Positions 1-45,915 of a stretch of 45,915 nt of DNA are shown in pieces. Location: NCBI RefSeq assembly GCF_024281235.1, contig NZ_JAHWXY010000016.1, positions 1 to 45,915 of the forward strand, in the 5' to 3' direction. The stretch comes from Shinella daejeonensis. Lineage in GTDB: Bacteria; Pseudomonadota; Alphaproteobacteria; Rhizobiales; Rhizobiaceae. Each line of letters starts with the position of its first letter. Within the stretch, counting starts at the first letter, position 1. Under the pieces are notes generated by a model that was not told the DNA's origin, ran no database searches, and worked only from the letters and a program-made list of their open reading frames with translations. A program made the position numbers and the translations under genes.

Positions 1-471
<471 letters not shown>

Positions 472-514
472 GAATGGTCCGCCCGAAGGGCAGATATTCC
501 ACCTTGATGCGGTA

Positions 515-622
515 GGCCAACGTCATTTTCGACGTGCCAGTCAGAACCGTCTTCTTCGAAGAGCCGTTCCGCCGATTGGCGGACGGGCCATCGCTGCGCT
601 CGACGTCGAGATGCTCATCGAG
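515..622 (-). pseudogene. IS256-family transposase fragment
   Basis: On the minus strand, after a stop codon, the frame reads LDEHLDVERSDG, then NRRNGSSKKTVLTGTSKMTL. This is the N-terminal region typical of IS256-family (mutator) transposases, where an EHL…RNG…KTV…G block precedes the first conserved domain. Only about 36 residues remain. After MTL the protein no longer looks like IS256 and runs into unrelated sequence, so both ends of the insertion sequence are gone. No terminal inverted repeat could be identified. It lies between the recombinase remnant and the LysR gene. Confidence 0.6.
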
Positions 623-785
623 CTATATCGAGCACGCCACAACCAAGGCACCGAGAACCGTTGGGGCTCTTCGGGCCCGCCAGAACCTGTCGGGCCAACA
701 GTTCGGATCCCATCAAGAGCCCGTCCTATCCCGGTGCGTATACAACGCCGTTCTACTGGAAACCGTAGCCACGAGCCCACGAAAA

Positions 786-1742
786 TCAGCCCCACGCCCG
801 CCAGATCGCATCCAAGGCTACCAGTATCGTCGGATCTTGGGTGCGAGCCTCCAGGCAGAGAAAACTCAGTGTCGTGGAGATTTTGACGTTCTCAGCGATG
901 ACAAGGCCGTGCGCCTGTTGTTCATGAAGGGCAATCGACTCTCGGCAAAGGCTCAATCCAACCCCCGTCCGGACCATGGCGACCATGGACGTCTCCTGAT
1001 CCACCTGGGCGACGATATTTTGCCGGACGCCTAAATCGGCGAATAGGCGTGACAGCAATCGATTGTGGACGGAGGCTTGCGGTGTGCCGATCCAGGGAAG
1101 CGATGCGAGTTGTAACCAATCGGCGCCGCGCACGAAACCGGCGAGCGCTGGCGGAGCGACGACGCGATAGGTCAGTTGCGCCAGCTCACGGGCATGAAAC
1201 AGCGGCGCCGTATTCTCCTCTATCATATCGGCGGAAGGGTCGTAGTCGCTTGGGTCGCCGAGAAAGAAGCCGGCATCGAGTTCATTTCGCCTTAGCCCCT
1301 CCGGCACATCGCCGCTCATTCCGTGACGGAGCGTGGTTTCGATGCCCGGCCCGCTCTCGATCAGCGCCTTCAGAAACGCCCCCAAGCGGGTGAATTCCGG
1401 GTCGATGATCGTGCCGATCCGCAATTTCCCCCGAACGCGTGTCGATAGATGTCCGGCTGTCTGGCCGAAATCAGTGAGCGCCGCCAGCACCTGCTCGGCC
1501 TTGGCAGCCAGCAGCGCGCCCTCCTGCGTCAACTCCAAGCCTGTGGAGGTTCGCCGGAACAGGAGGAGGCCGGTCTCTGCGGCAAGACGTTTCAGTTGCA
1601 GCGTCACGGCCGGCTGCGTGACATGCAATAGCTCCGCGGCGCGGGTGACGTTGCCCTCCCGCGCGACGGTGACGAATGCCCTTAATGTTCTCAGGTCGAT
1701 CGACTGCAGCATATTAGTTTTATTTATAATGCCTTCTATCAT
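786..1742 (-). CDS. LysR-family transcriptional regulator
   Basis: This is a 318-residue LysR protein. The winged helix-turn-helix is at about residues 14-73 (LRTLRAFVTVAREGNVTRAA, then VTQPAVTLQLKRL), and a periplasmic-binding-protein-like effector domain occupies about 100-310. The family's usual length is about 300 residues; an internal ATG at 1712 would give 308. Neither start has a convincing ribosome site. It is divergent from the GMC oxidoreductase/CoA-transferase operon, the usual arrangement for a LysR activator of the neighbouring genes. The effector is unknown. The gene ends 160 bases from the IS256 scrap and seems intact. Confidence 0.9.
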   Translation of the reverse strand: MIEGIINKTNMLQSIDLRTLRAFVTVAREGNVTRAAELLHVTQPAVTLQLKRLAAETGLLLFRRTSTGLELTQEGALLAAKAEQVLAALTDFGQTAGHLSTRVRGKLRIGTIIDPEFTRLGAFLKALIESGPGIETTLRHGMSGDVPEGLRRNELDAGFFLGDPSDYDPSADMIEENTAPLFHARELAQLTYRVVAPPALAGFVRGADWLQLASLPWIGTPQASVHNRLLSRLFADLGVRQNIVAQVDQETSMVAMVRTGVGLSLCRESIALHEQQAHGLVIAENVKISTTLSFLCLEARTQDPTILVALDAIWRAWG

Positions 1743-1873
1743 TTGTCATTGGATTTTCCTGCTGAACCTCCGCTATGGCTCTGAACACGGTAGGCAGGGA
1801 GGGTTGGCATGTCACGGCGAGATGTCGAAGCTTATGATGGTGCGTTATTCCGTCTGAACAGGTGGGCAGCACA

Positions 1874-3592
1874 ATGACGCGCAGCGCTGCCCTTCCTTCG
1901 CAGGATGCCTTTGACTACATCGTTGTCGGCGGCGGCTCCGCCGGCTGCCTGCTCGCCAACCGCCTCAGCCGCGATCCGGCGATGCGGGTCCTGTTGCTGG
2001 AAGCAGGGCGCAAGGACGACTATCCGTGGATTCACATTCCGGTCGGCTACCTCTATTGCATTGGCAATCCGCGCACCGACTGGCTGTATAAAACCGAGCC
2101 GGACGCCGGCCTGAACGGGCGGTCGCTGCGCTACCCGCGCGGCAAGACGCTCGGCGGCTGCTCCTCCATCAACGGCATGATCTATATGCGTGGCCAGGCG
2201 CGCGACTTCGACGGCTGGGCGGCGGCGACTGGCGATGATGCCTGGTCCTGGCAGAATTGTTTGCCGGATTTCAAGGCACATGAGGATCATTACCGGCTGG
2301 ATGGTGGTGCGAATCCGACGACTGGCGGCAACAGCCGGTTCTCCGACATGCATGGCCACGGCGGCGAATGGCGGATCGAGAAGCAGCGGCTCAAATGGGA
2401 TATCCTCGAATCGTTCGCCGAGGCGGCTGTCGAGGCCGGCATTCCTCGCTCCGACGATTTCAACAGCGGCGACAACGAGGGCGTCGGCTATTTCGAGGTC
2501 AACCAGCGCTCCGGCTGGCGCTGGAACACGTCGAAGGCTTTCTTGCGCCCCGCGAAGAACCGCCCAAACCTGACGATCTGGACGCAATCCCATGTCGAAC
2601 GGCTGATCCTTGAAACAGTTGGTTCCGGTTGCAAGCGTTGCGCCGGCGTCGTGATCCAGCGGCAGGGGCGGAGCGCAGAGGTCCGTGCCGGCAGGGAGGT
2701 CATCCTGTCCGCCGGCGCGATCGGTTCGCCGCAAATCCTGCAACTGTCAGGGATCGGCCCGGCCGGATTGCTGAAGCGTCATGGCATCGAGGTTGTCCGT
2801 GACTTGCCGGGCGTCGGGGAAAATCTTCAGGACCATCTGCAAATTCGCGCCGTCTTCAAGGTCGGCAACGCGAAGACGCTGAACACGCTTGCCAACAGCC
2901 TGTTCGGCAAGGCGATGATCGGGCTCGAATATGTGCTCAAGCGCAGCGGCCCGATGAGCATGTCGCCCTCGCAACTCGGAGCGTTCACCCGTTCGGACGA
3001 CCGCCAGGTCCACGCCAACCTGGAATATCACGTCCAGCCGCTCAGTCTCGACGCCTTCGGCGAACCGTTGCACAACGTACCCGCTTTCACCGCGAGTGTG
3101 TGCAATCTCAACCCGACCAGTGTGGGAAGCGTGCGCATTCGCTCCGGCCAGGCGTCGGACGCCCCGGCGATTGCACCGAACTATCTCAGCACGGAAGAGG
3201 ATCGCCGCATCGCTGCCGAGAGTCTCCGGCAAGTGCGCAAGATCGTATCGCAGCCGGCATTGGCCAAATACCAGCCTGGGGAATGGAAGCCCGGCTTGCA
3301 GTTCCAGAGCGACGACGAACTGGCGCGGCTGGCGGGCGATATCGCCAACACCATCTTTCATCCGGTCGGGACGACGAAGATGGGTCGTGACGACGATCCG
3401 ATGGCGGTGGTGGACAGTCGTCTCAGGGTGCGCGGCATCGAGGGCCTGCGCGTCGTCGATGCGGGCATCATGCCGAAGATCACCAGCGGCAACACCAACG
3501 CGCCGACGCTGATGATCGCCGAAAAGGCAGCCGGCTGGATCGTCGCCGATGCGCGCGCATTGAGAATTCTTGGGGGGAGAGAAGAGAAATGA
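1874..3592 (+). CDS. GMC-family FAD oxidoreductase (choline/alcohol dehydrogenase-like)
   Basis: This 572-residue flavoprotein of the glucose-methanol-choline family oxidises an alcohol using FAD; the substrate cannot be read from the sequence. It shows the N-terminal FAD fold (DYIVVGGGSAG), GMC signature 1 (PRGKTLGGCSSINGM), signature 2 (GAIGSPQILQLSGIGP), and near the C-terminus FHPVGTTKMG, with the catalytic His, and SGNTNAP, with the partner Asn. Length fits choline-dehydrogenase-type members. The ATG at 1874 is preferred because AGGTGG lies just upstream; an in-frame GTG at 1862 is possible. The stop overlaps the start of the CoA-transferase gene (ATGA), so the two are translationally coupled. 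Confidence 0.92.
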   Translation: MTRSAALPSQDAFDYIVVGGGSAGCLLANRLSRDPAMRVLLLEAGRKDDYPWIHIPVGYLYCIGNPRTDWLYKTEPDAGLNGRSLRYPRGKTLGGCSSINGMIYMRGQARDFDGWAAATGDDAWSWQNCLPDFKAHEDHYRLDGGANPTTGGNSRFSDMHGHGGEWRIEKQRLKWDILESFAEAAVEAGIPRSDDFNSGDNEGVGYFEVNQRSGWRWNTSKAFLRPAKNRPNLTIWTQSHVERLILETVGSGCKRCAGVVIQRQGRSAEVRAGREVILSAGAIGSPQILQLSGIGPAGLLKRHGIEVVRDLPGVGENLQDHLQIRAVFKVGNAKTLNTLANSLFGKAMIGLEYVLKRSGPMSMSPSQLGAFTRSDDRQVHANLEYHVQPLSLDAFGEPLHNVPAFTASVCNLNPTSVGSVRIRSGQASDAPAIAPNYLSTEEDRRIAAESLRQVRKIVSQPALAKYQPGEWKPGLQFQSDDELARLAGDIANTIFHPVGTTKMGRDDDPMAVVDSRLRVRGIEGLRVVDAGIMPKITSGNTNAPTLMIAEKAAGWIVADARALRILGGREEK

Positions 3593-6102
3593 CATCGATC
3601 GTACGTTCCGCGCTTCCGCTTTCCGGCGTTCGGGTGGTTGATTTCGGGCAGTATATCGCCGGCCCGGCTGTCGCCATGATCCTTGGCGATCTCGGCGCGA
3701 CCGTCGTGCATGTCGATCCGCCCGGCGGTCCGCTGTGGGACAATCCCGCCAACGCCATCCTCAACCGCAATAAGCTGATCGTCACCCTCGACCTCAAGAC
3801 GGAAGCGGGGTTGGATGAGGCGAAAGCGCTGGTAGCCGAGGCCGATATTGTCGTCGAGAATTTCCGCCCCGGCGTGCTTGTCCGGCTCGGGATCGATTTT
3901 GCGGGGTTGCGCAATGCGCGGCCCGAACTGATTACCCTTTCGATCCCCGGCTTTGCCTCCGACGATGAACTTCGCCGGGACTGGCGGGCCTTCGAGACGG
4001 TGATCGCGGCCTCATCCGGCGTCTTCACGGATATGGGCCTCAATCGCGTGCTCATGGGTATCAACCCGTCCTTCTCGCCGCTGCCGCTCTCTTCCGCCTA
4101 CGGCACGATGCTTGCTGCGTCCGCGACAGTGCTGGCGCTTCAGGCGCGCGAGCGTACCGGGCACGGCGATCATATCGAAGTGCCGCTGGCAAGCGCCGTC
4201 ATGGAAGGCCTCTCCTACAATTCCATTCTGATCGACGATTATCCGCTGCGATACCAGACCCGGCGCGAGCGGGAGATCGAGCGCCGGCGCGGCGAAGGCC
4301 TGCCGATGGATATGTCCTATGACGACCTCCAGGAGTTCCTCGATCCCTTCTATCGCAGCTATATGTGTGCCGACGGGCGGATGTTCTATGTCGTCTGCCC
4401 CAGCCACAAGAACCATGCGAAGCGCTGCCTGCAAGCTCTAGGCATCTACGATGAGCTGGTGGCCGAGGGACTGCGCGAGGAGGAAGACACCTATCTGCCG
4501 GTCTCGCAATGGTCGTCGGACGTTTCGCTCGGCGTCTATCCACTCCCGAAATTCTGGGCTGACAAGATCGCGGCCCGTATGAAGGACATTTTCCTGACCA
4601 AGACCGCGGCCGAATGGGAGCGCGTCTTCGGGGAAGGGCTGTTTCCGGGCGCGCCGCAGCGCTGGCTGAAGGAATGGATCGCCGACGATCACGCCAAGGC
4701 CGCGGGTCTGATGATCGAGGTAGACGATCCGATTCTTGGCCGCATGACCCAGCCGGGGCCGATGGCATGGCTACAGGAGAGCGCCGAAGCCATGCTGACG
4801 CCAAGCCCGAGGCATTGGGGAACGACCAAGGAGGCGCTTGCACTGCTTGCCGGCATGGAGCGTCCTTCCTTGCCGGTTCCCGCCAAGGACGCGCCCGGCG
4901 GATGGTTGGACGGTGTCAAAGTTCTCGATCTGTGCAACGTGATCGCCGGCCCGCATTCGGTCGCCTATCTCGCCCGCTTCGGTGCGGAGGTGATCAAGAT
5001 CGATCCGGCCAAGCCACTCTATGACTGCTGGAATACCGTGATCTTCGGCATGTCGCACATGCGCGGAAAACAGTCCGTGCTGCTGAACATCGGTTCGCCC
5101 GACGGCCGCGTCGTCTTCGAGGAACTCGTGCGCTCCGTCGATGTCGTGGTGTGGAATGCCACCGACCGTCAGGTGAAAGCGATGGGGCTCGATGCCGAAA
5201 GCCTGAATGCGCTGAACCCCCAGGCGATCTTCTGCCAGCTCGATTGCTTCGGCGGCGTGCGCACCGGCCCGCGCACCGATTATCTCGGCTATGACGATCT
5301 CGTGCAATCGGCGACCGGCATCATGCTGCGTTTCGGCGGCTCGATGGGTACGCCGGAAGAACATGCCCATGTCGGCACCATCGACGTCATGTGCGGTTTC
5401 GGCGCGGCGCTCGGCATTGCCGCCGCTCTCTACCAGAAATCCAGAACCGGGATCGTCGGTCGTCCACGCACATCGCTGTCGGCGCTGACCGGCCTCGCGC
5501 AGATACCCTTCTGCTACGACTATGCCGGGCGCGGCCCCTTCGATGAGCCGTCCGGCCGCGAAACCAAGGGGTATCATGCCCTGTCGCGGCTCTACGAAAC
5601 GGCAGGCGGCAATCATCTTCTTTTGTGCGCCTCGGAAGCCGATCTTCCGCGCTTCGGCAGGGTTGAAGGTCTGAGAGGGATTGTCGAAATGGCGGCATCC
5701 GACCGCGAGGCCTATCTGGCGAAAGCCTTCATGACGGCACCTGCGGAAACCTGGCAGCAGCGCCTGCGGGAAGCCGATATCGGTGCCTCGCTCTGCGAGA
5801 ACATCGAGACGATCCGCAGCCGCAGTGCCCGCATTGCCGACGGCATGCCGGGCATCGACCGGGGCAGCTATTCCTTCTCCATCTTCCCGGATCATCCGAG
5901 CGGACACACCGTCACGCAACTCGACCCCTTCGCCATCCGTCCGGCTGTCGGCAGGGTCAAGGCTGTCGCTCCGGCGGAGAAGTATGGAGCCTCCACGCGC
6001 GCCGTTCTCCGCGCCCTGAACTACACGGACGCCGAGATCGACCGGCTGATCGCCTCCGGTGCGATCAGCGAGACATGGAGCGCGGAGTATCTGCCGAGCT
6101 AG
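3589..6102 (+). CDS. Tandem-fused class III CoA-transferase (CaiB/BaiF family)
   Basis: This 837-residue protein contains two complete CaiB/BaiF domains, about residues 5-400 and 440-830; the usual family member is one domain of about 400 residues acting as an interlocked dimer. Each half starts with the family motif (GVRVVDFGQYIAGP, GVKVLDLCNVIAGP) followed by a nucleotide-binding-like strand. The expected role is moving CoA between carboxylic acids. The active-site aspartate region differs between halves: the C-terminal half has GYDDLVQSATG with the Asp, while the N-terminal half has RAFETVIAASSG, with Glu in that place. Only one site may be active. It overlaps the GMC gene by four bases, suggesting that the oxidised product, or an acid derived from it, becomes the CoA acceptor. 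Confidence 0.88.
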   Translation: MTSIVRSALPLSGVRVVDFGQYIAGPAVAMILGDLGATVVHVDPPGGPLWDNPANAILNRNKLIVTLDLKTEAGLDEAKALVAEADIVVENFRPGVLVRLGIDFAGLRNARPELITLSIPGFASDDELRRDWRAFETVIAASSGVFTDMGLNRVLMGINPSFSPLPLSSAYGTMLAASATVLALQARERTGHGDHIEVPLASAVMEGLSYNSILIDDYPLRYQTRREREIERRRGEGLPMDMSYDDLQEFLDPFYRSYMCADGRMFYVVCPSHKNHAKRCLQALGIYDELVAEGLREEEDTYLPVSQWSSDVSLGVYPLPKFWADKIAARMKDIFLTKTAAEWERVFGEGLFPGAPQRWLKEWIADDHAKAAGLMIEVDDPILGRMTQPGPMAWLQESAEAMLTPSPRHWGTTKEALALLAGMERPSLPVPAKDAPGGWLDGVKVLDLCNVIAGPHSVAYLARFGAEVIKIDPAKPLYDCWNTVIFGMSHMRGKQSVLLNIGSPDGRVVFEELVRSVDVVVWNATDRQVKAMGLDAESLNALNPQAIFCQLDCFGGVRTGPRTDYLGYDDLVQSATGIMLRFGGSMGTPEEHAHVGTIDVMCGFGAALGIAAALYQKSRTGIVGRPRTSLSALTGLAQIPFCYDYAGRGPFDEPSGRETKGYHALSRLYETAGGNHLLLCASEADLPRFGRVEGLRGIVEMAASDREAYLAKAFMTAPAETWQQRLREADIGASLCENIETIRSRSARIADGMPGIDRGSYSFSIFPDHPSGHTVTQLDPFAIRPAVGRVKAVAPAEKYGASTRAVLRALNYTDAEIDRLIASGAISETWSAEYLPS

Positions 6103-6680
6103 CAGGAAACGGCGGCTTCGGGTTCCGAGGAGGATACCGAAGCCGCTCGCGGCCCGTCGGGACATGCGATGGCGACGGGCTTGGGACCATCCCGGAAGCC
6201 TTCGAGCATCTCTATCTCTACGAGCGGGCGGCTAAGAACCTGATGCTCGTCTACCGTCGTCGCATTTTCCAGCCTCTTGAGGCCTGGTGCGAACGGCTCT
6301 CAATCGTCATGATCGAAATAGACATAGCGCGCGCCGGTCGCGAGGTAGCGTGTCATAAGTCACCCGAAGAAATATGCCGTTTGCTTACGCGCCATCCAGA
6401 AACTTTTGCGCATACCGTCGCGCTTCTGAAGCGCTGTCTGATAACAAAGTAATGAAGATACGCCTGACATTTGGCGGCAGATAGACCGGTCAAACCCTGC
6501 GGGCTCGACAACGGCATGGTCATCGGGACTCCAGCAGACTGCGGCTGAACATATCAGTCCCGAGTGTTCACAGCGACAGTGTGCCTTCACGCAAGATATC
6601 GAACGCGATAGACTGCGCATCCGAACCTCTTGGTGTGAGACACTCCACCGGCTCTTGGGATAATAAAAGGCAGCGCAATC
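6103..6680. other. Intergenic region with no recognisable gene
   Basis: I see no supportable gene in these 578 bases. A plus-strand frame overlapping the end of the CoA-transferase gene (to about 6452) and short minus-strand frames broken by stops show no family pattern. An AAGG ribosome site at 6667-6670 serves the next gene. The promoter of the PQQ dehydrogenase should lie here, but no clear -35/-10 pair with normal spacing could be fixed. Confidence 0.5.
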
Positions 6681-9101
6681 TTGGTCGACAGATCCGACTC
6701 TCCCTCTCCAATCGTTCGCTTCTGGCTGGCCCTGTTGGCTTTGATCATTCTCGCAGCCGGTCTGTTCTTCGTCATTGGCGGCGGGGTGCTTATCTATCGC
6801 GGCGGAAGCTGGTATTTCCTCCTTGCCGGCCTCCTGCTCATGGCGTCTGCCATCCAGATCGGACGCGCACGCATGTCCGGTGCATGGCTGTTCGGGCTGG
6901 CTTTTCTGGGCACGGTCCTTTGGTCTTTTTGGGAGGTCGGCCTCGATTATTGGGGCCTTGTCTCTCGCCTTATGGCGATGACGGTCGGCGCGGCGGCCGT
7001 CGCCTTCACCGTGCCGCTGCTCGCCCGGAAGCGCAGCGAGACGGTTGCCGCGCTCGTCGCCGGCGCGGTGCTGGCCGTGGTCGCAATCGCCGGCTTCGCC
7101 TCGATGTTCCGCATCCATCCGGAGGTTTCCGCCGCGTCCGCCGTCGCCCAGCGGATCGCCGTCGATCCGCAATCGGAGCAGAAGAACTGGGATCATTACG
7201 GCAATGACGCGGAACACACGCGCTTCGCCGCGCTCGACCAGATCAATATCGACAATGTGGGTGAGCTCGAAGTCGCCTGGACCTTCCGCACCGGCGACAT
7301 CCCGCAATCGACCGGCTCCGGCGCGGAAGACCAGTTGACGCCGATGCAGATCGGCGACCGGCTCTTCATCTGCACGCCGAAGAACAATGTGATCGCGCTC
7401 GACGTCGACACCGGCGAGCAGATCTGGCGCAGGGATTTCAACGCCAATGTCGGCGGCATCTGGGAACGGTGCCGCGGCATGGCCTATTTCGACGTCAACG
7501 CCCCGCTGAAGCAGCCGACGACGCCCGGCTCGACCCCGGTGACCCCCGTTGCGCTCGCCTCCGGCGATACTTGCGAGCGCCGCATCTTCATGAACACGAT
7601 CGATGCGCGGCTCGTCGCGCTCAAAGCTGACAATGGCGAGCTGTGCACCGGCTTCGGGCGTGAGGGCGTCATCGATCTGACCGAAAACATGGGCGATCTC
7701 GGCAACATCGCCTATTACACCATGACGTCCGCGCCGACCGTCGCCGGCACGACGGTGGTCGTCGGCGGACGTGTCGCCGACAACGTCAAGGTGGATATGC
7801 CCGGCGGCGTCGTGCGCGGCTTCGACGTCGTCACCGGCCAGATGCGCTGGCATTTCGATCCCGGCAGCGACGATCCCAACGCACCGCTTGATCCCGGCCA
7901 GACTTACAGGCGCTCGACACCCAATGTCTGGGCCGGCATGTCCTACGACCCGGCTATGAACACCGTGTTCATGCCGGTGGGAAGCCCCTCCGTCGATCTC
8001 TGGGGCGCGAGCCGCACCAGCCTCGATCTCACCTATGGCGCTTCGGTTCTCGCTGTCGACGCAACCACGGGTGCGCGCAGATGGGTTTATCAGACCGTTC
8101 ACAATGACCTGTGGGATTTCGACGTGCCGATGGCCCCGACGCTGATCGATTTTCCGAAGGCGGACGGAACGCGCGTGCCGGCGCTGGTCGTCGGCACCAA
8201 GGCGGGGCAGATCTTCGTGCTTGACCGGCTGACCGGCGAGCCGCTGACCGCGGTCGAGGAACGCCCGGTGCGACCCGGAACGATCCCGAATGAGCCCTAT
8301 TCCCCCACCCAGCCCTTCTCGGTCGGCATGCCGCAAATCGGAGCCCAGACCCTGAGCGAAGCCGACATGTGGGGTGCTACTCCTTTCGACCAGCTCGTTT
8401 GCCGCATCTGGTTCAAGGGCATGCGTTATGACGGCCTATTCACGGTTCCCGATGTCGACGTCTCGCTTTCTTTCCCCGGCTCGCTCGGCGGCATGAACTG
8501 GGGCGGAATCTCGGCCGATCCCAACAACGACCTGATCTTCGTCAACGACATGCGGCTCGGCCTCTGGGTCCAGATGGTATCGCAGCAGGCAGGCGGTGCG
8601 CTGTCTTCGGGTGGCGAGGCTCCTAATGCCGGCATGGGCGAGGTGCCGCTCGGCGGCACGCCGTTCTCGGTGCTGAAGGACAGGTTCATGTCGCCGCTCG
8701 GCGTGCCCTGCCAGAAGCCACCTTTCGGCACGATGACGGCGATCGACCTGAAGACGCAGAAGATCGCCTGGCAGGTGCCGGTCGGAACGGTGGAAGACAC
8801 CGGCCCGCTGGGTCTCAAGATGATGCTGCCGATCCCCGCCGGCCTCCCGACGCTTGGACCGTCACTCGCCACGCAGGGCGGGCTGCTGTTCTTCGCCGGC
8901 ACGCAGGATTACTATCTGCGCGCCTGGGATACGGCGACCGGCAGGGAAGTCTGGAAGGCCCGGATGCCGGTTGGCAGCCAGGGCGGGCCGATCACCTACA
9001 AGTCTCCGAACACCGGCAAGCAATATGTGGTGATCTCGGCAGGCGGCGCGCGCCAGTCTCCCGATCGCGGTGATTATATCATCGCCTATACACTGCCTTA
9101 G
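6681..9101 (+). CDS. Membrane-bound PQQ-dependent dehydrogenase, glucose/quinate/shikimate type
   Basis: This 806-residue protein matches the length of membrane glucose dehydrogenase (Gcd) and quinate/shikimate dehydrogenase. It has about five hydrophobic N-terminal segments within residues 10-145, then a large periplasmic beta-propeller with repeated W-type motifs. Near residues 475-510 it has VHNDLWDFDVP and GTKAGQIFVLDRLTG, the regions that carry the catalytic Asp and PQQ-contacting Lys in Gcd. It would oxidise a sugar or cyclic polyol in the periplasm and pass electrons to ubiquinone. Translation starts at TTG (6681), placed ten bases after AAGG. No PQQ synthesis genes are in view. Sugar versus quinate specificity cannot be decided by eye. 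Confidence 0.92.
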   Translation: MVDRSDSPSPIVRFWLALLALIILAAGLFFVIGGGVLIYRGGSWYFLLAGLLLMASAIQIGRARMSGAWLFGLAFLGTVLWSFWEVGLDYWGLVSRLMAMTVGAAAVAFTVPLLARKRSETVAALVAGAVLAVVAIAGFASMFRIHPEVSAASAVAQRIAVDPQSEQKNWDHYGNDAEHTRFAALDQINIDNVGELEVAWTFRTGDIPQSTGSGAEDQLTPMQIGDRLFICTPKNNVIALDVDTGEQIWRRDFNANVGGIWERCRGMAYFDVNAPLKQPTTPGSTPVTPVALASGDTCERRIFMNTIDARLVALKADNGELCTGFGREGVIDLTENMGDLGNIAYYTMTSAPTVAGTTVVVGGRVADNVKVDMPGGVVRGFDVVTGQMRWHFDPGSDDPNAPLDPGQTYRRSTPNVWAGMSYDPAMNTVFMPVGSPSVDLWGASRTSLDLTYGASVLAVDATTGARRWVYQTVHNDLWDFDVPMAPTLIDFPKADGTRVPALVVGTKAGQIFVLDRLTGEPLTAVEERPVRPGTIPNEPYSPTQPFSVGMPQIGAQTLSEADMWGATPFDQLVCRIWFKGMRYDGLFTVPDVDVSLSFPGSLGGMNWGGISADPNNDLIFVNDMRLGLWVQMVSQQAGGALSSGGEAPNAGMGEVPLGGTPFSVLKDRFMSPLGVPCQKPPFGTMTAIDLKTQKIAWQVPVGTVEDTGPLGLKMMLPIPAGLPTLGPSLATQGGLLFFAGTQDYYLRAWDTATGREVWKARMPVGSQGGPITYKSPNTGKQYVVISAGGARQSPDRGDYIIAYTLP

Positions 9102-9196
9102 CACCGGGTGGCCAGCGGTGTGCCAGACGACTGACTGTCATCGAATTATCTTTTAGATAAAAGACGACGGAGAGGCTTGGGAAGAAAGTCCGGCGT

Positions 9197-9302
9197 TAGA
9201 GCAATTCCAGCAAAAGTGTGAAGCGGTTTTGCGTCCGGAATTGCGTAAAAACAAAGGGATAGAGCGTTAAAGGTGATCCTGTTTTCACCGAAAATGCTCT
9301 AG
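9197..9302. repeat. Rhizobial-type intergenic palindromic repeat (RIME-like)
   Basis: Two nested palindromes lie side by side. The first has arms GCAATTCC (9201-9208) and GGAATTGC (9237-9244) with inner CAAAA/TTTTG pairing. The second, 9259-9300, has AGAGC/GCTCT ends and an inner GGTGA/TCACC pair. The element lies between the convergent PQQ dehydrogenase and DoxX genes. The wording and arrangement resemble the dispersed palindromic elements of Rhizobium and Sinorhizobium genomes. It may also act as the bidirectional transcription end here. Confidence 0.7.
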
Positions 9303-9338
9303 ATCCCACGATCGAATATTTCTCCATCGCTGAATAAG

Positions 9339-9923
9339 TCAGAATTCTTTTCCCAGCCACCGGTCGATCGACAGCCTGCCTCCGCCGAAGGCGGCGATGA
9401 TTGCCGCACCTGCGGCCCAGAAGGTTGAATTGAATTCCGCCTTGCTTTGCACCTGGTGCAGGAAGGCGGCACCGCCGTCGCCGAGCAAGTGCTGCTGGCC
9501 GTCGGCTGTCAGATATTGCAGGTTCTCCTTGAGGAAGGCCACGCCTTCCCCGGTCAGGAAAGCATCCCCGTACGGGTTGGCTATGTGGAACCAGAGAGTG
9601 GTCGCCAGCATCAACGCGTTTGCAAGTGCTATCGGACGGGTCAAAAAGCCGACCGCGATCATAAAACCGCCGACGAACTGCATGATTGCGAGCAGCGGCG
9701 AAAAAAACCATCCTGCCGGCCAGCCCAGCACGTTCTCGACAAAGCCGATCTGAGCCATGGGTGCGATGATTTTGGGCCACCCCTCGACCATCAGCATCCC
9801 GCCGATGGTCACTCGGAACACCGCCCACCCTACGGGTTGAGCAAAGCCGTGATAGAAGGGCGCCATGAACGGCAGGATAAGCCGCTCGCGCGGGCTGGAC
9901 GTCATTTCCGGTAGGTTACTCAT
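9339..9923 (-). CDS. DoxX-family membrane protein
   Basis: This 194-residue protein has four hydrophobic segments and the DoxX pattern: GWAVFRVTIGGMLMVEGWPK, then GGFMIAVGFLTRP and LWFHIANPYG. It also has a longer periplasmic loop and C-terminal helix than the smallest family members. DoxX proteins are integral membrane proteins linked to quinone or thiol redox chemistry; the exact role is unknown. A good ribosome site (AAGAGGATG) precedes the ATG at 9923. It is convergent with the PQQ dehydrogenase and lies 47 bases downstream of a small unknown gene on the same strand. Confidence 0.82.
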   Translation of the reverse strand: MSNLPEMTSSPRERLILPFMAPFYHGFAQPVGWAVFRVTIGGMLMVEGWPKIIAPMAQIGFVENVLGWPAGWFFSPLLAIMQFVGGFMIAVGFLTRPIALANALMLATTLWFHIANPYGDAFLTGEGVAFLKENLQYLTADGQQHLLGDGGAAFLHQVQSKAEFNSTFWAAGAAIIAAFGGGRLSIDRWLGKEF

Positions 9924-9970
9924 GCATCATCCTCTTGTTCAGCGACACTATCGGCATTGGCAGGCTGAAT

Positions 9971-10423
9971 TTAATCTTCCCGCGCTCTATCAAGTCGCCG
10001 CATGGCGTCAAACAGCGCCTCCCGATCGGCAAGGTGGGCCTCCCAGAGCGCGATGAAAATCGTGTTGTCCGTGGAATGCGGCTCCGGCACGTCCTGGGCG
10101 CGCCGCATGCTTTCATCGGCTGCGCGCTTCGCCTTGCGAAACTGCAAAAGTGAATTTTCCAAGTCTGATAAACTTTCTCGACGGTGGTTCGATGTCGCAT
10201 CAAGCGGTCTATTTTCGGCGGCGATCCCGAATTCAGTTCGGAACGCATAGGTCTCTAGTGGATCATGCCGCATATCTTCCGACCAGGCCATCGTCGTCAC
10301 GCCGCTGAAACCGGCCAGACCTCCCCGCGACCGGATGAATGATGATGGCCTCCTCTGCCAAAAAGCCTTCAGCGAAAGGCTTCGCATCAGTTCAAGCGAT
10401 GCCGACGCATCACTACAGCACAT
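9971..10423 (-). CDS. Small hypothetical protein, uncertain start
   Basis: This frame gives up to 150 residues and I do not recognise a family. The C-terminal half looks truly coding: a charged, helix-rich stretch with LENSLLQFRKAKRAADESM and FIALWEAHLADREALFDAM. Possible starts are at 10423, 10387 and 10291; none has a strong ribosome site, and the ATG at 10291 (MAWSEDM) is perhaps most natural. No signal peptide or membrane segment is obvious. It lies 47 bases before doxX on the same strand and may be cotranscribed with it. Confidence 0.45.
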   Translation of the reverse strand: MCCSDASASLELMRSLSLKAFWQRRPSSFIRSRGGLAGFSGVTTMAWSEDMRHDPLETYAFRTEFGIAAENRPLDATSNHRRESLSDLENSLLQFRKAKRAADESMRRAQDVPEPHSTDNTIFIALWEAHLADREALFDAMRRLDRARED

Positions 10424-10755
10424 AATCTTTTCTGAGAATACGAAACTGGAATGTATTTGTCATATTAAAGTTCGAGGTGCGACTTCGATACGCCACACTG
10501 GAAGATGTCGCCGGCGGTTAATCCAGCGTCAACGCTTCACCGCAATCACCTGAGTGGAAACTACATGATCTCTCCCCCGATCCCTGTCATCCCCCGACCA
10601 CACCCGCCATACCTTCCTGCCCTGTGCGCATTCCGGCTGACCTCAACTAAAACGCTTTCCAATAACTGACTGTGATTTCCGCTCCCCACTTGCAATCCTA
10701 TCCCTTGCTACTCATTTATCTGCCTAGGCAGTGATTTTGAGGTGGTACTGTTTTG
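10424..10755. other. Intergenic region upstream of the marR operon
   Basis: About 330 bases between a small minus-strand gene and the MarR gene carry no recognisable gene. The right end holds a 12-bp palindrome, listed separately, and GAGGTGG as ribosome site. The rest shows no clear repeat or promoter pair. Confidence 0.5.
10720..10731. promoter_or_regulatory. Perfect 12-bp palindrome, candidate MarR operator
   Basis: CTGCCTAGGCAG is a perfect inverted repeat 24 bases before the marR start codon, where a self-regulating MarR dimer would be expected to bind. Position and symmetry are seen directly; binding by this MarR protein is inference. Confidence 0.45.
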
Positions 10756-11301
10756 ATGACGTCCGATGAAGTCCTTCATGCGTCGGTCTCCGAAGAGACC
10801 TATGATCCGGTCCGCAACGTCGGCCGCACACTGCACGATGCGGCGGCGCAGATGACCCATGCGGTTGACCGGCGTGCCAGGGCATTCGGGATCACCGGCG
10901 CGCAATGGGTGGTGCTGATCCGCATCGGAGGCGGGATCGGCAATACTGCAACCGAGCTTTGCCGAACCCTCGGCTATGACAGCGGTGCAATGACGCGGAT
11001 GCTCGACCGGCTGGAGAAGCTGGACCTTGTCCGCCGCGCACCCTCGCCACAGGACGGACGGGTTACCGACGTTTTTCTAAGTCCCGCCGGAGAGGCGCTC
11101 TATCCTCGTCTGCGACCGATCGCCATCGATGAGCTGAACCGGCATCTGAAAGGATTCTCAACCGCAGAAATCGCGCTGTTCACGAGCTTTCTGGAGCGTG
11201 TCATCGCCAATGGGCGGGCAATCGACAGCGAGCCGCCCGATAACCATCCATGCCCGCCTTCCGCCGCCTCCTCTGAAGGGCGCCACAGCAGGAGTGAATG
11301 A
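10756..11301 (+). CDS. MarR-family transcriptional regulator
   Basis: This protein of about 181 residues has the MarR winged helix: ITGAQWVVLIRIGGG, then TATELCRTLGYDSGAMTRML as helix-turn-helix and the wing RRAPSPQDGRVTDVFLSPAG. MarR dimers usually repress their own operon and release it on binding phenolic ligands or after thiol oxidation; no obvious redox Cys pair is seen near the N-terminus. The ATG at 10756 follows GAGGTGG; a TTG one codon earlier is possible. Its stop is one base before the next start, and it heads an operon with GlcG-like, siderophore-interacting and old yellow enzyme genes, which it probably controls. Confidence 0.9.
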   Translation: MTSDEVLHASVSEETYDPVRNVGRTLHDAAAQMTHAVDRRARAFGITGAQWVVLIRIGGGIGNTATELCRTLGYDSGAMTRMLDRLEKLDLVRRAPSPQDGRVTDVFLSPAGEALYPRLRPIAIDELNRHLKGFSTAEIALFTSFLERVIANGRAIDSEPPDNHPCPPSAASSEGRHSRSE

Positions 11302-11302
11302 A

Positions 11303-11725
11303 ATGCAGAACGAACACGTCATTACGGTGCGCGACCTTTCGCTCGCAGCGGCACAAAAGCTCCTGGCGAACGGCCTTGATCACGCGGGTGAGAACGGGAT
11401 GCGGCTGGCGATTGCGGTTGTCGATCGCGCCGGCAATTTGCTTGCGTTCGCCCGGATGGACGGCGCTGCCATCGTCACCAGCGAAGTGGCCATCGGCAAG
11501 GCGCGCACGGCGGCCTTTCTCAAGGCGCCGTCGAAACTCTTCGAAGACATGATCAATTCGGACCTGCCCTCCATGGCCACCACTCCGGGACTACTTCCCC
11601 TGCAGGGCGGGATGCCGGTCACCCTTGACGGCGAAGTCATCGGCGCGATCGGCGTCAGCGGTTCATCCGGTAAGAACGATCAGGCCGCGGCGGCGCTGAT
11701 CGCCGATGGTTTCAGCACCCTTTGA
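11303..11725 (+). CDS. GlcG/HbpS-family protein (DUF336)
   Basis: This 140-residue single-domain protein has the family pattern: AAQKLLANGLDHAGENG, MRLAIAVVDRAGNLLAFARM, SEVAIGKARTAAFLK and the glycine-rich end GEVIGAIGVSGSSG. Members such as HbpS bind haem or sense it; others sit in glycolate (glc) or propanediol operons with unclear roles. No signal peptide is visible, unlike secreted HbpS, so it is probably cytoplasmic. The ATG at 11303 follows AGGAG. It lies one base after marR and 17 bases before the siderophore-interacting protein gene, and in this setting a haem, flavin or redox role is plausible. Confidence 0.88.
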   Translation: MQNEHVITVRDLSLAAAQKLLANGLDHAGENGMRLAIAVVDRAGNLLAFARMDGAAIVTSEVAIGKARTAAFLKAPSKLFEDMINSDLPSMATTPGLLPLQGGMPVTLDGEVIGAIGVSGSSGKNDQAAAALIADGFSTL

Positions 11726-11742
11726 CATCGACAGGAAACAAC

Positions 11743-12600
11743 ATGAGCGACACATTTCCCAACGCTTCCAAACCAGATCTTGCCACGGAGCGGCGACCGC
11801 AACGGGTGAGGCATGAGCTTCGCTTCCGGCTCATCGAAGTGCAGCATGTCGAACGCCTGACCGCACAAATGGTGCGAGTCACGCTTGGCGGCAGCGAACT
11901 CGAAGGCTTCCATAGCCCCGGCTTCGATGATCACGTGAAGGTCTTCTTTCCCGCGCCGGGACAAGCTGCCCCGCCGCTGCCGGTGCTGGGCGAGAACGGG
12001 TTGAGCTTTCCCGAAGACCAGCCGCGCCCCGCAATGCGGGATTTCACGCCGCGCCGCTACGATCCGGTTGCCGGGGTGCTGGAACTGGATTTCGCGCTGC
12101 ATGACAGCGGCCCGGCCAGCGATTGGGCGCGACAGGCGACGCAGGGCCAAAAGCTGGTGATTGGCGGGCCACGGGGCTCGTTCATCCTGCCGGTGAATTT
12201 CGACTGGCACCTGCTGATCGGTGACGAGACCGCTTTGCCCGCCATCGCCCGGCGGCTGGCGGAACTTCCAGCGAACGCTCGCGCCATCGTGCTGGCGGAG
12301 ATTGAGGACGAGGCGGGCCGGATCGTGCTCGAGACGCAGACCGATGCCGCCATCCACTGGGCGCATCGCAGCGAGAGCAATCCCGAAACCGATCCACTGA
12401 TTGCTGCACTAAAGACCATTTCCCTTCCGAACGGCGACTTTCACAGCTGGATCGCGTGCGAGTCCTCCTCGGCCAAACGCCTGCGCCAGATGCTGGTTGA
12501 GGACTATGGCGCCAATCCGAAATGGATCCGGGCATCCGGTTACTGGCGACGCGGCGCAGCCGGCGTTCACGACAGTTTTGATGAGAAGGACAAGGCATGA
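11743..12600 (+). CDS. Siderophore-interacting protein / ferric-siderophore reductase-like flavoprotein
   Basis: This 285-residue protein belongs to the SIP family of ferredoxin-reductase-fold enzymes, which use FAD and NAD(P)H to reduce ferric chelates. The N-terminal half carries MRDFTPRRYD, the R-x-F/Y-T flavin-binding motif, followed by PASDWARQATQGQKL and GGPRGSF. The C-terminal half holds LLIGDETALPAIARRL, the NAD(P)H-site pattern of the family, and ends with an ASGYWRRG segment typical of SIP proteins. The start is at ATG 11743 after AGGAAA. Its stop overlaps the ATG of the old yellow enzyme by four bases, indicating coupled expression under the MarR regulator. Confidence 0.9.
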   Translation: MSDTFPNASKPDLATERRPQRVRHELRFRLIEVQHVERLTAQMVRVTLGGSELEGFHSPGFDDHVKVFFPAPGQAAPPLPVLGENGLSFPEDQPRPAMRDFTPRRYDPVAGVLELDFALHDSGPASDWARQATQGQKLVIGGPRGSFILPVNFDWHLLIGDETALPAIARRLAELPANARAIVLAEIEDEAGRIVLETQTDAAIHWAHRSESNPETDPLIAALKTISLPNGDFHSWIACESSSAKRLRQMLVEDYGANPKWIRASGYWRRGAAGVHDSFDEKDKA

Positions 12601-13700
12601 CGCATCTGTTTTCCCCGGCCAGCATCGGCCCGCTGCAACTTGACAACCGGATCGTCATTGCACCGATGTGCCAGTTCTCGGCCGCAGCCGGTCAGGCGGG
12701 TGACTGGCATATGATGCATCTTGGTACGCTCGCATTGTCCGGGGCCGGTCTCCTGATCCTGGAGTCGACCGCGGTCACACCGGAAGGCCGCATCACCTAT
12801 GGCGATCTCGGCTTGTGGGATGACCTGACCGAAGCCGCGCTTGCGCGGGTGATCCGCTCGGTGCGGCTCCATTCGAAGATGCCGATCGGCATCCAGCTGT
12901 CGCATGCCGGACGCAAGGCCTCGACCGGCTTCGCCAAGGGGCCGGCTTTCGGTCCCGACGATACGCGCGGCTGGCGCACTGTCGCTCCTTCCGCTCTGCC
13001 GCTGACAAAGGACGGGCCGCTACCGGATGAACTCGACCTTGAGGGGATCAACCGTATCGTGACGGCTTTTGGCGACGCCGCGGCGCGGGCGGCACGGATG
13101 GGGCTGCAACTGATCGAGCTTCACGGAGCCCATGGTTTCCTGATGCACCAGTTCATGTCGCCGATCACCAACCGGCGCACCGACGATTATGGCGGCAGCC
13201 TGGAGAACCGCATGCGCCTGACGCTGCGGATTTTCGACGCGGTCAAGGCGGCGGTTCCTGAAAATGTCGCTGTCGGCATCCGCATTTCGGCGACCGACTG
13301 GGTCGAGGGCGGCTGGGACGTTGATGACAGCATTGAACTGGCCAAGGCCCTCGACGCCCGGGGGTGCTCTTATATCCATGTCTCGGGCGGCGGTCTCGAT
13401 CCTGAGCATCAGCAATTGCCGCCGCTGGTGCCGGGCTATCAATTGCCCTATGCCGAGACGATCCGCCAGCATGTGCAGATGCCTGTGGTCGGCGTTGGGC
13501 TGATCACCACGCCGCAACAGGCCGAAGCAGCGCTCGCCGAGGGCAAGGCCGATCTGATCGCTCTTGGACGCGGCATTCTCTATAATCCGCGCTGGCCCTG
13601 GCATGCCGCGGCCGAGCTGGGGGCCACGGTCCGTGCACCTTTCCAATATGCCGGAAGCGCGCCGCAGGGCAGCAAAGGGCTGTTTGCAAAAGCGTCCTGA
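12597..13700 (+). CDS. Old yellow enzyme family NADH:flavin oxidoreductase (YqjM-like)
   Basis: This 367-residue FMN enzyme is a TIM-barrel ene-reductase of the YqjM (thermophilic-like) branch. Seen motifs are MCQFSA near the N-terminus, with the active-site Cys typical of that branch, QLSHAGRKAS, ELHGAHGFLMHQFMSP, TNRRTDDYGGSLENRMR and GRGILYNPRWPW. It reduces activated C=C bonds of enones or similar electrophiles with NAD(P)H. It overlaps the upstream siderophore-interacting gene by four bases, so it is the last gene of the marR operon. A strong hairpin follows 42 bases after its stop. Confidence 0.92.
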   Translation: MTHLFSPASIGPLQLDNRIVIAPMCQFSAAAGQAGDWHMMHLGTLALSGAGLLILESTAVTPEGRITYGDLGLWDDLTEAALARVIRSVRLHSKMPIGIQLSHAGRKASTGFAKGPAFGPDDTRGWRTVAPSALPLTKDGPLPDELDLEGINRIVTAFGDAAARAARMGLQLIELHGAHGFLMHQFMSPITNRRTDDYGGSLENRMRLTLRIFDAVKAAVPENVAVGIRISATDWVEGGWDVDDSIELAKALDARGCSYIHVSGGGLDPEHQQLPPLVPGYQLPYAETIRQHVQMPVVGVGLITTPQQAEAALAEGKADLIALGRGILYNPRWPWHAAAELGATVRAPFQYAGSAPQGSKGLFAKAS

Positions 13701-13742
13701 ATTCTCAGCCCGGTATCAACGGCCACCCGTAAGGCGAGCAGC

Positions 13743-13774
13743 GAGGGGTCCGGCTCCGGTGAGCCGGACCCCTC
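13743..13774. terminator. Strong hairpin between convergent genes
   Basis: There is a perfect 14-bp inverted repeat, GAGGGGTCCGGCTC and GAGCCGGACCCCTC, with a CGGT loop. It lies between the convergent old yellow enzyme and aldo/keto reductase genes and can serve both. No clean T run follows on either strand, so termination would rely on the stem or on Rho. Confidence 0.65.
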
Positions 13775-13821
13775 GTGTGTTGCGCTTAAACAGGAGGATG
13801 CCCAATCCTTCCTCCAGCGCT

Positions 13822-14712
13822 CTAATCCTCGTGCTGACGCTGGACAAAGATGGCCCGCCCTGCCTCACTCAGGCTATCGAAATCCTCGTCGGAAAGCAGA
13901 ATTCCGGCCGCCGCGACATTCTCTTCGAGATGGCGCACCTTTGAGGTGCCGGGAATGGGAAGTACAACCGGGCTGCGTTTCAGGAGCCAGGCGAGCGCCA
14001 CCTGACCGGGCGTCGCCCCGTGCTTCCTGGCGATGGCGTCGAGGATGGAGCCGGGTTTGGCGAGTTCGCCCGAGGCGAGCGGGAACCAGGGGATGAAGCC
14101 GATATTTCTGGCCGCGCAGTATTCCAGAACGTCCTCATAGGTGCGATCGACAAGATTGTAGAGGTTCTGGACCGTTGCGACCTTGAAGAAGCGCGATGCC
14201 GCTTCGATGTCGGCGACTTTCGCCTCGCTGAGGCCGGCCTGGCGCACGATGCCGGTGTCGATCAGCGTCTTGATCGCATCATACTGCTCGTCCGCCGGCA
14301 CCTTCGGGTCGATGCGGTGCAACTGCCAAAGGTCGATGCGCTCGACGCCAAGATTGCGCAGGCTCTTATGGGCCTGCTGGATCAGATATTCCGGGCGTCC
14401 CAGCGGAACCCATTCGTCGCGGCCTGGCCGGGCCGAGCCCGCCTTGGTGGTGACGAGCATGCCGGGATAGGGATGAAGCGCCTCGCGAATGAGCCGTTCG
14501 GATATGTCCGGCCCATAGGAATCGGCCGTGTCGATGAAGTTCACGCCCAGTTCCGGCAGCCGACGCAGGACGCGAAGGGCTTCGGCCCGATCCTCGGGTT
14601 CGCCCCAACTCCCTGCTCCCGCCATATGGAGCGTTCCAAAGCCGAGCCGAGAAACCTCGATCTCACCGCCGATTGCAAATGTGCCGGCTGTGCCGGCGTT
14701 CGGGTTTGTCAT
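13822..14712 (-). CDS. Aldo/keto reductase
   Basis: This 296-residue (alpha/beta)8-barrel NADPH reductase has the catalytic set in place: [10 protein letters not shown] gives Asp and Tyr, VTTKAG the Lys, and LWQLHRID the His. Later motifs are [20 protein letters not shown] and [16 protein letters not shown], the NADP-binding end. It should reduce aldehydes or ketones, but the physiological substrate is unknown. It is followed on the same strand by the hairpin and preceded by the quinone oxidoreductase gene, whose stop is 49 bases upstream, so the two are probably cotranscribed. Confidence 0.92.
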
Positions 14713-14761
14713 GTTGGAAATCCTTTCGATAGGACGAGCGCGAAAGCGACCCGGTGGTCGC

Positions 14762-15736
14762 TCACAGATGAATGACGATCGAACCCACCGCCTTGCGAGA
14801 CGTCAGCCGCTCATATCCGGCCTCGAAGTCCGCGAACTCTACGGCGGTATCGATGATGGGCTTTAGTTTTCCCTGGCCGGCGAGATCGGCGAGCACGCGG
14901 AGCGCAGGATAGATGTCTTCGTCCGTTTCGCCATGCAGGCTGTATCCCACGATGTGCTTCTCGTGGGAGAGAAGGTCAGCCACATCGATGGTGGCCTCCA
15001 TGCCGGCCGTGAAGCCAATGGAGACCAGCGTCCCGCGACGCGCCAGACTGCGGAGAAGCAGATTGATCAGCGGGCCGCCGACAGGATCGAAGGCGAAGTC
15101 TGCGCCCTTGCCGCCGGTCAGGTCCCGCACCTTCGCGGCAACATCCTTGACGGCTGACAGGTCGATGACGTCTGATGCGCCGGCCGCTTCGGCTCTGCGC
15201 GCTTTCTCGCTCGACGACACCAGTGCGATCGGCCGTGCGCCCAACGCCTTCGCGGTCTGGACGAGCGCATTGCCAACCGAGCCTGTGGCCCCGGATATGG
15301 CGACAGTCTGCCCGGCCTCGACCTGAACCGCCTTGGTCAAGGCGCGATACGCTGTCAGATAATTGACGCTCAGCGTCGCACCTTCATCAAGGGTCAGGGT
15401 TTCAGGAAGAGGAAACAGGCGTCGATCCTCGACAAGCACCCATTCCTGAAACAGCCCGTCCTCAACAATGCCGAGATCCTTGCCGCCATAGATCGCGACC
15501 TTGGCGCCGGCTGCGAAAGCCCGGCTCTCCTCGATGACGCCTGCACCTTCGTTACCCAGAACCAGCGGTGCCGGCACATTGCCGAAGGATGCCGTGCGCA
15601 GGAAGTTGGAAAGCTGGTTGATCGTGGCCGCACGCATTCGAACCAGACTATAGCCGGGTTTGATCACCGGCCTCGGGCGGTCTTCAATGACCATTTCCGG
15701 CGGATTTCCGGGACGGTTGAGCACGATGGCCTTCAT
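14762..15736 (-). CDS. Zinc-free medium-chain dehydrogenase (quinone oxidoreductase-like)
   Basis: This 324-residue MDR-family protein begins [15 protein letters not shown] at 15736, after AAGG; a longer upstream frame has no ribosome site and is not used. It has an N-terminal GroES-like domain with [13 protein letters not shown] but lacks the Cys/His zinc ligands of alcohol dehydrogenases. The nucleotide fold is [21 protein letters not shown]. Such enzymes reduce quinones or enones with NADPH. It lies in a stretch rich in ene- and carbonyl reductases and probably shares a transcript with the aldo/keto reductase. Confidence 0.88.
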
Positions 15737-15851
15737 GGGATACCTTTCAGGACAAGCTTTCCCGATCGGAAGAGAACGGCTCTTCCGCGAGGACAGGTTT
15801 CGATTTTGGGGCAAGCGGATGGTCCCGACATTCGGAACCATCCGGCAGGGA

Positions 15852-16724
15852 TCAGCCCAGCAACGGCAATGTGCGCAGCGATCTGGACAATTCGATCATG
15901 TTCCACGGCGTAAACTCGGCGATCGAGAGGCCGACGATGTCGGCTTCAGCACGCACCGCGTTGAGAATGCCGGCGACATCCTCAAACCGCATCCGGCCCT
16001 TGGTGACGCCGTCGAATGTGCCCGGCGCCAGCGACGGATCGTGGAACAGCAGGAAATCGTAGAGCGCGGGGTCGAGAACGTCGACGTCGAAATGAACGGC
16101 GATCTTCCTTGCGCCGCTGGCACGGACCCATTCGAGCACCTTGTCCGGCGAACCTGCCAGTTCCTCGGGGCTTAACCGCGCGATGCCGTGCTTCTCGATG
16201 AAGCCGGTTTCATAGGGCGTCGTTTCGGTGAGGCCGACATAGAGGATCTGCTTCGCCTCGATCTTGCGCGCCACCATGTCGGTGAAGTCGGGCGCAGCCT
16301 CGCCCATCAGCATCGCCAGCACATGGGCGTGGGCGTTCGCCATCTGCTCCGGCCCCATAATGTCGGGATGGGCGTCGACCCAGAGCACCGCCAAATCGTC
16401 GCCATAGCGTTCGCTGAGCCAGGCGAAAGGCGCAAAACTGATGTGGCAGTCGCCGCCGAGCGTCACGATGGCTTCCGGCGCATGGCGCTCGATCGCAGCG
16501 CGGGCTGCCGCAGCCTGCTCAAGCAGCACCTGACGGGATGCGATCCCGCCTTCGACCGGGCGTTTGTCGCTGGTGGGTGCGGGAACCGGCACGGTTTCTT
16601 CCGGTCCTTGCGGATCGGGCGCGATGGCGGCGAGCACGCGGCCACCGATACGGTAGTCGGGACGGTTGCTGCCCTGCCATTGCGGCAGGTTCAGCCGCAG
16701 CACGTTCTTCGGATCGATGGCCAT
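15852..16724 (-). CDS. Arginase/agmatinase-fold (ureohydrolase superfamily) protein
   Basis: This 290-residue protein has the manganese-site motifs of the ureohydrolase family: TLGGDCHIS (in place of GGDHS), WVDAHPDIM (DAHxD) and HFDVDVLDP (SFDxDxxDP). Known members split guanidino groups from arginine, agmatine or related compounds. The usual first metal ligand, the His of GGDHS, is replaced by Cys followed by His, so the exact reaction is uncertain. The start at 16724 has AAAGGAG upstream. It lies 27 bases after the NemA-like gene on the same strand, so the two form an operon divergent from a LysR gene. Confidence 0.85.
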   Translation of the reverse strand: MAIDPKNVLRLNLPQWQGSNRPDYRIGGRVLAAIAPDPQGPEETVPVPAPTSDKRPVEGGIASRQVLLEQAAAARAAIERHAPEAIVTLGGDCHISFAPFAWLSERYGDDLAVLWVDAHPDIMGPEQMANAHAHVLAMLMGEAAPDFTDMVARKIEAKQILYVGLTETTPYETGFIEKHGIARLSPEELAGSPDKVLEWVRASGARKIAVHFDVDVLDPALYDFLLFHDPSLAPGTFDGVTKGRMRFEDVAGILNAVRAEADIVGLSIAEFTPWNMIELSRSLRTLPLLG

Positions 16725-16751
16725 TGTTCAGGCTCCTTTCGTGAACGCCGA

Positions 16752-17879
16752 TCAGGCCGCGCGGTAGGGTGCATAGTCGACGTAACCTTTTGCGCCGCCG
16801 CCATAATAGGTGTCGCGGTCTGGTGTCGTCAGCGGCCAGCCATTGCGCAGGCGGTCGACCAGATCGGGATTGCCGATGAAGGGCTGGCCGAAAGCGGCAA
16901 GGTCGATCGTGCGGGTCTCGATCAGGGCTTCCGCACGGTCGCGGTTCATGCCGCCGGCAAGGATGATCGCGGTGCGAGGCAAAAGGGGACGAAACCGGGC
17001 CAGCAGGTGGTCGAACCGTTTCGACAGGGCTTCATCCTTGCTTTCACCCATGGCGTAGCGCGTATGATCCATGAGATGCACATAGGCGATCCCACGCTCG
17101 CCAAGCGCCTTCACCAGCATCTCATAGGTGCCGTCGATATCATCGAAGAGCGGCATGTCGTACGCCTGCCCATAGGGCGACAGGCGGATTCCGACGCGTT
17201 CCTTGCCGATGCGCGCGGTAACGGCATCCACGACTTCGAGCGCGAACCTCAGGCGGTTCTCCATGGTCGAAGCGCCGTAGTGATCCTTTCGGTCATTGGC
17301 GAGCGGATTGATGAACTGATCCACCAGATAGCCATTGGCGCCGTGAATCTCGACGCCGTCGAACCCGGCCTCGACCGCATTGGCGGCCGCCTGCGCGTAG
17401 TCGGACACGACGCGGGCAATCTCATCCGTGCTCAAGGCGCGCGGCGGAGAGGCTTCGACGAAACCGGGCTGGCCCTTCTTGTCATAGCCATAGGCCATCG
17501 CCCCCACCGCACGTCTTGCCGAAGAACTGACCGGGGCCTCACCGTCCTTCTGGATGCTGGTGTGCGAAACCCGTCCGACATGCCAGATTTGCGCGAAGAT
17601 GCTGCCGCCAACGGCATGAACGGATCGGGTGGTGAGTTTCCAGCCCTCGATCTGCTCCGGCGTGAAGATGCCGGGGTTGAACAGATAGCCCTGGCCTTCC
17701 TTCGAAATCGGCGTGCCTTCGCTGACGATCAGGCCGGCGGTGGCGCGCTGGGCGTAGTAAAGCGCGACCATTTCGGTCGCGATATCATCCGGAGCCCGCG
17801 ACCGGGTCAGCGGCGCCATGACCACACGGTTGCGCAGAAGGTGGCCGGAAAGATCGAAAGAAGTGAAGAGCTGATTCAT
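16752..17879 (-). CDS. Old yellow enzyme, N-ethylmaleimide reductase-like alkene reductase
   Basis: This 375-residue FMN-binding ene-reductase is of the classical NemA/XenB branch. It starts MNQLFTSFDLSG at 17879, shows VMAPLTRSRAP, QIWHVGRVSH, the substrate-binding HGANGYLVDQF, NDRKDHYGAS and ENRLRF, and ends YYGGGAKGYVDY, the usual NemA ending. It reduces maleimides, enones, nitro-esters or similar electrophiles with NAD(P)H. It is the first gene of a two-gene unit with the arginase-fold protein. A divergent LysR gene starts 127 bases away and probably regulates it. Confidence 0.93.
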   Translation of the reverse strand: MNQLFTSFDLSGHLLRNRVVMAPLTRSRAPDDIATEMVALYYAQRATAGLIVSEGTPISKEGQGYLFNPGIFTPEQIEGWKLTTRSVHAVGGSIFAQIWHVGRVSHTSIQKDGEAPVSSSARRAVGAMAYGYDKKGQPGFVEASPPRALSTDEIARVVSDYAQAAANAVEAGFDGVEIHGANGYLVDQFINPLANDRKDHYGASTMENRLRFALEVVDAVTARIGKERVGIRLSPYGQAYDMPLFDDIDGTYEMLVKALGERGIAYVHLMDHTRYAMGESKDEALSKRFDHLLARFRPLLPRTAIILAGGMNRDRAEALIETRTIDLAAFGQPFIGNPDLVDRLRNGWPLTTPDRDTYYGGGAKGYVDYAPYRAA

Positions 17880-17971
17880 GGTGTCCAACGTCCAATTTAT
17901 CCAGCCTCTCAGATAAGGGCGTTCTTTCAGAGCAAAATACCGGAAATCTGGCATCTCTTTCCACGCTCATG

Positions 17972-17977
17972 TATAAT
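17972..17977 (+). promoter_or_regulatory. Candidate -10 of the LysR gene
   Basis: TATAAT lies 29 bases before the LysR start codon, with a weak TGGCAT about 17 bases further up as possible -35. The leader would be short. Divergent transcription of the NemA-like gene starts from the same intergenic space. Confidence 0.4.
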
Positions 17978-18006
17978 CGCCTAAAATCGATCTGCGTAAG
18001 GTGTTC

Positions 18007-18894
18007 ATGAACCAGCTTCTCGCCATGCGGGCATTTGTGCGGGTCGTCGAAACCGGCTCCTTCAGCCGGGCCGCCGACCAGCTTTCCCTGCCGCGCTCCA
18101 CGGTCAGCAAGCTCGTCACCGATCTGGAAAGCCATCTTGGCGTCAAACTGATCGAACGGACCACGCGAAGCGTTGCCGTCACCGCCGAAGGCACCGCCTA
18201 TTATGAACGTGCGGCCCGGCTGATCGGCGAGATCGACGAGGCCGACAATGCGATACGCGGCGCGGGCCTGAAGCCGGGCGGACATCTGCGCATCGACGTG
18301 CCGAACTCGTTCGCGCAGACGCTTCTGATCCCGGCATTGCCTGATTTTGCCAGACAATTCCCGGATATGACGCTGGCGCTCGGCATCAGCGACAGGACGG
18401 TGAACATCATCGGCGAGGGTGTCCATTGCGCCATCCGGGCCGGAGAGTTGACCGATCCGGCCATGATCGCGCGGCGGCTGATGGAGCTTGCCTATGTCAC
18501 CTGTGCTGCGCCCGGCTATCTCGAACGCCATGGCGTACCGGCGACGCCCGACGATTTGCGCATCGGTCATTCGATCGTCGGCTATTTCTCGGCCGCCACG
18601 GAACGCGCCTCGCCGCTGATCTTCGAGAAGGATGGCGAGCGACTGGAACTGGACTGCCGCTGTTTCTCCGCCAATGACGGGGAGGGTCAGATCGAGATGA
18701 TGCGTAAAGGTCTCGGGATCGGCCAGAACCTCAAGCGCTTCGTGCAGCCCTTCCTCGATAGCGGAGAGCTTGTTCCGGTTCTCGAAAACTGGTCCAGGCC
18801 CGTGCTGCCGTTTCACCTCGTCTATCCGCCGGGCCGGCACCAGAGCGCCAAGCTGCGCGTCTTTATCGATTGGATGATACAGCGCTTTGCTTAG
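18007..18894 (+). CDS. LysR-family transcriptional regulator
   Basis: This LysR protein of about 295 residues has MNQLLAMRAFVRVVETGSFS and LPRSTVSKLVTDLESHLG as the N-terminal winged helix, followed by an effector domain with PGYLERHGVP and GLGIGQNLKRF. It resembles the DNA-binding branch that includes regulators of divergent oxidoreductases. The ATG at 18007 follows AAGG; a GTG two codons earlier is possible. It is divergent from the NemA-like/arginase-fold operon, its probable target. The effector is unknown, although the ene-reductase suggests an electrophile. Confidence 0.9.
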   Translation: MNQLLAMRAFVRVVETGSFSRAADQLSLPRSTVSKLVTDLESHLGVKLIERTTRSVAVTAEGTAYYERAARLIGEIDEADNAIRGAGLKPGGHLRIDVPNSFAQTLLIPALPDFARQFPDMTLALGISDRTVNIIGEGVHCAIRAGELTDPAMIARRLMELAYVTCAAPGYLERHGVPATPDDLRIGHSIVGYFSAATERASPLIFEKDGERLELDCRCFSANDGEGQIEMMRKGLGIGQNLKRFVQPFLDSGELVPVLENWSRPVLPFHLVYPPGRHQSAKLRVFIDWMIQRFA

Positions 18895-18969
18895 AAGACA
18901 GCTCGGAAGCGGAGGCTGTCAATGTTCACTACAAACTCAATCCTTCCCAAATCCGGCGTGTTCTCCGAG

Positions 18970-19190
18970 TCCGCACCTCGTGGCGCGTGGGCGGGAACGC
19001 CTGCCGTGCGAGGTTGCCGGCTGCTCGGGTATGACCTGCTGGCGTCGGCTACGCGACTGGCAGGATGCAGGTCTGTGGGACAAGATCCACCGCCACATGC
19101 TCGACCGACTGAACCTCGCAGGTCGGATCGACTGGTCGCGAGCCTGCGTCGATGCCTCGTCCGTGCCCGCCAAAAGGGGGGGCCAGTCGA
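18970..19190 (+). pseudogene. IS5-family transposase fragment
   Basis: The plus-strand frame reads GMTCWRRLRDWQDAGLWDKI, HRHMLDRLNLAGRIDW and ACVDASSVPAKRGG, the N-terminal third of an IS5-family transposase, including the first catalytic-site region VDASSV. After PAKRGG the sequence departs from the family, and the second and third catalytic regions are missing. The upstream part is also degraded. It is an inactive scrap between the LysR gene and the A+T-richer serine hydrolase gene. Confidence 0.75.
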
Positions 19191-19268
19191 TGTGGCGGGG
19201 CTGCCCTCGCCACCTTCGGAAAGTGGCTGCTGATCAAACCGGGGTGGGCGGCTTAACCCAGACGGGCG

Positions 19269-19302
19269 GTATCCTGCCCCCGGTTATTCAAGGGCAGGAT
19301 AC
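19269..19302. terminator. Inverted repeat beyond the serine hydrolase stop
   Basis: Arms GTATCCTGCCC (19269-19279) and GGGCAGGATAC (19292-19302) form an 11-bp perfect stem with a 12-base loop. It lies eight bases downstream of the minus-strand serine hydrolase stop, so it is a likely transcription end, although no T run follows. It could also be a leftover element end. Confidence 0.45.
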
Positions 19303-19310
19303 AATGAATA

Positions 19311-21071
19311 TCACCTGCAAAGATCGCTGACGTTATCGGCTACCTGCTCCAGGCTATCCATCCGATTGGATCCGGCATCATTTTCCCAATCCTTAGAGAT
19401 CCGAATCGCAAAAACATCGCTTGGGAAAAGGGGAACGAGGATGCCACCAAAGCCGGTCATTGTCGGATAGTAAAAGCTACAACCATTTTGCGAATCCATT
19501 TGTCCACGCCAGAATGCATTCTGATAAAATGGCCGTTGATGTTTACCGGTATGAAGACCGACAGGTGTCTCGCCAGGAGCGCTCTTAGCGATAATTTCTG
19601 CGTTAAGCAGTTGTTTGTCGCCGAATTTGCCGCCGTTTTGGTAAAGTTTTGAGATTTTCACCAAATCACTAATCGTCGGATAGTAACCATACGCCATCAA
19701 TGGCTGATCATTAGTTGGATCCGTTTCCATGGTCTTATTAATCGGCGCGTAATGGATGCCGATGGGTTTATAGACTTCTTCGGTGACCATGTCCCAGATC
19801 GTAGCATAAGGCTCACCCTTCTTGGCGATGTAGCGCGTCATGGCCTCGCCGAGAAGGAACATGTCCTCATCGCGGTATCGTCCAACCTTACCGGGTCCCC
19901 AAGGATATGGTTTTGCACCTTCCAGCAAGGCAGAAACTTTTTCACCAGCGGATGGGGCCTCGTACCATTTGTAATATGCGTCAGGGTAAGGTTCACCCAT
20001 CTTGTAGGGCTTTTCTTCAGCCGAACCATATCCTACGCCGCTTGCCATATTCAGAAGGTCGCCAAATGTCGTCGTCTCCCAGCCGGGGGCATCCTTGGCT
20101 TCGGTGACATAGTCCACGATCTTTTCATCGAAAACACCAGGGCCGAACTTCTCAGCAAGGCGCAGCATCGCGACCGCATTCCCGGCAGATTTTGTGACCG
20201 ACCAGACGCCAAACCGTTGGCGGTCGCAATACGGTAGCTCGCCTGCGACTGTTGGGCAGGATTTCAGGTAGAATGTTCCATCAATACCGATACCGTTGGC
20301 AACGACCTTCTCGGCGCTAATATCGGTGTCAAATACTGCGATTGATTTTTGCCCGACCTTGGCTTCGAGATCCGTCCAGGTGCTCAGATTTTCTGCATCG
20401 GCGATGGACTGGGCGTATGTGGCCTTCACCTCCGCTTCATTCGGGATACTGTCGGACTTCAATACCGCGTCGGCTCTGCCTGTCGCCGTGAAATAGTCCT
20501 CGACGTAGAATGGCGCTGTCTGCGTCACGATCTGAAAACGGAGGCCTGAAACCTGGCCATCCTTATATAGGAACATCGCGACCCCATTGTGGGTTTCGCC
20601 TTCGATCGAATGCATCAACGAAAACGGAAACGATGCGCGAGACCAGCCATCGTCACCTGGCTCAGACCAAACCTTGCCCGCTTGGACGATAATATCCCAA
20701 AAGCTTTTACCGTCTGGTGTCGATCCATAGCGCAGGACATCCTGCGTTGTCGGGACCAGATCGCCATCATGCGTTATGAACGACAACACGGCAGCGGGGA
20801 AAATGGCGGGGTCTTTGCCAAGTATGTTGTTGCTTTTGAATTTAACAGGGTCAGTTGCCATCACTGTTTCGGAAAGTGTGATGGTGCCCGTAAAGGGCAT
20901 AATGGCATCTTGCGCATTGGCTGGCGGAAGAAATAACGAGTTTTGAACGAGCTTCGAAGGCTGTTGTGCGCCAACAAAGTCAGCGACTGTCAAATCCGTT
21001 CGATCAGCCGCATGGCTCGTCATCGGCCACAATATGCATGTCGCCAAAAGGACCGCTGTGATTTCTCGCAT
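19311..21071 (-). CDS. Secreted serine hydrolase, beta-lactamase/penicillin-binding-protein class C fold
   Basis: This 586-residue protein has a signal peptide (MREITAVLLATCILWP…SHA, cut near residue 21). The catalytic SxxK motif is Ser291-Val-Thr-Lys294 in the context GVWSVTKSAG, and a later Tyr-rich stretch (GRYRDEDMFLLGEAM, MAYGYYP) fits the second motif region. The N-terminal 250 residues precede the hydrolase domain and are not recognised. Family members hydrolyse esters or amide bonds; resistance to beta-lactams should not be assumed. Sampled lines are about 40-50% G+C, clearly below the neighbours, and an IS5 scrap adjoins it, which suggests acquisition by transfer. It stands alone, with its own 271-base upstream region. 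Confidence 0.8.
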   Translation of the reverse strand: MREITAVLLATCILWPMTSHAADRTDLTVADFVGAQQPSKLVQNSLFLPPANAQDAIMPFTGTITLSETVMATDPVKFKSNNILGKDPAIFPAAVLSFITHDGDLVPTTQDVLRYGSTPDGKSFWDIIVQAGKVWSEPGDDGWSRASFPFSLMHSIEGETHNGVAMFLYKDGQVSGLRFQIVTQTAPFYVEDYFTATGRADAVLKSDSIPNEAEVKATYAQSIADAENLSTWTDLEAKVGQKSIAVFDTDISAEKVVANGIGIDGTFYLKSCPTVAGELPYCDRQRFGVWSVTKSAGNAVAMLRLAEKFGPGVFDEKIVDYVTEAKDAPGWETTTFGDLLNMASGVGYGSAEEKPYKMGEPYPDAYYKWYEAPSAGEKVSALLEGAKPYPWGPGKVGRYRDEDMFLLGEAMTRYIAKKGEPYATIWDMVTEEVYKPIGIHYAPINKTMETDPTNDQPLMAYGYYPTISDLVKISKLYQNGGKFGDKQLLNAEIIAKSAPGETPVGLHTGKHQRPFYQNAFWRGQMDSQNGCSFYYPTMTGFGGILVPLFPSDVFAIRISKDWENDAGSNRMDSLEQVADNVSDLCR

Positions 21072-21342
21072 ATCTTCTCCTCCATCAACAGGAGGGGGAG
21101 CCTACCAGCGAAAAAGAGAACCAATTTTACGTTTTACGCAGCAAGGTTGACGAAATCGGATATCATCCCGCTATTTTCAAGGTGACCGACGACACCGTGA
21201 CCTCCCGGTTATCGGCTCGAAAATTAATTCAAATCAGAAATTTTACCTGCCTGAAATGACATCACAGGCAATCCGCATGAATGGGAAAAGCACAACGCGG
21301 AGACGGCGACACTCAATCCGCTCGGCGAGAAGCTCCTCGGCC

Positions 21343-22881
21343 TCACTTGCTGGTAGCCGGCCTGACGTGCTCGCCGTTCTTCATGGACGGCAAGCACCGC
21401 TGCCGTACATCGATCAGGATATCATCCAATGCCGCCATCGCCGCCGAATATCGCCTGGGATCGGTCGATGCGAAACCGATCATCAATCCGCTGCGCGGCG
21501 TGCTGGCCTGATAGTGTGACGAGAGCGCAGTGAGCGACAAGCCTGCATCGGCGGCGCGGCGTGCCACTTCGACATCATCCATTGAGACTCGGAAAGTCCA
21601 GACGCATTGCAGACCACCGCCATGGTCGATGCGGCCAAGCCAGTGCCCCAGATGTGCCTCAACCGCCGCAACGAGCGCCTTGCGCTTTTCATTGTACACT
21701 GTCGTCATTCGCCGTGCATGCCGTGCGAAATGGCCCTCCTGGATAAACTCCGCCAAGGCACGCTGAACAACGGTGGAGGCCATAGTTCCGATCAGGAAAT
21801 TGGTGCGGCGGAGTTCCTCCGAAACCGGGGATGGAAAGACGATATACCCCAATCGCAAGTCCGGCAGGAGCGTCTTCGAAAAGCTCCCCACCAGAATGGT
21901 CTTGCCAGAACGATCCACGCTTTGCAGGGGAGGAATGCGGCGCGTGAGATTGCTGAACTCGCGATCGAAATCGTCTTCTATGACCCAGGCGCCGACCTCT
22001 TCTGCGCGCGCAAGCAGCCTCAATCGTTGTTCGATGTCCATGGACGTTCCCAAGGGGAACTGGCATGCCGGGGTGAGATAAATCACGCGCGGCGCATGGC
22101 GGGCGATTGCGTCGATATCCCACTGCGCATCGACGACAGCCATTGATGCAATCTCTGCTCCTGCCCCGAGAAAGGCAGCGCGCGCGCCGGTATAGCCCGG
22201 GTCCTCCATGAGGACCACGTCGCCTGGATCCGTCAGCCATTGTGCCAGAAGATTGAACGCACCCTGTGCGCCAGACGTGATGAGCACCTGATCAGCGTGA
22301 TAGCTCACGCCACGGGCGGCGCTAAGGAAGCCCGCGACGGCCTCGCGCAGCGATCGATCTCCACCGAAGCTCTGATAACCAAAATCGCTGTCGGGCTGGA
22401 GGCGGAGCTGCCGGGAGATCAGCCGGCGCCAAAGCGCAAAGGGAAAGGCGCGGGCGTCGGGCTGGCCGGGCTGCAGGATCATGCGAGCCGCATTGCCACC
22501 CTGATGATCGACGGCCGCAAGCGCGCGCCCACGATGCGATAAGGCATCCGCAATGGCCGTGACCGATGGTCGGCCCCGATCGAAATTGGTGTCGGGCAGC
22601 TGCCTCACCTCTGCGCGGGCGCCTTGCCGGGTCTCGATGTAGCCCTCGGCCTCAAGCTGCTCATAAACCGTTGATGTCGTGTTGCGGGAAATTCCAAGGT
22701 CGCTTGCAAGGTTCCGGGTGGACGGCAGGGGCGTGCCGGCGGGTAAACGCCGGTCGAGAATCATGGCTTGAAGCTGGCCATACAACTGGCGAAACAACGG
22801 CTCCGACGCATCTCGGTCCAGACGGATCGAATCCAGAAGAACCTCGCCCGGTGCAAAACTGGCATGCTTCCTTTGCCTCAA
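21343..22881 (-). CDS. MocR/PdxR-type regulator (GntR helix plus aminotransferase domain)
   Basis: This 512-residue protein fuses a GntR winged helix (residues about 25-95, with LPSTRNLASDLGISRNT) to a fold-type I aminotransferase-like domain. The PLP lysine is Lys336 in VGSFSKTLLP, and DDFDREFS and GYIVFP are also seen. MocR proteins use PLP as effector and usually control a divergent gene. The start is TTG at 22881 behind a strong AAGGAGAG. It is divergent from the class III aminotransferase gene 96 bases away, its probable target. Confidence 0.92.
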   Translation of the reverse strand: MRQRKHASFAPGEVLLDSIRLDRDASEPLFRQLYGQLQAMILDRRLPAGTPLPSTRNLASDLGISRNTTSTVYEQLEAEGYIETRQGARAEVRQLPDTNFDRGRPSVTAIADALSHRGRALAAVDHQGGNAARMILQPGQPDARAFPFALWRRLISRQLRLQPDSDFGYQSFGGDRSLREAVAGFLSAARGVSYHADQVLITSGAQGAFNLLAQWLTDPGDVVLMEDPGYTGARAAFLGAGAEIASMAVVDAQWDIDAIARHAPRVIYLTPACQFPLGTSMDIEQRLRLLARAEEVGAWVIEDDFDREFSNLTRRIPPLQSVDRSGKTILVGSFSKTLLPDLRLGYIVFPSPVSEELRRTNFLIGTMASTVVQRALAEFIQEGHFARHARRMTTVYNEKRKALVAAVEAHLGHWLGRIDHGGGLQCVWTFRVSMDDVEVARRAADAGLSLTALSSHYQASTPRSGLMIGFASTDPRRYSAAMAALDDILIDVRQRCLPSMKNGEHVRPATSK

Positions 22882-22977
22882 ACTGGCTCTCCTTCAGGGG
22901 ACAGTTGCATCCTAGCATGGCGGTACGAATTGGCCAGAGCTCCATCGGGGATCGGCGGCAACAAGGGAGAAGCCAAA

Positions 22978-24330
22978 ATGACGTCCAATGCAGATGCGCT
23001 TACCAACAAGAGCCTGGAGCATCTGATGTTTCCGTTGGTTCCACGAGATCTGCTTCACGAGCGTGGACCGAATGTCATGGTGAGCGGCAAAGGCCTGCGT
23101 GTCGTCAATCAGCATGGCCGCGAACTTCTCGACATGATGAGCACCTCCACGCGTGCGGGCTCGCTCGGATATGGGAACGAGGAAATCGGCGAGGCAATGC
23201 GCCGTCAGGCAGTGGAAATGCACTATGCCGGGGCGGGATTGAACATCAGCGTACCCGCCGTGGAGCTGGCTGGGGAACTCGCATCCTTGACGCCCGGGCG
23301 GCTCAAGCGCGTGGCCTTCACCAGCGGCGGTTCGGAAGCCACGGAAACCGCGATAAAGATCGCCCGTCACTATCAGAACCAGAGTGGCAGGAAGCCCGGA
23401 GCCTGGAAGGTAATCTCGCGGTGGAACGCCTATCATGGTGCGACGCTGGAGGCACGCTCCTGCACCGACTGGCTGTCGGTGCGTGACGACCCCGCGCCCC
23501 GTGCGCCCGGACACAGCTTCGTGGCCAATCCCATGTGCTATCGGAATCCCTATGGGCTGGACGAGAAAACCTATACCGACGTTTGCCTGACTCATCTCGA
23601 ACGCCAGATCAAGCTCGAAGGCCCGGAGCATGTAGCCGCGTTCATTTGCGAGCCCTTCCAACAGGCCAATGGCGTGCAGATCCCGCTGCTGCGCTATTGG
23701 CAGGGCGTCCGCGAGATTTGCGACCGCTACGGCGTTCTGCTCATCCTCGACGAGGTCATCACGGGCTTCGGGCGGACCGGCACCTGGTTTGCCGCCGAGC
23801 AGATCGGCATCGAGCCCGATATCCTCAACGTCGCGAAGGCCATGGGCGCCGGATACGTTCCTATCGGCGCCGTCATCACGCGCGACGAGATCGCGAACGC
23901 CATCGGTCATTTCCGTCATGTCCACACTTATGCCGGCCATGCGGTGAGCTGCGCGGCGTCCCTGAAGGTCATCGAGATCAAGCGCCGGGACGGCTTGATC
24001 GAGCGTTCCTCGCGTTTGGCCGAGACATGGCAGGCCGAGATGTCGGCCGCCTTCGGCGAGCATCCGGCCGTCGGCCAGATCCGTGGCCGTGGCTTCTGGC
24101 AGGCGATCGATTTTACCACCGACCGTGAAACGCATGCAGCACCCGACACCCGGATGGTCATGGAAATTGCGGATCGGGTGCGCGAACTGGGCGTGATCGT
24201 CAGCCCCATCGGGACCGCGATCGAAATCGCGCCCGCGCTGATCGCGACGGAAACCGACCTCGCCCAATGCACGGACGCACTGGCGCAGGCCATTCGCGAA
24301 GTCACCCCCCGATACGGCATCGGCGGGTGA
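22978..24330 (+). CDS. Class III PLP-dependent aminotransferase
   Basis: This 450-residue protein of the class III (omega/GSA aminomutase-like) group has SGGSEATETAIKIAR for PLP phosphate binding, ICEPFQQANG, LILDEVITGFGRTG with Asp258 contacting the pyridine nitrogen, and LNVAKAMGAGYVPIGA with the Schiff-base Lys287. It transfers amino groups from a primary amine or omega-amino acid to a keto acid; the substrate is unknown. The start ATG at 22978 follows GGGAGAAG. A MocR regulator gene is divergent and a sugar-type binding protein follows 49 bases downstream, suggesting one transcript and an amino-sugar-like or related substrate. Confidence 0.92.
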   Translation: MTSNADALTNKSLEHLMFPLVPRDLLHERGPNVMVSGKGLRVVNQHGRELLDMMSTSTRAGSLGYGNEEIGEAMRRQAVEMHYAGAGLNISVPAVELAGELASLTPGRLKRVAFTSGGSEATETAIKIARHYQNQSGRKPGAWKVISRWNAYHGATLEARSCTDWLSVRDDPAPRAPGHSFVANPMCYRNPYGLDEKTYTDVCLTHLERQIKLEGPEHVAAFICEPFQQANGVQIPLLRYWQGVREICDRYGVLLILDEVITGFGRTGTWFAAEQIGIEPDILNVAKAMGAGYVPIGAVITRDEIANAIGHFRHVHTYAGHAVSCAASLKVIEIKRRDGLIERSSRLAETWQAEMSAAFGEHPAVGQIRGRGFWQAIDFTTDRETHAAPDTRMVMEIADRVRELGVIVSPIGTAIEIAPALIATETDLAQCTDALAQAIREVTPRYGIGG

Positions 24331-24379
24331 GGATACCGGGAACGCAACACCCAACGGGCCAACAAACTGGGAGAAGGCA

Positions 24380-25654
24380 ATGCAGAACGTGAAGGCACAC
24401 AAATATCCGTTGACCGGCGTATTCGCCGCTATTGTACTGACAGCCGCGCTGCCCGCCGGCGCGGCGGCCGAGGACGTCGAAGTGCTGCACTACTGGACTT
24501 CGGGCGGTGAGGCGAAAGCGCTCAATCTCCTGAAGGAAGAAATCGAGGCGAAGGGCTTCGGGTGGAAGGATATGCCGGTAGCCGGCGGCGGCGGTGAGGC
24601 CGCGATGACCACCCTTCGCGCTCGCGTGAACGCCGGAAATCCGCCCACGGCGGCGCAGATGACCGGCTTCGATCTCATCGAATGGTCGCGGCAAGGTGAC
24701 TATCTGGCCGATCTCAATGCGATCGCTCTCGAAGAGAAATGGGATGATGTCATCCCCGATGCCGTCAAGGTCTTCTCGAAGCCGGATGGCGTCTGGATCG
24801 CCGCGCCGGTCAATATCCACGCCACCAACTGGGTCTGGGGCAACAAGGCGCTTCTCGATGAACTGGATATTGAAGAGCCGAAGACCTGGGAAGAGTTCGT
24901 CGCCGCGATGGAGAAAGTGAAGGCTGCCGGAAAGGTAGGTCTCGCTCACGGTGGCCAGCCCTGGCAGGACGTCACTCTCTTCGACAGCGCCGCTCTCGCC
25001 TCCCTGGGCGCGAAGGATTATGTCCGGGCCTTCGTCGATCTCGATCCTGAAGTGCTCGGATCCGACAAGATGCTGGAAGCTTTCCAGAAGATGGAGCAAT
25101 TGCGCGGCTTCGTCGATGACAACTTCTCCGGCCGCGACTGGAATCTCGCCTCAGCGATGGTGCTCAATGGGGAAGCAGCCTTCCAGATCATGGGAGACTG
25201 GGCAAAGGGAGAGTTCATGAGCGCGGGCAAGGCCGCTGGCACGGATTTCGTATGCTTCCAGACACCCGGAACGACCGGGACGGTGCTGCTCGACAGCGAC
25301 CAGTTCGTCATGTTCAAGATGCCGGACGAGGCCGCGAGAAATGTGCAGACAGCGATGGCGAGCGCCGTCGTCTCTCCAGGCTTCCAGGCTGGGTTCAGCA
25401 AGATCAAGGGTTCCGTCCCCGCGCGCATCGACGTTTCCGACGAAGGCTTCGACGAGTGCGCCAAGAAGGGCATTCGTCAGGTCCGCGAGGCGGCCGAAAG
25501 CAAAACGCTAATCGGCTCTATGGCGTTGGGACATAGCAATACACCGGCGATCAAGAGCGCGATCACCGATATCGTCACGACGCATTTCAACGGCGAGATC
25601 GAGGCCGAGGCGGCAGTTCAAGCACTCGTTGAGGCGGTCGAAGCCGCAAAATAA
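24380..25654 (+). CDS. ABC transporter substrate-binding protein, carbohydrate type
   Basis: This 424-residue periplasmic protein has a signal peptide (residues 1-30, cut near AAAEDVEV) and the family 1 binding-protein start VLHYWTSGGEAKAL. Later it has TGFDLIEWSRQGDYLADLN and AFQIMGDWAKGEF, as in glucose/mannose-type binding proteins. No permease or ATPase gene is next to it: a strong hairpin follows at once and then IS66 debris. It therefore either works with a transporter coded elsewhere or lost its partners. It is linked by position to the upstream aminotransferase and the MocR regulator. Confidence 0.88.
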   Translation: MQNVKAHKYPLTGVFAAIVLTAALPAGAAAEDVEVLHYWTSGGEAKALNLLKEEIEAKGFGWKDMPVAGGGGEAAMTTLRARVNAGNPPTAAQMTGFDLIEWSRQGDYLADLNAIALEEKWDDVIPDAVKVFSKPDGVWIAAPVNIHATNWVWGNKALLDELDIEEPKTWEEFVAAMEKVKAAGKVGLAHGGQPWQDVTLFDSAALASLGAKDYVRAFVDLDPEVLGSDKMLEAFQKMEQLRGFVDDNFSGRDWNLASAMVLNGEAAFQIMGDWAKGEFMSAGKAAGTDFVCFQTPGTTGTVLLDSDQFVMFKMPDEAARNVQTAMASAVVSPGFQAGFSKIKGSVPARIDVSDEGFDECAKKGIRQVREAAESKTLIGSMALGHSNTPAIKSAITDIVTTHFNGEIEAEAAVQALVEAVEAAK

Positions 25655-25655
25655 G

Positions 25656-25694
25656 AATCGAGGCGCCGGGTGTTGCACACCCGGCGCCTCGATT
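25656..25694 (+). terminator. Strong hairpin after the binding-protein gene
   Basis: A perfect 17-bp stem (25656-25672 with 25678-25694) with loop TTGCA starts one base after the stop codon. Core arms are GGCGCCGGGTG and CACCCGGCGCC. No T run follows. The IS66 remnant begins about a dozen bases further on. Confidence 0.75.
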
Positions 25695-25705
25695 GCTGAG
25701 AGTTG

Positions 25706-25762
25706 CGTATCCGTGTAGCCAGTCGCAAGCCACACCCGAACACCTGACGGGATCGGGATCAT
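25706..25762 (-). pseudogene. IS66 tnpB remnant (first 19 codons)
   Basis: The ATG at 25762 overlaps the tnpA stop (ATGA), as in intact IS66 elements. The frame reads [18 protein letters not shown], the standard start of IS66 TnpB. After this the sequence changes into the region around the binding-protein terminator, so the rest of tnpB and all of tnpC are deleted. Confidence 0.75.
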
Positions 25763-26174
25763 TCCAGCCTCTCAAGGCCACGGACGATCCGCAGCAACGC
25801 GTCCACATCGACGTCACTGTCGACAACAACGCGTCGGCCGTTCGCGATCACGATCTCCATGCGACCAGCACCAGACGCCGAAGGCTCCAGATCAGCAACC
25901 GGAACAGGATGCTCGGCCGCCGCATCATAATCCGCAACAACGGGGATGAAACCAGCTCACCCCCAAGCCGTCCTTCCCGCACCGCCTTGCGCCAGCTATT
26001 CAACTGAAAGCACGTAATCCCATGGCGACGAGCCGTCGCCGATACCTGCTGAGGCCCACTATAGCTCTCCGCGACAATCGCCAGCTTGACCTCGTCACTA
26101 AAGTGCCGGCGACGACCTTTCTCTACAATCTCCAGCCGACTGATCTGCCGGCGGCCGCTGCGAATGATATCCAT
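25759..26174 (-). pseudogene. IS66-family tnpA with a frameshift
   Basis: The start MDIIRSGRRQISRLEIVEKG, followed by LAIVAESYSGPQQVSATARR and SWRKAVREGRLG, is the usual IS66 TnpA (small DNA-binding helper). Near 25955-25965 the frame shifts by one base. The expected continuation, with [20 protein letters not shown] and then [20 protein letters not shown] and [13 protein letters not shown], is found in the next frame and ends at 25759. The protein is therefore broken. No terminal repeat could be fixed to the right of 26174. Confidence 0.8.
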
Positions 26175-26254
26175 GGGTAAAACACTGGCTATATTGACGT
26201 CGATATAGCTGGAGCCTCACCAAAATTCTCAAACAGCAAGGCGTCCTTCCCCGG

Positions 26255-26602
26255 ATGCGTACTGTCGAACGGCGCATTCTCGGCGAAAATCCGCACCTTG
26301 TTGCGGGCGCTGGTCTGGCCGGGGCAGACTTTTCCTACGAAGTCGATTGGGCTGATCATCCCGGCGCGATAACTGCTCGGACCGGCGAGACCATTATTGT
26401 CATTGATTCGCGAAAGGGTGCCGCCGTCCTTCCTCCCTTGGCGACGAGAGTAGAGGCGCTGATTGCGGAACTGGTTGACGCAGGTCAGGAGCGTATGCCC
26501 GGCGATCGGCGTCTGCGCGCACGTGCGAATTCACAGGGTCTGGTCACGATGAGCGACGAAGAATGGCAATCTCTTCAATCGCTTGCTTCAAACGAAGAAT
26601 AA
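26255..26602 (+). pseudogene. C-terminal remnant of an Ldh-family (malate/lactate-type) oxidoreductase
   Basis: This 115-residue frame has the tail pattern of the LDH2 family of NAD(P)H oxidoreductases: GETIIVIDSRKGA, then RVEALIAELVDAGQERMPGD and a final short helix. The nucleotide-binding and catalytic parts are missing, and the first 15 or so residues do not look like the family. The break is near the right edge of the IS66 debris. It lies three bases before the broken proC, so both may once have been an amino-acid-related operon. The family call is by pattern memory and moderately secure. Confidence 0.55.
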
Positions 26603-26605
26603 AGG

Positions 26606-26888
26606 ATGTCAAAAATAGCGCTTGTCGGCGCCGGCAACATGGGCTTTGCGATGCTCCGTAGATGGGGCGACGCATCACAACACGAGCTCATCGCCATAGA
26701 GCCGAATGACGATTTGCGCGCCCGCGCCGGAGGAAACGCCTGTAACCTTGCGGGAACAGGTCACGAGCCCGAATGGCACTACGGCAGCAGCGCTGAATGT
26801 GCTAATGCGCCCGGAGAGCGGTTTGCAAAGCCTGCTCACATCTGCGGTGGACGCGGCAAAGAAGCGGTCCCGCGAACTGGGAGAGTAG
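26606..26888 (+). pseudogene. proC: Pyrroline-5-carboxylate reductase with an internal deletion
   Basis: The N-terminal frame begins MSKIALVGAGNMGFAMLRRW, the Rossmann start of ProC, and continues to about residue 40 (AIEPNDDLRARA). Immediately afterwards another frame gives the last 50 or so residues of ProC: LREQVTSPNGTTAAALNVLM, then LLTSAVDAAKKRSRELGE and a stop at 26888. About 170 central residues are lost and the halves are out of frame, with the junction near 26725-26733. An intact ProC is about 270 residues, so this gene is dead. Confidence 0.85.
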
Positions 26889-26892
26889 AAAA

Positions 26893-27843
26893 CTGGAGCC
26901 GGCCTCATCTAGACAAGCGCTCGACTGGTTCGTTCTGGCGAGCCTGCCGATCCTTCTTTCCACCAATCTGATTTTCGGCCGCAGCATCGCGGGGCATGTC
27001 GCTCCTTTCCTGACTGCCTTCTTGCGCTGGTCGGGGACCGTCGTGCTTCTGTTTCCCCTTCTCTGGAGATACCGGGCGGAATGCCTGGCTTTCGTTCGCG
27101 GAAATACCGGTCTCTGGCTCTTGGCCGGGACATTGGGAATGGTGATCTGTGGGGGCGTCGTCTACCTGTCGCTCGAACATACCAGCGCGACAAACGCCAC
27201 TTTGATTTACGCGACATCCCCGCTTTTCGTTTTGGCAATGGATGCCTTGATCAATGACCGCCGAATTGCGGCGCGAGAATTCATCGGCATGTGCCTCGCC
27301 ACAATGGGAATCGCAGCGATCGCCTTTAATGGCGATGTTTCGGCGGCATATTCCCTTGCGTTCAATCCGGGTGACGTGGGAATCTTACTGGCCGCGATGT
27401 CATGGGCCGGTTACACCCTGATATTGCGCAGCAGCAGGTTCGGCTCGCTGCCATCCGCGGCGGCGCTCGGTGTGATGGGGTTTGCCGGAGCGGTCATTCT
27501 CCTTCCCTTCGCCGGCTGGGAAGTCGCCACAGGGGCGCCCGTGCCTGCCCGGCTTGCCGACTGGGCAACGCTTGCCGGCATGGTGCTGGTGTCATCGGTG
27601 TTTGCATATATCGCCATGCAGTATGCGGTTCGGCGTGTCGGAGCCTCGGCCACAAGTCTGACCATGTACCTCACCCCCATCTCCTCAGCCGTCATGGCCA
27701 CGCTTTTTCTGGGGGAGCAGATTCATCCCTACCATGTGATGGGCATGGCTCTTGTGCTCGTTGGCCTGGCGCTCGCAACGGCGCGGATGAAATATGGTCG
27801 CCTGCGGCGAGCGGGCGGTCCCAAATCACCCCGCAAATCCTAG
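26893..27843 (+). CDS. EamA/DMT-family transporter, start codon uncertain
   Basis: This membrane protein has about ten hydrophobic segments in two repeats, as in the drug/metabolite transporter superfamily; motifs include YLSLEHTSATNATLIYATSP in the first half and SATSLTMYLTPISSA in the second. The first membrane segment (FVLASLPILLSTNLIFG) lies upstream of the first usual start (TTG at 27022), so translation must begin earlier. No ATG, GTG or TTG fits there. A CTG at 26893 lies eight bases after GGGAGAG and four bases after the proC stop, giving MEPASSRQALDW as start. Either CTG is used or the true start was lost in the proC deletion. Confidence 0.75.
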   Translation: MEPASSRQALDWFVLASLPILLSTNLIFGRSIAGHVAPFLTAFLRWSGTVVLLFPLLWRYRAECLAFVRGNTGLWLLAGTLGMVICGGVVYLSLEHTSATNATLIYATSPLFVLAMDALINDRRIAAREFIGMCLATMGIAAIAFNGDVSAAYSLAFNPGDVGILLAAMSWAGYTLILRSSRFGSLPSAAALGVMGFAGAVILLPFAGWEVATGAPVPARLADWATLAGMVLVSSVFAYIAMQYAVRRVGASATSLTMYLTPISSAVMATLFLGEQIHPYHVMGMALVLVGLALATARMKYGRLRRAGGPKSPRKS

Positions 27844-27873
27844 CCGAACCGCCATTGTGCAATGGCGGTTCGG
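27844..27873 (+). terminator. Hairpin directly after the EamA stop codon
   Basis: A perfect 13-bp stem, CCGAACCGCCATT and AATGGCGGTTCGG with loop GTGC, starts at the base after the stop codon. Its right edge is also exactly where the ProW-type remnant on the other strand begins. Confidence 0.65.
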
Positions 27874-28106
27874 ATGCACTGGTTCACACCCACGAGAAGG
27901 GTCGGCAGCGCCGACGGGAGCTCGATCTTCCGCAGGATTTCGCTGTTTGCGGCGCCTACGGCTTTTCCGAGTTCAATTCTTTCGCGCGGGATTTGAGTCA
28001 TTGCCAGGATCGTCAGGCAGACCATGGGCGCGATGCCGTAGATGATCGTCGAGATGAGGGCGGGTACCGTTCCAAGACCGAAAAGAATAGGCTCTATCTG
28101 AGGGAG
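27874..28106 (-). pseudogene. ProW/OpuAB-type betaine ABC permease fragment
   Basis: The minus strand encodes about 78 residues of the core of a quaternary-amine ABC permease: ILFGLGTVPALISTIIYG, then TILAMTQIPRERIELGKAVG and KIELPSALPTLLVGVNQ, which includes the EAA-loop region that contacts the ATPase. Both ends are missing and there is no partner gene. It is clearly a remnant of a glycine betaine/choline uptake operon. Confidence 0.7.
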
Positions 28107-28538
28107 AACCGGTCATCGGGAAGAGCGCCAAGTACGCATGTATCTTCGACGAGGTCGCGCTGCGATATCCACTGAGCTGGGCGTAGGTCGGGACCTTGAG
28201 GGCCAGGCTCGATAAGCCTACCGGAGAGCAACCGGATAGGCCGCCTCGAGAGGGAAGGAAGCGTCCTTATAAGCTGATCAGCGGGATTACAGGTATCGCG
28301 ATCCCCGATCGGAAGTTTCAATCCAGGCGACTGTGCGCTCGGGTGATCTCAGGATTTAGCTCTTGTGCGAGACTCCATATTACCGGTGGCCGCGGAAATT
28401 GTACAGAAAAAGCAAGGGTATAGGCTGTCTCATCTTTGGGACGCAGGTTCGTATCCATTCAAGAGCCTTAGCAAGATGCCGACCCTATCGCTGAGCTGAT
28501 GCATCGGAGATCGTCCACGGGACTGGTGGAAGCCGTCT
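28107..28538. other. Intergenic region with no recognisable gene
   Basis: About 430 bases carry only short frames on both strands. A minus-strand frame upstream of the permease remnant (VPTYAQLSGYR) stays open for some 40 codons but matches nothing I know; it may be more debris of the same lost operon. A T-arm-like GGTTCGTATCC at about 28444-28454 has no tRNA fold around it. Confidence 0.4.
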
Positions 28539-29591
28539 CTAAATCGCCGCCGAAATTGCGTCGGCTACGCTCGTGGTCGTCCCATGTCCATTGCAATCCG
28601 GGGTCAGGGCGGAGAGACTGCCTCCTGTCACCTCAGCCACTGCGCGCATCATGTCATCAGCGGCGGTATTTTCGCCGAGATGCTCAAGCATCTGGGATCC
28701 AGCCCAGATGGTGGCGATCGGGTTTGCCTTTCCATGGCCGACGATATCAGGTGCCGAGCCGTGCACCGGTTCGAACATCGAAGGCACGCCTCCTGCGGGA
28801 TTGATGTTCGCCGAAGCAGTAAAGCCTAGTCCGCCCTGAATCGCGGCGCCCACATCCGTCAGAATATCACCAAAAAGGTTCGACGCGACAACAACGTCCA
28901 GCGTCTCGGGATGGGTCACCATCCGCGCGCAGATCGCATCGATGTGATAGCGGGAGACCGTGACGTCACGGTATTCCGCCGCAAGTTCCTCGGTTACCTC
29001 ATCCCAGAAGACCATCGAGTGCTTCTGAGCGTTCGACTTTGTAACCGAAGCCAGCCGCCCGGTGCGTTTGCGTGCCTGTTCGAAGCCGTAACGCAAGATG
29101 CGCTCAACGCCTGTACGGGTGAAGATAGAGGTCTCGACCGCAACCTCGTTTGCCGTGCCTTGATGCACGCGGCCGCCGGCGCCGGAATATTCGCCTTCGG
29201 TGTTCTCTCGGATGCAGAGAATGTCGAAGTTGGTCTTACGCAGGGGGCCCTGAATTCCGGGCAGCAGCCGATGCGGGCGCATGTTCACGTACAGATCGAA
29301 CTGTTTCCTGATAGGGAGCAGCAATCCATGCAATGAAACATTGTCAGGAACCTTGGCGGGCCAACCGACTGCGCCAAGGAGGATCGCGTCAAAGGCGCGA
29401 AGCTGGTCGATACCGTCCTCCGGCATCATCCGCCCGCTTGCGAGCCAAGTCTCGCAGGACCAGGAGAAGGTAGTCTCGTCCAGTGCAAAACCGTGCTTGG
29501 CAGCGACGGTGCGGAGCGGCACCAAAGCTGCCGCCACGACCTCGACCCCGATGCCGTCGCCCGGTATCAATGCGATCTTATACCGTTTCAT
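28539..29591 (-). CDS. Isopropylmalate-dehydrogenase-family enzyme (D-malate/tartrate dehydrogenase-like)
   Basis: This 350-residue metal- and NAD-dependent beta-decarboxylating dehydrogenase has IALIPGDGIG at the start, LGAVGWPAKVPDNVSLHGLL and RPHRLLPG, the signature region of the DmlA/TtuC (D-malate, tartrate) subgroup rather than LeuB, and DVVVASNLFGDILTD for metal and NAD binding. It would oxidise and decarboxylate a 2-hydroxy-dicarboxylate to a keto acid. It is the last gene of a three-gene unit with the racemase-family and citryl-CoA lyase genes (gap 54 bases), whose promoter carries the composite element. A C4 or related dicarboxylate substrate is likely. Confidence 0.88.
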   Translation of the reverse strand: MKRYKIALIPGDGIGVEVVAAALVPLRTVAAKHGFALDETTFSWSCETWLASGRMMPEDGIDQLRAFDAILLGAVGWPAKVPDNVSLHGLLLPIRKQFDLYVNMRPHRLLPGIQGPLRKTNFDILCIRENTEGEYSGAGGRVHQGTANEVAVETSIFTRTGVERILRYGFEQARKRTGRLASVTKSNAQKHSMVFWDEVTEELAAEYRDVTVSRYHIDAICARMVTHPETLDVVVASNLFGDILTDVGAAIQGGLGFTASANINPAGGVPSMFEPVHGSAPDIVGHGKANPIATIWAGSQMLEHLGENTAADDMMRAVAEVTGGSLSALTPDCNGHGTTTSVADAISAAI

Positions 29592-29645
29592 TCAGACGCC
29601 CTTTCGTTTTGCTCGCAACGGTATCGCCGCAAAGTGCCGACCATG

Positions 29646-30437
29646 TCAGTTTTGGGTGAAATCCGGCTTGGATTGGTTCCAAATCCTGCGCGCACGCTTG
29701 AATTCTTCCGCAAAGTGTCCCGTCGGCTTCATGTAGTAGCCGGAGCGGGCGAGGGTATAAGCGCCCTTCTTGTGCAAGTCCGCCAACCCCTCCGCCATTT
29801 TCAGCGCCATCAGGTTGGGGTTGAGGATCGGCACTTCGGCAGGTTCGCCACCCTCCATCAGATATTCCTGGTATATCGCGGCAATGATGGTGCAGCCCAT
29901 GATCACCGTCTCGGCGCCGAACCTGTTCGCCGCTTCGGTCGACAAGCGAACGACATCCTGTGCCACGGCGCCTCGATCGTTGATCATGTCCTTCACGAAC
30001 CAGTCGATGGCATCGACGCCCTTTACCGTCGCGCCCTGTCCGCGCAGCCGGATTTCGTCATAGTGGAAGGGGACAGCTTTCCGGTGATCCGTGAGGATCA
30101 TTGTCGAATGACCGAAGTTCGATGCCATCTGAAGCGAAGCTTCCAGCGGACCGATGACGGGAATGTCGACCAGTTCGCGCGCCACCCGCAAACCGGGATC
30201 GTAGAGGCAGCCGATGATCACCGCATCGAATCCGGTCTCCTCCGAGCGCATGACCTCTTCATAGAGAGACTGTTCGATCATGTGCTTGTTATAGAAGAAG
30301 TCGATGTCGGGCGGGCAGTTTTCGAGATGGGTGACGACCATTTCCGTCCCCTCGGCGCAATAGTGGCCGAGGGTCTTCTTGATGATCCCGTCATAGGAGA
30401 CGGAACCGAAGGGATTGATGAAATTGATCCGGCGCAT
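29646..30437 (-). CDS. Asp/Glu/hydantoin racemase-family protein
   Basis: This 263-residue protein begins MRRINFINPFGS at 30437, after GAGGA. Its two catalytic cysteines are in IIGCLYDPGL (about residue 77) and VIMGCTIIAA (about 187), the paired-Cys arrangement of aspartate, glutamate and hydantoin racemases, maleate isomerase and arylmalonate decarboxylase. Which reaction it does cannot be read from the motifs. With the adjoining D-malate-type dehydrogenase and with hydrolases for cyclic amides nearby, a hydantoin-racemase-like or maleate-isomerase-like role is conceivable. It lies 44 bases downstream of the citryl-CoA lyase gene. Confidence 0.85.
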   Translation of the reverse strand: MRRINFINPFGSVSYDGIIKKTLGHYCAEGTEMVVTHLENCPPDIDFFYNKHMIEQSLYEEVMRSEETGFDAVIIGCLYDPGLRVARELVDIPVIGPLEASLQMASNFGHSTMILTDHRKAVPFHYDEIRLRGQGATVKGVDAIDWFVKDMINDRGAVAQDVVRLSTEAANRFGAETVIMGCTIIAAIYQEYLMEGGEPAEVPILNPNLMALKMAEGLADLHKKGAYTLARSGYYMKPTGHFAEEFKRARRIWNQSKPDFTQN

Positions 30438-30481
30438 GATGATCCCAGTCCTCAAATTCGATTGTTCTGACGAGTGAAGCT

Positions 30482-31300
30482 TCAGGCTGGCCAGCCTGCG
30501 GCAGCAAGGTCTTCATCGAGCGAACGCTGTGTTGCGTCGTACTCGGCGATGCTGTCCGGTACGATACGATTGATGACTCCCGACTGCAGTTCCTCGGAAA
30601 TGTGGGCGATCACGCCCGGGAATGTGGACTGGAGCGCGAGGCCTGTCATTTCGGCGGGTGTGAAACCCATCTGGCCCATGATCCCAGCCAGCATGCCCAC
30701 GTCGTTCATCACGAGATCATGTTTACCGGTCGCTTTGCGGAATGCTTCGTGGACGGCGGCGTACCATTCGTTCGCCTCTCCCCAGACGCCCTGCGCCTGG
30801 GCAAAATTCTTCAGCTTCTCGGCGCGCGGATCGACACCGCGGAACACCTGGTGACCAAAACCAGGAATGCGGCGCTTGGCGGCACGAAGTTCCGCGACAA
30901 GGGTTTCCGCGTGCTCCTCCATGCCAAGGCCGGACGCCCTCCATTTGGCGACGCCTTCCGTAATAAAACGGCCGGCATCCTCAGGAGAGACTGCATAGGG
31001 ACCTGCGCCAAGCATTGCGGCCGATAGGCCTGCCGTCATCTGAGGGTTGACCGACACGATGGCGCGCGCGGCGACGGTACCGGACTTCTGCAGGGCGTAA
31101 TCCAGAATGGATGACAGGATGACATCCATCATCCGTGCCTCGCCGGGTGTCGGGATGCAGCCGCGGACCAGGAGAAAACTGATCGCAGGATAACTCAGCC
31201 TGCCGATGATCTCCTGCATGGGATAACCACGAATATAGATGTCCTCGGGCGTGATCCTGCTGATGGAGGAAACCCAGAAAGAGGGGGATGATGCAGCCAT
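30482..31300 (-). CDS. Citryl-CoA lyase / short citrate-synthase-family protein
   Basis: This 272-residue protein has the citrate-synthase C-terminal active-site pattern RIPGFGHQVFRGVDPRAEKL with the His and Arg, and SYPAISFLLVRGCIPTPGEA near the start. It is far shorter than citrate synthase (about 430 residues) and fits citryl-CoA lyase, which splits citryl-CoA to acetyl-CoA and oxaloacetate. It could also act on another 3-hydroxy-3-carboxyacyl-CoA. The ATG at 31300 follows CAGGGAG; a longer frame upstream crosses the promoter and is not used. It is the first gene of a three-gene operon, whose promoter at 31412-31446 has the shared composite element. Confidence 0.82.
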   Translation of the reverse strand: MAASSPSFWVSSISRITPEDIYIRGYPMQEIIGRLSYPAISFLLVRGCIPTPGEARMMDVILSSILDYALQKSGTVAARAIVSVNPQMTAGLSAAMLGAGPYAVSPEDAGRFITEGVAKWRASGLGMEEHAETLVAELRAAKRRIPGFGHQVFRGVDPRAEKLKNFAQAQGVWGEANEWYAAVHEAFRKATGKHDLVMNDVGMLAGIMGQMGFTPAEMTGLALQSTFPGVIAHISEELQSGVINRIVPDSIAEYDATQRSLDEDLAAAGWPA

Positions 31301-31411
31301 GGTCCGGCTCCCTGACGGTTGAGAAATTGGCCGATCGCTCCGGCTGCGGGGCCGTGAGACGGGCAGATAGGAAGGAGATAACGCACAAACAAAACTCATG
31401 CAAATAAAAAA

Positions 31412-31446
31412 ATACCACTGGTAATGTTTAACATACTTGCTAGTAT
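31412..31446 (-). promoter_or_regulatory. Composite element copy 1 (citryl-CoA lyase promoter)
   Basis: Read on the minus strand: ATACTAGCAAGTAT (31446-31433), a 7-base A+T-rich spacer GTTAAAC, then a 14-bp box ending CCAGTGGTAT (31425-31412). The first box is an inverted repeat with ATACT/AGTAT arms, the second has TACCA/TGGTA arms. It lies 111 bases before the citryl-CoA lyase start, and 63 bases before the divergent Rid gene, which it may also serve. Confidence 0.7.
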
Positions 31447-31509
31447 GTAGAAGGATGTGGCGCCGGTTCCGGCTGAATCGGTGTGCTTGTAGATTGGAGA
31501 GGAGAGGAC

Positions 31510-31899
31510 ATGGCCTTGGAAGCGATCAACCCACCCGGAGCCGCGTGGCCTGGCGTGTCGCAGGGGATTTTGGGGCAGGGCGCCAAGGTCTTCGTTTCTA
31601 CCGGCCATGTAGGCACCGACGCCAGCGGCGAGCCCGTGACAACCTCGGCGGAAGCCCAGATTGTCGCGCTGTTCGAAAACCTGGGGGCGACGCTTCTGGC
31701 CGCAGGGCTTGGCTTCGAGCACGTGGCGCGCGTGACGACTTACGTTAAAAGTTTCGATCCGGAGTTTCTGGCAACGTTTCGCGCCGTGCGTGCCCGCTAT
31801 CTGAACCAGGATTGCCCGCCCGCCGGTGTCATGGTTGAGGCCGGCCTCTATGATCCTCGCCTCTTGGCGGAAGCTGAAGTTCTCGCGTTTGCTCCTTGA
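31510..31899 (+). CDS. Rid (YjgF/YER057c/UK114) family protein
   Basis: This 129-residue protein shows the Rid pattern: KVFVSTGHVGTDASGEPV, AQIVALFENLGATLLAAG and VARVTTYVKSF. The Arg that binds the carboxylate in enamine deaminase RidA, normally in an ARS/ARxxVEV context, is replaced: here the segment reads PPAGVMVEAGL. It therefore probably does not act as a standard 2-aminoacrylate deaminase and belongs to one of the other Rid groups often found in catabolic operons. The ATG at 31510 follows GAGAGGA. It starts a run of genes (SDR, deacetylase-fold, CoA ligase, amidase) on the same strand. Confidence 0.87.
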   Translation: MALEAINPPGAAWPGVSQGILGQGAKVFVSTGHVGTDASGEPVTTSAEAQIVALFENLGATLLAAGLGFEHVARVTTYVKSFDPEFLATFRAVRARYLNQDCPPAGVMVEAGLYDPRLLAEAEVLAFAP

Positions 31900-31970
31900 G
31901 CGACCGCGCCATCAACCAAAGCCAACTGTTGCATGATTGCGGGCTTTGCCCCGCGGAAGGAGAATTCTAA

Positions 31971-32759
31971 ATGTCCGAGCTTTCAGGACGCATCATCGTG
32001 GTCACCGGCGGCGAGACCGGCATCGGCCGGGCCACCGTGCTGGAACTCGCCCGCGCCGGCGCGAATGTCGTCATGGGCGGCATCCTGGCCGACAAGGCGG
32101 AAGAGACGATCGCCGAGGCGAGCGGTGCCCCCGGCTCGGTCAGTTTTCAGCAGACCGACGTGCGGCTCGTCGATCAGGTCGACGCCCTCGTCGCCAAGGC
32201 AAACGCCGAATATGGCCGGATCGACGGGTTGGTCTGCAATGCCGGCATTTTCGATGGTTTTGCTTCGGGTATCGAGACGAGCGACAGGCTCTGGGACCAG
32301 ATCATCGACGTGAACCTCCGGGGTACTTTCTATGCCTGCCGCGCCGCGTTGCGTCATATGGTGGAGCAAAAGGCGGGCCGCATCGTGAACGTTGCCTCTA
32401 TCGGTGGCCTTACCGGCATGGCGGACGGTGCTTCCTATACTGCATCCAAGCATGGGGTCATTGGTCTGACCCGGCATCTTGGCTGCTACTACGCGAAAGA
32501 TGGCATCACGGTGAATGCAGTTTGCCCCGGCGTGATCACAACGACATTGCGGGACAACTCCACACGTATCCTCGGCGAGGATGCTCCGGTCATGGCTGGC
32601 GTTGGTGTCGAAACCGACTGGCTGCCTGTCCGTGTGCCGATGGCGCGCAAGGGTGTGCCCGAGGATATCTCGGCGATGATCACTTTCCTGCTCTCGGAGC
32701 GGGCGAACTACATTACCGGTCAGTGCATGACGGTCGATGGCGGCTGGACCGCGAAATGA
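31971..32759 (+). CDS. Short-chain dehydrogenase/reductase
   Basis: This 262-residue classical SDR has the cofactor loop TGGETGIG, NAG in VCNAGIF, catalytic Ser in VASIGG, and YTASK with Tyr and Lys. The end NYITGQCMTVDGGW is typical of 3-oxoacyl-ACP reductase/3-hydroxyacyl dehydrogenase-like members. The residue after the second cofactor strand (GGILADKA) is not Arg, which favours neither NADP nor NAD clearly. The start follows GGAAGGAG. With a CoA ligase and a MaoC hydratase nearby it could oxidise a 3-hydroxyacyl-CoA, but that is inference. Confidence 0.9.
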   Translation: MSELSGRIIVVTGGETGIGRATVLELARAGANVVMGGILADKAEETIAEASGAPGSVSFQQTDVRLVDQVDALVAKANAEYGRIDGLVCNAGIFDGFASGIETSDRLWDQIIDVNLRGTFYACRAALRHMVEQKAGRIVNVASIGGLTGMADGASYTASKHGVIGLTRHLGCYYAKDGITVNAVCPGVITTTLRDNSTRILGEDAPVMAGVGVETDWLPVRVPMARKGVPEDISAMITFLLSERANYITGQCMTVDGGWTAK

Positions 32760-32765
32760 GAAAAC

Positions 32766-32788
32766 AAGGGCGGCTGCGGGCCGCCCTT
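32766..32788 (+). terminator. Hairpin between the SDR and deacetylase-fold genes
   Basis: The perfect 9-bp stem AAGGGCGGC / GCCGCCCTT with loop TGCGG begins seven bases after the SDR stop. Only a short pyrimidine run (CCTCG) follows, so it may be a partial terminator or an mRNA-stability element inside the operon. Confidence 0.5.
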
Positions 32789-32811
32789 CCTCGTCCGGAT
32801 CAGGAATGCTC

Positions 32812-33657
32812 ATGACCACAGTTTGCCTCACCTTCGATTTCGATGCTGTCTCGCTCTGGCTGAGCAGCTTCCGGACGACCTCGGCAACGCCCGTGTCGCG
32901 TGGCGAATTCGGCGCGCGCGTGGCCGTGCCGCGATTGCTCAAACTGCTCGACGGGGCGGGCGTGAAAGCCACCTTCTTCGTGCCTTCGCATACCGCCGTC
33001 TCCTATCCGGCGGAGACGATGGCAATCCGCGATGCAGGCCACGAGATCGCCCTGCACGGCTACGTTCATGAAACGCCGGTCGGCTTGGGTCGAGAACAGG
33101 AGGCGAAGAATCTCGATGCGTCCCTGGCAAGGCTGTGCAAGGTGCTCGGTTCTGATTTTGTCCCGCTCGGATATCGTTCGCCCGCCTGGGATCTCTCGCC
33201 CGACACGGTCGAACTGCTGATCGAGCGCGGCCTGATCTACGACAGCTCCATGATGGCCGACGACTTTCGTCCCTACCGCGCTCGCTCGGGAGACGAGCTG
33301 GACGATGACGGCTTCCGACCGGGACCGGAAACCCGGCTCATCGAAATGCCGGTGGCATGGGAACTGGATGACTTTCCCTATTTCGCGTTCCTGAACAAAC
33401 CGCTCTATCAAGGCCTGCGCGATCCGGCGGAGGTCGGTGCCATCTGGCGCGGCGAATTCGACTACTGCAACGAGGAAGTGGAGGACGGCGTTTTCACGTT
33501 GACGATGCATCCCCAGTTCATTGGGCGAGGGCCGCGCATCCGCATGCTGGCGACGCTCATTGACCACATGCGGGATTGCGAGGGAGTCAGGTTCCTGACC
33601 CTCGGCGAAGCAGCCCGGGAGGCAGATGCCTCGCTTTCCAAACCTCGTGAAAATTAG
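32812..33657 (+). CDS. Polysaccharide-deacetylase-fold hydrolase (PgdA/cyclic-imidase/allantoinase-like)
   Basis: This 281-residue protein of the NodB-type (carbohydrate esterase 4) fold has no signal peptide. Metal-site motifs are LTFDFDA (Asp9, Asp11) and LHGYVHE (His82, His86); it also has GYRSPAWDLSP and a C-terminal LTMHPQFIGRGPR segment. Cytoplasmic members of this branch include Helicobacter PgdA-like proteins, PuuE allantoinase and cyclic imidases that open imide rings, rather than sugar deacetylases. The ATG at 32812 follows AGGA with normal spacing; an ATG at 32806 is too close. An amidase gene two genes downstream supports an amide- or imide-opening role. Confidence 0.82.
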   Translation: MTTVCLTFDFDAVSLWLSSFRTTSATPVSRGEFGARVAVPRLLKLLDGAGVKATFFVPSHTAVSYPAETMAIRDAGHEIALHGYVHETPVGLGREQEAKNLDASLARLCKVLGSDFVPLGYRSPAWDLSPDTVELLIERGLIYDSSMMADDFRPYRARSGDELDDDGFRPGPETRLIEMPVAWELDDFPYFAFLNKPLYQGLRDPAEVGAIWRGEFDYCNEEVEDGVFTLTMHPQFIGRGPRIRMLATLIDHMRDCEGVRFLTLGEAAREADASLSKPREN

Positions 33658-33685
33658 CAACTGTTCCATCAGCGGAAGCCGCCAA

Positions 33686-35194
33686 ATGCCCGATTGCCAG
33701 ATGCCGCAGAATGTTTTCATCGCACTCCGCGATCGGATGTCGCCCGATCCTGGCCGAACGGCCTTGGTGTTCGAGAATGAGTACTTTTCATTCGAGGATG
33801 TCGTGGCGTTATCCGAGAACGCCGCTCGCCACCTGATGAGGCTCGGCATCGCCAAGGGCGACAGGGTGGCCGCAATCGCGCAGAACAGGCCCGAAATGCT
33901 GCTGCTTTACTACGCAGCGGCGCGGATCGGAGCGATCTACGTTCCGATGAACCCGAACCTCTCGGAGAGCGAACTGAAATATGCTCTCGCTCATTCCGGG
34001 GCGAGAATGTTGTTCCATGACGAAGTGTCCGGAGATGGCGTGGCGGCTGCAATTCCCGTCGAGCGGCGCCGACCAATCGATCTGCTCAACGAACCTGCCG
34101 GCGGCGTCGATCTCCCCGCAGCATCAGCGGTAATGCCGGACGACGATTTCCTGATCATCTACACGTCCGGAACCACGGGGCAACCCAAGGCGATTCTGCT
34201 CACCCATGCGGCCCAGGTGGGCGTTGCCCGCGCCCTGGCTGAAATGTGGGACCTCGGACGGGATGACGTAACGCTTGTGACGCTCCCCCTCGGATTTCTC
34301 TACGGTCTCTCCACTGGAGCGGCCGTAGGGCTGCAAGCAGGTGGAAAAGTCGTCCTCCTGCGGCGCTTCCATCCCCGGGACGCACTGGAGGCTTTGGTCG
34401 CCCATCGGATAACCATCTACCACGGCGTACCGACGATGTACTCCATGATGCTTGAATTCTGCGAACAGCAGGACAAGCATTTCGATCTGTCGAACGTGCG
34501 GGAGATCATCTGCGCCGGCGCGCCGTTGCCTCTCGAAATGCGTCGCAGGTTTGCCACGCGATTTGGCAAATCGCTGCAGAATTATTATGCGATGACGGAA
34601 GCGACCCCGGTATTCGGCCACTATAGCCGCGATGACGAAATCGTGCCGGAAGGATCGGTCGGCAAGGCGGCGCCTGGGCTGAGCTACCGGATCGTGCGCC
34701 CTGATGGCAGCGATTGCGCACCGGGCGAGCAGGGCGAATTCCTCGTCCGTGCGGCGGCGACCGTGAAGGAATACTATGGGGCACCGGAGCAGACAGCCGG
34801 AGCAATGGTCGACGACTATTTCCGTTCAGGCGATCTTGGACATCGCGATGAGAACGGGTTCTTCTTCATCACCGGCCGTATCAAGGACATCATCATCCGT
34901 GGTGGGGCGAACATCTCGCCGAGCGAGGTTGAGGAGGCCCTGATATCGCATCCGGCTGTCCAGGATGTATCCGTTGTGGGCGGCGCAGATAGGATTTTCG
35001 GGGAAGTCCCCGTGGCGTTCGTGATCCGCCGGGCCGGGGCGGACGTTTCGGTGGACGAACTCGTTGCCCATGCTGAATCCCGGCTTGCCGATTTTAAAGT
35101 GCCGCGCACGGTGCGCTTTATCGACACTTTTCCCCTGGGCAAGACCGGCAAGGTCGACAAGGCCGCCTTGAAGACGATGATCGGGAGTGAGTGA
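33686..35194 (+). CDS. AMP-forming acyl-CoA synthetase (ANL superfamily)
   Basis: This 502-residue enzyme activates a carboxylic acid with ATP and CoA. It has the P-loop-like YTSGTTGQPKA, the MTEATP adenylate motif, DDYFRSGDLGHRDENG, GRIKDIIIRGGANISPSEVE at the hinge and GKTGKVDKAAL with the catalytic Lys near the end. The closest general type is the crotonobetaine/carnitine, malonyl or medium-chain acyl-CoA ligases; the acid is not known. The ATG at 33686 follows GGAAG; longer and shorter starts (33626, 33701) are less well placed. Its stop overlaps the GTG start of the amidase gene, so the two are coupled. Confidence 0.9.
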   Translation: MPDCQMPQNVFIALRDRMSPDPGRTALVFENEYFSFEDVVALSENAARHLMRLGIAKGDRVAAIAQNRPEMLLLYYAAARIGAIYVPMNPNLSESELKYALAHSGARMLFHDEVSGDGVAAAIPVERRRPIDLLNEPAGGVDLPAASAVMPDDDFLIIYTSGTTGQPKAILLTHAAQVGVARALAEMWDLGRDDVTLVTLPLGFLYGLSTGAAVGLQAGGKVVLLRRFHPRDALEALVAHRITIYHGVPTMYSMMLEFCEQQDKHFDLSNVREIICAGAPLPLEMRRRFATRFGKSLQNYYAMTEATPVFGHYSRDDEIVPEGSVGKAAPGLSYRIVRPDGSDCAPGEQGEFLVRAAATVKEYYGAPEQTAGAMVDDYFRSGDLGHRDENGFFFITGRIKDIIIRGGANISPSEVEEALISHPAVQDVSVVGGADRIFGEVPVAFVIRRAGADVSVDELVAHAESRLADFKVPRTVRFIDTFPLGKTGKVDKAALKTMIGSE

Positions 35195-36636
35195 ACGTGA
35201 TCAACCTTGAGGAATATCGTAGTCTTGACGGACTCGTGTTGGCTGACCGGCTTGCAAAGGGTGAGGTCTCCCCTGTCGAACTGATGCAGGCGGCGCTCGA
35301 GATCGGAGCCCGTTTCGAGCCGATGCTGAATGCGCTTTGCTACATCGATCCCGAGCTAGGCCTTTCGCTGGCGCGAGCCGCCAATCGGAAAGGACCGTTT
35401 GGCGCCATCCCGTTCCTGCTGAAGGATTCCGGATTGGCGTCGAGGACGCTCAAGGGGTCCGTCGGTTCACGACTGTTCGAGGGGTCGGGCTCGGCAATCG
35501 ATGCGACCCTGACCAGCCGCTTTGTCGAAGCGGGGTTCCTACCCTATGGACGCACAACGGTTCCCGAATTCTGCATGGCGCCGACAACGGAGGCGGCGGT
35601 TTACGGTGGGCCGACCCGAAATCCCTGGGACTTCGAGCGTTCACCTGGTGGATCGAGCGGCGGAGCCGCGGCGGCCGTTGCCGCGGGCATTGTTCCTGTT
35701 GCTCATGGCAGTGACGGCGGCGGCTCAATTCGGATTCCGGCGGCATGCTGTGGTGTCTATGGCCTTAAACCGTCACGAGGCTTGGTGCCCTACGGCCCGC
35801 TTCGTGGGGAGGGCTGGGCTGGACTTGCCGTTGACGGAGTAATCTCCCGCAGCGTGCGCGACACTGCGGCAGCAATGGACTCGATCGCCGGGATGGAACG
35901 CGGCCAACCTTACGCCGCGCCGGGCCGCCCGGATTCATATCTGGCGCTTCTGGACCGCGCCTTCAACCGTCCCATGCGCATCGCACGCTGGACGAAGGCG
36001 TGGGATGATATTCCCATTGCAGCCGAGTGCATCGCGGCGCTCGACAAGGCAACGAAGACCCTCTCCAGTCTGGGACACGAGGTCATCGATGCGGATTTGC
36101 CGGAGATTAAGTATGCGAGCTTCATCGAAGCCATCATCGACGTCATGGCGACGAATGTCGCGGTGACGGTAGGCGGCGTCCTCCGCAGTAGGCCGGACGG
36201 CGACCCGCGGGATTTGCTTGAGCCTGCGATCCATGACGCATACCAGATGGGCCGTACGATGCCGGCCGAGCGATACGCTCTTGCGGTCACGCGGTTCCAT
36301 GGCATCGGTCGTACGCTGGAAAACTATATCGCAGGGTTCGATTTCATCCTCACGCCGACCCTGACGAAACCGCCGCTACGGCTCGGCGAGCTTTCGATGA
36401 GCGATGACTTCCGTAGCTTCCGCAGGAAGGCCGGACTGTATACGACCTTTCTTGCGATCATAAACGCATCAGGTCAGCCCGCCGCAAACATCCCGTTACA
36501 TCGCGATGCAGCGGGGATGCCCATCGGTGTACAGCTGATCGCGCCTTTCGGCGGCGAGGCGGATCTCATGCGCCTGTCGGCACAGATCGAGTCTGAGGCG
36601 CCCTGGGGCCATCTCCTGCCGCCAATTCCGATTTGA
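35191..36636 (+). CDS. Amidase-signature-family amidase
   Basis: This 481-residue enzyme has the Ser-cisSer-Lys triad of the amidase signature family: the Lys in FLLKDSG (about residue 79), the cis-Ser in [16 protein letters not shown] and the nucleophile in [16 protein letters not shown]. It hydrolyses a linear amide to an acid and ammonia or an amine. Translation starts at GTG 35191, overlapping the CoA ligase stop (GTGA). Next to a possible ring-opening hydrolase it could act as a half-amidase; next to a ligase it could release the acid that is then activated. It ends the operon and faces the TetR gene. Confidence 0.9.
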
Positions 36637-36646
36637 AAACTACGCT

Positions 36647-36668
36647 CTATCGCACTATCGAGCGATAG
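36647..36668. terminator. Small hairpin between convergent amidase and TetR genes
   Basis: CTATCGC (36647-36653) pairs with GCGATAG (36662-36668) around an 8-base loop. It overlaps the last codons and stop of the TetR gene. The 7-bp stem and lack of a T run make it a weak candidate. Confidence 0.35.
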
Positions 36669-37308
36669 CACCGGCGTCCTGGAGCGATATTTCCGGATGG
36701 GACCGGTTCCGGCACCCGTCGAGCACCATGGTTATGAAGTGGTCAGCGATATCTGAGGGCTTCAACGCGCGGTTCGGTTTGTACCAGGTGTGCGTGAAGG
36801 TGCACATGCCGACGATGCTTGTAACCACGACATATGGGGGAATATCCTTGAAGATGCCCGCCTTGACGCCGCGGCTGTAGGTGCTGGAAAAGAGCCGGTC
36901 GAATTCCCTCTTGTGCTCGATGACAATCGCGCTCTGCTCCTCTGTCAGTTCAGACTGATCCCGGAAGTAGATCGCAGTCCATTCGCGCTTGTCCATGACG
37001 TTGAGCGCCATTTGGCGGATCATCGCGGCAAGTTGTTCGTCGGCAGGCGTATCTCGCGTGACGATCGCCTGCATCTCCTCCCACCAGGTTTCGTGAATCT
37101 TTTTGAAGATCTCCCAGAGCAGCTGGTTCTTGTTTTTGAAGTAATAGTAGACGACCGCTTTCGTGTAGCCGAGCGATGCCGAGACGTCATCCAGCGTGAC
37201 GGCTCGAAAGCCGCGTTCCGCGAATAGTTCGGCGGCAACCGCCAAAATCTCATCCTGAACATACGCCTGCTTGCGGGCCTTGAGTTCGTTTCGGCGCGTT
37301 GTCTTCAT
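36655..37308 (-). CDS. TetR-family transcriptional regulator
   Basis: This 217-residue protein has the N-terminal TetR helix-turn-helix (ILAVAAELFAERGFRAVTLD, then VSASLGYTKAVVYYYFKNKN, about residues 20-65) and an all-helical ligand domain with YFRDQSELTEEQ and VVVTSIVGMCTF. This type is common for regulators of acyl-CoA or aromatic catabolism, where a CoA ester is the inducer. It is the only regulator gene in the 28.5-45.9 kb block, which makes it the best candidate to bind the ATACT…RGTAT / TGGTAT element found at four promoters there. One copy lies in the intergenic space divergent from this gene. Confidence 0.92.
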   Translation of the reverse strand: MKTTRRNELKARKQAYVQDEILAVAAELFAERGFRAVTLDDVSASLGYTKAVVYYYFKNKNQLLWEIFKKIHETWWEEMQAIVTRDTPADEQLAAMIRQMALNVMDKREWTAIYFRDQSELTEEQSAIVIEHKREFDRLFSSTYSRGVKAGIFKDIPPYVVVTSIVGMCTFTHTWYKPNRALKPSDIADHFITMVLDGCRNRSHPEISLQDAGAIAR

Positions 37309-37492
37309 CAGAATTCCAATGGCTGTCTCTTGGGCACGACGTGCGTGAAATGGAAGGGCGTTCGGGTGCGCAACCTGCAGCCGAAGGGATTCCGCATATT
37401 CGGAAAATCCAACTCTCTAGTCAACCGCGGTATGTTCGCGGACCTATATGAATTTAAAGATGCCTAAAGGTAGTTTTCGTCAACCAATGATA

Positions 37493-37535
37493 TTGACAAA
37501 AATACTCATGAGTATGTAAATAAGCCAAATGGTAT
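37493..37535 (+). promoter_or_regulatory. maoC promoter with composite element copy 2
   Basis: TTGACA (37493-37498) could be a -35 with GTAAAT (37516-37521) as -10 at 17-base spacing. The perfect palindrome ATACTCATGAGTAT (37502-37515) fills most of the spacer, so a bound repressor would block polymerase. After six bases comes the second box, ending CCAAATGGTAT (to 37535). The element ends 68 bases before the maoC ATG. The first palindrome is the most symmetrical copy of the four. Confidence 0.72.
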
Positions 37536-37603
37536 GACCGAGAGGCAAGGCACCTTCAGCGGCATACCCGCGAAGCCTTTTACGTAAAGACATGGAGCTC
37601 AGT

Positions 37604-38104
37604 ATGGACGCCTCGAATCCGGCGGAAAGCATTTCCCTGAACATCGGACCGAACGCGCTGTTCTTCGAGCAGTTCACGGTAGGCCAGGACTGGAAGACGC
37701 CGCGCCGTACCGTCACCGAGGCCGACATCGTGCTCTTCGCGGGAATGACCGGCGATTACAACCCCGTCCACACGGACGAGGTTTTTGCCCGTCAGACGCC
37801 GTTCGGCACGCGGATCCTTCACGGACCTGCAGTCTTCGCTATTGCCACCGGCCTCGAATTTCGCCTTGGGCTGAAGGAAGGCACGGCCATCGCTTTCCTG
37901 GGTATGACCTGGGATCTTAAGGCACCGGTAAAGATCGGCGATACGATCCACGTTTACCAGCGCGTCGAATCTGTCCGGCCCACGAAGAATCCCGCGCGAG
38001 GCATCGTTGGATTCTGGGTCGAGGTACGCAATCAGAACGATGAGATCTGCCAGCAGGGCGAGTGGAAGGTGATGTTCCATGCGCGGCCGCCTGTAGATGC
38101 CTGA
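37604..38104 (+). CDS. MaoC-family (R)-specific enoyl-CoA hydratase-like protein
   Basis: This 166-residue hot-dog-fold protein has the hydratase-2 motif FAGMTGDYNPVHTDE with catalytic Asp51 and His56, followed by RILHGPAVFAIATG. It would add water to an enoyl-CoA. A single hot-dog domain acts as a dimer. The ATG at 37604 is chosen because GGAGCTC lies just upstream; an ATG at 37592 has no ribosome site. Its promoter carries the composite element and a possible TTGACA box. The ABC transporter genes follow on the same strand after 116 bases, so it may head a maoC-transporter unit. Confidence 0.9.
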   Translation: MDASNPAESISLNIGPNALFFEQFTVGQDWKTPRRTVTEADIVLFAGMTGDYNPVHTDEVFARQTPFGTRILHGPAVFAIATGLEFRLGLKEGTAIAFLGMTWDLKAPVKIGDTIHVYQRVESVRPTKNPARGIVGFWVEVRNQNDEICQQGEWKVMFHARPPVDA

Positions 38105-38220
38105 TCGCAATAACGGCGGACCGCAGGTCCGGCCAGTCGGCCCGGCCTTGTTCGTTCAGGTGGGTGAGAGATCGCGTCGGCTCAGCGGACTGAGCAGGTC
38201 GGCTATGGAGGGAGTGAGTC

Positions 38221-39012
38221 TTGATCGCGGAAATACAGGCGGGTCCCAGGGTTCCCGAAGCAGCTCCGAACATTCTGGAGGTGCGCAATCTGCGCAAGTC
38301 GTTCGGTGTGCACGAAGTGCTGAAGAACATCAATTTCGCGATGCGCAAAGGCGAGGTTGTTGCAGTCATCGGCCCAAGCGGGTCAGGCAAGAGCACCCTC
38401 CTACGCTGCCTCAATCAGCTCGAGCCTGCCTCCGGCGGCGAAATTACCATCGATGGACTGACCATCCGGGCCGACCATCAGCTGCGTCGCGCAGAGTTGA
38501 TGGGCCTGCGCAGGAAAGCCGGTATGGTGTTCCAGTCGTTCAACCTGTTCCCCCACCTGTCGGTGTTGCGAAACATCAGCCTGCCCCAGGAGCGCGTGCT
38601 TGGCCGCAGCCGGGCGGAGGCGGAGAAGCGGGCGCATGCACTTCTTGAGCGGGTGGGCCTCGCCGACAAGGCGTCTCAATATCCCGCGCGCTGTTCGGGC
38701 GGGCAGCAGCAACGTATCGCCATTGCCCGGGCGCTGGCACTCGATCCCCAGGTCATGCTCTTCGACGAGCCGACGTCGGCACTCGATCCCGAGGTCGGTC
38801 TCGAAGTGCTTGCAGTGATGAAGGAACTTGCCGAAGGCGGAATGACGATGGTTGTCGTCACGCACGAGATGCATTTTGCGGAAACCGTTTCGGACCGGGT
38901 GCTTCTGATGGCCGATGGCCATATCCTCGAAGAGGGGCCAAGTGCCGAGGTCATGCGCAATCCGAAGTCGGAACGCGCGCAGCGCTTCCTCAAGGCGGTT
39001 ATGAACAGATGA
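38221..39012 (+). CDS. ABC transporter ATP-binding protein, polar amino acid type
   Basis: This 263-residue ATPase of the GlnQ/HisP type has Walker [10 protein letters not shown], the Q-loop in [14 protein letters not shown], signature CSGGQQQR (Cys instead of the usual Leu), Walker [14 protein letters not shown] and the switch His in [10 protein letters not shown]. It powers uptake together with the two permeases and the binding protein that follow. Translation starts at TTG 38221 behind GGAGGGAG. Its stop overlaps the next start by four bases. Confidence 0.94.
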
Positions 39013-39653
39013 GCTGGGATTTCGCCATTCTCATCCTGAGCGGCTTGCCATGGACCATCGTGGTGACGATAGGCGCTTTTGCGATGGGGCTCATCCTGGG
39101 TGCGCCGCTGTGTGCGATGCATATCTCGCGCAATCCGATCCTTCATTTCCTCGCGCTCGCGATCATCATCTTTCTGCGCTCCATCCCGCCGATTGTCTGG
39201 GTGTTCCTGCTGTTTTTCGGCCTTGGTTCCGGTTTCATCAGCATCGGCGCAATTCCGGCGACGATCATTGCGCTCGGCGTGGTCACCGCAGCGAACATGG
39301 CGGAAATCTACCGCGGGTCGCTCAGCAGCATTCATGCGGGGCAATGGGAGGCGATCAGTGCACTGGGTCTTCCTCCCGTATCGTCCTTCAAGGATATTAT
39401 TCTGCCACAGTTGTTCCGTGTGACGCTGCCGTCCGCCGCCAGCTACCTGATCGGTCTTTTCAAGGATTCAGCGATCGCGTCGACCGTCGGCGTGATGGAC
39501 ATCGCTTTCCTGGCGAATTTTGTCGCCCGCAAGAGCTTTGACGGGCTGACGCCCTTCGCGTTCGCGGCGGTTCTCTACATCCTGATCAGCATTCCGATAG
39601 CGCTGGTGGCGCGCATCGCCGACGCCCGCCTGAGACAGAAGGTGGCGCAATGA
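39009..39653 (+). CDS. ABC transporter permease, polar amino acid type (first)
   Basis: This 214-residue inner-membrane protein with about five membrane helices has the HisM/GlnP-type EAA loop: [20 protein letters not shown] followed by [16 protein letters not shown]. It forms half of the channel. It overlaps its neighbours on both sides by ATGA, so the transporter genes are translated as a coupled set. Confidence 0.92.
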
Positions 39654-40306
39654 GCGATATTCTCTCTTTTTGGGGAACCTATCTCCCGCAGATATTGGAC
39701 GGCCTCGGAATCAGCCTGAAGGTCACCGGTGCCTCACTTGCAATCGGAATTCCCGCCGGCCTGGCTCTCGCGTTGATGGTACAGGCGAAATCACGCTTCC
39801 TGCGCTGGTTCTGCCTTGCCGTCGTCGAAATCGGTCGCGGCGCTCCAGCGTTGATCCTGCTTCAGTTCGCGTATTTCGGCCTGCCGAATGTCGGGGTGAG
39901 CCTGACATCCTTCGCCGCGGCCGTCGCCGCGCTGAGCTGGAGCACGGCAGCCTATACCAGCGAAATTATCCGGGCCGGGCTGCAGGCCGTGCCGCGCGGC
40001 CAAATCGAGGCTTCCGACGCGCTGGGCCTGAGTTTTGCCGATCAACTCCGTTTCGTCCTCGTTCCGCAAGGATTGCGGGTGGCGGCGCCGGCACTGCTTG
40101 GTTTTGCGGTCCTCATGCTGCAGGCATCCTCCCTGGCCTTTACGATCGCGCTCCCCGAGCTTCTTTCGCAGGCCTACATCATCGGCACCACCACCTTCCG
40201 CTACATGCCGATCCTTTGCCTCGCGGGCCTTCTCTACGCCTGTATCTGCATTCCAGCGACGCTTCTTGTCGGCTGGTTCGAACGCCGCCTCGCGCGCCAC
40301 GCCTGA
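39650..40306 (+). CDS. ABC transporter permease, polar amino acid type (second)
   Basis: This 218-residue permease is a paralogue of the preceding one, with the EAA loop AYTSEIIRAGLQAVPRGQIE and SDALGLSFADQLRFVLVPQG. It forms the second half of the heterodimeric channel. It overlaps the first permease gene by four bases and lies 43 bases before the binding-protein gene. Confidence 0.92.
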   Translation: MSDILSFWGTYLPQILDGLGISLKVTGASLAIGIPAGLALALMVQAKSRFLRWFCLAVVEIGRGAPALILLQFAYFGLPNVGVSLTSFAAAVAALSWSTAAYTSEIIRAGLQAVPRGQIEASDALGLSFADQLRFVLVPQGLRVAAPALLGFAVLMLQASSLAFTIALPELLSQAYIIGTTTFRYMPILCLAGLLYACICIPATLLVGWFERRLARHA

Positions 40307-40349
40307 ATGGCGGGTTCGGGTCCGGCAATGTCCAACAGAGGGAACTGAC

Positions 40350-41168
40350 ATGCGAAATATTATGATGATGACCGCATTCGCGCTGGCAACGCAGATTTCC
40401 GTCGCGGCTGCACAGGACTGCAAGACCGAGGTCGTAACGATCACGCCGGGTAAGCTCGTCGTCGCGGGTTACGACTATCCCCCGTTCTCGCAGACCAATC
40501 CGGATGGTTCGCTAAGCGGCATCGATTTCGACGTCGTGAGGGCGGTGGCCGACGAGAATTGCCTGGAAGTCGTTCCCATGGCGGTCGATCCGTCGGCCGC
40601 CGTCCAGGCCGTCGTGTCGGGCAAGGCGGATGTTGCCATCGGCGGCTGGAACCGCACCGAAAAGCGCGTCGACGTTCTCGGCATGTCGGCGCCGACCTAT
40701 CTCGACCCCTCGGCGATTTTCTCCAAGGATGGCATCGATACCATTGCTGGCCTCGAGGGCAAGACGGTCGGGACGGTGTCGGGCTATCTCTTCGTACCGG
40801 ACCTGCAGGCACTTCTCGGCGCAAACCTGAAGCTCTATCCGAACGGTGTGGCGCTGGCGCAGGACCTCGCGGCCGGCCGGATCGACGCCGCCGTGGACGG
40901 CTATACCTACGGCGTCTACAGCCAGAAGAACGCGGGTGCCTACGAGGATATCCAGATCAAGATTCCGGCGGCGGACGAGCGCGTCGGCTCGACCGTTCGC
41001 CCGCCGCAGGCCGCCGTCCTTTACACCAAAGGCAATGAAAGCCTCGGCAAGGCACTGGATACCGGTATCGACCGGTTGCACAAGGATGGCAAGCTGACGG
41101 CCGCTGTCACGGCCGCCGGCTTCGATGCCTCCCTGGCCGACACCGGTGAACCCTATTTCGTCAAGTAA
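40350..41168 (+). CDS. ABC transporter substrate-binding protein, polar amino acid type
   Basis: This 272-residue protein has a signal peptide (MRNIMMMTAFALATQISVAAAQ) and the family 3 binding-protein fold: LVVAGYDYPPFSQTNPDGSL, GIDFDVVRAVADE, and ADVAIGGWNRTEKRVDV, which contains the usual Arg for carboxylate binding. It delivers an amino-acid-like or opine-like ligand to the permeases. The ATG at 40350 follows AGAGGGAA. A clear terminator follows the gene. Ligand identity is the key unknown of the whole block. Confidence 0.93.
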   Translation: MRNIMMMTAFALATQISVAAAQDCKTEVVTITPGKLVVAGYDYPPFSQTNPDGSLSGIDFDVVRAVADENCLEVVPMAVDPSAAVQAVVSGKADVAIGGWNRTEKRVDVLGMSAPTYLDPSAIFSKDGIDTIAGLEGKTVGTVSGYLFVPDLQALLGANLKLYPNGVALAQDLAAGRIDAAVDGYTYGVYSQKNAGAYEDIQIKIPAADERVGSTVRPPQAAVLYTKGNESLGKALDTGIDRLHKDGKLTAAVTAAGFDASLADTGEPYFVK

Positions 41169-41194
41169 GCCCGACGGTCTTGAAATATGACTTG

Positions 41195-41229
41195 CCCCGG
41201 CCCGGATTTCCGGCCGGGGTTTCCTTTTT
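41195..41229 (+). terminator. Rho-independent terminator after the ABC operon
   Basis: Stem CCCCGGCC (41195-41202) with GGCCGGGG (41212-41219) is followed by TTTCCTTTTT. It lies between the binding-protein gene and the thioesterase gene, so part of the transcripts should end before the thioesterase. Confidence 0.8.
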
Positions 41230-41249
41230 CTGCAAGCCAGGATCCCGCG

Positions 41250-41741
41250 ATGACGCAAACCGACGCTTCCGACTTCCTTCCCCTTGTCACATGGACGGGT
41301 GAGGTTCCCATGGATTGGCTCGACTACAATGGCCACATGACGGAGCACCGATATCTTCAAGTCTGTGGCGAAGCGTCCGACAAACTGTATCAAACGATCG
41401 GTGTTGACTTTTCCCGCGCTGAGGACGGCGCCTTCTATACGTTGCAGACGCATCTCGTTCACCTCGACGAATGCCGGCAGGGCGCGTCGTTGCAGGCGAG
41501 CTCGGAGATCCTTGGCTATGACGAGAAGCGCCTACACCTTTTTCATCGCATCCGTGACGGTAAGGGGCGCCTGCTGGCGACAGGGGAGCACTTGTCGATC
41601 CATGTTGCCCGGGGAAAATCCTGCCCGGCCTCGACAGCGATGCTGGAACAGATCGCTTCGCTCTACCAGGTCACCGCGGATAGACCGCTGCCGGAGGGTA
41701 CGGGAGCCGTCCTGCGCAAGGATCTGGAGTTTCACCGGTGA
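41250..41741 (+). CDS. Hot-dog thioesterase, betainyl-CoA/4-hydroxybenzoyl-CoA thioesterase-like
   Basis: This 163-residue protein begins MTQTDASDFLPLVTWTGEVP at 41250, after AGGA. The motif MDWLDYNGHMTEHRYL carries the catalytic-type Asp of the 4HBT group, and LQTHLVHLDECRQGASLQA and GYDEKRLHLFHRI resemble the thioesterases of carnitine catabolism that split betainyl-CoA. It would release a free acid from a CoA ester near the end of the pathway. It is downstream of the ABC transporter but separated from it by a terminator. The betaine link is by resemblance only. Confidence 0.82.
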   Translation: MTQTDASDFLPLVTWTGEVPMDWLDYNGHMTEHRYLQVCGEASDKLYQTIGVDFSRAEDGAFYTLQTHLVHLDECRQGASLQASSEILGYDEKRLHLFHRIRDGKGRLLATGEHLSIHVARGKSCPASTAMLEQIASLYQVTADRPLPEGTGAVLRKDLEFHR

Positions 41742-41757
41742 TTGATGGATAAAGGAG

Positions 41758-41793
41758 AAGGCCGCGCGCCCTAACGGACACGCGGCCTTTTTT
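41758..41793. terminator. Bidirectional rho-independent terminator
   Basis: AAGGCCGCG (41758-41766) pairs with CGCGGCCTT (41781-41789), followed by a T run. It separates the plus-strand thioesterase from the minus-strand amine-oxidase-like gene; the A-rich left side could serve the other strand. Confidence 0.85.
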
Positions 41794-41810
41794 ACGTTCT
41801 GCGGTTGGGT

Positions 41811-42971
41811 TCAGGTGTTGTACTGCCCCGCTTCCCATCTACGGCGCTCCCGCCAATCGCTTGGCGTGTCCCTGAAACGATCCAGCGAAAGCTGCTCGAT
41901 CGGCATGCGCGTTGCGCCGTTCATGAGAAGCTCCGATGCTGCAACACCGACGGCAGGGGACATACCAAAGCCGTGGCCTGAGCAAGCTGCGGTCACCAGT
42001 CCTTCCGGGCTATCAAAGCGATGGATTGTGGTCATCTGATCGGGGGCGATGTCGACGATCCCGGCCCAGCAACGAAGGAACTGAGCACCCTTCAGGACCG
42101 GCATCGTTTCGATGGCGCGCCGCATGATGTTGCGGACGGTCTGGGTGGTCGGCTTTGCGGCTTCCCTGCCGATTTCGAGGTTGATCCACTCATATGGCCC
42201 GCCATTCATATGAATATTGCCCCGTTTCGTCTGGCGGATGGAGAGACCGTTGCCGATGAAAGCCTGCTCGAACAGAGGGGGCATCGGTGTCGTTACCAGT
42301 GCTTCGAGACGGACCGGCGCAAGAGGGAAATGAATACCGAACGGTTTGAGAAGCAGTGGATTGTGTGCCGCCGCGCAAAGGGCGACATTTCCGCAATGGA
42401 TTTCACCCTGGGGCGTGCGCACGCCCTTGACCTTGCCAGCTTCAACGAGAACTTCCAGAACCGGAGTGTATTCCCGGATTTCGCCACCGAGATCGGTGAA
42501 TGCCCAGCCGAATGCCTGGGAGGTCCGCTGCGGGTTGGCGTGACCGGAACGATTCGTCCAGATGCCTCCGAGGCAGCGCTCGCTGAGACAGGGGATCATC
42601 TTGCGCATGGTCGCGCCATCGAGGAATTCGAAGGGAACATCCGTCTTCTGGAACGTCCGGTAGAGCTTCTGCAAATCGGCGAACTCATGTTCGTCAAGTG
42701 CGGCCCAGATCCGGCCTTTTTGGGTCCACTCGGTCGGATAACCCAGTTCATCGTCCAATCCGTCCCAAAGCTTCTCGGCTTCTTGTGCGAGCGGACTTTC
42801 AGCGGGCGTCTCGCCGCGCAAGCTCAGATAGCCGGTTGCGCGTGACGAGGCTTCGTAGGCCGTAGCGCCTGCGTCGAGAACCAGCACTTTCGCACCGGCC
42901 TTCTGCGCGCGATACGCGGTGGAAAGTCCGAGGATCCCCGCACCGACGACGATGATGTCATAGCTTTGCAT
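41811..42971 (-). CDS. FAD-dependent amine/amino-acid oxidoreductase (DadA/HcnC/sarcosine-oxidase-like)
   Basis: This 386-residue flavoprotein of the DAO family has the intact dinucleotide motif DIIVVGAGILGLSTAYRAQK at the start, SSRATGYLSLRGE, and near the end TAACSGHGFGMSPAVG, the flavin-contacting C-terminal motif. Family members oxidise secondary or primary amino acids to imines. It is the last gene of a three-gene unit with the HcnB-like flavoprotein and the nitronate-monooxygenase-like gene; HcnB/HcnC-type pairs form heteromeric opine, D-hydroxyproline or glycine dehydrogenases. The ATG at 42971 begins 25 bases after the upstream stop. Confidence 0.88.
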   Translation of the reverse strand: MQSYDIIVVGAGILGLSTAYRAQKAGAKVLVLDAGATAYEASSRATGYLSLRGETPAESPLAQEAEKLWDGLDDELGYPTEWTQKGRIWAALDEHEFADLQKLYRTFQKTDVPFEFLDGATMRKMIPCLSERCLGGIWTNRSGHANPQRTSQAFGWAFTDLGGEIREYTPVLEVLVEAGKVKGVRTPQGEIHCGNVALCAAAHNPLLLKPFGIHFPLAPVRLEALVTTPMPPLFEQAFIGNGLSIRQTKRGNIHMNGGPYEWINLEIGREAAKPTTQTVRNIMRRAIETMPVLKGAQFLRCWAGIVDIAPDQMTTIHRFDSPEGLVTAACSGHGFGMSPAVGVAASELLMNGATRMPIEQLSLDRFRDTPSDWRERRRWEAGQYNT

Positions 42972-42996
42972 GTTCGTATCCAATATCGAGGAATGA

Positions 42997-44439
42997 TCAG
43001 CCCTGGCGGGTCTCATAGGGCCACATCTGCCAGTTCAGGCGAATGTCATCGGTTTCATCGTCATCCGCGATAAGGGTGAGATCGATCGGCCGTAGCGGGA
43101 AGCGGTAACTTGCGGGGCGGATCGACTCCAGCCCGATACCGAAGCGGAGCGAGAGTGCGAATATCGCCTCGTCCCGGCAACGCTTGCCCTGACAGTGCCC
43201 CATGGACACGCGGGTCATACGCTTCATGAAGTCCTGATTGATGCGGGGTGCGGTCGCGTCGTCGCCATGATTGAGCGGTGTCTGTGGATGGCGCAGGGAT
43301 TTGCCTAGATACTGTGGCGGCGCGAGACCGCAGAATTCGGCGCGGCTGACGGTTTCGCATTGGCAGAGGACGACGTCGTCCCCACCCGTCTTGTGCAGGG
43401 CATCGATCCATGAGGTGATATAGCCGGTAGCAGACACTTTTCGTGATGGCGCCGCGGTCACGCGGCTATCGCGCTCCGCGCCCCCGATCCTGTCAAGGAT
43501 TGCCGTGTGCAGGTCGCCATTGCCGCCACCGGCATCCGATAGCCAGAATACGCCTTCGAGACTGGTCTCCCCCTGCGCGGTAGTCCGGGGAATCCAGGAT
43601 GCGGCATCCGCAACGTAGTGCATCTCGCAGCCCATGGCCGCCGGCAACTCGATGTTGGGAAGCGTGGCAATGGCCACTGCAACCGTATCGCAGGCGATCT
43701 CCTCGCTTGGTCGATTGTCGAGCGAGACCAGTTTGACGCCGGTGACCGCCGTCTTGCCGATCGCTTCCGCGATGACCTGTCCGAGATGCACAGGAATGTC
43801 TTGCGCGGCGAGCCAGGCGGCTGCCTCAGGTCCGGCCACAACGGATTCGCCCGGCTCGACGATGCCTGCCACCTCGACGCCGCGCTCGCGCGCCGATCGA
43901 ACGACGCGAAGCGCGAGCTCGTCGGAGCCGAGGACGACGACCCGCTTGCCTTCGAACACCTGATAGAGGTCCAGCAGCGCCAGCCCCGCCTTGCCACCGA
44001 GTACACCGGGCAGCTCCCAGCCTTTAAAGGACGGAACGAAATCCCGCACTCCGGTCGCGATGATCAAGGCATCGTGTTCGAGGATTTCGTTGCCTTCCCG
44101 CGTGACCAGTCCAACCTTGGGCCTCCCGACATGAAGGCAGTTCGGGCCGTTGCGGAAAGCGCCCCAGAGAACGGTGGACACGCGAACGTCGATGCCCGCC
44201 TCGATGCATTCCATGAGCTGGGGGCTGGCTTCCAGTACGGACTGCGCGATCGAGTTGTCATTCATGAGGGCGGAGGGAAGGCCGGCCCCATAAAACCAGG
44301 GCGCATCGAAGGACATGTCCTTCAGAGCCTGCGGGTGTTCGTCGACGAGGGTGACGTCGTGACCTGCCGCATGCGCTGCAAGGGCGATTTTAAAGCCGGC
44401 GTCGCTGGCTCCGGCGATGACGATCTTGCGAGATGACAT
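42997..44439 (-). CDS. HcnB/opine-oxidase-A-like flavoprotein with a BFD-like [2Fe-2S] domain
   Basis: This 480-residue protein has the pyridine-nucleotide-disulfide-reductase fold followed by a BFD-like domain. Iron-sulfur ligands are CQC (Cys359, Cys361) and GHCQGKRC (Cys416, Cys421), although the 55-residue gap between the pairs is longer than the usual 30 or so. The two dinucleotide-binding loops are unusual: GASDAG at residues 10-15 and GSDELA at 171-176 instead of GxGxxG/A. ATG (RDFVPSF) and GWELPGVLGGKAG motifs are normal. It should partner the downstream DadA/HcnC-like protein as electron-transfer subunit. It lies 19 bases after the nitronate-monooxygenase-like gene. Confidence 0.85.
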   Translation of the reverse strand: MSSRKIVIAGASDAGFKIALAAHAAGHDVTLVDEHPQALKDMSFDAPWFYGAGLPSALMNDNSIAQSVLEASPQLMECIEAGIDVRVSTVLWGAFRNGPNCLHVGRPKVGLVTREGNEILEHDALIIATGVRDFVPSFKGWELPGVLGGKAGLALLDLYQVFEGKRVVVLGSDELALRVVRSARERGVEVAGIVEPGESVVAGPEAAAWLAAQDIPVHLGQVIAEAIGKTAVTGVKLVSLDNRPSEEIACDTVAVAIATLPNIELPAAMGCEMHYVADAASWIPRTTAQGETSLEGVFWLSDAGGGNGDLHTAILDRIGGAERDSRVTAAPSRKVSATGYITSWIDALHKTGGDDVVLCQCETVSRAEFCGLAPPQYLGKSLRHPQTPLNHGDDATAPRINQDFMKRMTRVSMGHCQGKRCRDEAIFALSLRFGIGLESIRPASYRFPLRPIDLTLIADDDETDDIRLNWQMWPYETRQG

Positions 44440-44458
44440 GGTGGGCGTTCTTCCGGTC

Positions 44459-45571
44459 TCAAGCTTCGTTTATCTGGGTCAGCCGCTCCATGGCCTCGGA
44501 ATATTCGAGGATCATGTCGTACATGACGCTTTTCACGGTGGTCGGTTCGTTGACGCGGCCGACGATCTGGCCGGCGGAATAAGTCATCCAGTCCTTTCGG
44601 CGCGCACGCTCTACGCGGCGGAAGGGTTCGCCGGAAACGATGGATTGCATCGGCGTGTTCTTGAGGGTGGCGGGAGCGTCGGGGCGGAGCCAGGCTTCGG
44701 TGTATTTGGACCGGATCGCGCGACAAGGCTTGCCGGTATATCCAAGCGTGATGACGGCGTCCTCGGCCTTCGCCTCGTAAAGCACTTCACGCATGTCCGG
44801 TGTCAGCTCACTCTCGGTGGTGCCGAGCCAGATCGTGCCGCACCAAACGCCCTCGGCGCCGAGGGCGAGGGCTGCCGCCATCTGACGGCCTCGGCCGATG
44901 CCGCCGGCTGCGAGTACTGGTGTCGGGGCGACGGCATCGATGATCTCCGGCCAGAGGACAAGCGAGCTGATCTGGCCGGTGTGGCCGCCGGCCTCGGCGC
45001 CCTGAGCGACAATGATGTCGATACCGGCCTCGATCTGCTTTTGTGCCTGGCGTGGGCTGCCGACCAGCGCACCGAACTTGATACCCTGTTCGTGCACACG
45101 GTCGATGATGTGAGCCGGAGCAACGCCGAGCGCCGAAACGACCAACTTGACCGGATGCCGCAGGGCGACATCGAGCAGCGCCTCGCTGGCCTCCGGGCTG
45201 AAGGCGAGGTTGCGAGCATATTCGGCATACCAGCCTTTCTCCTCGTCTTTCGGGAGAGGCGGTACGCCGTCCTCGTCAAGAAGACGGTTTATGAACTCGC
45301 GGCTCTCCGCGGGGATGATTTCCCGAGGGCTTTCCTTGAAATCCACCTTCGTCGCCGTCGAGGAGAATACCATATCGACACCGTAGGGCAGGCCATCGAT
45401 GTGATCGTCGATCCACTTCAGTTCCTGTTCGAGATGCTCCGGCGTCATCCATGCTGCCCCGAGCACACCCATTCCACCTGCCTTGGACGTCGCTACGACG
45501 ACATCGCGGCAATGGCTGAAGGCGAAGACGGGGGCGTCGATCCCGAACATTTCCGTTGTAACTGTCTTCAT
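44459..45571 (-). CDS. Nitronate-monooxygenase-family FMN protein (NPD/FabK-like)
   Basis: This 370-residue TIM-barrel flavoprotein has ATSKAGGMGVLGAAWMTPEH at the start, IIVAQGAEAGGHTG with the conserved His, and TPVLAAGGIGRGRQMAAALA for FMN phosphate binding. Family members oxidise nitronates, reduce enoyl thioesters (FabK) or act in steroid/CoA-ester catabolism; the C-terminal tail of about 100 residues is longer than in simple nitronate monooxygenases. The ATG at 45571 is chosen because the longer upstream frame crosses the promoter. It heads the operon with the HcnB-like and DadA-like genes, and its promoter has the composite element. Confidence 0.87.
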   Translation of the reverse strand: MKTVTTEMFGIDAPVFAFSHCRDVVVATSKAGGMGVLGAAWMTPEHLEQELKWIDDHIDGLPYGVDMVFSSTATKVDFKESPREIIPAESREFINRLLDEDGVPPLPKDEEKGWYAEYARNLAFSPEASEALLDVALRHPVKLVVSALGVAPAHIIDRVHEQGIKFGALVGSPRQAQKQIEAGIDIIVAQGAEAGGHTGQISSLVLWPEIIDAVAPTPVLAAGGIGRGRQMAAALALGAEGVWCGTIWLGTTESELTPDMREVLYEAKAEDAVITLGYTGKPCRAIRSKYTEAWLRPDAPATLKNTPMQSIVSGEPFRRVERARRKDWMTYSAGQIVGRVNEPTTVKSVMYDMILEYSEAMERLTQINEA

Positions 45572-45618
45572 CTGAGGGCTCCCTGTGCCTAAGCGTTCGC
45601 CGTGTCCGGCCGCGCAAC

Positions 45619-45652
45619 ATACCATGTGGCGAAAAAAGATACCGGTAAGTAT
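45619..45652 (-). promoter_or_regulatory. Composite element copy 3 (nitronate-monooxygenase promoter)
   Basis: Read on the minus strand: ATACTTACCGGTAT (45652-45639), spacer CTTTTT, then a 14-bp box ending CCACATGGTAT (to 45619). It lies 47 bases before the start codon of the nitronate-monooxygenase-like gene. The layout is base for base the same length as the maoC and etfB copies. Confidence 0.7.
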
Positions 45653-45719
45653 GAATAAGAGGCTTGATGGTACGGTGTCAACCGGATTGCGCGCGCAGAA
45701 AACCATCTGAGCGAAAAAA

Positions 45720-45753
45720 ATACTTGTAAGTATGATATAATACTATATGGTAT
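45720..45753 (+). promoter_or_regulatory. Composite element copy 4 (etfB promoter)
   Basis: ATACTTGTAAGTAT (45720-45733), spacer GATATA, then ATACTATATGGTAT (45740-45753). A TATAAT at 45736-45741 could be the -10 and is overlapped by the element. It ends 67 bases before the etfB ATG, almost the same distance as at maoC. Confidence 0.72.
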
Positions 45754-45820
45754 TGGGAAGAATTTGCTGCAGTTGCCTGCGGCGCTCTCCAGCATGTGCG
45801 AGATGTCAAAGGGAAGCCTC

Positions 45821-45915
45821 ATGAAAATCCTGATCCCGGTGAAACGGGTGGTCGACTACAACGTGAAGATCCGGGTGAAGACGGACGGATCGGGCGTTGA
45901 GCTTGCCAACGTGAA
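45821..45915 (+). CDS. etfB: Electron transfer flavoprotein beta subunit, N-terminal part
   Basis: The first 31 codons read [17 protein letters not shown] then [14 protein letters not shown], the standard start of ETF beta. The window ends here. ETF takes electrons from acyl-CoA dehydrogenases and from dimethylglycine/sarcosine-type dehydrogenases and passes them to the quinone pool through ETF-quinone oxidoreductase. A ribosome site AAAGGGAAG precedes the ATG. The composite element in its promoter links it to the TetR-associated catabolic genes upstream. Confidence 0.9.

Follow-up and report, generated by a model that had tools for sequence, protein, structure and literature searches.

Palindromic boxes repeated in the promoter regions of a catabolic gene cluster in Shinella daejeonensis are, judging from sequence comparison, very probably the operator arrays of a TetR_C_24-type repressor encoded at 36655-37308, which would repress both the cluster and its own gene, tetR. 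The sites were far more frequent than expected by chance and were confined to this one cluster. All positions refer to the window, i.e. the whole 45,915-nucleotide stretch of DNA that was analysed.

Box arrays and the genes they flank

The preliminary description placed four copies of a two-part element at 31412-31446 (minus strand), 37502-37535 (plus), 45619-45652 (minus), and 45720-45753 (plus), and all four were present there. Copy 1, between the citrate-synthase-like and RidA genes, contained a strong box at 31433-31446 and a weaker box at 31412-31425, 21 bp apart. The boxes of the other copies were 20 bp apart: a strong box at 37502-37515 with a weaker one at 37522-37535 in the tetR/MaoC region (copy 2), a weaker box at 45619-45632 with a strong one at 45639-45652 upstream of the NMO-like gene (copy 3), and two full boxes at 45720-45733 and 45740-45753 upstream of etfB (copy 4). 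All four copies fell between divergently oriented genes (citrate-synthase-like/RidA, TetR/MaoC, and NMO/etfB). Three of the four strong boxes read ATACT(N)4AGTAT letter for letter and the fourth had G in RGTAT, and all eight half-sites in these four boxes were of the TAC type.

The two parts did not turn out to be a fixed composite. The repeated unit was a single palindrome, ATACY-N4-RGTAT, and the second box was its degenerate copy, except in copy 4, where it was a complete palindrome, unlike the weaker second boxes of the other copies. It had also been noted that no further copy was visible by eye, which was correct for the exact composite but not for additional boxes. A third, weaker box (45660-45673) flanked the strong box of copy 3 on its opposite side, 21 bp off, giving three boxes in that region (45619, 45639, and 45660), and a partial box (45700-45713) flanked the strong box of copy 4 in the same way, 20 bp off. 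A box of the GAC type at 37410-37423, with a weak partner at 37389-37402, is a putative autoregulatory site of tetR. An array holds two or three boxes at intervals of 20 or 21 bp, and the weaker ones flank the strong box on one side or on both. The boxes at 45619, 45639, 45660, (45700), 45720, and 45740 resembled a comb of about 20 bp spanning the NMO/etfB region (45619-45753).

The order of the boxes relative to the downstream gene, described as the same in all copies, was shared by copies 2 to 4, while copy 1 has a divergent gene on each side, either of which could be its target. Copy 1 is 64 bp from the RidA start (31510), and the likely start of the citrate-synthase-like gene (31300, picked by comparison with locus L005) is 112 bp away, so that RidA is nearer than the gene on copy 1's own strand.

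On the minus strand, the cluster included genes for an isocitrate/isopropylmalate-dehydrogenase-like protein (28539-29591), an Asp/Glu/hydantoin racemase (29646-30455), and a citrate-synthase-like protein (30482-31300), followed after the divergent region by plus-strand RidA, SDR, polysaccharide-deacetylase-like, AMP-ligase, and amidase genes (31510-36636). Beyond tetR (36655-37308, minus strand), a MaoC-like gene (37592-38104) preceded amino-acid type ABC transporter genes and a 4HBT thioesterase-like gene (38221-41741), all on the plus strand. The minus-strand DAO (41811-43016), Pyr_redox (42997-44439), and NMO-like (44459-45571) genes came next, and the plus-strand frame at 45821-45915, truncated by the contig end, was read from its sequence as the start of etfB; a related locus (L078) has etfB behind its boxes. 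Between RidA and the deacetylase-like gene (31510-33657) the window had SDR alone, and loci L005 and L078 additionally had an acyl-CoA dehydrogenase and an FAD oxidoreductase there. A short frame at 26255-26602 matched the C-terminal third of an Ldh_2 dehydrogenase alone, below the curated cut-off, and may be a broken gene. A literature search for papers sharing five of six terms for the gene set of the cluster found none.

The protein encoded at 36655-37308 carried TetR_N (E 3.8e-16) and TetR_C_24 (E 1.3e-25) domains, both above cut-off, and its recognition helix read TKAVVYYYF. Palindromic sites were present at the promoter of its own gene and at neighbouring promoters, which is a feature of local repressors in the TetR family. 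We propose that each 14-bp box would take one TetR dimer, and that two or three dimers would load, perhaps cooperatively, on the same face of the DNA where a strong box is flanked at 20 or 21 bp by one or two weaker boxes. The repressor would then hold down the units for RidA, amidase, acyl-CoA ligase, MaoC, uptake, flavin oxidoreductases, and ETF, as well as its own gene, until a pathway metabolite, probably a CoA thioester, released it. As predicted from sequence, the switch is most likely a well-supported yet fairly ordinary local repressor of breakdown genes.

Confinement of the sites to one cluster

The exact composite, ATACTNNNNRGTAT-N14..16-TGGTAT, had four matches in the 4,657,968-base genome, all inside the window, and a reversed control pattern had none. 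With up to three mismatches allowed, the N14 form matched the window seven times, compared to a mean of 0.07 and a maximum of one in shuffled sequences. The single palindrome ATACYNNNNRGTAT occurred at six places in the 4.66 Mb genome, five of them in the window. The sixth (C11:1273293, locus L049) was apparently within a solute-binding-protein frame and was treated as a chance match.

A genome-wide scan with a profile built from the four copies, the check proposed in the preliminary description, recovered the four copies and two weaker matches on the same central boxes, one of them on the opposite strand at copy 2 (37483-37517). Every match fell in the cluster that encodes the TetR protein. 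The proposed regulon is therefore local: comparison with relatives indicated that the sites do form one, but not one scattered over the genome. Five further genomes from the family, including four from the same genus, gave no match to the profile.

Four similar copies inside 14 kb might also be recent duplications, or repeats arising by chance, with no common function. We regard this as scarcely credible, as the copies share little outside the boxes, chance is excluded by the shuffled and reversed-pattern controls, and the arrays recur in distant relatives.

Arrays beside TetR orthologues in other bacteria

Forty loci with TetR relatives were obtained from a scan of public genomes. Eighteen were orthologue loci (L005-L022, 46-68% identity, with L022 a partial match at 56%) and 22 were non-orthologues (L023-L044). 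Around most of the orthologues the cluster was conserved, with little or none of it in L019 and L022. In the orthologue set, which totals 328,218 bases, eight of the 18 loci contained the palindrome derived from the window, nine times altogether (shuffle mean 0.22, maximum 1 in 60 shuffles). It was absent from the 22 non-orthologue loci (381,272 bases; shuffle mean 0.80).

Upstream regions of the orthologue loci contained box arrays with mixed ATAC, TGAC, or CGAC half-sites, preceding the same kinds of gene as in the window. With box scores fixed after inspection of the orthologue loci, 102 boxes scoring at least 12 were found in 103 upstream regions, compared to 25 in shuffles, and 51 box pairs were spaced at 20 or 21 bp, compared to 1.2 in shuffles. 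All upstream-region counts given here (boxes, pairs, half-sites, z values, and words) include regions that lie behind the racemase gene, since the query was the antisense of that gene. In whole orthologue loci, 49 of the 169 strong boxes were partnered at 20 or 21 bp, compared to a mean of 6.4 at ten other pairs of offsets, while in non-orthologue loci only 1 of 44 was, compared to 2.2 at other offsets. The spacing of 20 or 21 bp, which had been interpreted as two helical turns, was thus conserved in the arrays of relatives. A mixed control set that still held orthologue loci gave a z value of 3.5 for the 21-bp signal, compared to 6.1, as expected if the set holds real sites before unmapped genes. 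An unbiased palindrome count was only suggestive in support of the boxes: at spacing 6 the words ATAC-N6-GTAT (10) and TGAC-N6-GTCA (8) ranked highest, but CGCC-N8 also reached 10, and shuffling yielded a word with a count of 9 at the same spacing of 6.

At 12 of the 18 orthologue loci, a box scoring at least 13 was located within 250 bp upstream of tetR. At L019 no box scoring at least 12 was listed upstream of tetR, and a three-box array was found upstream of a RidA homologue. L022 had two isolated boxes and no cluster, L074 had four boxes, and no box was found in the 3.6 kb of L075. The four-copy profile itself transfers poorly to relatives. Across the 18 orthologue loci it gave one weak match (L018, E 0.061), it matched non-orthologue L026 weakly twice (E 2.9 and 5.7), and it had no match in genome G206 despite a TetR orthologue there, at a locus showing boxes of mixed type.

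These comparisons bear on an alternative raised in the preliminary description, that TGGTAT, here taken with its surroundings, is part of an extended -10 promoter element and no operator. The sites are indeed intergenic, AT-rich, and upstream of genes. A simple promoter scan, which was neutral on this point, drew a blank at copies 1 and 2; at copy 4 it gave one match, on the minus strand, in line with the number expected from shuffled sequences. A promoter element is very unlikely, because TGGTAT agrees with TATAAT at three of six positions, the boxes occur in both orientations and on both sides of the strong box, the base preceding TGGTAT differs among the four copies, and the half-sites of relatives are often GAC instead of TAC.

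The box scores were set with plasmid p5 of Rhizobium sp. NZLR1, a predicted conjugative plasmid annotated with the same cluster as the window, left out. With strong boxes defined by a score of at least 13, p5 had 10 in 4,871 intergenic bases, compared to 12 in 35,729 coding bases (p = 1e-4, Fisher test). The intergenic ones were upstream of an ABC ATPase gene (one), tetR (one), MaoC (two), RidA (two), and a carboxylesterase gene (one), and three were between an adenylate-kinase gene and etfB. Six of the 10 had a partner scoring at least 10 at 20 or 21 bp; counted by array, the partnered boxes listed were at 17448, 21249, 21269, 28557, 28901, 32590 (paired with 32611), and 39665. The independence of p5 is only partial, because the scoring loci nearest to it (L009 and L010) were 77-82% identical to it over their longest stretches.

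Orthologues of the window protein were rare. Counting the own genome each time, they were found in 1 of 21 genomes at genus level, 2 of 297 and 2 of 394 at family level, and 3 of 397 at order level; in the larger searches, scoring was limited to the top 7-10 candidates. The sporadic occurrence of TetR and its cluster (2 of 297 family genomes) and their presence on a predicted conjugative plasmid suggest horizontal transfer.

The TetR protein named as the obvious candidate binder in the preliminary description is still the most likely one, supported by the comparison with orthologue loci. Alternatively, another TetR-family regulator with the same half-site specificity, encoded elsewhere in the genome, might bind the sites and leave the local TetR a bystander. 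A first-look search found 22 candidate relatives of the window protein in its own genome, and at four other loci (see below) different TetR_C_24 proteins are encoded beside the same element. We nevertheless consider such a regulator improbable, given that the arrays track the orthologues of the window protein over Rhodobacteraceae, Rhizobiales, Burkholderiales, and Pseudomonas, that boxes are located at tetR's own promoter, and that all genome-wide matches surround tetR.

The element at other loci and in known systems

A looser composite pattern had nine matches (one site counted on both strands) in eight other genomes among 297 of the family, and its reversed control had six. A stricter double-box pattern was found in the own genome and G624 alone among the 398 genomes of the phylum search, with one control match. 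At four of these nine other loci, a TetR_C_24 gene was found within the 17-19 kb fetched, encoding a protein 26-29% identical to that of the window with TKPF in its recognition helix. These were three of the family loci, taken first as promoter-like (L067-L069; in L069 the gene was ~7.8 kb from the matched site), and the G624 locus (L073). The remaining five (L079-L083) had no TetR match at E 1e-4 in their fetched context (11.8 kb for L081). With a TetR_C_24 gene at four of the nine loci and none at five, this background is probably about half chance and half real use by other regulators, and the element seems to mark a specificity class among TetR_C_24 regulators. At L067:9100-9133, two perfect ATACY-N4-RGTAT boxes spaced at 20 bp lie behind a TetR_C_24 gene and ahead of an acyl-CoA-dehydrogenase-like frame.

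The relatives with solved structures included DarR chains, which are only distantly similar to the window protein (E 3.9e-12). According to the available excerpts of PMC10636190, DarR of mycobacteria and Rhodococcus is a TetR-family protein that binds c-di-AMP and whose operators contain ATACT(N)4AGTAT, the same palindrome as in the window. Two dimers bind each operator, and Lys44 and Gly45 read a TXC motif. Changing Gly45 to Val abolished binding, and the authors expected any residue but Gly at this position to prevent DNA interaction (PMC10636190, excerpts). By motif, the window protein keeps the recognition-helix Lys and two Tyr, but it has Ala after the Lys where DarR has Lys44-Gly45 (a placement deduced from the TK...YY motif). 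A DarR-type operator is therefore striking for this protein, given the effect of Val in DarR. The arrangement also differs, with DarR dimers on overlapping palindromes within 20 bp according to those excerpts and the window boxes separate, 20 or 21 bp apart. These likenesses suggest that an actinobacterial DarR operator is used by proteobacterial catabolic TetR regulators.

Among 120 listed of 168 homologues, the residue after the recognition-helix Lys was Ser in 118, Thr in one, and Ala in one, the window protein; the L022 relative also had Ala. Where the orthologue was of the Ser type, GAC-type half-sites made up 83 of the 134 in strong upstream boxes. As a tentative reading that we hold to be possible rather than probable, a large catabolic subgroup of TetR_C_24 proteins might read helically phased arrays of DarR-type boxes, with the residue after the Lys (Gly, Ser, Ala, or Pro) tuning the tolerance for TAC or GAC. 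On the Ala side this covers a single cluster-bearing genome, and the Pro-type loci are no test of it because they were found with the TAC pattern. If true, it would contradict the suggestion, in the excerpts of PMC10636190, that a non-Gly residue prevents DNA interaction.

Our analysis proposes an operator and a regulator for a sporadic catabolic cluster that in one relative is on a predicted conjugative plasmid, and the paired boxes could aid regulon prediction for other unstudied TetR_C_24 genes. A literature search with the motif strings returned no TetR paper. Its sole match, PMC545781, concerned in its available excerpt a LysX palindrome in Desulfovibrio.

Local repressors with comparable layouts are described in the available excerpts of two further papers. 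AtuR of Pseudomonas, like the regulator proposed here, represses a catabolic cluster and binds a pair of inverted repeats in the divergent atuA-atuR region, but these are 13 bp long (a study cited in PMC3511530). TetR of Tn10 likewise has a pair of palindromic operators between divergent genes and regulates its own gene, but with 15-bp operators and a drug-efflux operon as the target (PMC3511530). FadR of Sulfolobus acidocaldarius belongs to the TetR family and represses acyl-CoA genes clustered locally; its sites in the genome are few, and each operator takes one or two dimers. It differs in being archaeal, in its 16-bp dyad motif, and in placing two dimers on one inverted repeat with no array (PMC6449355). 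Of the systems compared, this FadR comes functionally closest to the predicted repressor.
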